From the NCBI RefSeq assembly GCF_900112645.1, contig NZ_FOMO01000003.1:248001-312000 (forward strand): 64,000 bases of DNA, in the 5' to 3' direction. Within the stretch, counting starts at the first letter, position 1. Each line of letters opens with the position of its first letter. Shown here piece by piece: positions 1-64,000 of this stretch. Position numbers and translations under genes: made by a program. The notes under the pieces are model-generated. The model had not been told where the DNA came from. It was given only the letters and a program-made list of their open reading frames with translations, and ran no database searches. The DNA is from Phytopseudomonas straminea (GTDB lineage: Bacteria > Pseudomonadota > Gammaproteobacteria > Pseudomonadales > Pseudomonadaceae).

Positions 1-258
1 GTCGCCCCGATGCCGGCTATCCCATATTGGTCACTGTTGCAGGCAAATAACTTCGGCTGGCGCACTCTTTTGGGGCGTCGAATAAAGAGCCGGTTTGATA
101 AGTATTGATGTGCTTATCGACGGGTATTCATCAATAGCGCGACGGGCTGGAAAATAAGCTGTCGGGAGGCAGTTCAATGGCCCCGAAAAGTCGATAGCGG
201 AACGCTATCGAGCGCGGTCATTTAGCGAAATTTGCTTGAGATAAGTTACGAATCACTG
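1..258. other. Gene-free stretch at the window start
   Basis: I see no convincing coding region here. The base composition is mixed and no open frame has a plausible ribosome binding site or a recognisable product. It lies downstream of the first chemoreceptor gene, so it probably separates that gene from whatever lies left of the window. Confidence 0.5.
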
Positions 259-289
259 CCGGAGCGCAAGCATTGCGCTTGCGCTCCGG
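259..289 (-). terminator. Hairpin downstream of the first chemoreceptor
   Basis: A perfect 13-bp stem (positions 259-271 and 277-289) with a 5-base loop lies about 12 bases beyond the chemoreceptor stop codon. The stem is GC-rich. No clear T-run follows on the reverse strand, so it may be an RNA-stabilising hairpin or an imperfect terminator. Confidence 0.5.
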
Positions 290-300
290 GCAATGGTCCC

Positions 301-2244
301 TTAGGTGCGGAAGCGCCCGACCAGGCCATTCAGCTCGCCCGATAGTGCCTCCAGGCGCTGCGAGTCGGTGCGTGCCGAATGGGCCAACTCCTCGACCAGC
401 TGGGCATCGGTATGGATCTGCGCGATGTGGCGGTTGATGTCTTCGGCCACGTGGTGCTGCTCCTCGGCGGCGGTGGCGATCTGGTTGTTCTGGTCGCGGA
501 TCTCGTCTACCGAGGCGCGAATCTGCTCGAAGCTGTCGCGGGCATGCTGGATGCGCTCCACGCTTTGCAGCGACATGCTCAGGCTGCTCTGCATCTGCTT
601 GGTGACTTCCTGGGTGCGCCGCGCCAGGCCGCCGAGCAGGCCATCGATCTCGCCGGTGGAATCCGCCGTGCGTTTGGCCAGCGCACGCACTTCGTCGGCG
701 ACTACCGCGAAGCCGCGGCCCTGTTCGCCGGCTCGTGCTGCTTCGATGGCTGCGTTGAGGGCCAGGAGGTTGGTCTGCTCGGCGATCGAGCGGATGGTAT
801 CGAGGATGGCGTTGATGTTCTGGCTGTCCTGCTCCAAAACCTGCATGGCCTGGGCAGATTTCTGCAAGTTTTCGCTGAGCTGGGTGACGCTGCCGGTGGC
901 TTCGTCGATTTGTTGCTGGCCATCGTGCACCTGGCGCTGGCCGGAGTCGGCGGACGAGGCGGCGTTGCTGCACGAACGGGCCACTTCATTGGCGGTGGCG
1001 ACCATTTCGTTGAAGGCGGTGGACACCAGCTCCACGGCTTCACGCTGGCGGCCGGCGGCATCGTTCATGTCGCGGGCCACGCGGGTGCTGGCGTCCGACG
1101 CGGTCTGCAGGTCCGCCGAAGCGCTGCCAATGCGTTGTACCAGCGTGCGGATGGCGCCCAGGAACTGGTTGAACCAGCGCGCCAGCAGGGCGGTTTCATC
1201 GTTTCCGCGCACATCCAGGCTGCGAGTCAGGTCGCCTTCGCCCTGGGCGATGCCTTCCAGACCGCCTGCCACGCTGCGGATCGGCTTGACGATCAGCCCG
1301 GCGAAACTGGCGCCGACGATGGCGAACAGCACCGCCAGCACCGCGGCGATCACGCCGATCTGCCAGGTCAGGCTGGTAGCCTTGGCCATCACTTCGCTGC
1401 GCTCGATCAGACCGATAAAGCGCCAGCCGAGGGTTTTAGACGACCACACGTTGGCCATATAGGACACCCCGCCCAGTTCGACTTCCACCAGGCCTTGCTC
1501 GACCTTGGCCAGCTCTGCGTAACCGTCGCCCAGCTCGCTGATCAGCTTGAAGTTGTGCTCCGGGGTGCGCGGGTCGACCAGCACGTTGCCGTTGCTTTCC
1601 AGCAGCATCAAATAACCGCTTTCGCCGAGCTTGATCTGCTTGACCAACTCGGTGAGTTGCTTGAGCGACACGTCCAGACCAACCACGCCGACGGGCTTGC
1701 CCTGGGCATCATCAACGGTGTGCACCGTGCCCATCAGCACCACATCATCAGGCGCCCAGTAGTAAGCGGCGGTGCGTACGGTTTTGCCTGGCGCGGCCAC
1801 AGCGGCCTTGTACCAAGGGCGAACGCGCGGGTCATAGCTGCTCAGCTTGGCATCGTCCGGCCAGGAGGCATAACCCCCATCTGCCTTGCCAAGCGACAGG
1901 TAGGCAGTGCTCGGGTGGCTGGCAGCGAACTGGCCGAACATTTCCAGAAATGCCTTGCCTTCATCGGTCTGCGGAATCTGCGCGGCATCGGCGCCCGTGT
2001 AGTTCTTCAGCTCGCCGGCGTTGCGCACTACCGGAAGCTTGGCCAGGTACTCGACGTTCTGCGCGATGGCGTCGAAGAACTGGTTCATGGCGTTTTCGAT
2101 CTGCCGGATTTCGCGGCTGCTGCTGTCCAGGAAGTCGTCCTGCGCCTGGCTGCGCAAATTGACCACCACCACGACGGCGACCAGCACGACGGGCACACAG
2201 GCAATGGCCGCGAAGGCCCAGGTGAGTTTCTGTTTGATGTTCAC
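301..2244 (-). CDS. Methyl-accepting chemotaxis protein with dCache sensor (copy 1)
   Basis: This is a 647-residue transmembrane chemoreceptor. The first membrane segment spans about residues 11-30. A periplasmic dCache domain follows, then a second membrane segment near 365-390, a HAMP domain and the conserved MCP signalling hairpin ([19 protein letters not shown] region). The ligand domain carries Y137, R142, W144, Y145 and D191, spaced like the amino-acid-binding motif of PctA-type receptors, so an amino acid ligand is likely (inference). I chose the GTG start at 2244 because it gives the same length and N-terminus as the neighbouring paralogue; the frame stays open further upstream. There is no C-terminal CheR-binding pentapeptide. 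The next gene upstream is a close copy in tandem. Confidence 0.95.
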
Positions 2245-2434
2245 GATGGTTCCTGCAGTGTCGTAAAGCGTTTTTTGGGTTTTTTTAAGCTTTGAAGCAG
2301 GCAGAAAGGATGGCTGGTGAATTTGTAGTCGTTGTGAACACTGAGTCGGCGTGACTGACGCAAACTTGAGCGCCCGCCCCTCACGTTTTTTTGTGATGGG
2401 CAGGCGTAGAGGCGGGGATGAAAGAGAGGACGTA

Positions 2435-4378
2435 TCAGGTTCTGAAGCGGCGAACCAGGCCATTGAGCTCGCCGGAGAGAGTTTCCAGGCGCTGCGAGTC
2501 GCTGCGCGCCGAGTGGGCCAGTTCCTCGACCAGCTGGGCGTCGGTATGGATCTGCGCGATGTGCCGGTTGATGTCCTCGGCGACCTGATGCTGCTCCTCG
2601 GCGGCGGTGGCGATCTGGCTGTTCTGATCGCGGATTTCGTCTACAGAGGCGCGGATCTGTTCGAAGCTGTCGCGGGCCTGCTGGATGCGCTCGACGCTCT
2701 GCTGCGACATGCTCAGGCTGCTTTGCATCTGCTTGGTCACGTCCTGGGTGCGCTTGGCCAGGCCGCCAAGCAGACCGTCGATTTCCCCGGTGGAGTCCGC
2801 GGTGCGTTTGGCCAGGGCGCGGACTTCGTCGGCCACTACCGCGAAACCGCGGCCCTGTTCACCGGCCCGGGCGGCCTCGATGGCCGCGTTGAGGGCCAGC
2901 AGGTTGGTCTGTTCGGCGATCGAGCGGATGGTATCGAGGATGGCGTTGATGTTCTTGCTGTCCTGCTCCAGCACCTGCATGGCCTGGGCGGACTTTTGCA
3001 GGTTCTCGCTGAGCTGGGTGACGCTGCCGGTGGCTTCGTCGATCTGCAGCTGGCCGCCGTGCACCTGGCGCTGACCGGAGTCCGCGGAGCTGGCGGCCTG
3101 GCTGCAAGAGCGGGCCACTTCGTTGGCGGTGGCGACCATTTCGTTGAAGGCGGTGGACACCAGCTCCACGGCTTCGCGTTGGCGCACGGCCGCATCGTTC
3201 ATGTCCAGGGCCACTCTGGTGGTGGCATCCGAGGCGGTCTGCAGATCCGCCGAAGCGCTGCCGATACGCTGCACCAGGGTGCGAATGGCGCCCAGGAACT
3301 GGTTGAACCAGCGCGCCAGCAGGGCGGTTTCGTCGTTGCCGCGTACATCCAGATTGCGGGTCAGGTCGCCTTCACCCTGGGCGATGCCTTCCAGACCACC
3401 GGCCACGCTACGGATCGGTTTGACGATCAGCCCGGCAAAGCTGGCGCCGACGATGGCGAATAGCACCGCCAGCACCGCGGCGATCACGCCGATCTGCCAG
3501 GTCAGGCTGGTGGCCTTGGCCATCACTTCACCGCGCTCGATCAGGCCGATGAAACGCCAGCCCAGCTTCTCGGATGACCAGACGTTGGCCATGTAGGTCA
3601 CGCCGTCCAACTCGACCTCCGCGAAGCCGCTCTTCACGCCGGCCAGTTCGCGAAAGCCGTCACCCAGTTCGTCCAGGCGCTTGAAGTTGTGCGCCGCATC
3701 GCGCGGGTCGACCAGCACGTTGCCGCTGCTTTCCAGCAGCATCAGGTAGCCGCTTTCGCCGAGCTTGATCTGCTTGACCAGGTCGGTCAGCTGCTTGAGC
3801 GACACGTCCAGGCCGATGGCGCCTACGGGCTGGCCCTGGGCGTTGTCGACGGTGTGCACGGTGCCCATCAGCACCACATCATCGGGGGCCCAGTAGTAGG
3901 CCGGGGTGCGCACGATCTTGCCTGGCGTGGCCATGGCCGCTTTGTACCAGGGGCGCTGGCGCGGGTCGTAGCTGTTGAGCTTGGGGTCATCTGGCCACAC
4001 CAGGTAGCCGCCATCCTGGTGGCCCACCTGCAGGTAGGCGGTGGTCGGGTGGCTGGTGGCGAACTGGTTCAGGCCGTAGAGCAGCGCCTGATTGATGGCA
4101 GGCAGGGGCACCTGGGCGGCATCGGCGGCGGTGTAGTTCTTGAGGTTCCGGGTGGTTCGCAGCAGATCGCTCTTGGCCAGGTATTCGACGTTCTGGGCGA
4201 TGGCATCGAAGAACTGGTTCATCGCGTTGTCGATCTGCCTGATCTCGCGGCTGCTGCTATCGAGAAAATCTTCCCGGGCCTGCTCGCGCAGGTTGATGAC
4301 GATCACGATGGCGACCAGCACCACGGGTACACAGGCAATGGCCGCAAAGCCCCAGGTAAGCTTCTGTTTGATGTTCAC
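2435..4378 (-). CDS. Methyl-accepting chemotaxis protein with dCache sensor (copy 2)
   Basis: This is also 647 residues, starts at GTG and has the same architecture as its downstream neighbour. The HAMP and signalling regions are almost identical between the two. Most differences fall in the membrane-distal half of the sensor (about residues 70-130). The PctA-type amino acid motif (YDPRQRPWY and a later GLDVSL aspartate) is intact. About 190 bases separate the two genes, so each may have its own promoter. The pair looks like a tandem duplication whose ligand ranges have drifted apart. Signalling would go through CheW and CheA, which are not in the window. Confidence 0.95.
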
Positions 4379-4804
4379 GATGATTCCTGCTTGAGCGAAG
4401 GCTGTTGTTTTTTTTGGTAAAGGCAGCCAAAACGGACATTGCGTGGTGATGGCTTAATGCTAGGGGAGCGTAAATCATTGGTATGTGGTATGCCAGCTAT
4501 TTGGCGTCAGCGATTGATCGTTGTTGTGTCGGTACGCGGGCTTGAGCACCGGCGTGGCTAGCCTAACGAAGTGCAGCCGGCTGATTGTGAAGCAGTGGGA
4601 ATCGCCGGCGCGATGCAGGCAGGTAAGCTGTCGGCGTGATGAGGTAGTGCTTGAGCATGACAGTCCTTGTCGGCGTGGGAGGGGCGGCGGATCTACAGCG
4701 GTGCTGCTTTGCTGCGCGTGTGTCGGCTGTAATAAATAAGAGAGCGTTGCGGGCAAAACTATCTTCGCCACCAGGCTATAGCGCAGCAGGTCAGCCCGAA
4801 AAGT
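4379..4804. other. Gene-free spacer upstream of chemoreceptor copy 2
   Basis: About 425 bases carry no gene I can support. The stretch must hold the promoter of the second chemoreceptor at its left end. I could not find a convincing sigma-28-type flagellar promoter. The short open frames here lack ribosome binding sites and family features. Confidence 0.5.
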
Positions 4805-4831
4805 ACGATCCCGCGGCAGGCGCGGGATCGT
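4805..4831 (-). terminator. Terminator of the polyamine gene cluster
   Basis: A perfect 11-bp stem (4805-4815 and 4821-4831) with a 5-base loop sits 16 bases past the stop of the polyamine-binding protein gene. On the reverse strand it is followed by TACTTTT, a reasonable intrinsic terminator tail. Confidence 0.75.
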
Positions 4832-4847
4832 TGAGTGAAGACAGTTG

Positions 4848-5948
4848 TTAGCTGCCAGTCTTGATCTTCACCCAGGCACGGGTGCGCACCCGTTCGATCT
4901 TCTGGGGCAAGGGTTGGATGCTGAACAGGGTTTTCTGCAGTTCAGGTGTTGGCGTCAGGTCCGGGTTGCCGCTGATCGCCTTGTCCACCAGTGGCATGGA
5001 ATCCCTGTTCGGGTTGGGATAACCGAGGAAATCGCTGATCGGTGCGATCACCTTGGGATCGAGCAGGTTGTTGAGGAACTCGTGGGCTTCCTCGACGTTC
5101 TGGGCGCTTTTCGGGATGGCAAAGGTATCGAACCAGATCGGGGCGCCTTCCTTGGGTAGGCGCCATTCGACCTTCACGCCGTTACCGGCTTCCTTGGCGC
5201 GGTTGGCGAACTGGTAGAAGCTGCCTGAATAGCCGATGGCCACACAGATGTCGCCGTTGGCGATGTCGGTCATGTACTTGGCCGAGTGGAAATAGGTCAC
5301 GTAGGGGCGCACCTTCATGAGCAGTTCGGTGGCCTTCTCGTAATCCTGCGGGTTGGTGCTGTTAGGCGGCAGGCCCAGGTAGTGCAGGGCGATGGGCAAA
5401 ATCTCGTTGGGCGCATCGAGCATGGTCACGCCGCACTGTTTGAGCTTTTCCATATTCTCGGGCTTGAACACCAGGTCCCAGCTATTCACGGGCGCGTTTT
5501 CGCCGAGTGCGGCCTTGACCTTGTCCGGGTTGTAGCCGATCAGTACAGTGCCGTACATGTAGGGCACGCCGTACTGGTTACCGGGGTCGTTGGTTTCCAA
5601 GAGCTTGAGTAGCGCTGGATCGAGGTGCTTCCAATTGGGCAGCTTGCTCTTGTCGAGTTTCTGGAACACGCCAGCCTTGATCTGGGTGTCGAGGAACATG
5701 TTAGACGGCACCACCAGGTCGTAGCCCGAGTTGCCGGTCAGCAGCTTGGCTTCCAGCGCCTCGTTGGTCTCGAAGGTGTCCCAGGTCAGCTTGATGTCGG
5801 TCTTCTGCTGAAAGTCCTTGAGAGTCTGCGGCAGCATGTAGTCCGCCCAGTTGTAGACCCGCAACTCCCGTGCTTCGACCATGGTGCTACTGGCCAGCAG
5901 CGCCGCTCCACAAAGCGTGGCGCTGAACAGATGGTGGAGATTTTTCAT
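4848..5948 (-). CDS. Periplasmic polyamine-binding protein (PotF/SpuD family)
   Basis: This 366-residue solute-binding protein has a signal peptide (MKNLHHLFSATLCGAALLA) and the family opening RELRVYNWADYMLPQTL. It would capture putrescine, spermidine or a derivative in the periplasm. The ATG at 5948 is preferred over an upstream in-frame start because GGAG precedes it and the signal peptide begins there. It lies 44 bases after the acetylpolyamine amidohydrolase gene, so the two are probably cotranscribed. No permease or ATPase gene is nearby, so it must share one encoded elsewhere or act in sensing. Its exact polyamine ligand cannot be read from sequence. Confidence 0.92.
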   Translation of the reverse strand: MKNLHHLFSATLCGAALLASSTMVEARELRVYNWADYMLPQTLKDFQQKTDIKLTWDTFETNEALEAKLLTGNSGYDLVVPSNMFLDTQIKAGVFQKLDKSKLPNWKHLDPALLKLLETNDPGNQYGVPYMYGTVLIGYNPDKVKAALGENAPVNSWDLVFKPENMEKLKQCGVTMLDAPNEILPIALHYLGLPPNSTNPQDYEKATELLMKVRPYVTYFHSAKYMTDIANGDICVAIGYSGSFYQFANRAKEAGNGVKVEWRLPKEGAPIWFDTFAIPKSAQNVEEAHEFLNNLLDPKVIAPISDFLGYPNPNRDSMPLVDKAISGNPDLTPTPELQKTLFSIQPLPQKIERVRTRAWVKIKTGS

Positions 5949-5992
5949 CGTTATGTGCTCCGTTGTAGGCGTGTTGTCGGCAGTCTTTAGGG

Positions 5993-7021
5993 TCAAGCAC
6001 CCTCGAAACCTTCCAGTACGTTCACCGCATTGATGCCGATCTCCTCCACCGCGTAACCGCCCTCCATCACGAACAGGGTGGGTTTGCCGAGGCGCGCTAT
6101 GCGTTCGCCCATGCGCAGGTAGTCGGGGCTGTCGAGTTTGAATTGGGAAATCGGGTCTTCCTTGAACGTATCCACCCCCAGCGACACCACGATCACATCG
6201 GGCGCGTACTCGGTGATACGGGCGCAGGCCTGCTCCAACGCCGCACTCCAGCGATCCCAGCCACTGCCCGAAGCCAGCGGCAGGTTGAGGTTGAAGCCCT
6301 TGCCCGCGCCTTCGCCGACTTCGTCGTGGTAACCGAGAAAAAACGGGAATTCGAAGCTTGGGTCGCCATGTATCGAGGTCACCAGCACGTCGCTGCGTTC
6401 GTAGAAGATCGACTGGGTGCCGTTACCGTGGTGGTAGTCCACGTCGAGAATCGCCACGCGCTTGCAGCCCTGGTCGAGAAACGCCTGGGTGGCGATGGCG
6501 GCATTGTTCAGATAGCAGTAGCCGCCCATCAGGTCGGCGGCGGCGTGGTGACCTGGTGGGCGGCACAGGGCGAAGGCGCTAGTGGCGCCAGCGCTGATCA
6601 ACTGCTGGCCAGTGAGGGCGACCTGCGCGGCGCTCCAGGCCGCTTGCCAGGTGCCGGCCGTGATTGGTGCGCCGCCATCGAAACTGTAGTAACCCAGCTG
6701 CCCGAGCAGGGTGTCCGGCAGCACGCTGCGCAGCGTGCGCGCAGGCCAGGTGAAGGGCAGGATATCGCTATCGCGGCCCATGGCAGTCCAGCGTGGCCAA
6801 GCGGTTTCGAAAAAGCTCAGGTAATCGCGGTCATGAATGCGTTCGATCGGCGCACGGCCGAAGTCGCTCGGCTCGAGCACGTCGCCGAGCCCCTGCTTGC
6901 GCACCCTGGCGAGTACATGGTCGGCCCGCGAAGGCATTTCAAAGCAGGGTTTGAGTTCCCCGTCGATGATTTCGCAGCGTCCATGGTGCAGCTGGTGGTC
7001 ATCGCTGTAGATCGTCTGCAT
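5993..7021 (-). CDS. aphA: Acetylpolyamine amidohydrolase (class II histone-deacetylase family)
   Basis: This 342-residue zinc hydrolase removes acetyl groups from acetylated polyamines such as acetylputrescine or acetylcadaverine. Family hallmarks are visible: PPGHHA, the zinc-binding and charge-relay segment ILDVDYHHGNG, the later aspartate in SLGVDTF, and VMEGGY near the C-terminus. The ATG at 7021 begins the conserved MQTIYSDDHQLHHG N-terminus; the longer upstream frame does not resemble the family. The downstream polyamine-binding protein supports a role in taking up and deacetylating polyamines as a carbon or nitrogen source. Pseudomonads carry several paralogues, so the symbol is by analogy. 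Confidence 0.9.
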   Translation of the reverse strand: MQTIYSDDHQLHHGRCEIIDGELKPCFEMPSRADHVLARVRKQGLGDVLEPSDFGRAPIERIHDRDYLSFFETAWPRWTAMGRDSDILPFTWPARTLRSVLPDTLLGQLGYYSFDGGAPITAGTWQAAWSAAQVALTGQQLISAGATSAFALCRPPGHHAAADLMGGYCYLNNAAIATQAFLDQGCKRVAILDVDYHHGNGTQSIFYERSDVLVTSIHGDPSFEFPFFLGYHDEVGEGAGKGFNLNLPLASGSGWDRWSAALEQACARITEYAPDVIVVSLGVDTFKEDPISQFKLDSPDYLRMGERIARLGKPTLFVMEGGYAVEEIGINAVNVLEGFEGA

Positions 7022-7207
7022 GTTCGGCTCTCCCGCTGTTGATGACAGCATTCTTGGCCGCATTCGGTTGGGGAGGAAATGAGCGCAACGGCCAAAAGGG
7101 GATAGATGTGGCCACCAAATGGCGCACGGGCGAACCACATCGGTGCGCATGCTTGGCGTGTCGGCTGCCCAGTCGATGGGCAAGGCCGTGCCAGGTCCGC
7201 GGTGTCT

Positions 7208-8212
7208 TCAGGCCAGGGCAGGGCGCCGGTAGCGGCTAGGCGAGGTGCCGCTCCAGCGCTGGAAAGCGTGGCGAAAACTGGCCGTTTCGCTGTAGCCCAG
7301 TGCCTCGGCGATATGGGCAATGGGCAGACGTTCTTCGCCCAATAAGCGGCGCGCCTGCTCGAAGCGCAACTCGTCGAGCAGGCTCTGGTAGCTGGTGCCT
7401 ACTTCCTGCAATTGCCGGCGTAGGGTGCGCGACGAACAGCGTAACTGACGTGCCAGGCCATCGAGTCCAGGCGAGTCCGGCAATTGGCTGGCGAGCAGTT
7501 GGCGCACGCGACTGATCAGCGCCTGGTGGGAGAGGAACTCGCGGTTCAGCTGGCGACAACGTTCCAGGGTATCGCGGTGTGTCACCGGGTCGGCCAGGGG
7601 TAGGCGGCGATCCAGCCACTGGCTGTCGAAGACGATGGCGTTATCGGCGGCGTTGAACTGTACTGGACAGCCGAAATCGCGGCTGTACTGTCGCTGATAG
7701 CGTGGCGCGCGGTGGTTGAAACGAGCTGCTTCGAGAGGCAGCTGGCGACCGAGCAGGTCATCGCAGATCAGCTTCAGGGAAGCCAGGCAGAACTCGGTAT
7801 TGAAGGTGGAGAGCTCCGCAGCGTCACGGTAGTCGCTGGCTTCGATCCACGCCTGCGCGCCCTCGCGACGCAGACGCAGTTCGAACAGGGTGCCCAGCAA
7901 GGCTGGAAAGCTGAATGCTACCTGAAGCGCCTCACCCAACGTCGCCGCTGAAAGCAGGCTGAAGCCCAGCAAACCGTAGGAAGACACGTGCATGCGCCGG
8001 CCCAGCAGCAGGCCAAGATCCTGGCAGCGGTCGGTGGCGTTGCGAAACACCTGACGCTCCTGGGCGATGCTGATGCGCATCTCCGGACGCTGCAGGTCGG
8101 CCGGAGCGATACCGCTGCCGGCCAGCAATTCGTCGATGCAGGCGCCGTTCTGGCAGAGCGTATCCAGGGCCAGCACGACGGCGTGAAGCGTGGTCAGGTG
8201 GGAGTGCTGCAT
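7208..8212 (-). CDS. AraC-family transcriptional regulator
   Basis: This 334-residue regulator has an N-terminal arabinose-binding-like domain of the OruR/ArgR type and a C-terminal AraC double helix-turn-helix (IAHIAEALGYSETASFRHAF then WSGTSPSRYR). The ATG at 8212 has GAAGG about 9 bases upstream; a longer in-frame start at 8248 has no ribosome binding site. It lies on the same strand 186 bases upstream of the amidohydrolase gene. This position suggests, but does not prove, that it controls the polyamine genes, with a polyamine or related amine as inducer. Confidence 0.88.
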   Translation of the reverse strand: MQHSHLTTLHAVVLALDTLCQNGACIDELLAGSGIAPADLQRPEMRISIAQERQVFRNATDRCQDLGLLLGRRMHVSSYGLLGFSLLSAATLGEALQVAFSFPALLGTLFELRLRREGAQAWIEASDYRDAAELSTFNTEFCLASLKLICDDLLGRQLPLEAARFNHRAPRYQRQYSRDFGCPVQFNAADNAIVFDSQWLDRRLPLADPVTHRDTLERCRQLNREFLSHQALISRVRQLLASQLPDSPGLDGLARQLRCSSRTLRRQLQEVGTSYQSLLDELRFEQARRLLGEERLPIAHIAEALGYSETASFRHAFQRWSGTSPSRYRRPALA

Positions 8213-8354
8213 GGGGGCACGCCTTCTCGTAACGGGTCCGAGAATCATGCAGTAAGCATGCCCGTGCCCGGCGTCGCCCGCTTTGGGGTTTCGCTGGGCA
8301 GCGTGGCGTGCGGATGTAGGGGAAGGTAACGTCGGGCCAGCCGGTAGTGGGATA

Positions 8355-8388
8355 TCGAGCGCAGCCTGCCTGCCGGCGCTGCGCTCGA
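8355..8388 (-). terminator. Hairpin downstream of uppP
   Basis: A perfect 11-bp stem (8355-8365 and 8378-8388) with a 12-base loop begins 8 bases after the uppP stop codon. It has no strong T-run on the reverse strand, so termination is likely but not certain. Confidence 0.5.
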
Positions 8389-8395
8389 CCCGTGC

Positions 8396-9193
8396 TTAGA
8401 GCGCCACGAACAGCAGGACGGTGCCGAGGATCAGACGGTAGATCACGTAGGGCAGCATGCCCACGCGATCCAGCGCGGCCAAAAACAGCTTGATGCACAG
8501 GAACGCCGAAGCAAAAGACAGGCCGATGCCCCAGGCCATGTCGCCCCAGTGCGCGCCATCGCCTTGCTCGATCAGATGCACCGCCTTGAGGCTGCCGGCG
8601 GCGAGAATCAGCGGAATCGATAGCAGGAAGGAAAAGCTCGCCGCGCTCTTGCGGTCGAAGCCAAGCATCAGCGCGGCGGTCATGGTGATGCCCGAGCGCG
8701 AGGTGCCGGGAATCAGCGCGAGCATCTGCGCCAGGCCGATCAGCAGCGCATGGCGCCAGTTCATGCGGCTCATGTCGGCGTCGCGGCTGCCTTTGGCGTC
8801 GGCCCACCAGAGCACCAGGCCGAACACGATGGTAGTGGTGCCGATCACCAGCATGGAGCGGGTGTACTGCTCGATCAGCGATTCGAACAGCAATCCGGCC
8901 ACTGCTGCCGGGATGGTCGCCAGGAGGATCATCCAGCCCATGCGGCTTTCCGGTGTGGCGCGGCGGTGCACCACATGCCCCAGCCAGCCGCTCACGATGG
9001 CGGCAATCTGCTGACGAAAGGCGAGCACCACGGCCATCAGGGTGCCGACGTGTACGGCGACGTCGAAGGCTTGACCCTGATCCGGCCAGCCCAGCAGTTG
9101 CGAGGGCAGGATCAGGTGGGCAGAAGAGGAAACGGGGATGAATTCGGTGACGCCTTGAATCAGCGACAGAACGAGCAGGTGTAGCCAGTCCAT
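8396..9193 (-). CDS. uppP: Undecaprenyl-diphosphatase
   Basis: This 265-residue polytopic membrane protein dephosphorylates undecaprenyl diphosphate to recycle the lipid carrier used for peptidoglycan and exported polysaccharides. The two BacA/UppP signature segments are present: GVTEFIPVSSSAHLIL near the N-terminus and PGTSRSGITMTAALMLGF in the middle. The ATG at 9193 gives the canonical MDWLHLLVLSLIQG start; an upstream frame extension is not conserved in character. It is transcribed away from the MFS gene that follows. It is functionally relevant to the polysaccharide locus further along, but not linked to it. Confidence 0.95.
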   Translation of the reverse strand: MDWLHLLVLSLIQGVTEFIPVSSSAHLILPSQLLGWPDQGQAFDVAVHVGTLMAVVLAFRQQIAAIVSGWLGHVVHRRATPESRMGWMILLATIPAAVAGLLFESLIEQYTRSMLVIGTTTIVFGLVLWWADAKGSRDADMSRMNWRHALLIGLAQMLALIPGTSRSGITMTAALMLGFDRKSAASFSFLLSIPLILAAGSLKAVHLIEQGDGAHWGDMAWGIGLSFASAFLCIKLFLAALDRVGMLPYVIYRLILGTVLLFVAL

Positions 9194-9371
9194 GAGGGTC
9201 CTTAATGAGGGAGCTAACGAATGTGAACTGCGGGGTATGACCCGGTGTGTGTCCGTTTTTCTCCCTCCGAACCTGTCTGTAACCTGAAATGTGTGCACAC
9301 AATTTCGCAGGCGGCCCGAATTCTGCCGCGCTACGGCGCTGCTCACGCGCTACGAATTTGCTATCGTGAGC

Positions 9372-9396
9372 GCCCCGCGGGCCAAGTACGCGGGGC
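9372..9396 (+). other. Leader hairpin ahead of the MFS gene
   Basis: An 8-bp perfect stem (9372-9379 and 9389-9396) lies about 28 bases before the MFS start codon, in the divergent spacer with uppP. It could be a leader structure or chance in GC-rich DNA. Confidence 0.3.
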
Positions 9397-9423
9397 TCCG
9401 TAGACCTCCCGAGAATTCCCTTC

Positions 9424-10707
9424 ATGCAATCTGCAGCATCGTCGGCACCCGGCCGCCCCCTGACCCGTAGCGATTACAAGACCTTGTCCCTGTCCGCACT
9501 CGGCGGCGCGCTGGAATTCTACGATTTCATTATTTACGTGTTCTTTGCCACCATCGTCGGCAAGCTGTTCTTCCCGCCAGACATGCCCGATTGGCTGCGC
9601 ATGCTGCAGACCTTCGGCATCTTCGCCGCCGGCTACCTGGCACGCCCGCTGGGCGGCATCATCATGGCCCACTTCGGCGACTTGATCGGCCGCAAGCGCA
9701 TGTTCACCCTGAGCATCCTGATGATGGCGGTGCCCACCCTTATCATGGGCCTGCTGCCGACCTACGCGCAGATCGGCATCCTCGCGCCGCTGATGCTGCT
9801 GCTGATGCGCATCATCCAGGGTGCGGCGATTGGCGGTGAAGTGCCCGGCGCCTGGGTATTCGTTTCCGAGCACGTGCCGGCGCGCCATATCGGCTACGCC
9901 TGCGGCACCCTGACTTGCGGCCTGACCACCGGCATCCTGCTCGGCTCGCTGATGGCCACGCTGATCAACAGCGTATTCACCGCCGAGCAAGTGCTCGACT
10001 GGGCCTGGCGTGTGCCGTTCCTGATCGGCGGCGTGTTCGGCCTGTTCGCCATGTACCTGCGCCAGTGGCTGCACGAAACCCCCGTGTTCACCGAAATGCA
10101 GCAGCGCAAGGCGCTGGCCGCGGAATTGCCGTTGAAAACCGTGGTGCGCGACCACCGCGGCAGCGTGGCGATTTCCGCACTGCTGACCTGGCTGCTGTCG
10201 GCCGGCATCGTGGTGGCGATCCTGATGACGCCGACCTTCCTGCAGACCTTCTACGGCTTCAACGCGGTCACTTCGCTGAAGGCCAACAGCCTGGCCATCG
10301 TCATGCTCAGCATCGGCTGCATCATCAGCGGCGCCCTGTGCGACCGCATCGGCGCTGGCCGCGTACTGGTGGTTGGCTGCAGCGCGCTGGCGATCTGCGC
10401 CTGGTTCTTCTACAGCGGCCTGTACACCAATCCGCAGTGGCTGTTCCCGCTGTACGCACTGGTCGGCCTGTTCGTCGGCACCATCGGCGCAGTGCCCTTC
10501 GTGATGGTCCACGCCTTCCCGGCTCCGGTGCGTTTCAGCGGCCTGTCGTTCTCCTACAACATGTCCTACGCGGTATTCGGCGGCCTGACGCCGGTGGCAG
10601 TATCGCTGCTGGTCAAATGGAGCCCGCTGGGCCCGGCGTACTACCTGATTTCCCTGTGCGGCGTGGGCGTGATCATCGGCCTGACGCTACTGCGCAAAGG
10701 TCGTTGA
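9424..10707 (+). CDS. MFS transporter, metabolite:H+ symporter type
   Basis: This 427-residue, 12-helix transporter has the metabolite:H+ symporter loop motif (ARPLGGIIMAHFGDLIGRK) after the second helix and the family-typical N-terminus GGALEFYDFIIYVFFA. Relatives carry organic acids, betaines or proline with protons across the inner membrane. The substrate cannot be read from sequence. It is divergent from uppP and followed on the same strand by the HIT gene, 73 bases away. Confidence 0.9.
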   Translation: MQSAASSAPGRPLTRSDYKTLSLSALGGALEFYDFIIYVFFATIVGKLFFPPDMPDWLRMLQTFGIFAAGYLARPLGGIIMAHFGDLIGRKRMFTLSILMMAVPTLIMGLLPTYAQIGILAPLMLLLMRIIQGAAIGGEVPGAWVFVSEHVPARHIGYACGTLTCGLTTGILLGSLMATLINSVFTAEQVLDWAWRVPFLIGGVFGLFAMYLRQWLHETPVFTEMQQRKALAAELPLKTVVRDHRGSVAISALLTWLLSAGIVVAILMTPTFLQTFYGFNAVTSLKANSLAIVMLSIGCIISGALCDRIGAGRVLVVGCSALAICAWFFYSGLYTNPQWLFPLYALVGLFVGTIGAVPFVMVHAFPAPVRFSGLSFSYNMSYAVFGGLTPVAVSLLVKWSPLGPAYYLISLCGVGVIIGLTLLRKGR

Positions 10708-10780
10708 ATAGCTGACTGCTTCGCACCTGCCGGCCGAGGCGGTATGGTGCGAGCACGTTCATAACGCGATGGAGAAGCCC

Positions 10781-11221
10781 ATGAGCCTTTACGGCGATTA
10801 CGATTCGCAGAACATCTTCGCCAAGATCATTCGCGGCGAGATGCCTTGCTACAAGCTGTATGAAGACGACGACGTGCTGGTGTTTCTCGACCTGTTTCCG
10901 CAGTCGTTCGGCCATACCCTGGTGATCCCCAAGCGCGCCGAAGCCCGCAATTTGCTGGAAATCGACGCCGACAATCTGACCAAGTTGACCCTGGCCGTGC
11001 AGAAGGTCGCTCGCGTATTGGCTGACGAGCTGCAGCCCGATGGCGTGCAGATCGCCCAGTTCAATGGCGCGCCCGCTGGCCAGACGGTGTTTCATATCCA
11101 TATGCACGTGATTCCGCGCTTCACCGAGCAGGGGCTGCAGAACCATGCCAGCGGCAAGGCCGACCCAGCCGAGCTGGAGAAGCTGCAGGCCCGGCTGGTG
11201 AAGCGTTTTCAGAGTGCCTGA
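10781..11221 (+). CDS. HIT-family (histidine triad) protein
   Basis: This 146-residue cytosolic protein carries the histidine triad HIHMHVIP near residue 105. Family members hydrolyse or transfer nucleotide phosphates from nucleoside phosphoramidates or dinucleoside polyphosphates. The ATG at 10781 has GGAGA five bases upstream; an in-frame ATG four codons earlier has poorer spacing. The N-terminus (NIFAKIIRGEMPCYKLYEDD) is typical for the family. A large inverted repeat follows the gene. Confidence 0.93.
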   Translation: MSLYGDYDSQNIFAKIIRGEMPCYKLYEDDDVLVFLDLFPQSFGHTLVIPKRAEARNLLEIDADNLTKLTLAVQKVARVLADELQPDGVQIAQFNGAPAGQTVFHIHMHVIPRFTEQGLQNHASGKADPAELEKLQARLVKRFQSA

Positions 11222-11238
11222 GCGAAGGGCTGCAGACT

Positions 11239-11284
11239 TGCCCGAGTGAGCGGGTAGCGCGCCAGCGGCGCACTAACTCGGGCA
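11239..11284 (+). terminator. Composite inverted repeat after the HIT gene
   Basis: The outer 9-bp arms TGCCCGAGT (11239-11247) and ACTCGGGCA (11276-11284) enclose a second, near-perfect GC-rich stem around 11256-11275. It begins 18 bases past the stop codon. No T-run follows, so it may protect the 3' end or be a dispersed REP-like element and not a true terminator. Confidence 0.45.
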
Positions 11285-11504
11285 TGGATTGGGCGTGCCC
11301 GCCCACACGCCACACTCGCCTATGGGCCGGACTGCTCGCTTTTCATGAAGCGGGCCACATAGGTCGAGGAGCGCAGCGACTATACCCATCATCGCTACGC
11401 TGAGCCCTGCTGACACAAGATGCCTATTCGCTGCAGGTTGTGTGGGAGGGCGCTATTCGCGCGAAAAATCTCCGCATTACTGAGGCGTTCCCGCCTGCTC
11501 CTCG

Positions 11505-12434
11505 CTATCGCACCCGCCGCTTGAGCCACTGACTCACCCATTCATAACCGCTGACCAGCACGATGCCGCACAGCACCAGCAGAGAGCCCAGGACGAAATT
11601 GGCTTCCAGCGGCTCGCCCAGTAGCACCACGCCGAACAGGATGCCGAACATCGGCGTCATGAACGACAGCACGCCCAGGCGTGACGCCAGATAGTTGCGT
11701 AGCAGCCAGAACCAGGCCAGAAAGCTGGCGAACGACACCAGCAGTGCCTGGAAGATCAGCCCGCCGACGGCGATTGGCGTCGGGTTGAAGCCCAGCTGGC
11801 CGCTTACCGTGCAGGCCAGAATCAGCAGTACGAAACCGCCCAGCAGCTGATAGAACAACGTCTGGGTGACCGGCGCGTTGGACAGCCGCGAGCTGCGTAC
11901 TACCACGGTGGTCGCGCCCCAGGCCATGGCGCCGAGAATGCCGAGGATGTCGCCATACAACTGGCGGCCGGCATCCGCTGTTTCCGCGCCGCCGGAGCGC
12001 CCGGCGAACGACACCACGATGCCCATGAAGGCGATGCTAATACCCAGCCACTGCAAGGGCCGCAGGCGTTCGGCCGGCAACCGCCAATGCAGGCCCAGGG
12101 CGGCGAAGATCGGCGCCGTATAAAGAAATATCACCATGTGCGAAGCGCTGGTGTGGCGAAGCCCTTCGCCGACCAGCATGAACTCCAGGGCGAACAGCGA
12201 GCCGACCACCAGCCCTGGCCGCCAGTTGCCGGCGCGCACGCCCAGGCCATCGCGTCGCCACAGCATCAGCAGCGCCACCAGAAGAGCGGCGATGCCCGAG
12301 CGCAGGGCCAGCATGAGCATTGGCGCCACGTCTTCGGCTGCGCCCTTGAGCACTACCTGCTGCATGCCCCAGATCATGCACAGGCCAACCATCATGCCAC
12401 CGGCCAGCCCGTCGATGTTCTTGCGCGTGTCCAT
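11505..12434 (-). CDS. EamA/DMT-family inner-membrane transporter
   Basis: This 309-residue protein has about ten hydrophobic helices arranged as two EamA repeats, the drug/metabolite transporter fold. Relatives export amino acids or other small metabolites. Conserved features include the first-helix GLCMIWGMQQVVLK segment and the second-repeat SFASFLAWFWLL. It faces a lipoprotein gene divergently across a 148-base spacer. The substrate is unknown. Confidence 0.88.
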   Translation of the reverse strand: MDTRKNIDGLAGGMMVGLCMIWGMQQVVLKGAAEDVAPMLMLALRSGIAALLVALLMLWRRDGLGVRAGNWRPGLVVGSLFALEFMLVGEGLRHTSASHMVIFLYTAPIFAALGLHWRLPAERLRPLQWLGISIAFMGIVVSFAGRSGGAETADAGRQLYGDILGILGAMAWGATTVVVRSSRLSNAPVTQTLFYQLLGGFVLLILACTVSGQLGFNPTPIAVGGLIFQALLVSFASFLAWFWLLRNYLASRLGVLSFMTPMFGILFGVVLLGEPLEANFVLGSLLVLCGIVLVSGYEWVSQWLKRRVR

Positions 12435-12582
12435 GCCGGTCGCTCGTGAAAAGAATGGGGCGCCATTATGGTGGTGTGAACGGGGGCAGGCTAGCGCAAT
12501 GGATTTATTGCACGCTTATGGCAATGTGCTTGTCTGTGAGCAGAGCCTGTCGCTCGCCAACCAGATTCTCCGGAGAGAACCC

Positions 12583-13011
12583 ATGCGTCTGATCTACGCC
12601 GTACTGCCTCTGCTCGTCCTGGCCGGTTGCTCGTCTTACCAGGCCGATCCCGATAAGGTTACCGACATCCCGACCGAACGCCTGCGCGCCTGGCAGGAGC
12701 CGGTGCAGGGCGGTGGCGAGGTGGTGGTCACCCGTGACCTGGGACTGATGGGCGGCGGCTGCTACGTGGCCGTGCTGGTCGACCGCAAGGTGGCGGCGCG
12801 TATCGGCGTCGGCGAGCGGGGCCGCTTCCAGGTGCCGGCGGGCAATCGCATCGTCGGTATCGCTGCCGACAGTGAGGACGAAACCCTTTGCGGCAAGGGG
12901 CGCCTCAACCGTGAGGTGCTGGTGAAGGTCGAGGCCGGCGGCGTGGCCAATCTGCGCATCGTCAGCCAGAACCGTGGCGGTTTCGATATTCTTCCCGAGC
13001 AGGCGAGGTAG
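12583..13011 (+). CDS. Small putative outer-membrane lipoprotein
   Basis: This 142-residue protein starts with a short lipoprotein signal peptide ending in a lipobox (LVLAGC), so it should be acylated at Cys15 and anchored in a membrane. GGAG lies just before the ATG at 12583, which decides the start over a longer frame. The mature part is a compact beta-rich domain with two further cysteines (GGGCYVAV and DETLCGKG) that could form a disulphide. I do not recognise a named function. Confidence 0.8.
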   Translation: MRLIYAVLPLLVLAGCSSYQADPDKVTDIPTERLRAWQEPVQGGGEVVVTRDLGLMGGGCYVAVLVDRKVAARIGVGERGRFQVPAGNRIVGIAADSEDETLCGKGRLNREVLVKVEAGGVANLRIVSQNRGGFDILPEQAR

Positions 13012-13047
13012 AATCGTCCTTCACTCGATACCGCACAGGATGTGCCC

Positions 13048-14349
13048 GTGAAAGATCTACCCATCGCAATCGTCGGCGCTGGTACTGCAGGGTTGGCCAG
13101 CGCCATTCTGTTGGCCCGCCAGGGCTGGCCAGTCACCCTCTATGAGCGAGTCGCCGACCTGCAGCCAGTAGGTGCCGGCATTCTGCTGCAGCCCTCGGGC
13201 TTGGCTGCGCTGCGCCATATCGGTTTGCTCGACGAATGCACCGCCCTCGGCGCTCCGGTCAGCCGTCTGTTCGGCACCTCGGCCTGCGCCCAGCGGGTGA
13301 TTCTCGACACCCGCTATGCCCACTGGCAGGACGACTCCTTTGGCCTCGGCATCCACCGTGGCGTGCTGATGACCGCCTTGCTCGCTGCCGCCCGCGCAGC
13401 CGGGATAACAATCCGCACTGGCGTCTCCATCTCTCGCTTCGTGCAGTCGCCCACCCACGTGCGCCTGCTCACCGATGATGGCCAGGGTAACGAAGCTGTA
13501 TTGGGCGAACACGCGGCGCTGATCCTGGCCGACGGCACCCGCTCGCAACTGCGCGCGCAGATGCAGGTTCGCCAGTCGGTCAAGGCCTATCCCTGGGGCG
13601 CATTGTGGAGCATCGTGCCGACCCCCGAAGGCGCCGACTCAACCGATCTGCGTCAGTGGTACCGTGGCTGTTCGCAGATGTTCGGCATCATGCCGACCGG
13701 CTGTACTCACACTGACCGCAACACGCGCCTTAGCAGCCTGTTCTGGAGCCTGCCGGTGGCCAGTCACGGCGCTTGGCAGCTGGCCGGGCTGGACGCCTGG
13801 AAGGACTCGGTGCGCAAGCTGGCGGGTGAGCCGGCCGACGCATTTTTAAGTGCCATCGACTCGCCCGAGCGACTGATGCTGGCCAGCTACGCCGACGTGC
13901 GCATGCACCAGTGGCATGACGGCCGCGTGCTGGCCATCGGCGACTGCGCTCATGCCATGAGCCCGCAGCTGGGGCAAGGCGCCAACATGGCGCTGGTCGA
14001 TGCCGTGGCGTTGGCTGATGCTCTGGGCGCTTGCGCTATTGGCCGGGCTGTCGACCCGGCAGCTTGCTTTGTTGCCTATGGCGCGGCGCGTCGTGCCCAT
14101 CTGCGCTACTACCGCCAAGCCAGCCGTCTGCTGACGCCGCTGTTCCAGTCACACAGTGCCGTACTGGCAGTGCTGCGTGACAGCGCGCTATTCGTGGCGC
14201 GGCATCTGCCCATGGGCCGCCAGCATGCGGTAACCACGCTGGTGGGGGCGCGCACCGGCTGGCTGTTATCAGGCAGGGGTGCCGCGCCGCTGCATGCCTG
14301 GCGCAAACCTTCTCCGCCCGAACCGGTGCTGGAGGCAACTTCGGCCTAG
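13048..14349 (+). CDS. FAD-dependent monooxygenase
   Basis: This flavoprotein of about 433 residues has the N-terminal dinucleotide-binding motif GAGTAGLASAILLARQG and the C-terminal FAD ribityl-binding motif GDCAHAMSPQLGQGANMALVD typical of single-component aromatic hydroxylases. It would oxidise an unknown substrate with NAD(P)H and oxygen. Two in-frame GTG starts occur at 13042 and 13048. AGGA is better spaced for the second, so 13048 is given. It converges on an MFS gene with a 4-base overlap of the two stop codons. Confidence 0.87.
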   Translation: MKDLPIAIVGAGTAGLASAILLARQGWPVTLYERVADLQPVGAGILLQPSGLAALRHIGLLDECTALGAPVSRLFGTSACAQRVILDTRYAHWQDDSFGLGIHRGVLMTALLAAARAAGITIRTGVSISRFVQSPTHVRLLTDDGQGNEAVLGEHAALILADGTRSQLRAQMQVRQSVKAYPWGALWSIVPTPEGADSTDLRQWYRGCSQMFGIMPTGCTHTDRNTRLSSLFWSLPVASHGAWQLAGLDAWKDSVRKLAGEPADAFLSAIDSPERLMLASYADVRMHQWHDGRVLAIGDCAHAMSPQLGQGANMALVDAVALADALGACAIGRAVDPAACFVAYGAARRAHLRYYRQASRLLTPLFQSHSAVLAVLRDSALFVARHLPMGRQHAVTTLVGARTGWLLSGRGAAPLHAWRKPSPPEPVLEATSA

Positions 14350-15542
14350 GCTCTGGCGCGGGCCTTTTGAACCTGCCAGGCCCAGAGGAACACCAAGAGG
14401 CCGGCGACCGCGGTCGCCGCGCCGATATAACCCGTCGAGGTCCAGCCGAAACCGGCGCTGATCGCCAGACCACCGAGCCATGGGCCCAGGGCGTTGGCGA
14501 TATTGAAGGCGGCGTGGTTGGAGGCTGCCGCCAGGGTCTGGGCGCCGGTGGCCACGTCCATCAGGTGGGTCTGCAAGGCCGGCGACAGTGCGGCGATGGT
14601 GCCCAGAGCCAGGATCGCCGGTAGCACCGTCCAGATCGACTGGGTGGCCGCTGGCAGGAGCAGCAGCACCAGGGCGCTCCACAGCAGGATCCAGGCCACC
14701 GACTTGAAGCGCAGGCGGTCGAACAGCCAGCCGCCGGCCATGTTGCCGAGAATGCAGCCGACGCCGAACACCGCCATGGCTACCGGGATCATGCCCGGGC
14801 TGACCCGGGTGACTTCCAGCAATGTTGGCGCCATGTAGCTGAACACGCAGAACATGCCGGCGAAGCCGATCGAGCCGATACCCAGGGCCAGCCAGATCGG
14901 CGCGCGGTTGAAGGCGCGCAGCTCGCTGATCGGGCTGCTGCGTACCTCGCTGCGGTCCAGCGGTAGCAGGAGGGCGATCATCGCCACCGTGGCCAGGGCG
15001 ATTACGCTGACCAGCGCGAACGCGAAGCGCCAACTGGCGCTCTGGCCCAGCCAGGTGGCCAGCGGGTTGCCGATCAGAATCGCCACGCTGAGCCCCATCA
15101 GCACGCGGCTGACGGCCTTGGCGCGCTTGTGCGGCGGCGCCATGGAGGCGGCGACCAGCATGGCCACGCCGAAGTAGGCGCCGTGGGGCAGGCCGGCGAA
15201 GAAGCGAAACACCATCAGCGTCAGGTAATCGGGCGCCAGGGCACTGGCCAGGTTGCCGACCGCGAATACGCTCATCAGCAGCAACAGCAGGTGCTTGCGC
15301 AGCAGGCGCGCGCCGAGCAGTGCGAGGATCGGCGCGCCCACCACCACGCCCAAGGCATAGGCGCTGATCACATGGCCGACCTGGGGTTCGCTGACGCCCA
15401 GATCCTGAGCCACGTTGGGCATCAGGCCCATGATGGAGAATTCGCTGGTGCCGATGGCGAAGCCGCCAAGTGCCAGGGCCAGTTCGATCAGCAGGATCGC
15501 CCCAGCGCTCAGGCGCGGTGCGGCGTGGGCAGAGCCACTCAT
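14346..15542 (-). CDS. MFS transporter, DHA1 (AraJ-like) family
   Basis: This 398-residue protein has twelve predicted membrane helices. The N-terminal pattern ALGGFAIGTSEFSIMGLMP and the loop GARLLRK are typical of the DHA1 drug or sugar efflux branch that includes AraJ and YdhP. Its substrate is unknown. Its stop codon overlaps that of the convergent monooxygenase gene in the sequence CTAG. It may export a product or inhibitor, but nothing ties it to the monooxygenase except convergence. Confidence 0.9.
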   Translation of the reverse strand: MSGSAHAAPRLSAGAILLIELALALGGFAIGTSEFSIMGLMPNVAQDLGVSEPQVGHVISAYALGVVVGAPILALLGARLLRKHLLLLLMSVFAVGNLASALAPDYLTLMVFRFFAGLPHGAYFGVAMLVAASMAPPHKRAKAVSRVLMGLSVAILIGNPLATWLGQSASWRFAFALVSVIALATVAMIALLLPLDRSEVRSSPISELRAFNRAPIWLALGIGSIGFAGMFCVFSYMAPTLLEVTRVSPGMIPVAMAVFGVGCILGNMAGGWLFDRLRFKSVAWILLWSALVLLLLPAATQSIWTVLPAILALGTIAALSPALQTHLMDVATGAQTLAAASNHAAFNIANALGPWLGGLAISAGFGWTSTGYIGAATAVAGLLVFLWAWQVQKARARA

Positions 15543-15625
15543 GGTTTACCTCGGGGGCGACGAATCAGGCGGGGCATTATTCACACATTGGCAGGCCGAG
15601 AAAACCATCGCGACTTGGGCAGCTT

Positions 15626-16414
15626 TCAGCGATAGCGCTGCAGGATGGCGGTGAACTCGCCGTTTTCCTGCATCTGGCGCATGGCGTCGAGCAGTGCCTG
15701 GGTCGGCACGTCGGGCGCATCGCGTACCAGGCAGGCCACTTCGTCTCGGGTCAGCTCATGGACTTCATGAAGCTGCTCGGCTTCGTCGCGACCACGATTG
15801 AACCACAGCAGCGCCAGTTCGTTGCTAATCGCATAATCGTAACGTCCGGCTGCCAGCTTGCGCAGAACCAGGCCCTGGGTGCGGGCATCGTCGCGATGCA
15901 ACCTGCCTCTTTCGAACAAGGCATTGAGGGTCGGGTAGTTGAAGCCTAGCACTGTGCCGATGGTTTGGCCGGGTAAACGCGTGGGGTCGACCGCCTGGTT
16001 GCTGCGGCTGACCAGCAGATCGCGCTGCGTCATGAAAGACACGCTCCAGGCATAGCCGGGATAGGTCTCGTTGAGCCAGTTCGGGTTGACGTAGCAGCGC
16101 ACGTCGATCTGCTGATCCTGCAACGCGCGGTGCACGCGCAAGCGTGGCAGCACCAGCAGCTCGGCCTCGCGATTGACCTTGCTGGCGAGTTGCACGGCAA
16201 GGTCACGCAGGATGCCGTCAACGGCTTTGCCGTCGCGGATCATCACCATGGGCATCACGCCGCTTTCGATGATCGAGAAGCGCAGCGGCGCATCAGTGGC
16301 CAGGCAGTAGCCGCTCGTCAGACCAAGTGCAAGGGCGGCTAGATAGCGCAATGCTGGGCGAACCGCGAGCGAGCAAACGGTGTCGCAAACAGGGATAGTC
16401 TGGAAATGGTTCAT
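15626..16414 (-). CDS. Periplasmic solute-binding protein, amino-acid type (family 3)
   Basis: This 262-residue protein has an N-terminal hydrophobic segment (YLAALALGLTSGYCLA) that fits a secretion signal, followed by a bacterial family-3 solute-binding fold (LRFSIIESGVMPMVMI, then DGILRDLAVQLASKV). Orphan proteins of this class may bind amino acids or serve as sensors. No ABC transporter genes accompany it. The start at ATG 16414 leaves an unusually long polar stretch before the hydrophobic core, so the true start may be further in. Confidence 0.75.
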   Translation of the reverse strand: MNHFQTIPVCDTVCSLAVRPALRYLAALALGLTSGYCLATDAPLRFSIIESGVMPMVMIRDGKAVDGILRDLAVQLASKVNREAELLVLPRLRVHRALQDQQIDVRCYVNPNWLNETYPGYAWSVSFMTQRDLLVSRSNQAVDPTRLPGQTIGTVLGFNYPTLNALFERGRLHRDDARTQGLVLRKLAAGRYDYAISNELALLWFNRGRDEAEQLHEVHELTRDEVACLVRDAPDVPTQALLDAMRQMQENGEFTAILQRYR

Positions 16415-16501
16415 CGGTCACCCGCGCATTGCTCAAGCGTCGCCCGTTGCAGAGCATGAAATTTTCAGATTACTGTTTTAACAGGCTTTTTATGTGGTTC
16501 G

Positions 16502-16538
16502 ATTGACTCAGCTTATTGGTTTGATGCTTTCAATCAAT
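16502..16538 (+). promoter_or_regulatory. Candidate OxyR-binding site of ahpC
   Basis: Four tetrads, ATTG, TTAT, ATGC and CAAT, are each separated by exactly seven bases. This matches the spacing of the OxyR consensus (ATAG-N7-CTAT-N7-ATAG-N7-CTAT), with 11 of 16 consensus bases. The site ends 68 bases before the ahpC start, directly upstream of where a -35 element would fall for the TACTAT -10 candidate at 16562-16567. Confidence 0.5.
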
Positions 16539-16561
16539 GGGCTCTTTGGTCCACATGGGGC

Positions 16562-16567
16562 TACTAT
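16562..16567 (+). promoter_or_regulatory. Candidate -10 element of ahpC
   Basis: TACTAT resembles TATAAT and sits 39 bases before the start codon. The matching -35 region is poor, as expected for an activator-dependent promoter, and abuts the candidate OxyR site. Confidence 0.35.
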
Positions 16568-16606
16568 CCCTCCTGTAAATTTTCTAACCCTCGAAGGAGT
16601 TCACAG

Positions 16607-17170
16607 ATGTCTTTGATTAACACTCAAGTCCAGCCGTTCAAGGTCAATGCCTTTCACAATGGCAAATTCATCGAAGTCACCGAGGAAAGCCTGAAAGGCA
16701 AGTGGTCCGTCCTGATCTTCATGCCGGCCGCCTTCACCTTCAACTGCCCGACCGAGATCGAAGACGCCGCCAACAACTACGAAGCCTTCCAGAAGGCTGG
16801 TGCCGAGGTCTACATCGTGACCACCGACACCCACTTCTCCCACAAGGTATGGCACGAAACCTCGCCGGCCGTTGGCAAAGCCAAGTTCCCGCTGATCGGC
16901 GACCCGACTCACCAGCTGACCAACGCTTTCGGCGTGCACATCGCTGAAGAAGGCCTGGCACTGCGCGGCACCTTCGTGATCAATCCGGAAGGCCAGATCA
17001 AGACCGTCGAAATCCACTCCAACGAGATCGCTCGTGACGTGGCCGAGACCCTGCGCAAACTGCAAGCCGCTCAGTACACCGCTGCCCACCCGGGCGAAGT
17101 GTGCCCAGCCAAGTGGAAAGAAGGCGCTCAGACTCTGGCTCCTTCCCTGGACCTGGTCGGCAAGATCTAA
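16607..17170 (+). CDS. ahpC: Alkyl hydroperoxide reductase subunit C (2-Cys peroxiredoxin)
   Basis: This 187-residue peroxiredoxin reduces hydrogen peroxide and organic hydroperoxides in the cytosol. The peroxidatic Cys47 lies in FTFNCPTEIED and the resolving Cys166 in HPGEVCPAKW, typical of AhpC1-type typical 2-Cys enzymes. The length is normal for the family. AAGGAG precedes the ATG. It is followed by ahpF, its reductase, after a hairpin. A candidate OxyR site upstream suggests peroxide induction. Confidence 0.98.
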   Translation: MSLINTQVQPFKVNAFHNGKFIEVTEESLKGKWSVLIFMPAAFTFNCPTEIEDAANNYEAFQKAGAEVYIVTTDTHFSHKVWHETSPAVGKAKFPLIGDPTHQLTNAFGVHIAEEGLALRGTFVINPEGQIKTVEIHSNEIARDVAETLRKLQAAQYTAAHPGEVCPAKWKEGAQTLAPSLDLVGKI

Positions 17171-17235
17171 AAACGACCCGGAAGCCTCGCTTCCTGATGG
17201 TCAGCCCCGGGGATGCACTCATCTCCGGTGGCCCG

Positions 17236-17269
17236 AACGCCCGGGCGTAACCCGCCCGGGCGTTTTATT
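17236..17269 (+). terminator. ahpC-ahpF intercistronic terminator/attenuator
   Basis: An 11-bp perfect GC-rich stem (17236-17246 and 17254-17264) is followed by TTATT. It lies between ahpC and ahpF and would end most transcripts after ahpC, leaving AhpC in excess over its reductase. Confidence 0.8.
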
Positions 17270-17298
17270 GCCCGAATTTCGTCATTGAGGACTCGTAT

Positions 17299-18852
17299 AT
17301 GTTGGACGCAACCCTTAAAACCCAGTTGAAGGCGTACCTGGAAAAGGTCAGCCAGCCGTTCGAGATCGTCGCGTCCCTCGATGACAGCGACAAGTCCCAG
17401 GAGCTCAAAGGCCTCTTGGACGATATCGTCAGCCTGACCGACAAGATCACCCTGAAAACCGATGGCAACGATGCCCGCAAGCCATCGTTCGCGCTGAATC
17501 GCCCGAATGGCAACATTAGCCTGCGTTTCGCCGGTTTGCCGATGGGCCACGAGTTCACCTCGCTGGTGCTGGCCCTGCTGCAAGTCGGTGGCCACCCGTC
17601 GAAGCTGGCGGCCGAGGTGATCGAGCAGATCCAGAATCTGGAAGGCGAATTCAACTTCGAGACCTACTTCTCGCTGTCCTGCCAGAACTGCCCGGATGTG
17701 GTCCAGGCGCTGAACCTGATGGCCGTGCTCAACCCGAACATCCGCCACGTCGCCATCGACGGCGCGCTGTTCCAGGATGAAGTCGAGTCCCGGCAGATCA
17801 TGTCGGTGCCGAGCATCTACCTCAACGGCGAACTGTTCGGCCAGGGCCGTATGGACGCCGAGCAGATTCTCGCCAAGATCGACACCGGCGCCTCGGCCCG
17901 TGATGCCGAGAAGCTGAACGCCAAGGAAGCCTTCGACGTGCTGGTCATTGGCGGCGGCCCGGCTGGCGCTGCAGCTGCCATTTACGCCGCCCGTAAGGGC
18001 ATCCGTACCGGCGTCGCCGCCGAGCGTTTCGGCGGCCAGGTGCTCGACACCATGGCCATCGAGAACTTCATCTCGGTCCAGGAAACCGAAGGCCCGAAAC
18101 TGGCCCGCGCCCTGGAAGAGCACGTCAAGCAGTACGAAGTGGACATCATGAACCTGCAGCGTGCCAGCGCGCTGATCCCGGCTTCCAGCGAAGGTGGCCT
18201 GCATGAAGTGAAGTTCGAGAGCGGTGCGAGCCTGAAAGCCAAGACCGTGATTCTCTCCACCGGCGCTCGCTGGAGAGAGATGAACGTGCCGGGCGAGAAG
18301 GAGTACCGCAACAAGGGTGTGGCCTACTGCCCGCACTGCGACGGCCCGCTGTTCAAAGGCAAGCGCGTGGCGGTGGTCGGCGGTGGCAACTCCGGCGTGG
18401 AAGCGGCCATCGACCTGGCCGGTATCGTCGCCGAGGTAACCCTGCTCGAGTACGACAGCAAGCTGCGCGCCGATGCCGTGCTGCAGAAGAAGCTCTACAG
18501 CCTGCCCAACGTCAAGGTGATCACCAGCGCCCTGACCAGTGAAGTGAAAGGCGACGGCCAGAAGGTCACCGGCCTGGTCTACAAGGATCGCAACTCCGAT
18601 GCGTTCATCCCGGTAGAGCTGGAAGGCATCTTCGTGCAGATCGGCCTGCTGCCCAACTCCGAGTGGCTCAAGGGCTCGGTCGAGCTGTCGGACCGTGGCG
18701 AGATCATCGTCGACGCCCGTGGCGAAACCTCGCTGCCCGGCATCTTCGCTGCTGGCGACGTGACCACCGTGCCGTATAAGCAGATCGTCATCGCGGTGGG
18801 CGAGGGCGCCAAGGCTTCGCTCAGTGCGTTCGATCATCTGATTCGTAGCTGA
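17299..18852 (+). CDS. ahpF: Alkyl hydroperoxide reductase subunit F
   Basis: This 517-residue flavoprotein disulphide reductase passes electrons from NADH to AhpC. The N-terminal tandem thioredoxin-like domain contains Cys128-x-x-Cys131 (SCQNC). The FAD-binding GGGPAG motif is near residue 218. The redox-active Cys344-x-x-Cys347 (YCPHCDG) and the pyridine-nucleotide motif GGGNSG near 361 follow. The length matches the family. It is separated from ahpC by 128 bases containing a hairpin, and is followed by its own terminator. Confidence 0.98.
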
Positions 18853-18868
18853 TCAACTGCTGTGTATG

Positions 18869-18896
18869 AAAAACGGGCCCAGTGGGCCCGTTTTTT
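18869..18896 (+). terminator. Terminator after ahpF
   Basis: A perfect stem ACGGGCCC / GGGCCCGT with a three-base loop is followed by six T residues, 17 bases after the ahpF stop. On the reverse strand the A-run in front also gives a T-run, so it can serve the converging small gene as well. Confidence 0.9.
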
Positions 18897-18916
18897 ATAC
18901 CTGTAGCAAACGCAGC

Positions 18917-19312
18917 TTAATCGGTCTCATCGTCACGGATCAGCACGTAACTGCTGCCGTTCTCATCGTCGAGGCGCTCGCAAACGAAGTACATCTCGAC
19001 CTTTCCCGCGTTCATGGCGGCCAGCAGGTCACCGGCCTGGGGCGTGAAAAAGGCCTTGGAGCCCGGCTTGGCTTCGCAGGCGATCAGCGCGGTGACGAAC
19101 AGTGCCGGATCGGTGCCGTCGAAGTAATCCTCGCGCTCGGCGGCGTCCCATTCCTGGGGCGGCTCGAAGGGGCCGGTGAACAGCACCTTGGCATCGCCCA
19201 GATCCTCTTCCTCGGCGTCCAGGTCGTCCTCGTCCGGGCGATAGACCGTGCAATCCAGGGCGTCGGCGGCGTCCAGCACGTGCTGGCGGGTTTGGTCATC
19301 GGCTAGGGACAC
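18917..19312 (-). CDS. Acidic conserved-looking hypothetical protein
   Basis: This is a 131-residue cytosolic protein with no signal peptide or membrane segment. It is strongly acidic, with a DEDDLDAEEEDLGD cluster in the first half. The GTG start at 19312 has GGAG six bases upstream; the longer open frame beyond it runs into the divergent carboxypeptidase gene. The C-terminal half (AFFTPQAGDLLAAMNAGKVE, MYFVCERLDDENG) looks like a small alpha/beta domain. I do not recognise the family. Confidence 0.7.
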   Translation of the reverse strand: MSLADDQTRQHVLDAADALDCTVYRPDEDDLDAEEEDLGDAKVLFTGPFEPPQEWDAAEREDYFDGTDPALFVTALIACEAKPGSKAFFTPQAGDLLAAMNAGKVEMYFVCERLDDENGSSYVLIRDDETD

Positions 19313-19449
19313 GGTAGCTCCGGCGGTCAATAAAGAGAGGCGCCAGTGTGCGACGCAGCGCCGCCTGCTGCAATCGTCGTCTGTGCATTTCCTCGGCGCC
19401 GCGAACCTGCGATGCTGCCGCCACCGTGAACACAGCAACGAGCAAAGCG

Positions 19450-20580
19450 ATGAAGATCAGTTCGGATTTCGACAGCGGCAATATCCTCGTGCAGGACGCC
19501 AGCGACCCGCACAAGGTGCTGCTGGCCATGCGCAAGGACCTCAACAGCGACCATTTCCAGTGGTTTCATTTCCACGTCGAGGGCCTGACTCCCGGCGCGC
19601 GTCACGACTTCAGCATCACCAATGCCGGGCAGTCGGCCTACAGTCATGCCTGGGCGGGCTACAACGCCGCTGCCTCCTACGATCAGCAGACCTGGTTCCG
19701 TGTACCGAGCCGCTTCGAGAAGGGCGCGCTGAGCTTCGGTCTGGAGCCCGAGCAGGCGCAGATCTGGTTCGCCTATTTCGAGCCCTACAGCCGCACACGA
19801 CATGCCGCGCTGATCGAGCAGGCGCTGGCCCTGCCAGGTGTCGAACTTCAATCCAGCGGGCGCAGCATCGAGGGCCGCGATATCGAATTGCTGCGCGTGC
19901 ACCGCCACGCGAGCGCGACTCGCAAGGTATGGATCATCGCCCAACAGCATCCGGGCGAGCACATGTCGGAATGGTTCATGGAGGGCGTCGTCAGGCGCCT
20001 TAGCGATTCCGGCGATGGTGAGCTGGACGCCTTGCTGCAGCAGGCCGATCTGTACTTGGTGCCGAACATGAATCCGGACGGCGCCTTCCGCGGCCATCTG
20101 CGCACCAATGCGGCGGGGCAGGACCTGAACCGCGCGTGGCAGTCGGCAAATGTGGAGCGCAGCCCGGAAGTGTTTTTCGTCCAGCAGGCGATGCGTGAGA
20201 TCGGCGTGGACCTGTTTCTGGATATCCACGGCGACGAGGAAATTCCCCACGTGTTCACCGCCGGTTGCGAAGGCAACCCGGGCTTCACGCCGCGACTGGA
20301 AGCGCTGGAAAACGAGTTTCGCCAGCGCCTGGTGGATAGTGGCGCCGAGTTCCAGACCCGCTTCGGCTACCCGCGCAGCGCACCGGGCCAGGCCAATCTG
20401 AACCTGGCCTGCAATGCAGTCGGACAGGAATTCGATTGCCTGTCGTTCACCCTGGAGATGCCCTTCAAGGACCATGACGATACGCCGAACCCAGCGACCG
20501 GTTGGAACGGCGAACGCTCGATGAAGCTGGCGGCCGACATGTTCGGCGTGATCGGCCAGATGGTCGACCGCCTGCGCTGA
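19450..20580 (+). CDS. M14-family zinc carboxypeptidase, cytosolic (CCP-like) type
   Basis: This 376-residue protein has a beta-sandwich N-terminal domain (about residues 1-120) followed by an M14 peptidase domain. Zinc ligands are in QQHPGEHMSEW (His, Glu) and DIHGDEE (His), and the general-base glutamate is in FTLEMPF. This two-domain arrangement matches bacterial relatives of cytosolic carboxypeptidases of the CCP6 type. No signal peptide is present, so it acts in the cytosol. The natural substrate is unknown. Its stop codon abuts that of the convergent hypothetical gene. Confidence 0.9.
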   Translation: MKISSDFDSGNILVQDASDPHKVLLAMRKDLNSDHFQWFHFHVEGLTPGARHDFSITNAGQSAYSHAWAGYNAAASYDQQTWFRVPSRFEKGALSFGLEPEQAQIWFAYFEPYSRTRHAALIEQALALPGVELQSSGRSIEGRDIELLRVHRHASATRKVWIIAQQHPGEHMSEWFMEGVVRRLSDSGDGELDALLQQADLYLVPNMNPDGAFRGHLRTNAAGQDLNRAWQSANVERSPEVFFVQQAMREIGVDLFLDIHGDEEIPHVFTAGCEGNPGFTPRLEALENEFRQRLVDSGAEFQTRFGYPRSAPGQANLNLACNAVGQEFDCLSFTLEMPFKDHDDTPNPATGWNGERSMKLAADMFGVIGQMVDRLR

Positions 20581-21108
20581 TCAGGCATGCTCGTGCAGGC
20601 TGCCGGGTTCATCCCGCGTGGCCTGCAACTCCTGAAGCATCTTCATCTTCTCGGCAATTTCGCGCTCTGCGGCGGCACGCTGCTCAGGCTGCATGTTCTC
20701 CAGGTCTTCCTCGGTGATGCCGACTTCCTTGAGGATTTTGTCGCGCATCTTCTCCGCCGGGGTCATGGCCATATAGGCCATGAACTCATCCCGGGCGCTC
20801 GGTTTGGGCGGGGCCTTTTGCTCATCGCTGGCCGCCAGGGCACCGGTTTCCTGCAGGTCGTCGCTCGCGTTATGCGCTGAGCTGTTGAGGGTCACGAGCA
20901 TCCGCGCGAATGCTTCGTCGTACGCCTGCTGGTGGGCGTTTGACTCATCGCTCTTGAATGCTGGCGCGACTCGTTCGTTTTCCCGCGGTTTACCGGGCTC
21001 GACGAGCAGTGCCGCATCGCTGCTTTTCTTGAAATCCAGTTCGTCGGCACGGGTGCGCTGCAGCGCTGTGCTCATGCCGTAGTGGTTGAGCGAACCAATG
21101 ATGCTCAT
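20581..21108 (-). CDS. Hypothetical protein with low-complexity middle and helical C-terminus
   Basis: This is a 175-residue soluble protein. The first 100 residues are polar and probably disordered. The C-terminal part (FMAYMAMTPAEKMRDKIL, ITEEDLENMQPEQRAAAE) is a charged helical region seen in many short proteobacterial proteins of unknown role. It starts at ATG 21108 with AGGGAGGCC-type sequence upstream. It has no membrane segments and no known catalytic motif. Confidence 0.75.
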   Translation of the reverse strand: MSIIGSLNHYGMSTALQRTRADELDFKKSSDAALLVEPGKPRENERVAPAFKSDESNAHQQAYDEAFARMLVTLNSSAHNASDDLQETGALAASDEQKAPPKPSARDEFMAYMAMTPAEKMRDKILKEVGITEEDLENMQPEQRAAAEREIAEKMKMLQELQATRDEPGSLHEHA

Positions 21109-21262
21109 GACAAGGCCTCCCTGATCTGAGCGTCTAACTTAGCAAGGCCTGTGCCAGGCCGTTTTATAGCGATAACGGACTGATATTCCTGCGTATTTTT
21201 TGTGAAGTGGCTGACCGGTCGGCAGGTTTTTGCCACTGTTGGCAAGGAGCTGCCGGCTTCTT

Positions 21263-23650
21263 TCAGGTGGGCGGATCGAACAGTCCGCGCTGGGTGAGGG
21301 CCGGCACGCGCGGCGCTGGCGTCGGTTGCGGTCGAGATGATTGACGAGCCAGAGGCGGCACCGGCATTGGCGTCTGCGGCACCCGGCTGCGTTGCACCTG
21401 CCACCAGCCCGGCAGCAGGGCACGCACCTCAGGCTGGGTGAAGCGGTCGTCCATCAGGTGCACCACGCCGCTGTCCTGGGGCGTGCGGATTACCCGCCCA
21501 GCGGCCTGCACGACCTTTTGCAGGCCGGGATACAGGTAGGTGTAGTCATAGCCGCTGCCGAACATCTCGGCCATACGCGCCTTGATCTGCTCGTTGATCG
21601 GGTTGATCTGCGGCAGCCCCAGGGTGGCGATGAAGGCGCCGATCAGCCGGTCTCCCGGCAGGTCGATGCCTTCACCGAATACGCCGCCAAGCACCGCGAA
21701 GCCGATCCCCTGGCCGCCGGGCTCGAAGCGCTGGAGAAACTGCTGGCGTTCGCCTTCATCCATCTGCCGCGCCTGCACCCAGCGGGTGAGCTGCGGATGC
21801 TCACGGTCGAACAGCTCCAGTACCTGCTGTAAATAGGCGTAGCTGCTGAAGAACGCCAGGTAGTTACCCGGGCGCTCGGCGAACTGCCGCGCCATCAGCG
21901 CCACGATGGGCGCCAGGGAGCGCTCGCGGTGCTGGTAGCGGGTCGACAGGTTGCTCACCGCCTGTACCTCGAGTTGCGCGGCCTGGAACGGTGATTCGAC
22001 ATTCACCCACGGCGTCGCCTCGGGCAGGCCGAGCAGGTCGGCGTAGTAGCGGGCCGGGCTCAGGGTGGCGGAAAACAATGTAGTGCTGTGGCTGTCCTCG
22101 AAGCGCGGCGCCAGGAAGGGCGCCGGCACCACGTTGCGCAGACACAGCAGCGAATGGCTGCGGCCACGCAGATCCGACTGGCGGCTGATATCGAACAGCG
22201 AATGGGGGCCGAAGGCTTCGGCCAGCCGGCAGAAGGCCATGGCATCGAGATAGAACTGCAGCAACTCGCCGTCGTTGCCGGTGGGCTGGTCGGTCAGGTG
22301 GTCGGTGAGCGCGCTGACCGCTTTCTGCAGGGATAGGAGCAGCAGGTCCGGTGGCTGCGGATAGGTCTGGTAATCAGCTTGCTGCTCCTTGTGCAGCTGC
22401 TTCCAGTGCCGGCTGATGCGCGTCAGTACCGCGCTCAGGCCCTTGGGTGCGTTGCTGCGCATGGCCTCGAAGCGTGCTTGGTCGAGTTCGGCGCTGTACA
22501 TGCGCCGGGCGCGTTCGATCAGGTTGTGGGCTTCGTCGACCAGTAGCGTCACCCGCCATTCGTTGATCAGCGTGAGGCTGTAGAGCAGGGCGCTGAGGTC
22601 GAAGTAGTAGTTGTAGTCGCACACCACAACGTCGGCCCAGCGTGTCAGCTCCTGGCTCAGATAGTAGGGGCAGACGTCATGCTGAAGGGCGATCTCGCGC
22701 ACCGCGGCCTGGTCCAGCCAGACGCGCTCCACTGCCATCTGGCGAGCTGCCGGCAAGCGGTCGTAGAAACCGCGGGCCAGCGGGCAGGACTCACCGTGAC
22801 AGGCCTTGTCCGGGTGTTCGCAGGCCTTGTCCCGCGCCACGTGCTCCAGCACCCGCAGCGGCAATGATAGCGGCAATGATTCGCCGCGCAGAATATCCAG
22901 GGCATGCAGCGCCAGTTGCCGGCCCGGCGTCTTGGCGGTCAGGAAAAACAAACGGTCGAGCTGCTTTTCCGGGAACGCCTTGAGCTGGGGGAACAGCGTG
23001 CCCAGGGTTTTGCCGATACCGGTAGTGGCCTGGGCCATCAGGCAGTGGCCGTCGCGCGCGGCGCGGTAAACAGATTCGGCCAGTTGCCGCTGGCCGAGAC
23101 GAAATTCGGCGTGGGGAAAGCGCAGCTTGCTCAGCGCGGCGTCACGGCTCAGGCGGTGTGCCTGCTCCTGCTCGGCCCAGGTGATGAAGCGCTGGCACAG
23201 CGTCTCGAAGAACGCCTGCAACTCCGCTGCCGTGCGGGTTTCGCGGAACACGCTCTCCTTCTGGGTCAGCACGTTGAAGTACACCACGGCGAGGTCGATC
23301 TGCTCGAGGTCGCGGCTCTGGCAGAGTAGCCAGCCGTACACCCGTGCCTGGGCCCAGTGCAGTTGCCGGTGGTTGTCGGGAATGCGGCTGATGTCGCCTC
23401 GGTGGGTTTTTATTTCCTCGAGCAGGTTGCTCAGCGGATCGAAGCCGTCGGCCCGGCCGCGCACCTGCAGCGAAGCGAACTCGCCGGCCAATGGCACTTC
23501 GGACTCGTAGTGCTCGCTGCGCCGAGCGACCACCGTGGCGTGGCCAGCCATTCCTTCCTGTGCAGTAGGCGAGGGTGTGAAGCGCAGGTCGAGGTCGCCG
23601 CATTTGGCGGTGAACTCACACAGGGCGCGCACTGCCACGCGGTAACTCAC
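21263..23650 (-). CDS. XPD/Rad3-type DNA helicase with N-terminal PD-(D/E)XK domain
   Basis: This 795-residue protein joins two activities. Residues 1-120 carry a nuclease-like core: D68 in GRADGFD, E79-x-K81 in EEIKT, then QARVYGWLL. A superfamily 2 Rad3/XPD/DinG helicase follows, with Walker A ATTGIGKT (208-215), four cysteines (277, 284, 289, 327) placed like the iron-sulphur cluster of XPD, and DEAH at 372-375. The C-terminal helicase lobe ends in QAAGRVIRT. The GTG at 23650 overlaps the upstream TGA as GTGA, so translation is probably coupled to the FAN1-like gene. Another GTG at 23662 is possible. The C-terminal 40 residues are proline-rich. Confidence 0.92.
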   Translation of the reverse strand: MSYRVAVRALCEFTAKCGDLDLRFTPSPTAQEGMAGHATVVARRSEHYESEVPLAGEFASLQVRGRADGFDPLSNLLEEIKTHRGDISRIPDNHRQLHWAQARVYGWLLCQSRDLEQIDLAVVYFNVLTQKESVFRETRTAAELQAFFETLCQRFITWAEQEQAHRLSRDAALSKLRFPHAEFRLGQRQLAESVYRAARDGHCLMAQATTGIGKTLGTLFPQLKAFPEKQLDRLFFLTAKTPGRQLALHALDILRGESLPLSLPLRVLEHVARDKACEHPDKACHGESCPLARGFYDRLPAARQMAVERVWLDQAAVREIALQHDVCPYYLSQELTRWADVVVCDYNYYFDLSALLYSLTLINEWRVTLLVDEAHNLIERARRMYSAELDQARFEAMRSNAPKGLSAVLTRISRHWKQLHKEQQADYQTYPQPPDLLLLSLQKAVSALTDHLTDQPTGNDGELLQFYLDAMAFCRLAEAFGPHSLFDISRQSDLRGRSHSLLCLRNVVPAPFLAPRFEDSHSTTLFSATLSPARYYADLLGLPEATPWVNVESPFQAAQLEVQAVSNLSTRYQHRERSLAPIVALMARQFAERPGNYLAFFSSYAYLQQVLELFDREHPQLTRWVQARQMDEGERQQFLQRFEPGGQGIGFAVLGGVFGEGIDLPGDRLIGAFIATLGLPQINPINEQIKARMAEMFGSGYDYTYLYPGLQKVVQAAGRVIRTPQDSGVVHLMDDRFTQPEVRALLPGWWQVQRSRVPQTPMPVPPLARQSSRPQPTPAPRVPALTQRGLFDPPT

Positions 23651-25287
23651 GCGTCGGCCCACTGCACGTAGCAGACGTCCACCGGCATGTCATGCTCGGC
23701 ACAGAACGCCAGCCAGCGACGCTGATTGTCCTGCAGGCGATCACCCGGGCCTTTCACCTCGATCATCCGGTAGCGCTTCTCTTCGGGCCAGAACTGGATC
23801 AGATCCGGCATGCCCGAGCGGTTGGCCTGGATATCGCCGAGCAGGCGGCGAAACCACGCCTGCAGATGCGCCGCCGGTAGGCAGTCCAGTGCCTGTTCGA
23901 GCAACGTTTCGTTGAGCACGCCCCAGTGCACGAAGGGCGACTGGATGCCGAACTTGTCGCGGTAGGTTTGGCGAATGCTGTCGCGGTAGCGCTCGTCCTC
24001 GAGCTGGGCGAGGCATTCGGCGAACAGCATGCGGCGCCGCGCATAGAACTCGGCGGTGAGCAGATCCGCCGGGCCGTGCTGAAACGGATGAAAGAACGCA
24101 CCGGGAATCGCAGCGAAGATCGCCGGCCAGCAGAGCAGGCCGAACAGGCTGCAGATCAGCGTGTTCTCGACGTAGTGCACCGGCGCCTCGTTACGTTGCA
24201 GGTGCAACTGCACCATCTGCTCGACCGCCAGCAGCGGCGCACGCGGCAGTTGCAGATCCAGGCGTGCCGGCGCCTGCGCCTTGCTGCGCTTCTGTGTCGG
24301 TAGGCCAAGGTGGCGGCTCAGGCGCACCAGTGCCCGTTCGGCCAGTTGCAGCTCGCCGTCGCTGAGCGGCTCGGCCACCGCCTGGCTGGCCAGCTCGAAG
24401 GCCTCGCGGTGCTGCAGGGTGCGCTCCAGCACGCGGATACGCCTTTGCCGCGCCGCGCCATAACCGCTGCTGGCGTAAACCTGCAGGGCCAGATCGAATT
24501 CTGCGCAGCGTTCCAGATGCTGGCCGATGCGAAACAGCAGCTTGGCGCGGCGCTCGGCGATGTAGGGGTTGTCGTAGCGACGCGCATCGATGCAGGCAAG
24601 CAGTTCATCGCTGACTTCACCGGCTTCGAAAACTTCGCGGCAGCGCTGCAGGTGCAGGTAGTCATCGACGTCCTCGCGGCAGCGTAGGGCCCGCGAGTCA
24701 GCCGGGAAGTCGACCCGCTCGTAACGGAAGATGCCCAGGTCGGCGAGCACGAATTCCGACCACTCCTGGCGCAGGTTGCCAAAGAACATCAGCCGCAGGC
24801 GCTCGCTCAAATCGTCGATGGTCAGGCTGTAGAGCATGTCATCGAGTGCCGGGCACCAGGCGGCGAATGCCTGGCTGGTCTCGAAGTGCTCGGCGAGCTG
24901 CAGAGCCAGATCGTCCTTACGGGCGCGCCGGTCGCTGAGCTGGGCGGCGAAGCTGGCGACGATCTCGTCCTTGCGCAGCAGGGCCAGCAGTTCATCGAGG
25001 CTCAGCGCGGCATCATCGACTACCCAGCCAGTGGCGATCAGCGCCGCAGCAGCCTGACGGCAGCAACCGATCTCCTCGTAATTGAGCTTGCTGGCGCGAA
25101 AGTGCACACCCTTGCGCATGATCATGCGTACCAGCAGGGCCTGTGCCGACCAGTCGAGGGCATCGAAGACCTGTAGAAAAGCCTGTTCGCGGGTGTCGAG
25201 CAGGTCGGCATGGCGATCGCCGATCCAGGCCAGGGCCTTGCGAAAGTTGTGCAGGTAATAAAAACGAGGATCAAGGGTTGAAGACAT
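23647..25287 (-). CDS. FAN1-like VRR-NUC structure-specific nuclease
   Basis: This 546-residue protein ends with a VRR-NUC nuclease domain: D495 in GMPDLIQFW, then E510-V-K512 and a GPGDRLQDNQRRWL helix. The N-terminal part is helical, and the middle contains repeat-like helices as in FAN1 (Fanconi-associated nuclease 1). Bacterial FAN1 cleaves flap and cross-linked DNA. The coupled downstream helicase supports a joint role in interstrand-crosslink or branched-DNA repair (inference). The start at ATG 25287 begins MSSTLDPRFYYLHNFR. Confidence 0.92.
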   Translation of the reverse strand: MSSTLDPRFYYLHNFRKALAWIGDRHADLLDTREQAFLQVFDALDWSAQALLVRMIMRKGVHFRASKLNYEEIGCCRQAAAALIATGWVVDDAALSLDELLALLRKDEIVASFAAQLSDRRARKDDLALQLAEHFETSQAFAAWCPALDDMLYSLTIDDLSERLRLMFFGNLRQEWSEFVLADLGIFRYERVDFPADSRALRCREDVDDYLHLQRCREVFEAGEVSDELLACIDARRYDNPYIAERRAKLLFRIGQHLERCAEFDLALQVYASSGYGAARQRRIRVLERTLQHREAFELASQAVAEPLSDGELQLAERALVRLSRHLGLPTQKRSKAQAPARLDLQLPRAPLLAVEQMVQLHLQRNEAPVHYVENTLICSLFGLLCWPAIFAAIPGAFFHPFQHGPADLLTAEFYARRRMLFAECLAQLEDERYRDSIRQTYRDKFGIQSPFVHWGVLNETLLEQALDCLPAAHLQAWFRRLLGDIQANRSGMPDLIQFWPEEKRYRMIEVKGPGDRLQDNQRRWLAFCAEHDMPVDVCYVQWADA

Positions 25288-25437
25288 GGGGGCGGCGGGG
25301 GTACTGTTTTTTTATACAGATATCAGGCCGCCCGTCATCTGGCAATCGCTACGGGATGGGCGGGTGGTACAACGCATTGTCATTCGGTAGCGGTCGCGGA
25401 CTACACTGCACCTCCATCGCCGTCTGGAACGGGCCCC

Positions 25438-26598
25438 ATGAATAGCCAGTTTGCGCCTTTTTCACCGGGTACCCTGACCGAGCGCCATTACGAGATGCTC
25501 GTGCAGGCGGTCGTCGACTACGCCATCTTCATGCTCGACCCGGCAGGTGTCGTGGTGTCATGGAACGCTGGCGCGGCTCGCATCAAGGGCTATGACGCCA
25601 ACGAGGCCATCGGTCAGCACCTGTCATTGTTCTACACCGATGAAGACCGCCAGGCAGGCAAGCCCGATTACTTGCTCGAACTGGCGCGCTGCGAAGGCCG
25701 CGCCCAAGACGAGGGCTGGCGAGTGCGCAAGGACGGCACGCGTTTCTGGGCGCTGGTGGTCATCGATGCGATCCGCAACGAGCTGGGCGAGGTCATCGGC
25801 CTGGCCAAGATCACCCGCAACATCACCGACCGCCGCGAAGCCGAAGGCCGTTACGAAGCGCTGCGCGCCCAGCTGTTCCAGGCTCAGAAGCTCGAAGCCC
25901 TCGGACAGCTGAGCGGCGGCATGGCCCACGACTTCAATAACCTGCTGACCATCATCCTCAGCGCCGCCAAGCTGGCCAGCCGTACCGACGATCCCGAACG
26001 CCTGGCCAGTCTGCTGGACAGCATACAGACGGCGGGTCAGCGGGGGGCGCAGATGACCCGCAATCTGCTGACCTTCGCTCGCTGCGAGCCCAAGGCCACT
26101 CGGCAGGTCGATCTCGACGAGTTACTGGATGCTGCGGCCACCTTCATCGACCAGGCACTGCCCCGAACCATGACGTTGCGCATGCAGGTCGATGAGGGAC
26201 TGCATCCCGTACAGCTCGACCCCAGCGAGCTGGAAATGGCCCTGCTCAATCTGGTGCTCAATGCACGCGATGCCATGGGTGTAGTGGGCGAAGTGCAGGT
26301 TCAGGCTTGCAACCGGCAGTTGGCCGGCGAGGCGGGCGGGCTGCATGGTGAATTCGTGGAAATCATCGTGGCTGATCAAGGCTGCGGGATCGATCCGTCG
26401 ATTCGTTCGCGTTTGTTCGAGCCATTTTTCACCACCAAGGATGTCGGCAAGGGAACCGGATTAGGCCTGAGTCAGGTCTATGGTTTTGCCCGTCAGGCAA
26501 AAGGCGGGGTGCAGATCGACAGCGCCGCTGGCTGGGGAACTCTGATCAGGCTTTACCTGCCGGCGATCGTCGGCGGTCTGGCAGATGAACCGTTATGA
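25438..26598 (+). CDS. PAS-domain sensor histidine kinase
   Basis: This is a 386-residue soluble kinase. A PAS domain occupies about residues 20-130 (FMLDPAGVVVSWNAGAARI). The phosphoacceptor His164 lies in SGGMAHDFNNLL, followed by an ATP-binding domain with the N box (ALLNLVLNARDAM), G1 (DQGCGI) and GKGTGLGLSQV. It has no receiver domain and no membrane segment, so it senses an internal signal, perhaps through a PAS cofactor. The KaiC-like gene starts 44 bases downstream, and a single-domain response regulator follows that. These are likely partners. Confidence 0.93.
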   Translation: MNSQFAPFSPGTLTERHYEMLVQAVVDYAIFMLDPAGVVVSWNAGAARIKGYDANEAIGQHLSLFYTDEDRQAGKPDYLLELARCEGRAQDEGWRVRKDGTRFWALVVIDAIRNELGEVIGLAKITRNITDRREAEGRYEALRAQLFQAQKLEALGQLSGGMAHDFNNLLTIILSAAKLASRTDDPERLASLLDSIQTAGQRGAQMTRNLLTFARCEPKATRQVDLDELLDAAATFIDQALPRTMTLRMQVDEGLHPVQLDPSELEMALLNLVLNARDAMGVVGEVQVQACNRQLAGEAGGLHGEFVEIIVADQGCGIDPSIRSRLFEPFFTTKDVGKGTGLGLSQVYGFARQAKGGVQIDSAAGWGTLIRLYLPAIVGGLADEPL

Positions 26599-26642
26599 CA
26601 TGTTAGTATCGCCAATCATTTTTTCAGCTAGCCCTGCGGCGC

Positions 26643-28148
26643 TTGGGACACGTACTTGAGTACCCAGGCCAGACAGGCGCACATTCGACTGAGGCTCGCC
26701 AGATCTTGGAACAGCTACAACGCCTGCAAAGTGGGATCGAGGGTCTTGACGCTCTATTGAAGGGCGGTCTGGTGGCCGGTGCATCCTATATCGTTCAGGG
26801 GCGCCCCGGCTCTGGCAAGACGATTCTCGCCAACCAGGTCGCGTTCAACCACGTACGCGACGGGGGCCGGGTTCTGGTCGCCACCCTGCTGGCCGAGTCC
26901 CATGAAAGGCTCTTTCAGTTCCTTTCCACGATGAGCTTTTTCGACCCCAGCAAGGTTGGCGCCGAGATTCAGTTTGTCAGCGCGTTCGACACCCTGGAAA
27001 ACGAAGGGCTCGATGAAGTCGTCAAGCTGCTGCGCCGCGAGATCAGTCGCCAGAAGGCCACCTTGTTGATCGTCGACGGCCTGCTCAACGCCCGTTCCAA
27101 GGCCGAGAACCAGATCGACACCAAGAAATTCATCTCCGAGCTGCAGGGCCATGCGGCCTTCGCCGGCTGCACGGTGCTGTTCCTGACCAGCTCGCGGCTG
27201 GACGATGGCAGCCCTGAACACACCATGGTCGATGGCGTGATCGAGATGGGGGAGGAGCTGTTCGGTGCTCGCTCGGTGCGGCGCATCCACCTGCGCAAGA
27301 CCCGTGGCAGCGGCGCCTTGTCCGGCCTGCACGAGTGCGAGATCACCGACGACGGGTTGGTGATCCACCCGCGCCTGGAGAGTCTGTACAGCCACCCGAG
27401 TCAGCCGGACAGCGAAACCCTGGGGCTGGTATCCAGTGGCATCCCGAGCCTGGACGGGCTGATCGGCGGCGGACTGTCGGCTTCGTCGGTAACCCTGATC
27501 ATGGGGCCTGCGGGCGTCGGAAAGACCACCCTGGGGCTCAACTTCCTGGCGCAATCCACCGTCGAGGAGCCAGGTCTGCATTTTGGTTTCTATGAAACCC
27601 CGCAACGCCTGCGCCTCAAGTCCAAGGCCCTTGGTATCGACCTGGAGGCGTTGGAAGCACAAGGCGCGCTGCACATCATGTGGCAGCCGACCACCGAAGG
27701 GTTGCTCGACGGTCTAGGCGCGCGAGTCATCAAGGCGGTCCGCGAGAAGGGCATCAAGCGCCTGCATATCGACAGCCTCGGCGGCATGGCCCGCGTCGCC
27801 ACTGGCAGCACTCGGCTGATCGAGTTCTTCAGCGCGCTGATGAGCCAGCTGCGTGCCATGGGTGTGACGGTGTTCGCCACCTGGGAAATGCGCGACCTGT
27901 TCGCGGCCGAGATCAACGCCCCGGCGCCGGAGCTGTCGAGCATCGTCGACAATCTGATTCTCATGCGTTTCGTGGAAAAAGACGCTGAACTAAAGCGCCT
28001 TCTTTCCATACTTAAGATGAGGGACAGCCGTTACGATCCCTCGCTCCTGGAAGTGGTCATCAGTGATCATGGTATTGAACTCAGCAAGGCCTTCAGACAT
28101 GCGGCTGGTGCGCTGTCAGGCAATGCCGTCCCTGCGCAGGACGCCTGA
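26643..28148 (+). CDS. KaiC-like double-domain ATPase
   Basis: This protein of up to 501 residues has two KaiC/RecA-like domains. Domain 1 has Walker A GRPGSGKT (53-60), Walker B near LLIVDG (141-146) and the ATPase glutamate segment LAESHERL. Domain 2 has GPAGVGKT (288-295), HIDSLGG and FYETPQRL. Ser432-Ser433 (PELSSIVDNL) align by eye with the Ser431-Thr432 autophosphorylation pair of cyanobacterial KaiC. No kaiA or kaiB is in the window. The first in-frame start is a TTG at 26643 with no good ribosome binding site; a TTG at 26703 is an alternative. It is flanked by kinases and a response regulator, so a signalling role is likely. Confidence 0.88.
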   Translation: MGHVLEYPGQTGAHSTEARQILEQLQRLQSGIEGLDALLKGGLVAGASYIVQGRPGSGKTILANQVAFNHVRDGGRVLVATLLAESHERLFQFLSTMSFFDPSKVGAEIQFVSAFDTLENEGLDEVVKLLRREISRQKATLLIVDGLLNARSKAENQIDTKKFISELQGHAAFAGCTVLFLTSSRLDDGSPEHTMVDGVIEMGEELFGARSVRRIHLRKTRGSGALSGLHECEITDDGLVIHPRLESLYSHPSQPDSETLGLVSSGIPSLDGLIGGGLSASSVTLIMGPAGVGKTTLGLNFLAQSTVEEPGLHFGFYETPQRLRLKSKALGIDLEALEAQGALHIMWQPTTEGLLDGLGARVIKAVREKGIKRLHIDSLGGMARVATGSTRLIEFFSALMSQLRAMGVTVFATWEMRDLFAAEINAPAPELSSIVDNLILMRFVEKDAELKRLLSILKMRDSRYDPSLLEVVISDHGIELSKAFRHAAGALSGNAVPAQDA

Positions 28149-28178
28149 GCCATGTGTGCCTGACCGAGCCGATAAACT

Positions 28179-28541
28179 ATGACAACCATCCTGATAGTCG
28201 ACGACGAATACCTGATTGCGGATATTCTCGGCTATGCCATGGAAGACGAAGGCTACATGGTTGTGAAGGCCAGCAATGGCCGGCGCGGCCTCGAGGTGCT
28301 CGATCGTGAGCGCCCTGAGCTGGTGATCACCGACTTCATGATGCCGGTGATGGATGGTCTCGAATTTGCCCGGGCCATCCGTGCCAGGCCTGGATCGGCA
28401 GAGCTGCCGATCATCCTCATGAGTGGCGCCCAGGGCAGCGTCGGGCGCGCCAGCCCTGAATTGTTCGCCGCGGTGTTCGACAAGCCGTTTGATATCAATC
28501 TGGTCATCGCCAAGGTCAAGGAACTGATTGGCCCGAGCTGA
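28179..28541 (+). CDS. Single-domain response regulator
   Basis: This is a 120-residue stand-alone receiver domain with no output domain. The acidic pocket is in VDDE near the N-terminus, the phosphoacceptor is Asp52 in TDFMMP, and the conserved lysine is in FDKPF. It starts 30 bases after the KaiC-like gene, so the two are probably cotranscribed. It most likely receives phosphate from the flanking kinases and acts by protein contact or as a phosphate shuttle. Confidence 0.93.
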   Translation: MTTILIVDDEYLIADILGYAMEDEGYMVVKASNGRRGLEVLDRERPELVITDFMMPVMDGLEFARAIRARPGSAELPIILMSGAQGSVGRASPELFAAVFDKPFDINLVIAKVKELIGPS

Positions 28542-28835
28542 TCAGCCGCTATCTCCTCCTCATTAAGCACAAGCGGAACGCCTCGTTGGCGTGGCGGTCG
28601 AACGCTGCGCAAGCTGGGGTGAAGGTCGATGTGCCCCAGCACAGTGAAGTGTCCAGGGCGCGAGAATCATGGATGAGGATATAAGGCGGACATCGGTTGG
28701 TGCCATGCTTGGTGTGGTGATGTCGTGCGCCGAAGGCGGTTGCAGCGAATGTCTAACTGCCCACGCAGATGGCTTCACAGTGCCTGCCCGAGCACTGCGC
28801 TGTCGCGCCTGCATCGACGCGTGAGGAATTCATTC
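28542..28835. other. Gene-free spacer before the hybrid kinase
   Basis: About 294 bases separate the response regulator from the hybrid kinase. The kinase frame stays open upstream to about 28725, but that part is arginine-rich and unlike a protein domain. The spacer probably holds a separate promoter for the kinase gene. I see no terminator with a T-run. Confidence 0.4.
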
Positions 28836-30323
28836 ATGCGCATCCTCATCCGTAGTGATCAAGCCAAGCAACTCCTGCCGCTGCTCGCGCCGCTTGGCGC
28901 AAATTGCCTTGCTTGCGCGAACCTTTCCGAGATGTTTGATGCCCTTGATGAGGGCGTCGATGCTGTGCTGCTAGCTGAGCAACTGCTCGACAGCCATGCC
29001 GAAGCCCTGGCCAGGTTCGCGGATTCGAGAATTCCCGTGGTGCTGCTGGGCTCGGTTGATGGCACGCTCCAGGCAGCGCAGCGTATGCAGGGCGTCAGTC
29101 TGATAGTGGAGCAGCCATTCACCTCCCGCGGGCTGTGCAGCGCTTTGCAGGCCTTGAAAGAGGGTAGCCAGCAGTTGCTGTCACCTGACGAGGAACTGGC
29201 TTTGCAACAGAGCCAGCGCATGGACGCCGTCGAGTCGGTGATCGACGGTGTTGCCCATGATTTCAATAACATGCTTACCGGCATCATTGGTGCGCTGGAT
29301 ATCATGAAGCGCCATGTCGGCGCGGGGCGTTTCGATGACCTGTCGCGCTTTATCGAGGCTGCGAGCATCTCTGCCGATCGCGCCAGCGCGCTGACCCAGC
29401 GTCTGCTTACGCTTTCCCATCGCCAGCCGCTGGAGGCACAGCCCATTGAGGTGAGCCCCCTGATGGCCTCGCTCGAGGCGCTGATCCGGCGCTCTATCAG
29501 CGATGGTATCGCGCTGCAGGGCGACTACCAGCATGGCAGCGTGCGGGTGCTGGCCGATGCTCGGCAGCTGGAGAGCGCGATACTCAACCTCGCCGTCAAT
29601 GCCCGGGACGCCATGCCGGGCGGTGGGGAGATCGGCCTGCATACGTCGCTCGTCGAGCTGCAGCAGGAGAGCCTTGCGGCTTTGCCAGACCTGCAGCCTG
29701 GTCGTTATCTGTTGATTGCACTGTCGGACACCGGCACCGGCATGAGCAACGAAACCCTGGAGCGGGTTTTCGATCCGTTCTTCACCACCAAATTGGTCGG
29801 CCAGGGCAGTGGTCTTGGTCTGTCCATGGTGCACGGCTTCGTTCGGCAGAGTGGCGGACAGGTAACCATTCACAGCGAGCCGCAGGTGGGCACCACGGTG
29901 CGTCTTTACTTGCCAGTGGTCGAAGATGCGGCCCAGGTACGGCAGCCTGCGAGCGAGGCGCCGGCTGGGCAATCGCGCATCCTGCTGGTGGAGAGTGATT
30001 CGTCGGTCTGTCTGCTGGTCGGCGAAGTGGCGGCCGATTGCGGTCATCAACTGGTCAATGCCGCCGATCCGCAGGCGGCTCTCGAGCTGCTCGGGCGCGA
30101 GTCTTTCGACCTGCTGATCAGCGATGTCAGCTTGCCCGGCATGAGCGGTGTGCAATTGGCCGAGAAGGCGCTGGCCGAACGTCCGGACTTGGCCGTACTA
30201 GTGGTCGCCGCAGCTGCCGATGTAGGGCAACTGGCGGCAGCGCCGGCGCTGCGCAGTATCGCCAAACCGTTCTCAAAACGTGAGCTGAGCGAAACCTTAG
30301 TCGCTTTGCTATCCGTGCGCTGA
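28836..30323 (+). CDS. Hybrid sensor histidine kinase with degenerate N-terminal receiver
   Basis: This 495-residue soluble protein has a degenerate receiver-like domain at about residues 1-108, in which the usual KPF is replaced by QPF and no phosphoacceptor aspartate is evident. The dimerisation domain has His141 in [11 protein letters not shown], followed by an ATPase domain ([24 protein letters not shown]). A C-terminal receiver (about 380-495) has Asp430 in [11 protein letters not shown] and Lys477 in AKPF. The ATG at 28836 has GAGG upstream and starts MRILIRSD. Its position suggests it works with the KaiC-like ATPase and response regulator. Confidence 0.9.
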
Positions 30324-30774
30324 CGCCTAAGGGAGTGCTGAAAAAGGTGGGGTTCAGGCGTTGAGAGGGCCTGCAAGCCCGCCTGTAAGCGCGGCCTTAC
30401 GGACTTTCGGCATCTTTTTTCACGCAAAGCATGTGGATGTGGAATCAAAGCGTTGCCGCGTAGTCCTAAAACCTGACAACGATTAGCGGCACCCCAGAGC
30501 GCCGCCTCCAACACCCTCGAAACACCGGGTTGGATGTCGAACCGTTGCAGCACCTGATGCCGATTTTGCACTGCCCAACATGAGCAGGCAGATGCCAGGC
30601 GGGTGATTGGCAAAGGGAAGGGATGCTGCAGCCTGCATTGCCTCGACGAGCAGTGGCTGGTGTGCAGGTGCCTGTGGTTCGGCTTAGAACTGCCAGCGTC
30701 CATCAATCGAGTGTCGCCGTACCGTTACGGCGATTGTGGGGGAGATATTAACCATTGAACGGTAATCACAGCCT
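30324..30774. other. Gene-free spacer between signalling and polysaccharide loci
   Basis: About 450 bases show no credible gene on either strand. The right end must hold the promoter and leader of the forward polysaccharide trio; a weak AT-rich stretch lies near 30745-30770. I found no clear terminator for the kinase gene. Confidence 0.45.
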
Positions 30775-31884
30775 ATGAAAATGTTGAAAGAATCCCTCAA
30801 GAAGGTTTTGCCGCGGGACAGTATCGATAACCTCAAGGCATTGCAGAAGCGGCTTGCCATGGGCTGGATCCGCGCGCTGTCGCGCTCGGCCATGTTGCGC
30901 CGTTTCCATTACTCGTTCTTCTCCTCGGCTTTCGACCGTGAAGCCTACGCGGTGGTGGTCGGCCACTTGCAGCATGAGCAGAACCTCTCCGGTGCCGAGC
31001 CAGTGAACTACTTCCTGCGCCGCGCCGTGCACCGCATCGAGAAGGGCCTGATCATGCAGCCGCGGCGCCAGGTGTTCGCCCTGGACTACATCAACGACAC
31101 CGTCGACAGCTACATCGCCTCGCTCAAGGGCAATGTGGATCGCGACGAAGTCAGTTGGGCCCATGACGTACTCGCCGAATACTTTGCCGTAACGGGCGAT
31201 CACCCGGTGCTCAACCGTGCCCGCGAGAAGTTCGCCCGCCTGGAGCGCCCCAGCGGCTCGCCGGAAACCCTGCGCAACCCGGATGCCGAGCGCGTGCCGT
31301 TCGCCGCCGACGTGAGCACGCCGAGCGTGGACTTCACCGCCATGCGTCAGCTGGCTATGAAGCGCCGTTCGGTGCGCTGGTATCAGCAGGACCGCCCGGT
31401 GCCGCGCGAGGTGATCGACAAGGCCGTAGAAGTCGCCGTGCAGTCGCCGAGCGCCTGTAACCGCCAGCCGTACCGTTTCGTGGTGTTCGATGATCCGGCC
31501 TCCGTGGCCCAGGCTTCGCGCCTGCCAATGGGCGTGGCCGGTTTCGATCACAACTTCCCGGCTATCGTCGCCGTGGTCGGTCGCTTGCGCGCCTATCCCC
31601 ATGTGCGTGACCGTCACGTGATCTACATCGACGGCGCCCTGGCGGCGATGTCCTTCATGTTCGCGCTGGAAACCCAGGGTGTGTCGTCGTGCTCGATCAA
31701 CTGGCCGGACATCCCCGAGCGTGAAGAGGCGGCGGCCAAGCTGCTCAAGCTCGACCCGGATGAGCGCATCGTGATGTTCATTTCCCTGGGCTACGCCGCC
31801 GACACTGGCCTGGTGCCGTACTCGCAGAAACTCTCGCTGGAGGAAGCCCGCAGCTACATGCGCCTGGAGTCGCCTGCTCGATGA
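30775..31884 (+). CDS. Nitroreductase-family protein with N-terminal extension, polysaccharide locus
   Basis: This is a 369-residue protein. The C-terminal half (from about residue 190) is an FMN-dependent nitroreductase fold: RRSVRWYQQDRPVP, then SPSACNRQPYRFVVF and the C-terminal VMFISLGYA. The N-terminal 190 residues are a separate helical domain I do not recognise. It overlaps the flippase gene by ATGA, so they are cotranslated. The setting argues for a role in polysaccharide modification or redox chemistry on a precursor, but the substrate is unknown. It has no signal peptide. Confidence 0.85.
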   Translation: MKMLKESLKKVLPRDSIDNLKALQKRLAMGWIRALSRSAMLRRFHYSFFSSAFDREAYAVVVGHLQHEQNLSGAEPVNYFLRRAVHRIEKGLIMQPRRQVFALDYINDTVDSYIASLKGNVDRDEVSWAHDVLAEYFAVTGDHPVLNRAREKFARLERPSGSPETLRNPDAERVPFAADVSTPSVDFTAMRQLAMKRRSVRWYQQDRPVPREVIDKAVEVAVQSPSACNRQPYRFVVFDDPASVAQASRLPMGVAGFDHNFPAIVAVVGRLRAYPHVRDRHVIYIDGALAAMSFMFALETQGVSSCSINWPDIPEREEAAAKLLKLDPDERIVMFISLGYAADTGLVPYSQKLSLEEARSYMRLESPAR

Positions 31885-33197
31885 GTGCCTCGCGTGTCCA
31901 GGAGGGCATGAAGTACCTCCTCAATTCCGGCTGGATGCTGGCCGAGAAGTTTCTGATGCTGGCCATCGGCCTGGCCACCACCGTGGTACTGGCGCGTTAT
32001 CTGGGCCCTGAGGAGTTCGGTTATCTCAACTATGCGCTGGCGCTGCTGGGCTTGCTCAGCATCGTCGTGCACCTGGGGCTCACTGGCCTGGTGGTCAAGG
32101 AGCTGCGCAGCAACCCGGACAACGAAGACCAGATTCTTTCCACGGTCTTCATGATCAAGGTGGGCTGCTCGGTGATCGCCTTCGCGATCATGATGAGCAC
32201 CTACTTGTTCGGCAACGACCAGAACTTCCTGGTGCTGCTGTTCACTGCCCTGGCGCTGTTCTTCACACCGTTCGAGATGCTCATCGACTGGTTCCAGGCG
32301 CGGGTACAGGCCAAATACGCAGCGGTGGCCGGGTTCGTGGGTCAGCTGGGTGGCAACGGCCTGAAGATGATCCTCGCCGTCGCTGGTGCGGGCCTGGTGT
32401 ACATCGCCCTGGCACACGTGGTGGTGGTGATGATCACCTCGGCGATCCTGGTCTGCTACGCGGTGATGCTCAAGCGCGATTTCCGCTTCGACTTTTCCTG
32501 GTCGCTGGGCAAGACCCTGCTCAAGAAGAGCTTCTTGATCTTCATGGGCTCGCTGTCGGCGGTGATCTACCTGAAGGTCGACCAGATCATGCTGCAGTAC
32601 ATGCTCGGCGAGTATGCCGTGGGGGTGTACTCGGCAGCCTCGCGCCTGTCCGAGGCCTGGTACCTGATTCCGACCATCCTCATGGCCTCGGTCTTCCCGA
32701 AGATGATCGACCTGCACAAGACCGATACCGCCGGCTACAACCGCTTCATGCAGGTGTCGCTGGACGTGCTGTTCTTCATGGCCTTCGCTCTGGCTGTGGT
32801 GGTGTTCTTCCTTTCCGACTGGATCGTCAATCTGCTGTATGGCCAGCAGTACGCCGATGCCGGACCGGTGCTGGCCGTGCATATCTTCGCGGCCACCTTC
32901 GTGTTCATGCGCGCGCTGTTCAGCAAGTGGATCATCATCGAAGAGGCCTTCATCTTTTCCCTGGTCACCCAGGGCCTTGGGGCGCTGAGCAACATCGTCC
33001 TCAACTATTTCCTCATCAGAAGCCACGGCGTGGTCGGCTCTGCCTGGGCGACGCTGATTTCCTACGGCGTGGCCGGCTACGTGAGCCTGTTGCTGTCGCG
33101 CAAGACGCGGCCGCTGTTCGTCATGATGACCAAGAGTATGTGTCTGCACGTGTTCCTGAGCGTGCCCCAATTGATTCGTGAATTAAGGAGAACGTGA
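31881..33197 (+). CDS. wzx: Oligosaccharide flippase (Wzx-like, MOP superfamily)
   Basis: This 438-residue polytopic membrane protein starts with an amphipathic segment and then repeated hydrophobic helices (ARYLGPEEFGYLNYALALLG), typical of the polysaccharide transport branch of the MOP superfamily. It would flip undecaprenyl-linked repeat units across the inner membrane for Wzy polymerisation. It overlaps the nitroreductase gene by four bases and is followed one base later by the pyruvyl transferase gene. It is the only flippase candidate in the window, which completes the Wzx/Wzy system with the reverse operon. Confidence 0.9.
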   Translation: MSASRVQEGMKYLLNSGWMLAEKFLMLAIGLATTVVLARYLGPEEFGYLNYALALLGLLSIVVHLGLTGLVVKELRSNPDNEDQILSTVFMIKVGCSVIAFAIMMSTYLFGNDQNFLVLLFTALALFFTPFEMLIDWFQARVQAKYAAVAGFVGQLGGNGLKMILAVAGAGLVYIALAHVVVVMITSAILVCYAVMLKRDFRFDFSWSLGKTLLKKSFLIFMGSLSAVIYLKVDQIMLQYMLGEYAVGVYSAASRLSEAWYLIPTILMASVFPKMIDLHKTDTAGYNRFMQVSLDVLFFMAFALAVVVFFLSDWIVNLLYGQQYADAGPVLAVHIFAATFVFMRALFSKWIIIEEAFIFSLVTQGLGALSNIVLNYFLIRSHGVVGSAWATLISYGVAGYVSLLLSRKTRPLFVMMTKSMCLHVFLSVPQLIRELRRT

Positions 33198-33198
33198 T

Positions 33199-34392
33199 AT
33201 GTACGTCGAGATTCGCAAGGCCGGTTTCGTCAACAAGGGCGCTGCGCTGATGCTGCACGCCGCCCTGCAGCAAGTACGCAAGAACATGCCGGCTGCCAAG
33301 GTAGTGATGGAGCCAGGCCGCGCCAAGAGCCCATATCCGTACTTCAATCGCGCCTCCCTGGGGCTGTACCAGAAGGCCTGGCTGTGGCGTAAGGGCATCC
33401 CTTTCGGTGACCTGGCGGCGCTGGTGCCGGCCGGCATCCGCGAGCAGTACGGCATCGTGCTGGACAAGGACATCAACGTGGTACTGGACGCCGCCGGTTT
33501 CGCCTACAGCGACCAGTGGGGCCCGGACCTGTCCGAAGAGCTGGCCCGCTCCAGCAAGCGCTGGAAGAAGCAGGGCTCCAAAGTGATTCTGCTGCCCCAG
33601 GCGTTCGGGCCGTTCCGTGACCCACGCAGCCGCGAGGCGGTGAAGGCGTTCGTCGACAACTGCGACCTGATCTTCGCCCGTGAACAGATTTCCTATGACT
33701 ACCTGACCGAGATCGTTGGTGAGCGCGACAACATCAAGATCGCCCCGGACTTCACCAACCTGATCACCGGGCCGGTACCGGATTACTTCGATCCGGAAAT
33801 CCACCAGATCTGCCTGGTGCCCAACTGCCGCATGCTCGACAAGACCGACGACAGTGTGGCCAAGGGCTACGCCCCGTTCCTCGAACGTGCTGCCAAGGCG
33901 CTGGTCGAGCGCGGCGCCAAGCCGTTCCTGCTGATCCACGAGGGCGAGGGCGATGCGCGCCTGGCCGAGCAGGTGTCCAAGGCCGTAGGTGGCCTGCCGA
34001 TCCTGCGCGAGACCGATCCGCTGGCCATCAAGGGCATCCTCGGCGCTTGCCGTGGCACCCTGGGCAGCCGCTTCCACGGTCTGGTCAGTGCGCTGTCGCA
34101 GGGCGTGCCGTCGCTGGCTACCGGCTGGAGCCACAAGTACCAGATGCTGTTCGCCGACTACGGTTTCTCCGAAGGCGTGCTGGACATCAACCTGAGCGAC
34201 GAGGAGCTGAACCGCGCCCTCGACAACCTTACCGACCCGGTGCAGATGCAGGCGCTGTCCGCGCGCCTCAATGCGCATTCGGCGGAGCTGAAGACCCGTA
34301 CCCAGGCCATGTGGAACGAAGTGTTTGCGCTGATCGAGCAGGGGCGCAGTGTACGTAGCGAGAAGTCGGTCGCGGTTGCCGCAGGTCGATAA
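33199..34392 (+). CDS. Polysaccharide pyruvyl transferase family protein
   Basis: This 397-residue protein belongs to the CsaB/WcaK pyruvyl transferase family: KAGFVNKGAALMLHAAL at the N-terminus, the middle segment KVILLPQAFGPFRDP, and SRFHGLVSALSQGVPSLATG in the C-terminal lobe. It would transfer pyruvate from phosphoenolpyruvate as a ketal onto a sugar of the repeat unit, giving the polymer negative charge. AAGGAG precedes the ATG. It is the last gene of the forward trio and faces the palindromic element. Confidence 0.9.
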   Translation: MYVEIRKAGFVNKGAALMLHAALQQVRKNMPAAKVVMEPGRAKSPYPYFNRASLGLYQKAWLWRKGIPFGDLAALVPAGIREQYGIVLDKDINVVLDAAGFAYSDQWGPDLSEELARSSKRWKKQGSKVILLPQAFGPFRDPRSREAVKAFVDNCDLIFAREQISYDYLTEIVGERDNIKIAPDFTNLITGPVPDYFDPEIHQICLVPNCRMLDKTDDSVAKGYAPFLERAAKALVERGAKPFLLIHEGEGDARLAEQVSKAVGGLPILRETDPLAIKGILGACRGTLGSRFHGLVSALSQGVPSLATGWSHKYQMLFADYGFSEGVLDINLSDEELNRALDNLTDPVQMQALSARLNAHSAELKTRTQAMWNEVFALIEQGRSVRSEKSVAVAAGR

Positions 34393-34558
34393 CGGAGAAG
34401 GGCGATGCAGCATCCGCTGCGTCGCCTTTTCCAGCATGTCAGACCGATGTTCTTCGTTCTGTAGGGGAACACCCGGTTGATACCGGACTGGCAGGTTTGT
34501 GTGTATCACCTACTGGCTTCGCACTATCCATTACCGCGTCTACTGAACCATTGTGTTG

Positions 34559-35243
34559 CGCCCCTTACGGGCGCCACACCTTGATTCGCTTCGCTCACCC
34601 TTCGGGCCAGCCTGTGGCTGTTACTGCGCTTCGCTACGTCTCTTTGCTTGCCCAAGAAAGGTGTGCCAAAGAAGGGCACCCCGACATTCGGGTTTCGCTG
34701 CGCGAAACTTCCCTCGCTCTGGCGACGCTCCGGGGGCCGGCTTACATGGGCCGTCCCTAGCCCATTAAGCCTCTCGCCGCATCCATGCGGCTCGTCCCCC
34801 TACACGACACCTCCGCTCGGCCTCCTGACGGGACCGGAGCGCGAGCTTTCAATATTCCCACGGGCTCAAGCTCGGCGGCGTCTGTTTTTGCCTTTGCTTT
34901 TGCTTTTGAGCTGCGATCGCACAGGCGACGCCCAATTCCCCTTCAGGAGGCCGAATGGAATCGCCACGTAAGGGGCCGGGCGGGTAGCCATGAGCGACAT
35001 GGAGGTCGCGAGAGCTGCGATGGGCCAGGGATGGCCCTTCGTCAGTGGGCCGCATTCGGTCGTGCCCTGGAGTGGTGAAGGAATGAGGTAACCCCAGCGC
35101 AGCCGGGGCCGGATGGTGGGGTGCCCTTCTCTTTGGTTACTTTCTCTTGGGCAAGCAAGAGCTACGAAGCGCAGCGAAGTAACAGCCGTAGGCTGGCCCG
35201 AAGGGTGAGCGCAGCGAATCAAGTGACTCGCCCGTAAGGGGCG
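34559..35243. repeat. Long imperfect palindrome of about 685 bp
   Basis: The two halves are inverted copies. A perfect 15-bp outer pair is CGCCCCTTACGGGCG at 34559-34573 and its complement at 35229-35243. Next comes about 100 bases of high similarity (34581-34680 against 35115-35223). Inner pairs lie at 34746-34765 against 35020-35037 and at 34818-34828 against 34943-34953. The centre holds a pyrimidine-rich tract (34885-34905). Open frames inside it are translations of the repeat, not genes. It sits between two convergent transcription units and together with its flanks fills the stretch 34393-35356. I associate this sequence type with dispersed repeats in pseudomonad genomes (memory, not searched). 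Confidence 0.75.
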
Positions 35244-35356
35244 AAACCCATCAGGCAAGGCGGCATGCTAATGGAGAGTGCCAAGCCATCGGTAACGAGC
35301 GCTTTATTGCCAGTCCGTTGCCAAGACTGATTCCCTTGAAATACCGCGATGAACAA

Positions 35357-35390
35357 AAAACGCCCGAACGATCACTCGTCCGGGCGTTTT
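35357..35390 (-). terminator. Terminator of the reverse polysaccharide operon
   Basis: The stem AACGCCCG / CGGGCGTT continues through ACGA / TCGT around a small loop. On the reverse strand it is followed by a run of six T residues. It lies 18 bases after the stop of the terminal WecG-like gene. Confidence 0.9.
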
Positions 35391-35407
35391 GGCTTCTGCA
35401 GTCGACC

Positions 35408-36202
35408 TCAGGATTTGCGGTCGTAGGCACCTTGCTCGCTGACGGCGACCTTGCTGTCGCGGCCATTGCGCACGATGTAGTAGAAGAACTGCGGGATGCC
35501 GATCACGTAGCGGGCGAACAGCCGACGCGGCTCCATCAGCAGGCGATAGGCCCACTCCATGCCGACCTTGCGAAACACCTCAGGTGCGCGGTTGAAGCGC
35601 TGGGCGGCGAAATCCAGAATCGCGCCACCGCAGATCATCAGGGCAGGGCAGTTGAGCTGGCGCTGCAGGATGACTGCCACCTCTTCCTGACGCGGCATGC
35701 CCATGCCCATCACGATCAGCGGAATCTTGCCCGGCTGCAGGTGCTCCTGAACGAACTCCAGGTAGCGCTCCACCTGTTGGAAACCATCGATGGCATGGTA
35801 CTCACGGCCGTTGAACAGGGCATTGGCACCTTCTTCCGTCCACGGCTCACAGGTGCCCATGGCGAACAGCTGGTACTGGTCGCTGCGCTCGTCCTGCAGG
35901 GCGTGCTCGATCAACGCCGGAATGAAGTCGGTACCGTTGAGGTTGGCGCCGGGCGCCAGGCCGTTCAACTGGCACGCCAGCTTGATGCCGATGCCGTCGC
36001 GCAGCAGGTGGTTGATCTGCAGGAAATGGCGACGGGCGCGTTTGTCCTGCTGGATCAGGTTGTAGCCGTGCTGGTTGAGAAAGCCGACGATGGTCGGTTT
36101 CTTCGGCGTGCTCAGTTCTTCGAGCAAGGGCGTCACATCATGTTCTTCCAGCAACTTCAGTTTGTGAATAACTGGGTCGTACAGGAGTTTGGAAGTTTTC
36201 AC
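35408..36202 (-). CDS. WecG/TagA/CpsF-family glycosyltransferase (copy 1)
   Basis: This 264-residue protein has the WecG/TagA fold: VGFLNQHGYNLIQQ, RDGIGIKLACQLNGL with the presumed catalytic aspartate, NGTDFIPALIEHA, VMGMGMPRQEEVA and the C-terminal MEWAYRLLMEPRRLFARY. Family members transfer ManNAcA, glucuronic acid or similar sugars to lipid-linked acceptors. It is separated from manC by 228 bases containing a hairpin, unlike the tightly packed genes upstream. It is diverged from the second WecG-like gene, so the two probably add different sugars. Confidence 0.9.
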   Translation of the reverse strand: MKTSKLLYDPVIHKLKLLEEHDVTPLLEELSTPKKPTIVGFLNQHGYNLIQQDKRARRHFLQINHLLRDGIGIKLACQLNGLAPGANLNGTDFIPALIEHALQDERSDQYQLFAMGTCEPWTEEGANALFNGREYHAIDGFQQVERYLEFVQEHLQPGKIPLIVMGMGMPRQEEVAVILQRQLNCPALMICGGAILDFAAQRFNRAPEVFRKVGMEWAYRLLMEPRRLFARYVIGIPQFFYYIVRNGRDSKVAVSEQGAYDRKS

Positions 36203-36374
36203 GGGCGAGCCTCGTTGTCGGAAAGTAAAAAAATCATCCGGAGTCTGTTCACTAGGGCTTCGCGCTTTGCTTGTTGTTGTAGAAGTCCGTTTGATGGCGA
36301 AATTGAAGGCAATCCGTGCCTCATTGAATGTGAACTGGCAGAGCCATTACGGAGGTGGCGAACCACCCGGCGAA

Positions 36375-36392
36375 GGGGCCCCATAGGGCCCC
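36375..36392 (-). other. GC hairpin between manC and the terminal glycosyltransferase
   Basis: A 7-bp perfect stem GGGGCCC / GGGCCCC with a four-base loop lies in the 228-base gap. A second palindrome (36422-36437) overlaps the manC stop codon. They may reduce read-through into the last gene. No T-run follows. Confidence 0.35.
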
Positions 36393-36430
36393 GGTGAAGG
36401 GCGCCGGCGCACATGAGCGCTGGCCTGACC

Positions 36431-37861
36431 TCAGGCCGCGGAAACCTTGAGTTCCTTGACACGGCCATAGTTGTCGGAGAAGCGGATGATATCGTCCTCG
36501 CCCAGGTAGGTCCCGGACTGCACCTCGATCAGTTCCAGTGGAATCATGCCCGGGTTTTCCAATGCATGAATCTGGCCAATCGGGATGTAGGTCGACTGGT
36601 TTTCGGTGACCATGTAGGTTTCATCGCCGTTGGTGACCTGGGCGGTGCCGCTGACCACGATCCAGTGCTCTGCACGGTGGTGGTGCATCTGCACCGACAG
36701 CTTGGCACCAGGCTTCACGGTGATGCGCTTGACCTGGTAGCGCGCGCCCTGATCGATGGAGTCGTACATGCCCCACGGGCGATACACCTCGCGGTTGTTG
36801 AGATGCTCACAGCGCTCTTCACGCTTGAGCTGCTCGACGATGCGCTTGACCTCCTGGGCCTTGTCCTTGTGCGCGACCATGACGGTGTCCTTGGTCTCGA
36901 CGATGATCAGATCCTCGACGCCGACGGTGGTCACCAGGCGGTAGTCGGCGTGCACGTAGTTGTTCTGGCTGTCGTGGCTGAGCACGTCACCCTTGTGCAC
37001 GTTGCCGTCGGCGTCTTTGTCGCTGACGTCCCACAGCGCGGACCAGGAACCGATGTCGCTCCAGCCGGCATCCAGCGGCACCATCACCGCGTCTTCGGTC
37101 TTTTCCATAACCGCGTAGTCGATGGAGTCTTCCGGGCAGGCGGCGAACGCCTCCTTGCCGATACGCACGAAGTGCATGTCTTCTTCGCTTTGCGCAGTGG
37201 CGCGGCGGCAGGCTTCGAGAATCTCAGGCTGCCAGCGCTGCAGCTCTTCCAGGTAGCGGCTGGCGCGGAACATGAACATGCCGCTGTTCCAAAAGTGCTC
37301 GCCGGAGGCCAGGTAGCGCTCGGCGGTTTGGCTGTCCGGCTTCTCGACGAACTGGGCGACGGTGAAGCCGCCTTCACCCGCCGCGGCGCCTTTCTGCAGG
37401 TAGCCGTAACCGGTTTCGGCGTGGGTCGGCACGATGCCGAAGGTCACCAGCTTGCCAGCCTGGGCGAAGGGTAGGGCGGTTTCCACGGCACGGTGGAAGG
37501 CGTCCACATCCTTGATCAGGTGGTCGGCGGCGAGAATCAGCAGCACCGGATCATTTTCCTTTTCCAGCGCCTTGATCGCGGCCAGAGCCACCGCCGGTGC
37601 GGTGTTGCGGCCTACCGGCTCGAGCAGGATGCTGGCGTTGTCGATGCCGAGGGTGCGCAGTTGTTCGGCGGCGAGGAAGCGGTGCTCCTCGTTGCAGATC
37701 AGGCACGGCTGGCTGGCGTTCAGGCCGTCCAGGCGGCGAATGGTCGCCTGCAGCATGGACAGCGAGTCATCGGCGATCGGCAGGAACTGCTTGGGGTTCA
37801 GTTGGCGCGATAGTGGCCACAGACGAGAGCCGTTACCACCGGAAAGAATGACAGGAATCAT
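36431..37861 (-). CDS. manC: Mannose-1-phosphate guanylyltransferase / mannose-6-phosphate isomerase (type II)
   Basis: This 476-residue bifunctional enzyme is of the AlgA/ManC class. The N-terminal nucleotidyltransferase has the signature [14 protein letters not shown] and the lysine of LNPKQFLP. The C-terminal cupin ([26 protein letters not shown]) is the phosphomannose isomerase domain. It makes GDP-mannose, which feeds Gmd and Fcl for GDP-fucose and mannosyl transfer. The ATG at 37861 overlaps the upstream stop by four bases, and GGAG precedes it. Confidence 0.96.
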
Positions 37862-38610
37862 CGTGGAGCTCCTCCCATGAAGAGTGATTGCCGAAGGCGG
37901 AATTCGCGGACCAGAATCGGCATGATCAAAAACGCGTCGCGGACGTAGCGGCCCACCAGACGGCGTGGTTCGGTATAAGCACGGTGCAGCCATTCCAGCG
38001 AGCAGCGTTGCATCCACATCGGGGCGCGTTGCAGCTTGCCGGACAGGAAGTTGATCGAAGCGCCTACGCACAGGCCGATGCCGACCGCCTGGTCGGTCTC
38101 GAAGATCTTGTGGGCAAGAATCTCCTGGCGTGGGCAGCCCACCGACAGCACCACCAGATTGGACGGGTGCTCGACCACGAACGACAGGCAGGCCTTAACC
38201 GCTTCTTCGTTGTCGATGAAGCCCATCGGCGGGTTGTGGTGGTGGAAGGTGATGCTCGGGAAGCGCTCACGCAGGCGAGCGACGTCATCGTCTTCGCAGC
38301 CGATGATGGTCACGCCCCAGGCGCGCTCTTCGGCGATATTCATCAGCTCCGCGGTCAGCGTGCTGCCCGGAATGGCGTCCTCGACCGGCACCTTGAGCAT
38401 GCGCAGCAGCGGTAGCAGCACGCGGCTGTCGCAGATGCGGTGGCGGGCCACGGCGTAGGCGCGCTTGAGGTCACGGTCGGTTTCCAGTTGCACCACGTGA
38501 TTAACGTTGGGCGTCACGATATAGCTGTATTTCTCGGTGCTGTGCTCAACCAAGTCCTCGATCAGGCGATCCTTGGTGCCACCGTAGAACTCGATATCAA
38601 AGGCTTTCAT
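37858..38610 (-). CDS. WecG/TagA/CpsF-family glycosyltransferase (copy 2)
   Basis: This 250-residue glycosyltransferase has the family pattern [31 protein letters not shown] with the conserved aspartate, [16 protein letters not shown] and the C-terminal [19 protein letters not shown]. The start at 38610 is chosen for its AGAGGTG binding site and because MKAFDIEF resembles the family's beginning. An ATG at 38676 overlaps the upstream stop as ATGA and would add 22 charged residues; it is equally possible. It overlaps manC by ATGA and is coupled to it. Confidence 0.9.
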
Positions 38611-38672
38611 CAACACCTCTTTGCGCCACTGGCGCGTATCACGCACGGGCAACGATTCCTGTTGCTCGCGAT

Positions 38673-39437
38673 TCATTTGCCCAATGCCGCCTTCAGCAAT
38701 TTGCTGTGCGTATGCAGGTAATGCAGGACATACAAAGAGATGCTATGCAGCGGGGATAGTTTCATGACCTCCCGACGAATGCGCATGTCTTCCTTCAGCG
38801 CGTCGAAGCGGCGGCTGGTGGAAACCCCGGTGGTGTCGAAGATGCACAGCGGCGACTCGATCTTCAGCACGTCGCGCTGATGATCCTGGCCCTGCAGGAA
38901 TTCGACGATCATGCAGTAGTCCGCCGAGAGCTTGAAATCCTCGCGAAAGCGCACGTTGCGCAGACGCTCGTTCTCGAAGTACATGGCCTGGTGGCTGGAC
39001 GGCATGCCCAGCACCAGGTGCTCGATCTTCTTCGCCTTCTGCGGGGTGAGGCGACCCTCGGCATTCTGCAGGTAGTAGTCGCCGTACACGTAGCGAGGCT
39101 TGCCGGGTGCTTTCTCGATGGCATCGGCGACCTTCTGCAGCACGTTCTCGTCGTAGAAGAAGTCGCCGCTGTTGAGGAACAGCGTGTAGCCCTCGGTCGC
39201 CGAGCCCTTGATCAGGCCCTTGTTCATGGCGTCGTAGAGGCCCTTGTCGCGCTCGCTGGTGATCTCGGCGTAGGGCTCGTCGATGGTCGCCAGCCACTCG
39301 GCGCCGCCATCGGTGGAGGCGCCATCGACGACTATCCAGCGGAAGTTGCGGTAAGTCTGGGCCGCCACACTCTGGTAGGTCTGCTTGAGACCCTCCAGGT
39401 TATTCCAGTTGATGGTTACGATACTGAATTGGGTCAT
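38673..39437 (-). CDS. Family 2 glycosyltransferase (WcaE-like)
   Basis: This 254-residue GT-A enzyme starts with FSIVTINWNNLEGLKQTYQS and has WIVVDGASTDGG and the sugar-nucleotide binding region SERDKGLYDAMNKGL. The C-terminus is helical. The opening is reminiscent of WcaE of the colanic acid cluster. It overlaps the polymerase gene by 38 bases, so translation is likely coupled. It should add one sugar of the repeat unit at the cytosolic face of the membrane. The donor sugar is not evident. Confidence 0.92.
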   Translation of the reverse strand: MTQFSIVTINWNNLEGLKQTYQSVAAQTYRNFRWIVVDGASTDGGAEWLATIDEPYAEITSERDKGLYDAMNKGLIKGSATEGYTLFLNSGDFFYDENVLQKVADAIEKAPGKPRYVYGDYYLQNAEGRLTPQKAKKIEHLVLGMPSSHQAMYFENERLRNVRFREDFKLSADYCMIVEFLQGQDHQRDVLKIESPLCIFDTTGVSTSRRFDALKEDMRIRREVMKLSPLHSISLYVLHYLHTHSKLLKAALGK

Positions 39438-40683
39438 GGCGTGTGCCTCTGATCTCACGAGTCGGGGATTCTTGCGCAACGTAGGCGCGGGAGAAGTAAA
39501 GGAAGCAGGCGGCGCCGATACCCAGTACATCGCCGCCGTACATCATCGAGTTGGATAGGAACATGTTGAGCATCTGGAACCAGAAGATCAGCTGGAAGGC
39601 ACTGAGCAACGGGCCTTTTTCGGGGCAGCGCTTCATGATGCGCAGATAGCCGAAGTAGAAGATCAGCGCGATCAGCGGAGTGAGGAAACCGTAGCGGTAG
39701 TAGACGCCGACGATGCCCACGTCCGAGAGGTAGAAGTGCTCGTTGTAGAGCGCCCCGAAGCCGCCTTTCCACTGCAGCGACAGCGAGCCCATGCCGATGT
39801 ACATGTTGTCCGCGACCGCGCCGAGGATGATCGCCGTGGTGTTGTCGCGCACGCCGGGGCCGGTGGTGGCCTCGTCGAGCAGTGCCTGGAACTTGTCGAA
39901 CTGCGCGTAATAGAACTCGGGGAAGATGGCGAACGAGGCGACCAGAATGGTGGCGGCCAGCAGCCCGAGCTTGAGCAGCGAGTCGATACGGTCGCGGAAG
40001 ATCCAGATACCGGCCAGGGCCCAGATGACCATGGTCTGGCGGGTCTGCAGTACCAGCCACAGGTAGGAGGCGAAGAACAACAGGATGCAGACTCTGGCCA
40101 CCGAAATGCGCTCCTTCATGCTGTACATCAACATGAAGGCGCAGATGGTCACGTAGCTTGAACCGATTCGGTAGCGATCAGGGCGCAGCAGCTGGCTGCC
40201 GGCGTCCTTGGCGTCCATGGTGAAGGACACGCCGGCGTTTTCCGGGATGATCTTGAAGAAGTAGCAGTAACCCACGAAGGCGCAAGTCAGGCCCGAGTAC
40301 AGGAAGAAGGTCTCCAGGTGCTTCTGGGTCGGCGATGTCTTGATCATCAGATACAGCGCCGGGAAGAACACCAGGTAGGCGAAGCTGCGGCGCTCCTCGA
40401 GCAGGCCGTAGATGAACGGCTGGTCGAAGTTGAGCTCGGCCATGATCGCCGAGACGACCGGCAGCACCAGGCCCATGAAGATGATCCACAGGCTGGTCTT
40501 GGACTGGTAGATGCGCTTCCAGACCAGGAACAGTGCCCCGGAGGCAGCCAGAATACCGAGCAGCCAGAGCTCGCGCAGGTAGGGGATGCCAGCCTTTTTG
40601 TCGTCGGTCAGAAAGAAACAGGCCGAGTTCAGGACAAACAAGATCAGCAGCAGATTGCGGTATGCCAGGAGTTGCTTGAACAA
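39400..40683 (-). CDS. wzy: O-antigen polymerase-like protein (Wzy)
   Basis: This 427-residue membrane protein has about ten to twelve hydrophobic segments and a large periplasmic loop near residues 255-320 (TTGPGVRDNTTAIILGAV). Wzy proteins share little sequence, so this call rests on topology and on its place among polysaccharide genes. It would polymerise flipped repeat units at the periplasmic face under control of the Wzc co-polymerase. Its 3' end overlaps the GT2 gene by 38 bases. Confidence 0.8.
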   Translation of the reverse strand: MFKQLLAYRNLLLILFVLNSACFFLTDDKKAGIPYLRELWLLGILAASGALFLVWKRIYQSKTSLWIIFMGLVLPVVSAIMAELNFDQPFIYGLLEERRSFAYLVFFPALYLMIKTSPTQKHLETFFLYSGLTCAFVGYCYFFKIIPENAGVSFTMDAKDAGSQLLRPDRYRIGSSYVTICAFMLMYSMKERISVARVCILLFFASYLWLVLQTRQTMVIWALAGIWIFRDRIDSLLKLGLLAATILVASFAIFPEFYYAQFDKFQALLDEATTGPGVRDNTTAIILGAVADNMYIGMGSLSLQWKGGFGALYNEHFYLSDVGIVGVYYRYGFLTPLIALIFYFGYLRIMKRCPEKGPLLSAFQLIFWFQMLNMFLSNSMMYGGDVLGIGAACFLYFSRAYVAQESPTREIRGTRHDPIQYRNHQLE

Positions 40684-40752
40684 GCTCGCCTTCCCATATC
40701 GAAATTGTCTTGGCCCACAGGCGACGCCGCGTAGGCGTGGCTTGCGAGGTAT

Positions 40753-41214
40753 CTAGTACAGCGCCTGCAAGTAATCGCGGGTGTTGCTGTGGATGCGCGG
40801 CTCGTCGCGCATCTCATCGATCGGCCACCAGCGGTAGCGACCGTGTTGCACGCTCGGCGGCTGCAGGTTCTGCTGCGCGCCCAGCTCGATTGCGTAGGCA
40901 ATGACCACGTAGTGGGTATCCGGCGAGTCGCCGAACACGCTGTCGTCATAAAAGTGCTCGTACACGCCGAGCAGCCTGCTCTGGTCGCGGCTGAATGCCT
41001 GGCCCAGTTCTTCCCGGGTCAGGCGGGCGAATGCCGCGTCCAGCGTTTCATTCTTTTGAATCCGCCCGCCTGGGGCGAACCAACTGCCCTGGGCGGGGCG
41101 GTTGAGCCGCTCGCCCAGAAGCAGTTCGCCCTGCGGGTTACGTACCAGAAGATCGATGGACACCAACGGGGTGCTGGCGACCACGGTCTTGAAGGTATCG
41201 GCCGGCAGGAACAT
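40753..41214 (-). CDS. gmm: GDP-mannose mannosyl hydrolase (Nudix)
   Basis: This 153-residue Nudix-fold enzyme hydrolyses GDP-mannose or GDP-fucose to GDP and free sugar. The Nudix-like segment GGRIQKNETLDAAFARLTRE EL is in the Gmm form, lacking one canonical glutamate, as in GDP-mannose hydrolases. The C-terminal WWPIDEMRDEPRIHSNTRDY is characteristic. It starts one base after the fcl stop. It may tune GDP-sugar levels in the pathway. Confidence 0.93.
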   Translation of the reverse strand: MFLPADTFKTVVASTPLVSIDLLVRNPQGELLLGERLNRPAQGSWFAPGGRIQKNETLDAAFARLTREELGQAFSRDQSRLLGVYEHFYDDSVFGDSPDTHYVVIAYAIELGAQQNLQPPSVQHGRYRWWPIDEMRDEPRIHSNTRDYLQALY

Positions 41215-41215
41215 G

Positions 41216-42190
41216 TCAGCCCCGTACGTCGTCGATGTTGTCGACGAACCAGCGGTAGGCGTCGCGCAGACCGGTTTCCAGGTCGATGCTCGCCGTCCAG
41301 CCGAGCTTGGCCAGGCGCGAGACGTCCATCAGCTTGCGCGGCGTGCCATCGGGCTTGCTCGAGTCGAAGGTCAGGCGACCTTGGAACTCGGTGACCCGCG
41401 CGATGGTTTCGGCCAGCTCGCGAATGGTGCAGTCCTGGCCGGTACCAACGTTGATGTGCGAGAGCATCGGCTGGGTGTGCGCCTGATAGCTCACCTCATC
41501 CAGGTTCATTACGTGAACGCTGGCCGCGGCCATGTCGTCGACGTGCAGGAACTCGCGCATCGGCGTGCCGCTGCCCCAGATCACCACCTCATCGTCGCCA
41601 CGCAGGGTCGCTTCGTGGAAGCGGCGCAGCAGGGCGGGGATGACATGGCTGTTTTCCGGGTGGTAGTTGTCGTGCGGGCCGTACAGGTTGGTCGGCATCA
41701 CGCTGCGGTAGTCACGGCCATGCTGGCGGTTGTAGCTCTCGCACAGCTTGATCCCGGCGATCTTGGCGATCGCGTAGGGCTCGTTGGTCGGCTCCAGCAC
41801 GCCGGTCAGCAGGGCTTCTTCACGCATCGGCTGCTCGGCATGCTTGGGGTAGATGCACGAGCTGCCCAGCGACAGCAGCTTTTGGACGCCGGCTTCGTGG
41901 GCCGCGTTGATGACGTTGGCCTCGATCATCAGGTTCTGATAGATGAAGTCGGCCGGATACTGGTTGTTGGCATGAATGCCGCCGACCTTCGCCGCAGCCA
42001 GATAGATCTGGTCGATGCGCTGCTCGGCGAAGAAACGCTTCACGCTGGCCGCATCGACCAGATCGACGCTTTCGCGCGGCGCGGTGATGATGCTCTGGTA
42101 ACCCAGGCTCTGCAGGTGGCGCACGATCGCCGAACCGACCATTCCACGATGGCCGGCGACGAAGACGCGCTGGTTGAGAAGCGCGCTCAT
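41216..42190 (-). CDS. fcl: GDP-L-fucose synthase
   Basis: This 324-residue short-chain dehydrogenase/reductase epimerises and reduces GDP-4-keto-6-deoxymannose to GDP-L-fucose. The NADP-binding motif is [16 protein letters not shown], the catalytic serine is in SSCIYPK and the YxxxK motif is in [10 protein letters not shown]. It follows gmd by two bases and precedes gmm by one base, so the three genes form a tight GDP-sugar unit. An alternative name is wcaG. Confidence 0.96.
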
Positions 42191-42192
42191 GC

Positions 42193-43317
42193 TCAGTTCT
42201 CCACGGAGACCGGCAGCTCGTGGCCGTGCTCACGCAGCAGCGCGTGACGCTGAGCGACCTTGAGGTCTTCGCGAACCATTTCGGCGCACATCTGCTGTAC
42301 GGTGATTTCCGGCGTCCAGCCCAGTTTGGTCTTGGCCTTGGTCGGGTCGCCCAGCAGGGTGTCGACTTCGGCAGGGCGGAAGTAACGTGGGTCGATGCGT
42401 ACGATCACGTCGCCGACTTTCAGCGCCGGTGCCTTGTCGCCTTCGATGCGCTCGACGATGCCTTGCTCGTCCACGCCGGTGCCTTCGAAGCGCAGGTGCA
42501 CGCCCAGCTCGGCAGCCGACCAGGTGATGAACTCACGCACCGAGTACTGCACGCCGGTGGCGATCACGAAGTCGTCCGGTTGCTCCTGTTGCAGCATCAT
42601 CCACTGCATGCGCACGTAGTCCTTGGCATGGCCCCAGTCGCGCAGCGAATCGATGTTACCCATGTACAGGCAAGGCTCCAGACCCTGGGCGATGTTGGCC
42701 AGGCCGCGGGTGATCTTGCGGGTCACGAAGGTTTCGCCACGGCGCGGCGACTCGTGGTTGAACAGGATGCCGTTGCACGCGTACATACCATAGGCTTCGC
42801 GGTAGTTAACGGTGATCCAGTAGGCGTACATCTTGGCGACCGCGTAAGGCGAGCGCGGGTAGAAGGGGGTAGTTTCCTTCTGCGGAATTTCCTGCACCAG
42901 GCCGTACAGCTCGGAGGTGGAGGCCTGATAGAAACGGGTTTTCTTCTCCAGACCCAGCAGGCGGATGGCTTCGAGGATGCGCAGGGTACCCATGGCATCG
43001 ACGTCAGCGGTGTATTCCGGGGCTTCGAAGCTGACCGCTACGTGGGATTGTGCGCCGAGGTTGTAGACCTCGTCAGGCTGCACTTCCTGGATGATGCGGG
43101 TCAGGTTCGACGAGTCGTTCAGGTCGCCGTAATGCAGGATGAAGTTCTGGTTGTCGACATGCGGATCCTGATAGATGTGATCCACTCGCTGGGTGTTGAA
43201 GGACGACGCGCGGCGTTTGATGCCATGCACCTGGTAACCCTTTTCCAGCAGGAACTCGGCGAGGTAGGAACCGTCCTGACCTGTGATACCGGTGATGAGT
43301 GCTTTTTTCTGTTCCAT
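42193..43317 (-). CDS. gmd: GDP-mannose 4,6-dehydratase
   Basis: This 374-residue enzyme converts GDP-mannose to GDP-4-keto-6-deoxymannose. The NADP-binding motif is [17 protein letters not shown]. The active site is in STSELYG and [10 protein letters not shown], and [19 protein letters not shown] is the Gmd signature. The ATG at 43317 has AGGT upstream; a start seven codons earlier is less likely. It directly precedes fcl and uses the product of manC. Confidence 0.97.
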
Positions 43318-43383
43318 TGCAATACCTGCGATGTCCAATTGATTAGAGAGCTGTAGCCAAAATCGCTGCGCGCGGTCGGTGGA

Positions 43384-44532
43384 TCAGGCGCGTTTGAGCA
43401 GCATTTGCAGGCGTTCGATGACGCCGAGAAAAATGATCCGTACCGACGGAAACTTGTAAAAGAAACGGTAGATGTCGTACTCCGCCTTCTGCCGCGTTTT
43501 GCTGTCGCTGATGAGGTCGGCGGAGTCGATCAGGGCTAGGCCCTCACCTTCGATGTTGTGCAGGATGCTCAGTTCCATGGGCTTCATGGAAAGCGCGAAA
43601 TTGTGCAGCCCGCGGGCGTTGGTACGGGTCAATTGCAGGCCTTTGCAGGTCTTGCTGCCGTACAGATTGGTGGCGAAGTCGTAGTCGGCGAGCACCGGAT
43701 TGCGCCGCTTGATGCACGCAGGCAGCAGCTCGCAGTAGGCGTCGTAGATCGACAGGCTGTCCTCACGGCGAGCGAACTTGTAGTCCACCGCTTTTTGCTG
43801 GATCGGCACCTGGAAACGCGACGAGGCGATGTTGAAGTGCTGGCCCGGGTCGCCGAAGTTGGTGGTCAGCGAGCGGAACGGGTACACGAAGTACAGGTCC
43901 TTGGCGATGATGTAGGCGGTGTACAGCTTGAGCCACGAGGACTCCGGCCAGCCGCGAATATCTGCCGGGATGCCGTCGATGTGACTGATATCGGTGCCGT
44001 TGTTTTCCAGCCACTGGCGGAAGCCCTGCCAGTGCCGGCGCGACCAGGCCTGGCCCCACGAGGCGGCCATCTGGATGAAGTGCACGTGAGAATCGCCATC
44101 GTCGATCGGCATGAAGGGCAGGTCGACGGTCTGGCTGAACTGCACGCTGTAAAGACTGATGCCGGCCACGCCGGTATCGTCCGCATAGGCCTGCAGGGCC
44201 CTGTGGGTGTAGTCGTAAAAGAACGGTGAAACGAACAGATCGTCCTCGAGGATGATCACGTCACCGTACTGCTCGGTCAGGTCGCCACAGCTGAGCACGT
44301 GCTGGCGCAGGCCGAGGCGCTGCGGGTGGGCGATGATCAGCTTTTCGCCGTGGGGCCAGTCGAACGCTTCGGCGACCTGGCGCGGCGCCGGATTGCCGGA
44401 GTTGTCCAGGCTGATCACCAGGCGCACGTTGCCTTCGGGGTACTGCGCCTGGATCAGCGAGCCCAGCAGGCGGCTGAGGCTCTTGGGGCGGTTGTAGCCG
44501 ATGACGACGATAGTGGGTAATTGTTCGGTCAT
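43384..44532 (-). CDS. Glycosyltransferase, GT-A type (GNT-I-like)
   Basis: This 382-residue protein opens with TIVVIGYNRPKSLSRLLGSL and has the acidic metal-binding motif IILEDDLFVSP, as in GT2/GT13-like enzymes. The middle (AASWGQAWSRRHWQGFRQWL) is typical of bacterial relatives annotated as glycosyltransferases. It probably adds one sugar of the repeat unit. The donor is unknown. A 66-base gap separates it from gmd, and about 200 bases separate it from ugd. Confidence 0.85.
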   Translation of the reverse strand: MTEQLPTIVVIGYNRPKSLSRLLGSLIQAQYPEGNVRLVISLDNSGNPAPRQVAEAFDWPHGEKLIIAHPQRLGLRQHVLSCGDLTEQYGDVIILEDDLFVSPFFYDYTHRALQAYADDTGVAGISLYSVQFSQTVDLPFMPIDDGDSHVHFIQMAASWGQAWSRRHWQGFRQWLENNGTDISHIDGIPADIRGWPESSWLKLYTAYIIAKDLYFVYPFRSLTTNFGDPGQHFNIASSRFQVPIQQKAVDYKFARREDSLSIYDAYCELLPACIKRRNPVLADYDFATNLYGSKTCKGLQLTRTNARGLHNFALSMKPMELSILHNIEGEGLALIDSADLISDSKTRQKAEYDIYRFFYKFPSVRIIFLGVIERLQMLLKRA

Positions 44533-44734
44533 GGGATCGAAACCGGTCTCTTCAAAAAAGGGTTGAGCCAATCACTGCTGGCACCGCGCGGCGCTCCTTA
44601 GCGCGCACCGCTTCGCACGCCTGATCGAAAACCAGGCGGCGGGCAGTGGCAGAGGGGGAGTGCAGCGCTATGGCCTCGCGCATGTTGCGTCGGGCCAAGG
44701 GGGTGTGGGTGATGACGTCCATGTCAGCGTTGGC

Positions 44735-46081
44735 TCAGCCGTTCACTTGTTTACGGCCAATGCCGTAATAGTCGAAGCCTTCGCGGTTCACCTGGCCGAG
44801 GTCGTACTGGTTACGGCCATCGATGATCACCGGCTGCTTGAGCAGCTTCTTCAGTGCCTTGAAGTCTGGGCGGCGGAACGGCTTCCACTCGGTGACCAAC
44901 ACCAGGGCGTCGGCATCGATGGCGGCTTCGTACTGACCGTCGACGATCTGCAGGCGACCTTCGTTGAACCAGTGCTCCGGGAACTCGCGGGCGGCGGTTT
45001 CGCGGGCGATCGGGTCGAAGGCTTTGACCTTGGCGCCGGCGTTGATCAGGCTGTTGATCAGCACCACGCTGGGGGCTTCACGCATGTCGTCGGTACCCGG
45101 CTTGAACGCCAGGCCCCAGACGGCGAAGGTGCGGCCCTTGAGGTCGCCTTCGAAGTGGGCGGCCAGCTTGTTGAACAGCGACTGCTTCTGCTGATCGTTA
45201 CGCGCTTCGACGGCCTGCAGCAGCTTGGGCTCGAAGTCGTTCTGGTGAGCGATGCTGATCAGCGCCTTGACGTCTTTCGGGAAGCACGAGCCGCCGTAGC
45301 CGCAGCCGGCGTAGATGAAGTGGTAGCCGATACGCTGGTCCGAGCCGATGCCCAGGCGCACGTTCTCGATGTCTACGTCGAGGCGGTCGCAGAGGCTGGC
45401 GATCTCGTTCATGAAGGAAATCTTGGTGGCCAGCATGGCGTTGGCGGCGTACTTGGTCATTTCCGCATCGCGCACGCCCATGAACTTGATGCGCGGGTTG
45501 TTGCGAATGAAGGGGGCGTACAGCTCGCTCATCACCTGACGAGCGCGCTCGCTGTCGGTGCCGACGATGATGCGGTCCGGGTGCATGAAGTCGTCGACCG
45601 CGGCGCCTTCCTTGAGAAATTCCGGGTTGGAGACCACGTCGAAGCTGATGGTCTTGCCGCGCAGTTCGAGCTGCTCGAGGATCTCGGCACGAACCAGGTC
45701 GGCGGTGCCCACCGGTACGGTGGACTTGTTGATCACGGTGGTGTGGCGGGTCATCAGGCTGCCGACCTGACGGGCGACTTCCAAGACGTAACGCAGGTCG
45801 GCCGAGCCATCTTCACCGGGCGGAGTGCCGACCGCGATGAAGATGATGTCCGACTGCTCCATCGCTTCGGTCAGCTGGGTGGTGAACAGCAGGCGACCGG
45901 CCGCGAAGTTCTCTTCCACCACAGTTTCCAGACCCGGCTCGTAAATCGGCAGGATGCCTTTCTTGAGGTTCTCGATCTTTTTCGGATCGACATCCACGCA
46001 GACAACCGTGTTGCCCATCTCGGCGATACAGGCACCGGTGACGAGGCCGACGTAGCCGGTTCCAACGACAGTGATATTCAT
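44735..46081 (-). CDS. ugd: UDP-glucose 6-dehydrogenase
   Basis: This 448-residue enzyme oxidises UDP-glucose to UDP-glucuronate with NAD. The nucleotide-binding motif is GTGYVGLVTGACIAEMG, and the catalytic Cys266 lies in GCGYGGSCFPKD. The length is standard. Its presence predicts glucuronic acid in the polysaccharide. It lies 52 bases after the initiating transferase gene in the same operon. Confidence 0.97.
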   Translation of the reverse strand: MNITVVGTGYVGLVTGACIAEMGNTVVCVDVDPKKIENLKKGILPIYEPGLETVVEENFAAGRLLFTTQLTEAMEQSDIIFIAVGTPPGEDGSADLRYVLEVARQVGSLMTRHTTVINKSTVPVGTADLVRAEILEQLELRGKTISFDVVSNPEFLKEGAAVDDFMHPDRIIVGTDSERARQVMSELYAPFIRNNPRIKFMGVRDAEMTKYAANAMLATKISFMNEIASLCDRLDVDIENVRLGIGSDQRIGYHFIYAGCGYGGSCFPKDVKALISIAHQNDFEPKLLQAVEARNDQQKQSLFNKLAAHFEGDLKGRTFAVWGLAFKPGTDDMREAPSVVLINSLINAGAKVKAFDPIARETAAREFPEHWFNEGRLQIVDGQYEAAIDADALVLVTEWKPFRRPDFKALKKLLKQPVIIDGRNQYDLGQVNREGFDYYGIGRKQVNG

Positions 46082-46133
46082 GGATAAACTTTCCTTGAGT
46101 TAACGTTAATCGTTACTGCGCCAAACGGGCGCA

Positions 46134-47525
46134 TTAGTAAATGTCGCGCGAGAAAAGGGTGAAGGGCGTCTTCACCAGGATCTTGATGTCCAGCCACAGG
46201 GACCAGTTGTTGATGTAATCCAGGTCCTTCTCCACGCGTTGCTGCATCTTTTCCAGGGTTTCGGTTTCACCGCGGTGACCGGTCACCTGGGCCAGGCCGG
46301 TGATGCCGGGTTTGAGGCGATGACGGGCCATGTAGGCGAGGATCTTGTCACTGTAGTAGTTGTTGTGCGCCACGGCATGGGGGCGCGGGCCAACCAGGGA
46401 CATCTCGCCACGCAGCACGTTGATCAGCTGCGGCAGCTCGTCAATCGAGGTGCGGCGCAGGAAGCGGCCGACCGGGGTGATGCGCGGGTCTTCGCGGGTC
46501 GCCTGCTTGACGGCCTTGTCGTCGTGCATGCGCATGGAGCGGAATTTCCACACCAGGATCACGCCGCCGTTCCAGCCGTGGCGCGGCTGCAGGAAGAACA
46601 CCGGGCCAGGCGAGGAGAGCTTCACGGCGATGGCCGCGATGATGAACACCGGGCTCAGGGCCAGCAGCGCCAGGAGGGCCAGGGTGCGATCCATCAGCTC
46701 TTTGCTGAATACCGCAGCCGGGTGCGAGCTGATTGGGCTTTCGTTGAGGTAGATGGCCGGCAACTGCTCGATCTGCGAGATCGACTGGTTGAGCAGCGGC
46801 ATGCTGCCGAAGTCCGGTACCCATACTACGTCGACGCTCATGTCCAGCAGGTCGATGTAAAGCTTCTCGATGTGCGAGATCTCGTCCAGGGTCAGCGCGA
46901 TGTACACGCGGCGCACGCCGTGTTGCTCGGTGACGTCACGCAGCTCCTTGAGCTTGCCGAGAATCGGGAAGCGGCCGTCCTGGGTGTGGGCGTCGTCGCT
47001 GGAGGCGATCAGGCCGACCAGGGGCACGCGGTTGTTGGCGGTCAGGCGCTCGGCCAGCTCATGAGCTTTCTCGCCCGAGCCGATGATCAGCGAAACGCGC
47101 TCGTTGCGCAGCTTCTGCGAGTGCAGACGAGCGAAGTAGCGCAGCGGAATGAAGGCGATGGCCTGAGCGAGGAAGCCCAGCAGCGCCCACTCGCGCATGA
47201 TCTCGAAGGAGAAGCGATCCAGGCTCTGGCTGAAGTAGGCAATGAACAACAGGCCCGCCAGTAGGGTTAGCCAGCCAGCCAACAGGTGAGCCAGGCCGGT
47301 CAGGTAGCCGAAGCGCTTGTGGTAGACGCGCAGCATGCCGTACGCCGGTACTGAGCCGAGCACGGTGAGGACGATCAGCAGGCGATATTCGGTGGGCACG
47401 TCGCCGTAGCGCTGAACGACCAGGTAGCAGAGCAGCATGCTGACCAGAGTAATGGCGCAGGTCCATTGACCCCAGAACGTGAGTCCCCTGCGGTTCTCGG
47501 CAGGATTGATCCGTTTGGAAATCAT
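46134..47525 (-). CDS. Undecaprenyl-phosphate glucose phosphotransferase (WcaJ/PslA type)
   Basis: This 463-residue polyprenyl-phosphate hexose-1-phosphate transferase starts repeat-unit assembly on undecaprenyl phosphate. It has four N-terminal membrane helices, a CoA-binding-like central domain (GSGEKAHELAERLTANN), and the catalytic C-terminal domain with SLVGPRPHAVAHN, HRLKPGITGLAQVTGHRGET and DYINNWSLWLDIKIL. These motifs favour glucose-1-phosphate as first sugar. The ATG at 47525 overlaps the stop of a small upstream gene as ATGA. Confidence 0.94.
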   Translation of the reverse strand: MISKRINPAENRRGLTFWGQWTCAITLVSMLLCYLVVQRYGDVPTEYRLLIVLTVLGSVPAYGMLRVYHKRFGYLTGLAHLLAGWLTLLAGLLFIAYFSQSLDRFSFEIMREWALLGFLAQAIAFIPLRYFARLHSQKLRNERVSLIIGSGEKAHELAERLTANNRVPLVGLIASSDDAHTQDGRFPILGKLKELRDVTEQHGVRRVYIALTLDEISHIEKLYIDLLDMSVDVVWVPDFGSMPLLNQSISQIEQLPAIYLNESPISSHPAAVFSKELMDRTLALLALLALSPVFIIAAIAVKLSSPGPVFFLQPRHGWNGGVILVWKFRSMRMHDDKAVKQATREDPRITPVGRFLRRTSIDELPQLINVLRGEMSLVGPRPHAVAHNNYYSDKILAYMARHRLKPGITGLAQVTGHRGETETLEKMQQRVEKDLDYINNWSLWLDIKILVKTPFTLFSRDIY

Positions 47526-47689
47526 TTGCGGCGATCCTCGTGCAAATCTTCGATGAAGTAAGTGGCCTCCGGAAAACGCACGAGAGGCGACATGTCCTTG
47601 GTTGCAGCGGTGGTGGGCGTGCCCAGGGTCTCGCGGCGCATCAGCGCCTGCTGAAAGGGTTGCGCCCTGAAACTGATCTCTCGACGCAT
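47522..47689 (-). CDS. Small 55-residue protein coupled to the WcaJ-type gene
   Basis: A 55-codon frame starts at ATG 47689 with GGAGG about ten bases upstream and ends in a TGA that overlaps the next ATG (ATGA). The product is basic at both ends (MRREISFRAQPFQQALMRRE, HEDRRK) and has no membrane segment. The strong binding site and coupling suggest it is translated. I do not recognise it. It could assist the initiating transferase or simply couple translation. Confidence 0.6.
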   Translation of the reverse strand: MRREISFRAQPFQQALMRRETLGTPTTAATKDMSPLVRFPEATYFIEDLHEDRRK

Positions 47690-47760
47690 GGTTTTCCAAC
47701 CTCCAACAAATACGAATCCTGCGGCCTGAACCGACAGGCACGCGTTTATCAGGCAGTCAA

Positions 47761-48486
47761 CTAAGCGAAATGCTGGTGTGCGATGCGCCAAGGCGTGTCG
47801 ATGACCAGACGTTCGGCCTCTCTCTCGCCCAGGATCCGGGCGGCTTGCAGGAGACCTTCTTGTAATAGGGGAGGGCGGTGATCCAGGTTGTGGGCATCAG
47901 TCGCCATAATGCTGACCACACGATTGCTCAGCAGTTCGTGAGCCAGGTGCATTGCACGTTCGCCAAAACGACCAGCGGCAGAGGCAGCCGTCACCTGCAA
48001 CAGGCAGCCCTGCTCGATAAACGGCTTGAGCTTGCTCGGCATGTTCATGAGCGCTTTGTTGCGCTCCGGGTGGGCGATGAGTGGTACCACGCCGTTGTCC
48101 AGCAGCCATTGAGTGAGGCGTTCGGCGCCGAATGGCATTTCCCCGTGAGGAAACTCCAGCAGCAGCACTTTCCTGCCTTCCCACTGACCGAGGAACGGGA
48201 TACTGCCATCCAGCACTCGGGTCATCAGCTCGCCGCAGAAACGCACCTCAGCCGCGGCACTGACCTTGAGGTCGATGTCGGCCTTTTCCAGCGCCGCATT
48301 GAAGCGGCTGCAGGTTTCGGCGATGTTGCGGCTGTCGTTGTCGTAGCGGCCGATGTGGATGTGCGGCGTGCACACCACGTGGCTGATGCCGTTGGCGACC
48401 GCCATGCGGGCCATGTCCAGCGCGGTCGGCAGGTCTGCCGGGCCGTCGTCGATGCCCGGCAGCAGGTGATTGTGCAGATCGATCAT
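47761..48486 (-). CDS. PHP-type tyrosine-protein phosphatase (CpsB/YwqE family)
   Basis: This is a 241-residue metal-dependent phosphatase of the PHP fold. Metal ligands are visible in MIDLHNHLLPGIDDGP, CTPHIH, AAEVRF, IAHPERN and TDAHN. In capsule systems it dephosphorylates the tyrosine-kinase co-polymerase, here Wzc. It lies 42 bases after that gene. Gram-negative operons of this type more often carry a low-molecular-weight Wzb phosphatase, so the PHP form is notable. Confidence 0.93.
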   Translation of the reverse strand: MIDLHNHLLPGIDDGPADLPTALDMARMAVANGISHVVCTPHIHIGRYDNDSRNIAETCSRFNAALEKADIDLKVSAAAEVRFCGELMTRVLDGSIPFLGQWEGRKVLLLEFPHGEMPFGAERLTQWLLDNGVVPLIAHPERNKALMNMPSKLKPFIEQGCLLQVTAASAAGRFGERAMHLAHELLSNRVVSIMATDAHNLDHRPPLLQEGLLQAARILGEREAERLVIDTPWRIAHQHFA

Positions 48487-48528
48487 CGGGCACCTCCTGC
48501 TGTCATGCGCTGGTTGTTCATGGCGTTG

Positions 48529-50760
48529 TCAGGCCTTGCCTTCGCTGTAGCCGTACTGGTCGTAGTAGCCGCCGTATTCGCCGGAGCGAGCGGCTTTTTC
48601 CACGTCCACCTGGTTGAGCACCACGCCCATCACCGAGGCACCGCTCTGCAGCAGGTGACCAACCCCACGCTGAGCCATCGGGATTGGCGTGCCGTCGGCC
48701 TTGACCACGTAGATCACCGCATCGGCGAAGGTGGACAGCAGCACGGCATCGCTCACGGCCTGGCTAGGCGGCGAATCGATGATGATGTGGTCGTAACGCT
48801 CCTTGATCATGTCCAGGAACTTGGCGAAGCGCGGCGAGGCCAGCAGCTCCAGCGGGTTTGGCGGCACGGCACCGGCTGGCAGCATGTCCAGGTTGGTGCC
48901 CATGTTGTGAATGCACTCTTCGACCTTGGCGCTGCCGGTGATCAGGTTGGCCAGGCCAGGGGTGCCGACCGGGAAGTCGAAGCTCTTGGCCAGGGTCGGA
49001 CGGCGCAGGTCGGCGTCGATCAGCAATACGCGTTGCAGCTGGCTGAGGGCGAACGCCATGTTGGCCACCAGGGTGCTCTTGCCTTCGCCCGGCGACGAGG
49101 AGGTGACCACCAGAACCTTCTGCGAACGGTTGCTGTCGGCCAGCATCAGGCTGGTGCGAATGGTACGGATCGACTCGCAGAAGCGTGGATCCTCGCCGTG
49201 CTCGAACAGGTGCGCGGCGGTGTACTTGGCGTTGTTGGAAATCAGCGGAACGATGCCCAGTACCGGCAGGTTCAGCTTGTTCTCCACGTCCTCGACGCCC
49301 TTGAAGGTGTTGCTCAGGATGTCGCGCACGATGGCCAAGGCCACAGCGAATACCAAGGCCAGACCTGCAGCCAGTACGATCAGCAGTTTCTGGTTCGGCG
49401 CTGCTGGGGTCAGCGGGGCAACGGCCTTGTCGATGATGCGTGCGTTGCTGGAGTTGACGTCCTGAGTCGCTGCGGTTTCGCGCAGGCGGGTCATGAAGGT
49501 CTCATACAACGAGCGGTTGCTTTCCACATCGCGGGTCAGCTCACGCACCTTGAATTCCTTGCGCGAGATGTCCTGAATCTGCTCCTTGTTCTTGTCGAAC
49601 GAGGCATTCAGAGAGTTCTCGTTGGCCACGGCCAACTGGTAGTTGCGCTCGATGCTGGCCACTACCTGCTCAACCTGAGCACGCAGGCTGGCGGTCGCGG
49701 CGCTGAGGTCGGACTTGGCGGCGAGCATGGCCGGGTGACGGTCACCGTAGCGACGCGACAGCTCCTCGACCTTGGCGCGGGCGCGGGCCTCTTCGGACTT
49801 GAACTGTTGGATCAGCGGGTTGCCCAGTACGGCCGGCACACTGGCCAGGCGGCGCCAGTCGCCGCTGCCCATGGACTGCACCTGACGATACTGGCTCTCG
49901 GCCTCGGCACGCTGGCGACGGGCGTCGATCATGCGGTCACCGGTCAGCGACAGTTCGTTGTTGCTGATGGTCTGCACGCCGTTGACGTCGACTAGGCCTT
50001 CGGCTTCGCGGAAGGCCTGCAGACGGTTCTCGGCTTCCTGCAGCGAGGTGCGCAGCTCGTTGAGGCGGGTGTTCATCCAGGTGGTGGCCTGCAGCGACAT
50101 TTCCATCTGCGCATCGAGCTGGCTGTCGATGTAGTTGCTGGCGATGGAGTTGGCGATGGCGGCGGAGGTCAGGCGATCAGGCAGGTCGACGGAAATGTTG
50201 ACCAGCTGGCTCTTGCCCTCGACCCAGACGTTGGTGCGGTCCATCAGGTTCTTGACCACGATGTCCATCAGCTCGGCTTCGGTCATCGGCTCGGACGGCT
50301 CTGGCGCGTCCACCAGGCCGGTGTATGACAGCACGCTCTGGATGCCATTGGTGATGGCGCTGAAGTTGATCAGCGGTTGCGGCTGCTGGCGCGGATCGAA
50401 GTCCGGGTGCTCGGTGAGGTTGAGCTCACGCACCACCTTCTCGGCAACCACGCGGCTCTTGACCAGGCCCAGTTGGGTCTGCAGGTATTCGTTGACGGCA
50501 CCAGTGGTGTCGGTCACCTGCTGGAAGGAAACCAGCTGGGTGCCTTTGGTTTCGATCATCACCGATGCCACTGCGCGGTAGATCGGCGTCATGCGGGACA
50601 CGGCGATGGCGGTGATCAGGGTGACCACCACGACGAACAGGATGATGGCCCACTTGCGCGACCATACGGCATTCCAGATGCGTCGCAGGTCAATGTAATC
50701 GCTATCTGCTTCCGAGGGCGAAGGCTGCCACTGTCGGATCGTTCGTGCAGGACTGTTCAT
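48529..50760 (-). CDS. wzc: Polysaccharide co-polymerase and tyrosine autokinase (Wzc-like)
   Basis: This is a 743-residue inner-membrane protein. A membrane helix at about 37-54 precedes a large periplasmic Wzz domain with coiled-coil stretches, and a second helix lies near 455-475. The cytosolic BY-kinase domain follows, with Walker A SSSPGEGKST (554-563), VLLIDADLRRP and a second Walker motif in HIIIDSPP. The tail has a tyrosine cluster (Tyr729, 732, 733, 736, 738). Phosphorylation of that tail would regulate polymer length and export. It precedes the PHP phosphatase and follows Wza by two bases. Confidence 0.96.
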   Translation of the reverse strand: MNSPARTIRQWQPSPSEADSDYIDLRRIWNAVWSRKWAIILFVVVVTLITAIAVSRMTPIYRAVASVMIETKGTQLVSFQQVTDTTGAVNEYLQTQLGLVKSRVVAEKVVRELNLTEHPDFDPRQQPQPLINFSAITNGIQSVLSYTGLVDAPEPSEPMTEAELMDIVVKNLMDRTNVWVEGKSQLVNISVDLPDRLTSAAIANSIASNYIDSQLDAQMEMSLQATTWMNTRLNELRTSLQEAENRLQAFREAEGLVDVNGVQTISNNELSLTGDRMIDARRQRAEAESQYRQVQSMGSGDWRRLASVPAVLGNPLIQQFKSEEARARAKVEELSRRYGDRHPAMLAAKSDLSAATASLRAQVEQVVASIERNYQLAVANENSLNASFDKNKEQIQDISRKEFKVRELTRDVESNRSLYETFMTRLRETAATQDVNSSNARIIDKAVAPLTPAAPNQKLLIVLAAGLALVFAVALAIVRDILSNTFKGVEDVENKLNLPVLGIVPLISNNAKYTAAHLFEHGEDPRFCESIRTIRTSLMLADSNRSQKVLVVTSSSPGEGKSTLVANMAFALSQLQRVLLIDADLRRPTLAKSFDFPVGTPGLANLITGSAKVEECIHNMGTNLDMLPAGAVPPNPLELLASPRFAKFLDMIKERYDHIIIDSPPSQAVSDAVLLSTFADAVIYVVKADGTPIPMAQRGVGHLLQSGASVMGVVLNQVDVEKAARSGEYGGYYDQYGYSEGKA

Positions 50761-50762
50761 AT

Positions 50763-51302
50763 TCAGAAGAACCCTTGATCGATGGTGATGGTGTCACCCG
50801 GCTTGACGAGGGTGTCGAGCGTGGCTTTTTCTTCGGCGCGGCTTTCGCCGTTACCGCGTGAGATGGTGATGCGCTTGGTCGATGCCCGCTCGGTCAGACC
50901 GCCGGCCAGTGCGATGGCACGGTCCAGGGTCAGGCCGGGTTGATAGGGATAGCCGCCCGGCGACTTCACTTCGCCGCTGATGTAAAACTCGCGGTAGGTG
51001 GTAACGGCGACCGAGACGCGCGGATCGACCAGGTAGCCATCGGCCTTCAGGCGTTCGGTGAGGATGCGTTCGATGTCTGCCGCGGTCTTGTCCTTGGCAT
51101 CGACCGTCCCCAGGAAGGGGTAGGAGAAGTTGCCGGCGTCGTTGAGGCGGATTTCCTCGAACGACAGATCCGGTTCACCGAAGACGCTGATCTTGATCAC
51201 GTCGCCAGAGCTCAGCCGATACTGCGGGTTTGCCTGTGCGCCTGCTGCGAATGCGAGCATCAGCAGCAGCGAGAAGGCTTTGAACAGATGGTGGACTGAC
51301 AT
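50763..51302 (-). CDS. wza: Polysaccharide export protein (short Wza-like)
   Basis: This 179-residue protein has a signal peptide (HLFKAFSLLLMLAFAAGAQA), the polysaccharide export domain (YRLSSGDVIKISVFGEPDLS) and one SLBB domain (FYISGEVKSPGGYPYQPGLTL). There is no lipobox cysteine and no long C-terminal helix, so it is shorter than classical Wza. The start at 51302 has AAGGAG at good spacing; the ATG two codons earlier is too close to it. It probably works with the barrel protein encoded just upstream. Confidence 0.93.
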   Translation of the reverse strand: MSVHHLFKAFSLLLMLAFAAGAQANPQYRLSSGDVIKISVFGEPDLSFEEIRLNDAGNFSYPFLGTVDAKDKTAADIERILTERLKADGYLVDPRVSVAVTTYREFYISGEVKSPGGYPYQPGLTLDRAIALAGGLTERASTKRITISRGNGESRAEEKATLDTLVKPGDTITIDQGFF

Positions 51303-51394
51303 CCGCATACTCCTTGATGGTTACTTGAATACCAGGCGCTGGAAAAAGAGCGCCCGCCGCTCGCCTGCAAGGACAAACGGGAAAGGGTTGATAA

Positions 51395-51418
51395 GGGTGG
51401 TGACGCCAGCGTCACCCT
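51395..51418 (-). other. Inverted repeat between the barrel gene and wza
   Basis: GGGTGGTGACGC and GCGTCACCC pair with a two-base centre and one bulge, in the 133-base gap after the barrel protein gene. It has no T-run on the reverse strand. It may be an attenuator or an mRNA-stabilising hairpin. Confidence 0.4.
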
Positions 51419-51435
51419 GTTGAGGAGCCCGGGTG

Positions 51436-52593
51436 TTAGAGGCTCAAGCTCAACGACAGCTGATAGATGTCCCGGTCGTAGGATTTCTCCCGCACGCTCG
51501 AATCGTTGTCGGTGTGGCGGTAACCCAGCGATACATCAGCCCAGCGCAGCGGGGAGTAGGTCAACTCCAAGCCGTAGCCAGTACGGTCGTCCTTGCGGTC
51601 GGTTGCCTTGTAGTCGCGTACGGAGTAGCGATAGAACAGATCCGAGCGGATGAAGGCCGACCATTCGTGCTCCCAACCCAGGCGTGTGGTGGTGTCCTGA
51701 ACGGTACTGGCACCATCTTCGCCTTCGTCGAAAGAACGACGCGTGTCGAGTTTGACGATGGAGTAGGTGCGCGGTTCCCACTTCAAACCAACTTCCCACA
51801 TGGGGCTGGTGTAATCCTCGCGGCTGCTGCTGTCGAAATTCTTGCGCTGGGCGCCCAGGCGCACGGTGCCGGAGGTCTTGGCGGTGGCATCCCAGGTGGC
51901 GCCGAACAGCAGGGCGTCGTCGGTGCTGTCGCGGTCGCTCTCACTGAGCACGTATTGGTTGATGGTATGGCGCACCTCTACCAGGGAGCGGGTGCTGCCA
52001 CCCAGACGGTGGTACCAGACGGAGTTCAAGGTGGTGCTGTCGCGGTCCTGGTCGTCGTTCAGACCGCCGCTGTTGCGATAGCGGATTGACTCGTAGTTGA
52101 CGCCGAAGTCGATCTGGTTGAGCCCGGTCTGGGTACCGTAGGTGTAGACGGCACCGGCCACGCCGCGGTCGTACTTGTCGTTTTCGTCCCTGTCGGGGTC
52201 TCGCACGTCGGTGGTTTCCTCGACGCGGTGATAGCCCAGGTTCCAGCGCAAGCGGTTGCGCGAGTTGAATTCCATGATGCTGCGAAAACGCAGGTGCTGA
52301 TCGGTGTGGCTGGCCTTGTCGTCGGAATGGTAGTTCTGGTCGTCGATTTCGTACTCGAGCTGGTAGCCGGTGTTGCGCGTCTCGGCGCTGAGCAGGAATT
52401 TCGGGTTGATGCTGGTCACCCAGGAGGATCGGGCCTTGTTCAGGCCGCGGTAGTTGCTGTCGTAGCTTTCGCCGACGTTGAGGGTTGGCGTGAACTCGAA
52501 CCCAGCCAGGTCGATATGTTGTGGGTCTGTTGCCCAACTGGCTGTAGACAGCGAACCTGCAAGTGAAGCCGTCAGTATCTTGGTGAGTTTCAT
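51436..52593 (-). CDS. Outer-membrane beta-barrel protein of the exopolysaccharide operon
   Basis: This 385-residue protein has a signal peptide (ending STASWA) and many alternating aromatic and polar beta strands. It ends in IYQLSLSLSL, a typical outer-membrane barrel terminus. It resembles barrel proteins found at the head of exopolysaccharide operons, which may form or support the export pore. It is the first gene of the long reverse operon and is preceded by a large regulatory spacer. Confidence 0.85.
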   Translation of the reverse strand: MKLTKILTASLAGSLSTASWATDPQHIDLAGFEFTPTLNVGESYDSNYRGLNKARSSWVTSINPKFLLSAETRNTGYQLEYEIDDQNYHSDDKASHTDQHLRFRSIMEFNSRNRLRWNLGYHRVEETTDVRDPDRDENDKYDRGVAGAVYTYGTQTGLNQIDFGVNYESIRYRNSGGLNDDQDRDSTTLNSVWYHRLGGSTRSLVEVRHTINQYVLSESDRDSTDDALLFGATWDATAKTSGTVRLGAQRKNFDSSSREDYTSPMWEVGLKWEPRTYSIVKLDTRRSFDEGEDGASTVQDTTTRLGWEHEWSAFIRSDLFYRYSVRDYKATDRKDDRTGYGLELTYSPLRWADVSLGYRHTDNDSSVREKSYDRDIYQLSLSLSL

Positions 52594-53419
52594 GGTGCCA
52601 AATCCCTTCCCGGGGTCTGTTGCTGATGGGGAAGGCCGGTCGACATTGCGGTGAGGCGCTCTGAGAAGTGTGTCTCAGTCACCTATCGCATTGACTTGCG
52701 GCCATTTTTCATGAGTCATTGGTTGTCGGCTCTCGTAAGAAGTTCCCCGGCGGCCCCCAAACTCCTGGCCCTTGGCTTTACAAAAAAAACCTGAACTTTT
52801 CCGTGCGTGTTCTTGGCGCACTCGAGGCAGATGCGCTGCATCGTAGTGCGACCGGCAAGCCATAATTCAATAATTTAGCGTGAAAGTTGCTCCTTCTCAG
52901 GCACTTGGTTTTTCAGTCAACCTGCTGTTACTGACGCCCGGACATTAAAGTCATTGCATGACAGTCAGATTAAATTGTGACCTGCATATATATTCTCAGC
53001 AATGTTCGTGCCGGCGCGGTATTGATTTGAAGTGTCGAGCTTATATATGAAAGGGAAGCGCCAAGAGACATGGCAATTTTGCCGCTGAGTTTTCGGTGTA
53101 TACGGCATTGGCGTATCAGTGGAGGGGCGCTCTAGAGGCGCAGAAGCCTGGCCGCCAGGGCCGGCAGCCTCGTGCCCTCAAGCTGAATGATTTTGGCTGA
53201 CGCTAAGCTGGCCGAGTAGTTCGAAAGCGCGGGGAGTAGCAATATCAAATCAATGTTACTTGCTGGCATTGCAATATTGCGTGTGGGTTCACTGGTGCAT
53301 TACCCGACCTATATATAAAGAGGGGTATCAAGTTGCTGGCCCACTGCCATATCTGCCGCTGAGCGATGCGGCAATACGACAGCACAAGTTGTTGGTTGCC
53401 GTTTATATAAAGAGGCCAT
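52594..53419. promoter_or_regulatory. Long gene-free regulatory region upstream of the polysaccharide operon
   Basis: This stretch of more than 800 bases is AT-richer than its flanks and holds no credible gene. It should contain the promoter of the reverse polysaccharide operon. It includes a cluster of GTCA/TGAC half-sites (52916-52981), two copies of TATATAAAGAGG (53312-53323 and 53404-53415) and a related TATATGAAAGGG near 53043. GCCGCTGAG also occurs twice. Confidence 0.55.
52916..52981. promoter_or_regulatory. Cluster of GTCA/TGAC inverted half-sites
   Basis: GACATTAAAGTC (52941-52952), GTCATTGCATGAC (52950-52962) and GTCAGATTAAATTGTGAC (52964-52981) are back-to-back inverted repeats, with further GTCA at 52916 and TGAC at 52932. 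The words resemble parts of the FleQ box (GTCAnTAAATTGAC), but none matches it with correct spacing. This is a candidate operator for the polysaccharide operon, about 325-390 bases upstream of its first gene. Confidence 0.4.
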
Positions 53420-53450
53420 CGGCAGGCCGCCAGGTATGAATAGCCTGCCG
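53420..53450 (-). other. Second hairpin beyond the dehydrogenase gene
   Basis: CGGCAGGC (53420-53427) and GCCTGCCG (53443-53450) form an 8-bp stem with a 15-base loop, just beyond the main terminator hairpin of the dehydrogenase operon. Confidence 0.4.
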
Positions 53451-53459
53451 GCGGGGGAA

Positions 53460-53483
53460 ACAACGCGCCGCCTGGCGCGTTGT
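53460..53483 (-). terminator. Terminator of the tricarboxylate operon
   Basis: ACAACGCGCC and GGCGCGTTGT form a perfect 10-bp stem with a four-base loop, starting 8 bases after the dehydrogenase stop codon. On the reverse strand it is followed by TTCCCCC, so the T-run is short. Confidence 0.65.
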
Positions 53484-53491
53484 CATCAGCG

Positions 53492-54463
53492 TCAGCGTCG
53501 CGTACGGACTTGCGGGTTGGCCAGTACGCAGTCTTCACCCGCGAAGAAGGCGCGGACGTTGGCGAAAGCATCGCCGAAGTACAGCTCATAACCCTCACGC
53601 TCCACATAGCCCAGGTGCGGTGTGCACAGCACGCCAGGGTGTCGCAGCAGGGGATGGTCGGGGTCGTTCAGTGGTTCCTGCTCGAAGACATCCAGCGCGG
53701 CGAAACCGGGTCGGCCCTTGTTCAAGGCCTCGAGCAGCGCGCCTGGTGCGATCAGCTCGGCGCGGCTGGTATTGACCAGTAGCGCGCTGGGTTTCATCAG
53801 CGCCAAGTCGGCGGCGGTGACCAGATGGCGGGTGGCCGCAGCCAGGCGTAGGTGCAGGCTGATCACATCGGCGCTGGCGAAAAAGGCTTCGCGCGACGGG
53901 GTGGCCTGGTGGCCGTCGGCAACGGCTGCTTGCCGCGAGGTTTCGCTGCCCCATACCAATACCGGCATTTCGAAAGCCTGGGCGTAACGAGCCAGGCGCT
54001 GGCCGATCTTGCCGTAACCCCAGATGCCCAGGGTTTGCCCGGCGAGGCGCTGTCCCATATTGACCTGCCATTGGCCGGCGTACATCGCCTGCATGGCCGG
54101 GATCAGCTGGCGCCGCGCGTTGATGATCAGCGCCCAGGTCAGTTCTGCCGGCGCAATCGGCGAGCCGCGACCTTCCATCACCGCCACGCCATGGCGGGTA
54201 CAGGCTTCGACATCCAGGTGGTTGGAGACCTTGCCGGTCTGGCTGATTAGCTTGAGGTTCGGCAGGCGCGCCAGCAGCGCTTCATCTATACGGGTGCGTT
54301 CGCGGGTCAGCACCAGGGCATCGGCGTCGGCGAAGCGCTCGACGAGTACCTGCACATCGTCCACGGCGTCGTGGTAAAGGCTGACCCGGTGATCGGCCAG
54401 GGTAGGGAAGCAGTCGAGGGTGCGGATGACGTTCTGGTAATCATCGGGAATGACGATATGCAT
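53492..54463 (-). CDS. D-2-hydroxyacid dehydrogenase family protein
   Basis: This 323-residue NAD(P)-dependent enzyme is of the phosphoglycerate dehydrogenase-like family. The nucleotide-binding segment is LGIWGYGKIGQRLARYA. The catalytic arginine, glutamate and histidine are in NTSRAEL, FEQEPL and CTPHLGY. It is the last gene of the tricarboxylate operon, 52 bases after tctA. It may oxidise or reduce a hydroxy- or keto-acid derived from the imported substrate (inference from context). Confidence 0.92.
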   Translation of the reverse strand: MHIVIPDDYQNVIRTLDCFPTLADHRVSLYHDAVDDVQVLVERFADADALVLTRERTRIDEALLARLPNLKLISQTGKVSNHLDVEACTRHGVAVMEGRGSPIAPAELTWALIINARRQLIPAMQAMYAGQWQVNMGQRLAGQTLGIWGYGKIGQRLARYAQAFEMPVLVWGSETSRQAAVADGHQATPSREAFFASADVISLHLRLAAATRHLVTAADLALMKPSALLVNTSRAELIAPGALLEALNKGRPGFAALDVFEQEPLNDPDHPLLRHPGVLCTPHLGYVEREGYELYFGDAFANVRAFFAGEDCVLANPQVRTRR

Positions 54464-54515
54464 GGCGGCTCCAAAAACGGTTCAGGCTCCCTGAGGAGCC
54501 TGATTCGATGAGGTA

Positions 54516-56030
54516 TCAGCTGGCGCTCTGCAGTGTCGCCGTCTTGCGACGGGCCCGCCATATACGCCAGATGGGCAAGGCTATCATCATAGCCACCAGC
54601 GCCCATACGGCCAGGCTGATCGAGCTGCTCCACAGGATGCTCAGGTCGCCGTTGGACAGCGACAGGGCGCGGCGCAGGTTCTGCTCCATCAGACCACCGA
54701 GGATGAAGCCCAGCAAAATCGCCGACAACGGGAAGTCCATCTTGCGCAGGATGTAACCGGCGACGCCGATGCCGATCATCAGGTACAGGTCGAACGCGGT
54801 GGCGTGCACGGCATAGACGCCGATCGAGGTGATGATGGCGATGGCCGGCACCAGAGCCCAGTAAGGCACGGCGAGGATCTTGGTGAAGATCTTGATCATC
54901 GGCACGTTCATCACGATGAGCATGATGTTGGCCACGAACAGCGAGGCGATCAGGCCCCAGACGATATCCGGCTGGTTCTGGAACAGCAGCGGGCCCGGGG
55001 TGATGTTGTACAGCGTCAGGGCGCCGAGCATTACCGCGGTGGTACCGGAGCCGGGCACGCCCAAGGTCAGCATCGGCACCAGAGAGCCACAGGCCGAGGC
55101 GCTGTTGGCGGTTTCCGGGGCGGCCAGGCCGCGCAGGTCGCCGTCACCGAACCTGTTGTCCTTGTGCGCCAGGCGCTTTTCGCTCATGTAGGCCACGGCG
55201 CTGGCCAGGGTCGCACCGGCGCCCGGCAGGATGCCCAGGCCGAAGCCGACCGCTCCGCTGCGCAGGTTGGTGGCCAGCACCGACAGACCTTCCTTGAGGT
55301 TGAACAGCATGCGGCCCTTGGCTTCGATGGCCTTCTGCCCATGGTGGGTGCGTTCGAGCAGTACGAGGATCTCGCTGACCGAGAACAGACCCAGTACCAG
55401 CACCACGAACTGGATGCCGTCGGCCAGGCCCAGGCTGCCGAAGGTGAAGCGGTACACGCCACTGTTGGAGTCGATGCCCACGCACGACAGCAGCAGGCCG
55501 ATGCAGCAGGCAATGGCGGTCTTCATCGGCTTGTTGCCGGCCATCCCGGCCAGGCAAGTGATGGCGAACACCATCAGCACGAAGTATTCGGCCGGCCCGA
55601 AGGCCACCGCCCATTTGGCCAGCAACGGTGCGAACAGCACCACGCCGCAGGTGGCCATCAGGCCGCCGACGAACGAGCTCCAGGCGGAGATCGACAGGGC
55701 CACACCGGCTTTGCCCTGACGGGCCAGTGGGTAGCCGTCCAGAGTGGTCATCACCGCCGAGGCTTCACCGGGGATGTTCAGCAGGATCGAGGAAATACGA
55801 CCGCCGTATTCGCAGCCCAGGTACACGGCGGCGAGCAGGATCAGCGCGGTTTCTGGCGGCAGGCCGAGGGCAAAGGCGATCGGGATCAGCAGCGCCACGC
55901 CATTGATCGGACCCAGGCCCGGCAGCAGGCCGACGATGGTGCCGATCAGGGTGCCGCACAGGGCGGTGAACAGGTTGTAGGGGCTCAGGGCAACGCCGAA
56001 GCCCTGACCCAGGTAGCTGAAAGTATCCAT
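54516..56030 (-). CDS. tctA: Tripartite tricarboxylate transporter, large permease subunit
   Basis: This 504-residue inner-membrane protein has about twelve helices and the TctA signatures GTIVGLLPGLGPINGVALLIP and GLGILPGAGATLASAVAYM. With TctB and TctC it forms a secondary transporter that imports tricarboxylates or related acids using an ion gradient. It starts four bases after tctB. The family uses many different carboxylates, so the substrate is not fixed by the sequence. Confidence 0.96.
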   Translation of the reverse strand: MDTFSYLGQGFGVALSPYNLFTALCGTLIGTIVGLLPGLGPINGVALLIPIAFALGLPPETALILLAAVYLGCEYGGRISSILLNIPGEASAVMTTLDGYPLARQGKAGVALSISAWSSFVGGLMATCGVVLFAPLLAKWAVAFGPAEYFVLMVFAITCLAGMAGNKPMKTAIACCIGLLLSCVGIDSNSGVYRFTFGSLGLADGIQFVVLVLGLFSVSEILVLLERTHHGQKAIEAKGRMLFNLKEGLSVLATNLRSGAVGFGLGILPGAGATLASAVAYMSEKRLAHKDNRFGDGDLRGLAAPETANSASACGSLVPMLTLGVPGSGTTAVMLGALTLYNITPGPLLFQNQPDIVWGLIASLFVANIMLIVMNVPMIKIFTKILAVPYWALVPAIAIITSIGVYAVHATAFDLYLMIGIGVAGYILRKMDFPLSAILLGFILGGLMEQNLRRALSLSNGDLSILWSSSISLAVWALVAMMIALPIWRIWRARRKTATLQSAS

Positions 56031-56034
56031 GCGG

Positions 56035-56490
56035 TCAGAACTCCAGGCTGGAAAGCAGGCCGAGTGGCAGCGGTACGTCGAGGGCCTTGTCGAACAGCAG
56101 GTACAGACCCACTGTGAGCAGCACGCCGGAGGTCAGGCTGGCTTTCCAGCTGCCTTCGTACAGACGGGCCATGGCGATGGCGAAAACGGTGCTGGCGACG
56201 ATGAAACCCGCCAGCTCGAACAGCGCCGCGTAGATGGTCAAGGCGACGATGCACAGCACGATCTTGCGGATCACGTGACGATCCAGCGCCGGCTCGGTGC
56301 CTTCTGCGCTGGCGTGCGACGGCTTGACCAGCAGGTAGATGGCGCCCAGGGCGATCATCACCAACAGCAGCAGCGGAAAGGCTCGCGGGCCCACTGGCTC
56401 ATAGGAGAAGGGCGCGTGGTAACTCCAGGCGGCCAGCGACAGGCCAAGGCAAAGCAGCAGGCTGACGCCTGCAAAAATGCGGTCTTGCAT
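56035..56490 (-). CDS. tctB: Tripartite tricarboxylate transporter, small membrane subunit
   Basis: This 151-residue membrane protein has four hydrophobic segments, the expected topology of TctB, including the YEPVGPRAFPLLLLVMIALGA segment near the N-terminus in its family form. The ATG at 56490 has GGAG eight bases upstream and is preferred to a longer frame without membrane character. It lies between tctC and tctA in the usual C-B-A order. Confidence 0.92.
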   Translation of the reverse strand: MQDRIFAGVSLLLCLGLSLAAWSYHAPFSYEPVGPRAFPLLLLVMIALGAIYLLVKPSHASAEGTEPALDRHVIRKIVLCIVALTIYAALFELAGFIVASTVFAIAMARLYEGSWKASLTSGVLLTVGLYLLFDKALDVPLPLGLLSSLEF

Positions 56491-56592
56491 GGGGAGGCTC
56501 CATAGGGATCTTGCTCCATGGGCAGAGCCGGGCGGCTCTGCCGCATGCACCTTCGAGACGCTGCTACGGCAGTACGAAGGTGCCCGGAGGGC

Positions 56593-57573
56593 TTACTCGA
56601 CCAGCCCGAACTCGCGGCCCAGCTCGCGGTACTCGGCGACCTGCTTCTTGACCAGCGCCTGCAGCTCCGGCCCATTCACGTACATCGGCAGCACGTCGCG
56701 GTCGACCATGTAGCGCTCGAACTCGGGCGAGGATTCCAGCTTGGCGAACGACTCACGCCACCACTGCACCTGCTCCTGGGGTACATCCGGGCCGAGGAAG
56801 TAGCCACGGATCAGCGGCCACTGGATCTCGTAGCCCTGCTCGCGAGCGGTCGGAATCTCGGCCAGATCGCCCGGCAGGCGCTCTTCGCTGAATACCGCCA
56901 GGGTGCGGATGTTGTTGCCTTTCTGCGAAGCGATTTCGCTGGCGCTGCCAGTGACCAGATCGACGTGCTTGCCCATCAGCGCCATGTAGTGCTCCGAGCC
57001 GCCTTCGAAGGCGGCGTAGCGCAGTTCGCTCGGGTTGATGCCGGCGGCCTTGGCGAGCAGGGCAATCTTCATCCAGCCCTGGCCGCCGATGCTGCCACCG
57101 CCGCCGACGACGATGCTTTTCGGATCTTTCTTGAGCGCCTTGACCACGTCGTCGAGGTTCTTGTACGGCGAGTCGTCGCGTACCGCCAGGGTGCCGTAGT
57201 CGGTGCCGATGGTGGTCAGCCACTGCACTTCGTTCTCGTCGAAGCGGCCGTATTTGCCCAGTGCCAGGTTCAGCAGCGAAGCGCCGGAGAAGGCCACCAG
57301 CGTGCCGGGATCATTGCGCCGGTTGGCGACGATCGCGTTGTAGGCCACGGCGCCGATACCGCCTGGCATGTAGGTCACGCGCATCGGCGTTTTGAGAATC
57401 TTGTTGTCCTTCAAGCCGGCCTGGGCCAGTTTGCAGGTCAGGTCGAAGCCGCCGCCCGGTTTGCTCGGGGCGATGCACTCGGGGCGGTTGGGCTGGTCGG
57501 CGTTGGCCTGCAGGCTGGTTATCAGCAAGGCACCGGCGAGGGGTAGAAGAAGGCAATTTTTCAGCAGTTTCAT
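56593..57573 (-). CDS. tctC: Tripartite tricarboxylate transporter, periplasmic binding subunit
   Basis: This 326-residue secreted binding protein has a signal peptide (LLLPLAGALLITSLQANA). The ligand pocket regions of TctC proteins are recognisable: CIAPSKPGGGFDLTCKLAQ and MPGGIGAVAYNAI. It would hand the captured carboxylate to the TctAB permease. About 100 bases separate it from tctB and 45 from the porin gene upstream. Confidence 0.94.
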   Translation of the reverse strand: MKLLKNCLLLPLAGALLITSLQANADQPNRPECIAPSKPGGGFDLTCKLAQAGLKDNKILKTPMRVTYMPGGIGAVAYNAIVANRRNDPGTLVAFSGASLLNLALGKYGRFDENEVQWLTTIGTDYGTLAVRDDSPYKNLDDVVKALKKDPKSIVVGGGGSIGGQGWMKIALLAKAAGINPSELRYAAFEGGSEHYMALMGKHVDLVTGSASEIASQKGNNIRTLAVFSEERLPGDLAEIPTAREQGYEIQWPLIRGYFLGPDVPQEQVQWWRESFAKLESSPEFERYMVDRDVLPMYVNGPELQALVKKQVAEYRELGREFGLVE

Positions 57574-57618
57574 CGGGTTTTTACCTGTATTGGAGTTGTT
57601 TGCAGGTGGTTCGCCGGA

Positions 57619-58884
57619 TCACCAGATCGGCAGGACGTAGCTCAGAATCAGGCGGTTCTCATCCATTCCACGGGGGGCGAAATTGTTGCGGTACACCGCA
57701 TTGCGCCACGTAACCTTAAGGTTCTTCAGCGCGCCCTCGCTGAACGCATAGGCAAGGTCGGTGTTGCGTTCCCATTCCTTGCCATTGCTGCCGTCGGCCA
57801 GGTCGATGCCGCTGCCGCGCACATAGCGGGTCATGAAGGTCAGGCCGGGGATGCCCACCTTGCTGAAGTCGTAGTCGTAACGAACCTGCCAGGAGCGTTC
57901 GTCGGGCCCGGCGAAGTCGTTGAGCTGCAGGAAGTTGGTCAGATACGGCGTGGCGCCGTTGACGTAGGTGAAGCCTTCGTCACCGCGCATCTGCTGATAA
58001 CCAACGCCCAGGGCATGGCCGGCCAAGCTGTAGGTGAACATCGCGTTGTACACCTGGTTGTCGATGTCACCGGCACGCGCCTGGCCGCTTTCGCTGTTGT
58101 TGAAGTAGCGCAGGTCGGCTTTCAGCTTGCCCGGGCCAAGCGCCAGGGTGTGCTGCAGGCCGAGGAAGTGCTGGCGGTAGATGTCGGTGAGCTGGCCCTG
58201 GTGGTAGCTCAGCTGAGTGTTGGGTGTCAGTGCGTAATCGAGGCCGACGAAACGCAGGTGGTCGCTGCTCGGGCTGCCGCCGAACCGGCCATTCTTGTTG
58301 TTCAGTGTCAGGTCGGCGGAGCCCGAAACGTCGCGCTGCACCACGCGGGAGATCTGCCCGAAGGAGGCGGTCAGGCGCTCGATGTCCTTGCTCTGCACCT
58401 GCCAGCCTTCGAAGGTCTGGGGCAGCAGGCGGCTGTTGCTGAACTGTAGCGTCGGCATTTTCGGCAGCAGAGTGCCGGCCTTCAGCACGCTGTCGGCGAC
58501 GCGTACCTTGGCGGTCACGCCGAGCTTGCTGTAGTCGTCTTCAGGTCGCCCTTTGCTGTCGCTTGGCAGCAGCGCGGTGCCGGTACGGTCAGGCGAGGAG
58601 TCGAGCTTGACGCCGAGCATGGCCAGGGCGTCGAGGCCGAAGCCGACGGTGCCGCTGGTGTAACCCGATTCCATGTTGAGGATGAAACCCTGGGCCCATT
58701 CTTCGCGCTTGTTCTGCCCGCGCCCCTCACGGAAGTCGCGGTTGAGGTAGAAGTTGCGCAGCTCCAGGTTGGCCTTGCTGTCTTCGAAGAAGCCTTCGGC
58801 CAGCGCATCGCTGACGGCCAGGGGCAGGCTGGCGAGAACGGCAGCAGGGGCTACCGAGACGTAAAACAGATTCTTCCTTGTCAT
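57619..58884 (-). CDS. OprD-family outer-membrane porin
   Basis: This 421-residue porin has a signal peptide ending SDALA, the family opening FFEDSKANLELRNFYLNRDFR and a C-terminal strand ending SYVLPIW. OprD-family channels are substrate-selective and are often paired with a catabolic operon; the Opd branch takes carboxylates and aromatics. It lies between the GalD-like gene and tctC, so it likely admits the same substrate through the outer membrane. Confidence 0.95.
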   Translation of the reverse strand: MTRKNLFYVSVAPAAVLASLPLAVSDALAEGFFEDSKANLELRNFYLNRDFREGRGQNKREEWAQGFILNMESGYTSGTVGFGLDALAMLGVKLDSSPDRTGTALLPSDSKGRPEDDYSKLGVTAKVRVADSVLKAGTLLPKMPTLQFSNSRLLPQTFEGWQVQSKDIERLTASFGQISRVVQRDVSGSADLTLNNKNGRFGGSPSSDHLRFVGLDYALTPNTQLSYHQGQLTDIYRQHFLGLQHTLALGPGKLKADLRYFNNSESGQARAGDIDNQVYNAMFTYSLAGHALGVGYQQMRGDEGFTYVNGATPYLTNFLQLNDFAGPDERSWQVRYDYDFSKVGIPGLTFMTRYVRGSGIDLADGSNGKEWERNTDLAYAFSEGALKNLKVTWRNAVYRNNFAPRGMDENRLILSYVLPIW

Positions 58885-58919
58885 TATTATTTACTCGTTG
58901 GGTGAAGCGATCGTTGGCG

Positions 58920-60005
58920 TTAATTCTTGTTAGGGGTGCCTCTGCTGGTCTGCGGCACATACACGTCACCGGCGAACAGGCGGCGCGCGGTGCGAATCAG
59001 TGAGGCCTGCATGCTCTGCGGCTGAGCGTCTTCACCAGGGGCCAGCGACACTTCGATCTCGCCGCCCGGGTGCTCCAGGCGCACCAGCGCGGCGCCGGTA
59101 ATCGGCGCGATGTCGAAGGCCACGCTGCCGGGCAGGGCGCAGGCGCTGGCCAGGCCGATGGCGCCGGTGGCAGCGATCGAGCGGTGGCAGTTGTGGGGCA
59201 TGAAGTAGCGGACCGACAGGGTGCCGCCCTTGCGCGGCGCCGCGAGCAGCACCGGCTTGGGAATCACCATCTGGCTGACGTCGCCCAGCCCCATGGCGAT
59301 ACCGGCCTGCAGGCGAATGCGCTCCAGACGCTCGAGCAGTTCGCTGTCGGCATCCAGTTCGGCCGGGGTTTCGTAGCCGGTCTTGCCTAGGGCTTCGGCA
59401 TGCAGCAGCACCATCGGCATGGCCATGTCGATGCAGGTGGCGTCGATGCCGTCGAACTGGTCGCGCACCTTGCCTGTGGGTAGCAACTGGCCGGTCTTGG
59501 CGCCCGCGGCGTCGAGGAAGGTCAGTTTGATCGGCGCGGCGCTGCCGGGCACGCCGTCGATGCTGGTGTCGCCTTCGTAGCGCACCTTGCCCCTGGGCGT
59601 CTGCACTTCGGAGTCGACGAGCGTATTGGTATTGAGGTTGCGGATGCGCACGCGGGTGACCGGCGCGCTGGCGTTGACCAGGCCGTGTTCGATGGCGAAA
59701 GGACCGACGGCGCACAGCATATTGCCGCAGTTGGGTGCGGTGTCGACGCGGCGCTGGTTGACCATGACCTGCACGAACAGGTAATCGACATCGGCGTCAG
59801 GATGGCTGGAGGTGCTGACGATAGCGACCTTGCTGGTCTGCGGGCTGCCGCCGCCAATACCGTCGATTTCCAGCTCGTGTCCGGAGCCCATGACGTTGAG
59901 GAGCAACTCGTCTCGTGCGGCAATATCGGTGGGCAGGTGATTGGCCAGAAAAACCGGGCCGCGAGAGGTACCGCCGCGCATCAGCACGCAGGGGATGGCT
60001 TGCAT
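58920..60005 (-). CDS. PrpF/GalD-family isomerase (copy 1)
   Basis: This 361-residue protein has the PrpF fold signatures CVLMRGGTSRGPVFLA, the catalytic-cysteine segment APNCGNMLCAVGPFA and MPHNCHRSIAATGAIG. Family members shift double bonds in unsaturated di- and tricarboxylates; GalD acts on 4-oxalomesaconate and PrpF on aconitate or 2-methylaconitate. It is the first gene of the reverse operon and is divergent from the LysR gene. A close paralogue lies on the other side of that regulator. The exact substrate is not certain. Confidence 0.9.
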   Translation of the reverse strand: MQAIPCVLMRGGTSRGPVFLANHLPTDIAARDELLLNVMGSGHELEIDGIGGGSPQTSKVAIVSTSSHPDADVDYLFVQVMVNQRRVDTAPNCGNMLCAVGPFAIEHGLVNASAPVTRVRIRNLNTNTLVDSEVQTPRGKVRYEGDTSIDGVPGSAAPIKLTFLDAAGAKTGQLLPTGKVRDQFDGIDATCIDMAMPMVLLHAEALGKTGYETPAELDADSELLERLERIRLQAGIAMGLGDVSQMVIPKPVLLAAPRKGGTLSVRYFMPHNCHRSIAATGAIGLASACALPGSVAFDIAPITGAALVRLEHPGGEIEVSLAPGEDAQPQSMQASLIRTARRLFAGDVYVPQTSRGTPNKN

Positions 60006-60105
60006 GATGTCTCCAGTGCAATAAAGCTGATTATTGTTGCTTTCCTTAAATGGTGGTGATCGGGTTTTGTTTTGTAAATTGCATATATTTTTTATATTGA
60101 TTGAT

Positions 60106-60120
60106 TATTTGCATTAATGC
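60106..60120. promoter_or_regulatory. Candidate LysR operator in the divergent spacer
   Basis: TATTTGCATT overlaps the perfect palindrome GCATTAATGC (60111-60120) in an AT-rich part of the spacer between the GalD-like gene and the LysR gene. The same TATTTGCATT occurs at 61473-61482 upstream of the second GalD-like gene. This makes it a candidate binding site for the regulator. Confidence 0.4.
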
Positions 60121-60217
60121 GTCTGTAGTACGCTCGGATTGGGCGCGAGGCTCCGAATGTTGTTTAATGCACTAATCTGCGCTGAAAAATAAAAATATGG
60201 ATTGATAGGTTTTTTGC

Positions 60218-61138
60218 ATGAATTACGAACTTCAGGACCTGCGCGCTTTCGTCAAGATCGCCGAGTTCGGCAATTTTCACGAGGCGGCCAACGCCATTCA
60301 CCTTTCGCAGCCGGCCCTTACCCGACGCATGCAGAAGCTCGAGGAGGGGCTTGGCACCCAGCTGCTCGATCGCACCACACGGCGGGTCAGCCTCACGGCG
60401 GTGGGGCGGGATTTCCTACCCAAGGCGCGGCGTCTGCTGGACGATTTCGAGCGCTCGATTCTCGGCATTCGCGAGCTGGCCGAGCGCCAGTCCGGGCAGG
60501 TGACGCTGGCGTGCATCCCGACGGCGGCGTTCTACTTTCTGCCCACGGTGATCCGCGAGTTCAACCGCCAGTATCCAAAGATCCGCATCCGTATTCTTGA
60601 CCTCAGCGCCCATGAGGGCCTGGAAGCGGTGCTGCGCGGCGAGGCGGATTTCGGCATCAACATGCTCAGCGGCCAACACGCCGAGATCGACTTCACGCCG
60701 CTGGTCAACGAGCCGTTCGTGCTCGCCTGCCGGCGCGATCATCCGCTGGCCGAACAGCCGCAAGTGGCCTGGCGCGAGCTAAGCGATTACCGGCTGATCG
60801 GTGTTGGCCGGCTGAGCGGCAACCGCGTGCTGCTCGATCACGGTCTGGCTCATCTGGACTGGCGCCCCAGCTGGTTCTACGAGGTCCAGCACTTGTCCAC
60901 CTCCTTGGGCATGGTCGAGGCGGGACTGGGCATTGCCGCCATGCCGAGTCTGGCGATGCCGGTCGAGGACCACCCAATCCTGGTACAGCGCCCGCTGGTC
61001 GATCCGGTGATCAGCCGCACCCTGGGTCTGGTGCGTCGCCATGGTTCTTCGCTGTCGCCAGCCGCCGAGCAGTTCGTCGAGACTCTGCTCAAGCAATGGC
61101 CTGGCTATACCGCCCTCGGAGCCGACAAGCCCACCTGA
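60218..61138 (+). CDS. LysR-family transcriptional regulator
   Basis: This 306-residue protein has an N-terminal winged helix-turn-helix (FHEAANAIHLSQPALTRRMQ) and a periplasmic-binding-like effector domain (VTLACIPTAAFYFLPTVIREF). It is transcribed divergently from the GalD-porin-Tct operon and upstream of the second GalD-like and DctA genes. It most likely activates both in response to the carboxylate substrate, as GalR does in gallate degradation. No ring-cleavage or gallate genes are in the window. Confidence 0.93.
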   Translation: MNYELQDLRAFVKIAEFGNFHEAANAIHLSQPALTRRMQKLEEGLGTQLLDRTTRRVSLTAVGRDFLPKARRLLDDFERSILGIRELAERQSGQVTLACIPTAAFYFLPTVIREFNRQYPKIRIRILDLSAHEGLEAVLRGEADFGINMLSGQHAEIDFTPLVNEPFVLACRRDHPLAEQPQVAWRELSDYRLIGVGRLSGNRVLLDHGLAHLDWRPSWFYEVQHLSTSLGMVEAGLGIAAMPSLAMPVEDHPILVQRPLVDPVISRTLGLVRRHGSSLSPAAEQFVETLLKQWPGYTALGADKPT

Positions 61139-61153
61139 ATGCGCTTGGATAAA

Positions 61154-61185
61154 GCCATTTCGGCCGCGCCCGGCGACGAAATGGC
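61154..61185 (+). other. First hairpin after the LysR gene
   Basis: GCCATTTCG and CGAAATGGC form a 9-bp stem around a 14-base GC-rich loop. It lies directly before the stronger terminator. Confidence 0.5.
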
Positions 61186-61198
61186 CTTGGAGTTAACA

Positions 61199-61226
61199 AA
61201 ACGCCGCATCTCGCGGCGTTTTTTTT
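61199..61226 (+). terminator. Terminator after the LysR gene
   Basis: AACGCCGC and GCGGCGTT pair around a five-base loop and are followed by a run of eight T residues counting the stem edge. It is a strong intrinsic terminator about 60 bases past the stop codon, and it insulates the downstream operon. Confidence 0.9.
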
Positions 61227-61560
61227 GAGCGAAATCCTGCCGATTTTGTGGTCGAAGCCAGCTCGCCGACCTTCGGCTTGGCTTATTTCCGAGGTGATCT
61301 TCCGTCTGAAAACAGCATTGATCTTTTCAGGGCTTTGCTAAAAGTTATCAGCTTATACCGACATATTGCTGCTGATTTTCCTGTTTATTCGCCATTTTTT
61401 ATGAGCGTAGCGGCTTCTTCACTCAATCTTCTCAGGCAATTAGTGATGCGTTGCGCGCATCAAAATCTCCAATATTTGCATTTGATGGAATTGTTAGGGC
61501 GTGTGACTCTTTTGCTCAAGGCATCAATCGGCCTGATTGATCAGTATAAGAGAGAAAGTC
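61227..61560. promoter_or_regulatory. AT-rich promoter region of the second GalD-like gene
   Basis: This stretch of about 330 bases is clearly richer in A+T than its flanks and has no credible gene. An open frame at 61248-61634 has no ribosome binding site and runs out of frame into the GalD-like gene. The stretch contains the TATTTGCATT word (61473-61482) shared with the divergent LysR spacer. Confidence 0.5.
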
Positions 61561-62643
61561 ATGCGAATCCCCTGTGTGCTCATGCGCGGAGGTACCTCCA
61601 AAGGACCGGTTTTCCTGGCAAGCGACCTGCCTGAGTCGATTGACGAGCGAAACGAAGTGCTGCTGTCGGTCATGGGGGCGGGGCATGAACTCGAGATAGA
61701 CGGCATCGGCGGCGGCAGCCCGCAGACCAGCAAGGTGGCCATCGTCAGCCCGTCCAGCCATCCGGATGCGGATGTCGACTACCTGTTCGTGCAGGTCATG
61801 GTGTCCCAGCGTCGTGTGGATACCGCGCCGAACTGCGGCAACATGCTGTGCGCCGTTGGCCCGTTCGCTATCGAGCAGGGTCTGGTCAAGGCCGGCCCGG
61901 CAACCACCGAAGTGCGTATTCGCAATCTCAACACCGGCACCTTCGTCTGCTCGAAAGTGCAGACCCCAGGCGGCGTGGTCACCTACGCGGGCAATACCCG
62001 CATCGACGGCGTACCGGGCGTTGCCGCGCCCATCGAGCTGACCTTCCTGGATGCGGCGGGTAGCAAGACCGGCAAGCTGTTCCCCACCGGCAACACCCGC
62101 GACGTATTCGATGGCGTAGAGACCACCTGCATCGACATGGCCATGCCCATGGTGCTGGTGCATGCTGAAACTCTGGGCAAGACTGGCCAGGAATCGCCGG
62201 CCGAGCTGGACGCCGACAAGGCGTTTCTCGCTCGCCTCGAATCGATCCGCCTGCAGGCGGGCCTGGCCATGGGCCTGGGCGATGTCAGCGAAAAAGTCAT
62301 TCCGAAGCCGGTCCTGCTGGCGCCTGCTTCGGCAGGCGGCACCATTCAGGTCCGTTACTTCATGCCTCACAACTGTCATCGCGCCCTGGCGATCACCGGC
62401 TCGATCGGCCTGGCGACTGCCTGCGTCAGCCCGAATACCGTGGCGGCTGACCTGCTGGGGCTCGATGACAATGCAGAGCGCCTGAGCCACGTACGCATCG
62501 AGCACCCCAGCGGGTCGATCGAAGTCGCCTTGGCGTACGTGGGTGAAAATGGCCAGACGATCCGCGCCTCCGTAGTGCGTACCGCCCGCCGGCTGTTTTC
62601 CGGAGAAGTACACGCCCCGGAAGGGCAACGTCTGGCCGGCTGA
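61561..62643 (+). CDS. PrpF/GalD-family isomerase (copy 2)
   Basis: This 360-residue paralogue of the copy on the other side of the regulator has the same signatures: CVLMRGGTSKGPVFLAS, APNCGNMLCAVGPFAIEQG and MPHNCHRALAITGSIG. The ATG at 61561 begins MRIPCVLMRGG; a TTG eight codons earlier is an alternative. The two copies share most motif blocks but differ across the second half, so they may handle two related acids or two steps. DctA follows 60 bases later. Confidence 0.9.
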   Translation: MRIPCVLMRGGTSKGPVFLASDLPESIDERNEVLLSVMGAGHELEIDGIGGGSPQTSKVAIVSPSSHPDADVDYLFVQVMVSQRRVDTAPNCGNMLCAVGPFAIEQGLVKAGPATTEVRIRNLNTGTFVCSKVQTPGGVVTYAGNTRIDGVPGVAAPIELTFLDAAGSKTGKLFPTGNTRDVFDGVETTCIDMAMPMVLVHAETLGKTGQESPAELDADKAFLARLESIRLQAGLAMGLGDVSEKVIPKPVLLAPASAGGTIQVRYFMPHNCHRALAITGSIGLATACVSPNTVAADLLGLDDNAERLSHVRIEHPSGSIEVALAYVGENGQTIRASVVRTARRLFSGEVHAPEGQRLAG

Positions 62644-62703
62644 ATCGCCGGCCGGCACGAAAATTTGCGCATCCGAACAATTTCTATAAATGGGTGATGC
62701 CTG

Positions 62704-64000
62704 ATGAAACTCGTCAGATCCTTGTATTTCCAGATCCTCTGCGCCGTGCTGCTGGGCGTGATTGTCGGCCACTTTTGGGCGCAGCAAGCCACTGCACTCA
62801 AGCCGCTGGGTGATGCCTTCATCAAGCTGGTGAAAATGATGATCGCGCCGGTGGTGTTCTGCACCATCGTCACCGGTATTGCCGGCATGACCGAGAAGAG
62901 CACGCTGGGTCGCCTGATGGGCAAGACCCTGGGCCTGTTCCTCGTCCTGACGGTGGTCAGCCTGCTGATCGGCCTCTGTGCTGTATACCTGTTCCAGCCG
63001 GGCGTCGGCATGAACGTCGATCCCAGCAAGCTGAGCACCGAAGGCCTGTCCCAGTTCACCGCTTCGGCCGCCAAGCTCGGCGTGGTCGAGTTCTTCATGC
63101 ACATCATCCCCAACACCTTCATGGGCGCGTTCGCCGAAGGTGAGGTGCTGCCGGTGCTGTTTATCGCCGTGCTGTCGGGCTTCGCCTTGTCGTCGATCGG
63201 CGAAGCGGGCAAGCCGGTGCTCGATGTGCTCGAAGCCGCTTCGAAGATGGTCTTCAAGATCTTTTCCTACCTGATGCGCTTCGCGCCCATCGGCGCGTTC
63301 GGGGCCATCGCCTTCACCGTCGGCCAGTACGGCATCACTTCGCTGGGCTCCCTGGCCAAGCTGATCATGACGCTGTACATCGCTTGCGCGTTCTTCGTCT
63401 TCGTGGTGCTTGGCGGCCTGTGCCGGATGTACGGCTTCAGCCTGTGGAAGCTGCTGCGCTATTTCCGCGAAGAATTCCTAGTGGTGCTCGGCACCTCGTC
63501 GACCGAGCCGGTGCTGCCGCGCATGCTGGAAAAGCTCCAGGCGCTCGGTTGCCGCAAATCGGTGGTCGGTCTGGTGCTGCCAACCGGTTACTCGTTCAAC
63601 CTCGACGGTACCGCCATCTACCTGTCGCTGGCCGCGGTGTTCATCGCCCAGGCCTGCAACATCGACCTGTCGCTGACCCAGGTCGTCACCATGCTGGCCG
63701 TCATGCTGCTGTCCTCCAAGGGCGCTGCCGGCGTGACTGGCAGCGGTTTCGTGGCGCTGGCTTCGACCTTGTCGGTGATGCACGACCTGCCGCTGGCTGG
63801 CCTGGCGCTGCTGATCGGTATCGACCGTTTCATGTCCGAGGCCCGTGCGCTGACCAGCCTGGCCAGCAACGCGGTAGCCACCGTGGTGGTGTCGCTCTCC
63901 GAAAACGCCTGTGACCGCCGTACGCTGCACGCCGTGCTCGACGAGCGTCCCCAGCCACCTAGCGGCGAGCAGCAGCCCGGCTGGCAGGCGGTTGCTCATT
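62704..64000 (+). CDS. dctA: C4-dicarboxylate:cation symporter (partial, runs off the window)
   Basis: Translation from the ATG at 62704 gives MKLVRSLYFQILCAVLLGV and stays open for 432 codons to the window edge. DctA proteins are about 430-450 residues, so only the last few residues are missing. Family motifs are clear: MMIAPVVFCTIVTGIAGM, VVLGTSSTEPVLPRM, SFNLDGTAIY and SSKGAAGVTGSGF. It imports succinate, fumarate or malate, or here perhaps a related acid. It probably forms an operon with the second GalD-like gene. Confidence 0.95.
   Translation, partial: MKLVRSLYFQILCAVLLGVIVGHFWAQQATALKPLGDAFIKLVKMMIAPVVFCTIVTGIAGMTEKSTLGRLMGKTLGLFLVLTVVSLLIGLCAVYLFQPGVGMNVDPSKLSTEGLSQFTASAAKLGVVEFFMHIIPNTFMGAFAEGEVLPVLFIAVLSGFALSSIGEAGKPVLDVLEAASKMVFKIFSYLMRFAPIGAFGAIAFTVGQYGITSLGSLAKLIMTLYIACAFFVFVVLGGLCRMYGFSLWKLLRYFREEFLVVLGTSSTEPVLPRMLEKLQALGCRKSVVGLVLPTGYSFNLDGTAIYLSLAAVFIAQACNIDLSLTQVVTMLAVMLLSSKGAAGVTGSGFVALASTLSVMHDLPLAGLALLIGIDRFMSEARALTSLASNAVATVVVSLSENACDRRTLHAVLDERPQPPSGEQQPGWQAVAH

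Follow-up and report, generated by a model that had tools for sequence, protein, structure and literature searches.

A homologue of Fanconi-associated nuclease 1 (FAN1) and an EndoDinG-type helicase-nuclease are, judging from their sequences, encoded by two overlapping genes with a conserved LexA-type box in front of them. Both proteins are members of known families; what is new here is the regulation, i.e., the LexA-type box before FAN1. The conserved SOS-type site suggests that both genes are switched on together upon DNA damage, and we consider it probable, with some reserve, that they form an SOS-induced two-gene operon whose products incise and clear blocked forks or crosslinks. Bacterial FAN1 has served in structural work as a model of the human nuclease of crosslink repair, and its cellular role has, to our knowledge, been little studied. 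A conserved partner gene together with a LexA-type switch makes this role directly testable, and the newly named EndoDinG class gains a physiological setting from the FAN1 operon. The features of the locus are collected in Table 1, with positions counted in the window, the whole stretch of 64,000 nucleotides that was analysed.

Table 1. Features of the FAN1-EndoDinG locus in the 64-kb window; helicase residues are counted from the GTG at 23650.
Feature	Position	Strand	Remarks
FAN1 (Fanconi-associated nuclease 1 homologue) gene	23647..25287	minus	ATG start, 546 aa
EndoDinG-type helicase-nuclease gene	21263..23650	minus	GTG start, 795 aa
GTGA stop-start overlap of the FAN1 and helicase genes	23647..23650	minus	shared bases
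LexA-type (SOS) box CTGTATAAAAAAACAG	25304..25319	minus	16 bp before FAN1 ATG
N-terminal RecB/Cas4-like nuclease domain of the helicase, residues 1-178	23117..23650	minus	predicted from fold and motif residues
Cys-rich stretch of the helicase, putative [4Fe-4S] site, C277/C284/C289/C327	22670..22822	minus	cluster inferred from XPD/DinG knowledge

The GTGA overlap, pointed out in a preliminary description of this DNA, was confirmed and recurs in the same or a similar form in many relatives, not in all. An open reading frame listing places the helicase start at an upstream GTG (23662); since close relatives begin at the codon equivalent to 23650, the GTG at that position was taken as the start. 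An Rfam search of the window gave no match, and a simple promoter scan detected no sigma-70-like site near the genes, which counts against joint SOS induction of the pair.

The first protein contains the Pfam domains FAN1_HTH (1e-36), FANC_SAP (3e-15), and VRR_NUC (1e-40) in the order of FAN1_HTH, SAP-like, and VRR-NUC that defines FAN1, and it matches the Pseudomonas aeruginosa FAN1 structures 4r89 and 5y7g with E values of 3e-184 to 4e-184, which bears out its earlier reading as a FAN1-like nuclease. Residues E374, D495, E510, and K512, which we take by analogy to be the VRR-NUC catalytic set, are conserved in 29/29, 29/29, 27/29, and 29/29 sequences, respectively, counted over rows that include the window and some loci entered twice. 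The match to P. aeruginosa FAN1 (PA1865; PDB 4r89, 4r8a, 5y7g) extends over the entire length, and domains and catalytic set are alike. Genome G747 encodes a FAN1 that is 93% identical to the P. aeruginosa protein over 206 aa, with the same helicase adjoining and an exact box. The P. aeruginosa enzyme cleaves 5' flaps, according to the consulted parts of PMC4103454; neither these nor the consulted parts of PMC12796719 name a LexA site of FAN1 or a helicase that accompanies it.

The second protein is a DinG-like helicase of the XPD/DinG type (superfamily 2) carrying an N-terminal Cas4/EXO5-like nuclease domain. Its motor is identified by the Pfam domains Helicase_C_2 and DEAD_2, and the sequence matches 9kqh, a DinG from Finegoldia magna, at E 3e-121; a structure model (pLDDT 89.4) superimposes on 9kqh with Z 34.5 over 720 residues. 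Helicase motors and the Fe-S region are shared with XPD, FANCJ, bacterial DinG, and YoaA, whereas XPD and DinG structures align only from about residue 160 onward, leaving the Cas4-like domain as an extra. The four cysteines that the preliminary description had likened to those of XPD iron-sulphur helicases, C277, C284, C289, and C327, are all present in 37 of the 41 aligned sequences (the window and 40 relatives), in agreement with the putative four-cysteine Fe-S domain of EndoDinG proteins. The consulted literature places the Fe-S cluster of Cas4, EXO5, AddA, and Dna2 elsewhere, while the cysteines of our protein sit in the helicase part. One relative whose frame contains stops (L123) was left out of alignment A2, and the helicase of L037, interrupted in its record, was left unmended.

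The same description had proposed a PD-(D/E)XK motif formed by D68, E79, K81, and Q101. These residues stand up to comparison and, with H37, E51, and Y105, complete a RecB/Cas4-type set that includes the H, E, D, E, K signature of EndoDinG proteins. Modelled alone, the N-terminal domain (pLDDT 92.8) matches Cas4, MGME1, and EXO5 structures with Z 10.9-13.6, and because of these matches we regard the motif set as more than a chance arrangement; when the nuclease domains of AddAB/RecB are included, the range is Z 7.7-13.6. The Pfam family PDDEXK_1 matches 13 of 32 aligned sequences, the window's own domain not being among them at E 0.01. The domain might also be degenerate, its nuclease fold serving as an inactive DNA-binding platform, given that the stated activity of the class, observed for Bdellovibrio, is cited as unpublished data in the consulted section 3.7 of a review (PMC11981726). 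We consider this most improbable, since all seven motif residues are invariant in 41/41 sequences, including two (L063, L064) that have lost the Fe-S cysteines. An operon supplying two nucleases and a helicase, as first envisaged, is supported, both nucleases being predicted ones.

Architecture and catalytic set are those of 9kqh and of the EndoDinG subgroup in a review (Cheng 2025). The consulted text of the review describes six strands, a histidine in helix 2, a glutamate at the start of strand 2, and a glutamate and a lysine on strand 4, all of which are matched by our protein; unlike in its wording, D68 is closer to the end of strand 3 than to the start. The section on the EndoDinG subgroup, as far as consulted, mentions neither a FAN1 link nor SOS control. 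The source of 9kqh is a firmicute, and no sampled EndoDinG genome of that phylum has FAN1.

The distribution of the two genes indicates that the FAN1-EndoDinG pairing is old in Pseudomonadota and not obligate. Among 119 genomes sampled in the genus, 114 have both genes, four have neither, one has FAN1 only, and none has the helicase only. The genes are adjacent, defined as same contig and strand with the helicase start at most 160 bp from the FAN1 end, in 102 of the 113 two-gene genomes that allowed a test and apart in 11; gaps range from -1 to 149 (median 8). One gene matches in pieces in three adjacent cases (G262, G280, G308), and G304, with its genes on two short contigs, was left out of the count. 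Judged by eye from coordinates, the pair is adjacent in 19/19 two-gene genomes of a phylum sample (Pseudomonadota) and in 5/6 of a class sample; genus, class, and phylum samples overlap in some genomes. Among the best 80 of 573 loci in a named scan, adjacency was found in 21/22 from Pseudomonadota and in 0/58 others; here, the FAN1 frame of L097 is broken. L119 and G232, as well as L048 and G051, appear to be the same contigs.

Outside Pseudomonadota, FAN1 was searched for in 45 EndoDinG genomes of unstated completeness (L074 was left out) and not found in 44, and for this reason we take the core activity of EndoDinG to be independent of FAN1. Within the phylum sample, EndoDinG was not found in 9 of 28 FAN1 genomes, which counts against a jointly acting SOS pair. 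Together with the 11 genomes of the genus in which the genes lie apart, these figures leave the notion of a self-contained machine, put forward in the preliminary description, unsupported. The 44 EndoDinG genomes without FAN1 and the 11 with separated genes also favor the possibility that the two are co-regulated, functionally separate SOS genes for which an operon saves a promoter, FAN1 acting on crosslinks or flaps and EndoDinG alone on R-loops, G-quadruplexes, or single-stranded gaps. Such a division of roles would further agree with damage control of their own for some EndoDinG genes of Bacillota (see below), yet it sits poorly with the absence of helicase-only genomes among the 119 of the genus, with an adjacency that is long-lived across families, and with the finding that 5/9 FAN1 genomes lacking EndoDinG have FAN1 joined to a different domain that degrades strands. 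Overall, we consider separate roles rather unlikely.

The case for joint induction begins with the LexA-type box. In the window, CTGT-N8-ACAG occurs only before FAN1 (0.78 expected), and a tighter pattern, CTGTATNNNNNAMCAG, was found once where 0.01 was expected. Across the 5-Mb genome, the tighter pattern has four sites, located before recN, dinB, a yebG-like gene, and FAN1, and none in a reversed control. The box at the promoter would thus place the genes, by this sequence feature, in the SOS regulon. In the genus sample, 68 of 69 regions upstream of FAN1 contain a match having one mismatch or none, and the box is kept in all 11 cases in which FAN1 has moved away from the helicase. The separated helicase genes have a weaker upstream match (one mismatch with a GC-rich core in 8/11, none exact), which counts against an SOS-controlled pair. 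Outside the host's family, a box precedes paired FAN1 in 10/15 genomes; L113 and G303 (L148), counted as one genome and the sole boxless one of the genus, were excluded from this figure. Unlinked FAN1 genes in genomes with both genes (L141, L142, L144) show a one-mismatch site in 1/3, again a point against it.

Among EndoDinG genes of Pseudomonadota without adjacent FAN1, an exact box was found in L037 (Cupriavidus) and one with a single mismatch in L105 and L140; in L138, L139, and L008, no box was found before EndoDinG genes lacking an adjacent FAN1. Over 63 EndoDinG loci without adjacent FAN1, 13, all from Bacillota, carry CGAAC-N4-GTTCG within two mismatches upstream, against 4.0 expected from shuffles that moved two-base blocks and were not strict dinucleotide shuffles. 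Some named-scan loci offer little upstream sequence, and an SOS box for EndoDinG outside Pseudomonadota is suggestive only.

Published expression data, as given in the consulted parts of PMC12796719, show induction of P. aeruginosa PA1865 (FAN1) by UV-C and ciprofloxacin and of PA1866 by UV-C. Because of the LexA-type box and this UV-C induction, we place the operon in DNA-damage repair. The same parts put PA1865 and PA1866 outside the known LexA regulon and report repression of PA1865 by hydrogen peroxide, both of which count against SOS control of the pair; partner gene and box together would offer a reason for the UV-C response of two genes assigned there to no known regulon.

In the proposed SOS-induced operon, DNA damage would lead to RecA-driven cleavage of LexA and derepression, and the gene overlap would yield both proteins from one message. 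FAN1 might then cut a 5' flap, or the strand beside an interstrand crosslink or stalled fork. XPD/DinG helicases translocate 5' to 3'. EndoDinG could thus load on the exposed single strand, move in this direction, peel off the incised strand, and cut it with its Cas4/EXO5-like domain, and recombination or a translesion polymerase, DinB for example, could then fill the cleared gap. A stable FAN1-EndoDinG complex would not be required.

The helicase part of EndoDinG also matches the PADLOC model typeIV_DinG (E 9e-133), raising the idea of a pair directed against mobile elements that destroys invading or recombining DNA, in analogy to the DinG of type IV CRISPR systems and to Cas4/RecB-like defence nucleases. 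This is a very remote prospect given the core-genome distribution in the genus, a box held in common with recN, dinB, and the yebG-like gene, a FAN1 without PADLOC match, and the lack of array-like repeats nearby and of cas genes among the neighbours scanned. Assignment of the helicase as a type IV CRISPR DinG (CasDinG/Csf4) was rejected: no array-like repeats were found at 15000-32000, no tandem arrays in the window, and no cas families in the four neighbours or the ten other genes of the window that were scanned, and TIGR03117 scores the helicase at 26 bits against a cut-off of 400.

Alternative partners extend the incise-and-clear reading. FAN1 is fused to a DnaQ-type exonuclease in the five EndoDinG-lacking genomes mentioned above, and in 3/3 Legionella plasmids found, the genes of EndoDinG and a GIY-YIG nuclease overlap, with umuD and genes for Y-family polymerases close by. 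We see the same logic in these arrangements as in the FAN1-EndoDinG pair and count them in favor of our preferred explanation. If modules are indeed interchangeable, the sets would be FAN1 with EndoDinG in Pseudomonadota, the FAN1-DnaQ fusion, and GIY-YIG with EndoDinG on Legionella plasmids. More tentatively, and with doubt prevailing, the operon may represent an SOS-inducible bacterial equivalent of the step in which eukaryotes incise and clear a crosslink, with a structure-specific incision nuclease genetically wired to strand clearing through such modules, and an overlooked LexA target throughout Pseudomonas.

A substitute helicase beside FAN1 was also considered where EndoDinG is absent or elsewhere and was rejected, the seven large neighbours scanned around L125-L127, L129, L130, L133, and L142 being unrelated: two fatty acid isomerases, a penicillin amidase, an M16 peptidase, a GGDEF protein, a PAS kinase protein, and one unmatched protein. 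What turned up in its place was the DnaQ fusion. Ten close neighbours scanned of EndoDinG without adjacent FAN1 were mixed. They include a GIY-YIG gene in L052 (Verrucomicrobia), whose end coincides with the called start of EndoDinG or falls just within it, and a uracil-DNA glycosylase gene in L104 (Furfurilactobacillus).

The FAN1 and EndoDinG proteins of the window are members of known families, and their genes share a GTGA common to the FAN1 stop and the helicase GTG start, a stop-start overlap already claimed in a preliminary, sequence-based description. Domain content identifies the 546-aa product as FAN1, and so does its alignment, along the whole length, with P. aeruginosa FAN1 structures. 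Its presumed VRR-NUC catalytic set, assigned by analogy, is kept in 29/29 aligned rows for E374, D495, and K512 and in 27/29 for E510, some loci being counted twice. The 795-aa protein contains Helicase_C_2 and DEAD_2 domains, and one solved protein, 9kqh (PDB title: Finegoldia magna DinG in complex with ssDNA and ADPNP), matches it nearly end to end (residues 7-755 of the longer frame starting at 23662).

Coordinates of the FAN1-EndoDinG locus in the window
Feature	Position	Strand	Basis or remark
FAN1 gene, 546 aa	25287-23647	minus	domains and structure match
EndoDinG-type helicase gene, 795 aa	23650-21263	minus	helicase domains and 9kqh match
LexA-type box, CTGT-N8-ACAG	25304-25319		16 bp before FAN1 ATG

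The preliminary description had also assigned nuclease-motif residues D68, E79, K81, and Q101 to the helicase, correctly so in its sequence (numbered from the GTG at 23650). H37, E51, and Y105 are further members of this set. All seven are invariant in 41/41 aligned sequences, comprising the window protein and 40 relatives from Pseudomonadota, Bacillota, Verrucomicrobiota, a spirochaete, Desulfobacterota, SAR324, Aminicenantes, and a Heimdallarchaeota bin; an initial set of 14 sequences, the Legionella plasmid proteins among them, shows the same invariance. An AlphaFold2 model of the whole helicase (pLDDT 89.4) superimposes on 9kqh with Z 34.5 and 4.1 Å over 720 residues. Modelled alone, residues 1-178 (pLDDT 92.8) match 9kqh (Z 20.1), the Cas4 protein SSO0001 (Z 13.6), MGME1 (Z 12.5), Cas4 of a Cas4/Cas1/Cas2 complex (Z 12.1), and EXO5 (Z 10.9). 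All four helicase cysteines occur in 37/41 aligned sequences; among the rest, the Lactobacillaceae EndoDinGs of loci L063 and L064 no longer carry any of these Fe-S cysteines but retain the full nuclease motif.

A 2025 review gives the name EndoDinG to DinG-like proteins with such an N-terminal domain and reports endonuclease activity of a Bdellovibrio member as unpublished data (PMC11981726). In our model, H37, E51, E79, and K81 sit where the review describes them, whereas D68 is closer to the end of the third strand than to its start (PMC11981726). Membership of the window helicase rests on features compared with this description rather than with the Bdellovibrio sequence.

The genus sample comprises 119 genomes, of which 114 carry the helicase and 115 carry FAN1. 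Neither gene is present in four, FAN1 alone in one (G255), and the helicase alone in none. The 114 two-gene genomes carry them adjacent in this order in 102 cases and apart in 11, with one (G304) not judgeable. A phylum sample of 249 genomes yielded EndoDinG in 22, FAN1 in 28, and both in 19, adjacent in 19/19. In a class sample (229 genomes), FAN1 was found in nine, EndoDinG-type matches, judged by reading them, in seven, and both in six, adjacent in five. Within the best 80 of 573 EndoDinG loci from a named-genome scan, the gene immediately upstream is FAN1 in 21/22 Pseudomonadota and 0/58 others. A whole-genome FAN1 search of 49 genomes picked by hand from these 80 recovered FAN1 in 3/3 positive controls, placed it elsewhere than EndoDinG in Marinobacterium (L105), and found it in 1/45 EndoDinG genomes outside Pseudomonadota, where it was not seen beside EndoDinG. 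This genome is a SAR324, a group placed outside Pseudomonadota. A profile search found FAN1_HTH absent from 14/14 named control genomes. In a quick tree built from 96 EndoDinG proteins, many of whose rows differ in composition, the label "FAN1 next door" requires 5 changes versus 23.2 when shuffled; the pairing therefore looks old in Pseudomonadota, with losses.

The LexA-type box upstream of FAN1 is the single CTGT-N8-ACAG occurrence in 64 kb, versus 0.78 expected by chance. A tighter pattern, CTGTATNNNNNAMCAG, occurs once in the window versus 0.01 expected, and at four sites in the 4.99-Mb genome (reversed control, 0). Because this pattern was written after FAN1 boxes had been seen, its FAN1 match is by construction, unlike the other three, which precede recN, dinB, and a yebG-like gene. 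The recN and dinB matches clear an NCBIfam cut-off comfortably, and the yebG-like one scores 39.5 bits, short of its cut-off of 161.

Across the genus, 68/69 FAN1 upstream regions match CTGT-N8-ACAG at ≤1 mismatch, 16 exactly, versus 16% of shuffled controls for adjacent and 15% for separated FAN1 (exact, <0.5%); 66 of the 68 matches sit 8-53 bp from the aligned FAN1 start. The box is kept in 11/11 FAN1 genes moved away from the helicase; upstream of the helicases so separated, 8/11 show a GC-rich match with one mismatch (shuffles, 16%). The box precedes FAN1 in 3/3 genomes of a sister genus. Outside the family, it was found in 10/15 paired loci (Burkholderia, Herbaspirillum, Microbulbifer, and others), in 3/9 FAN1 genes without EndoDinG (one distant and GC-rich), and in 1/3 unlinked FAN1 genes with EndoDinG elsewhere in the genome. 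In Listeria and Paenibacillaceae (L039, L041, L100, L111, L114), the EndoDinG match is preceded at a distance of 39-74 bp by GAAC-N4-GTTC sites, which resemble the Bacillus LexA box.

Genome G747 encodes a FAN1 93% identical to that of P. aeruginosa over 206 aa; its box is exact, and the probable ATG of its EndoDinG frame overlaps the end of FAN1. In a P. aeruginosa study, PA1865 and PA1866 are among 18 UV-C-raised genes outside the three known damage regulons, and PA1865 is also ciprofloxacin-induced but hydrogen peroxide-repressed (PMC12796719). Judging from its number and from G747, PA1866 is probably the EndoDinG gene. In a 2026 review of the P. aeruginosa SOS response, a term search returned no mention of FAN1 or PA1865 (PMC13114513). 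In the open-access literature searched, we found no description of the conserved pairing or of its LexA-type control. The best-supported reading is a joint role in crosslink or fork repair; this reading does not extend to a stable "machine".

Other partners also occur. In 5/9 EndoDinG-less FAN1 genomes of the phylum sample (L128, L129, L131-L133), the frame that encodes VRR-NUC continues into a C-terminal DnaQ-type exonuclease domain (E 3e-31 to 7e-38); in L128, a separate frame 1.3 kb off encodes the N-terminal part of FAN1. On Legionella plasmids (L043, L044, L229; 3/3 among the matches), EndoDinG and a GIY-YIG nuclease gene overlap by 8 bp within a DNA-repair island carrying umuD and Y-family polymerase genes, to which some add dinB, Ku, LigD, UdgX, or an SOS-associated peptidase gene. 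A scan of two GIY-YIG proteins gave a weak DnaQ-like match in one of them, below the Pfam cut-off. In a Verrucomicrobia locus (L052), a GIY-YIG gene ends at the EndoDinG start. The fusions, the Legionella arrangement, and L052 together suggest that nucleases making incisions may repeatedly be coupled to an activity that clears strands.

As to neighboring genes, genes for a PAS sensor histidine kinase and, after it, a two-domain KaiC-like ATPase diverge from FAN1 (25438-28148, plus strand), and an M14 carboxypeptidase carrying the cytosolic carboxypeptidase N-terminal domain is encoded at 19348-20580 (plus strand).
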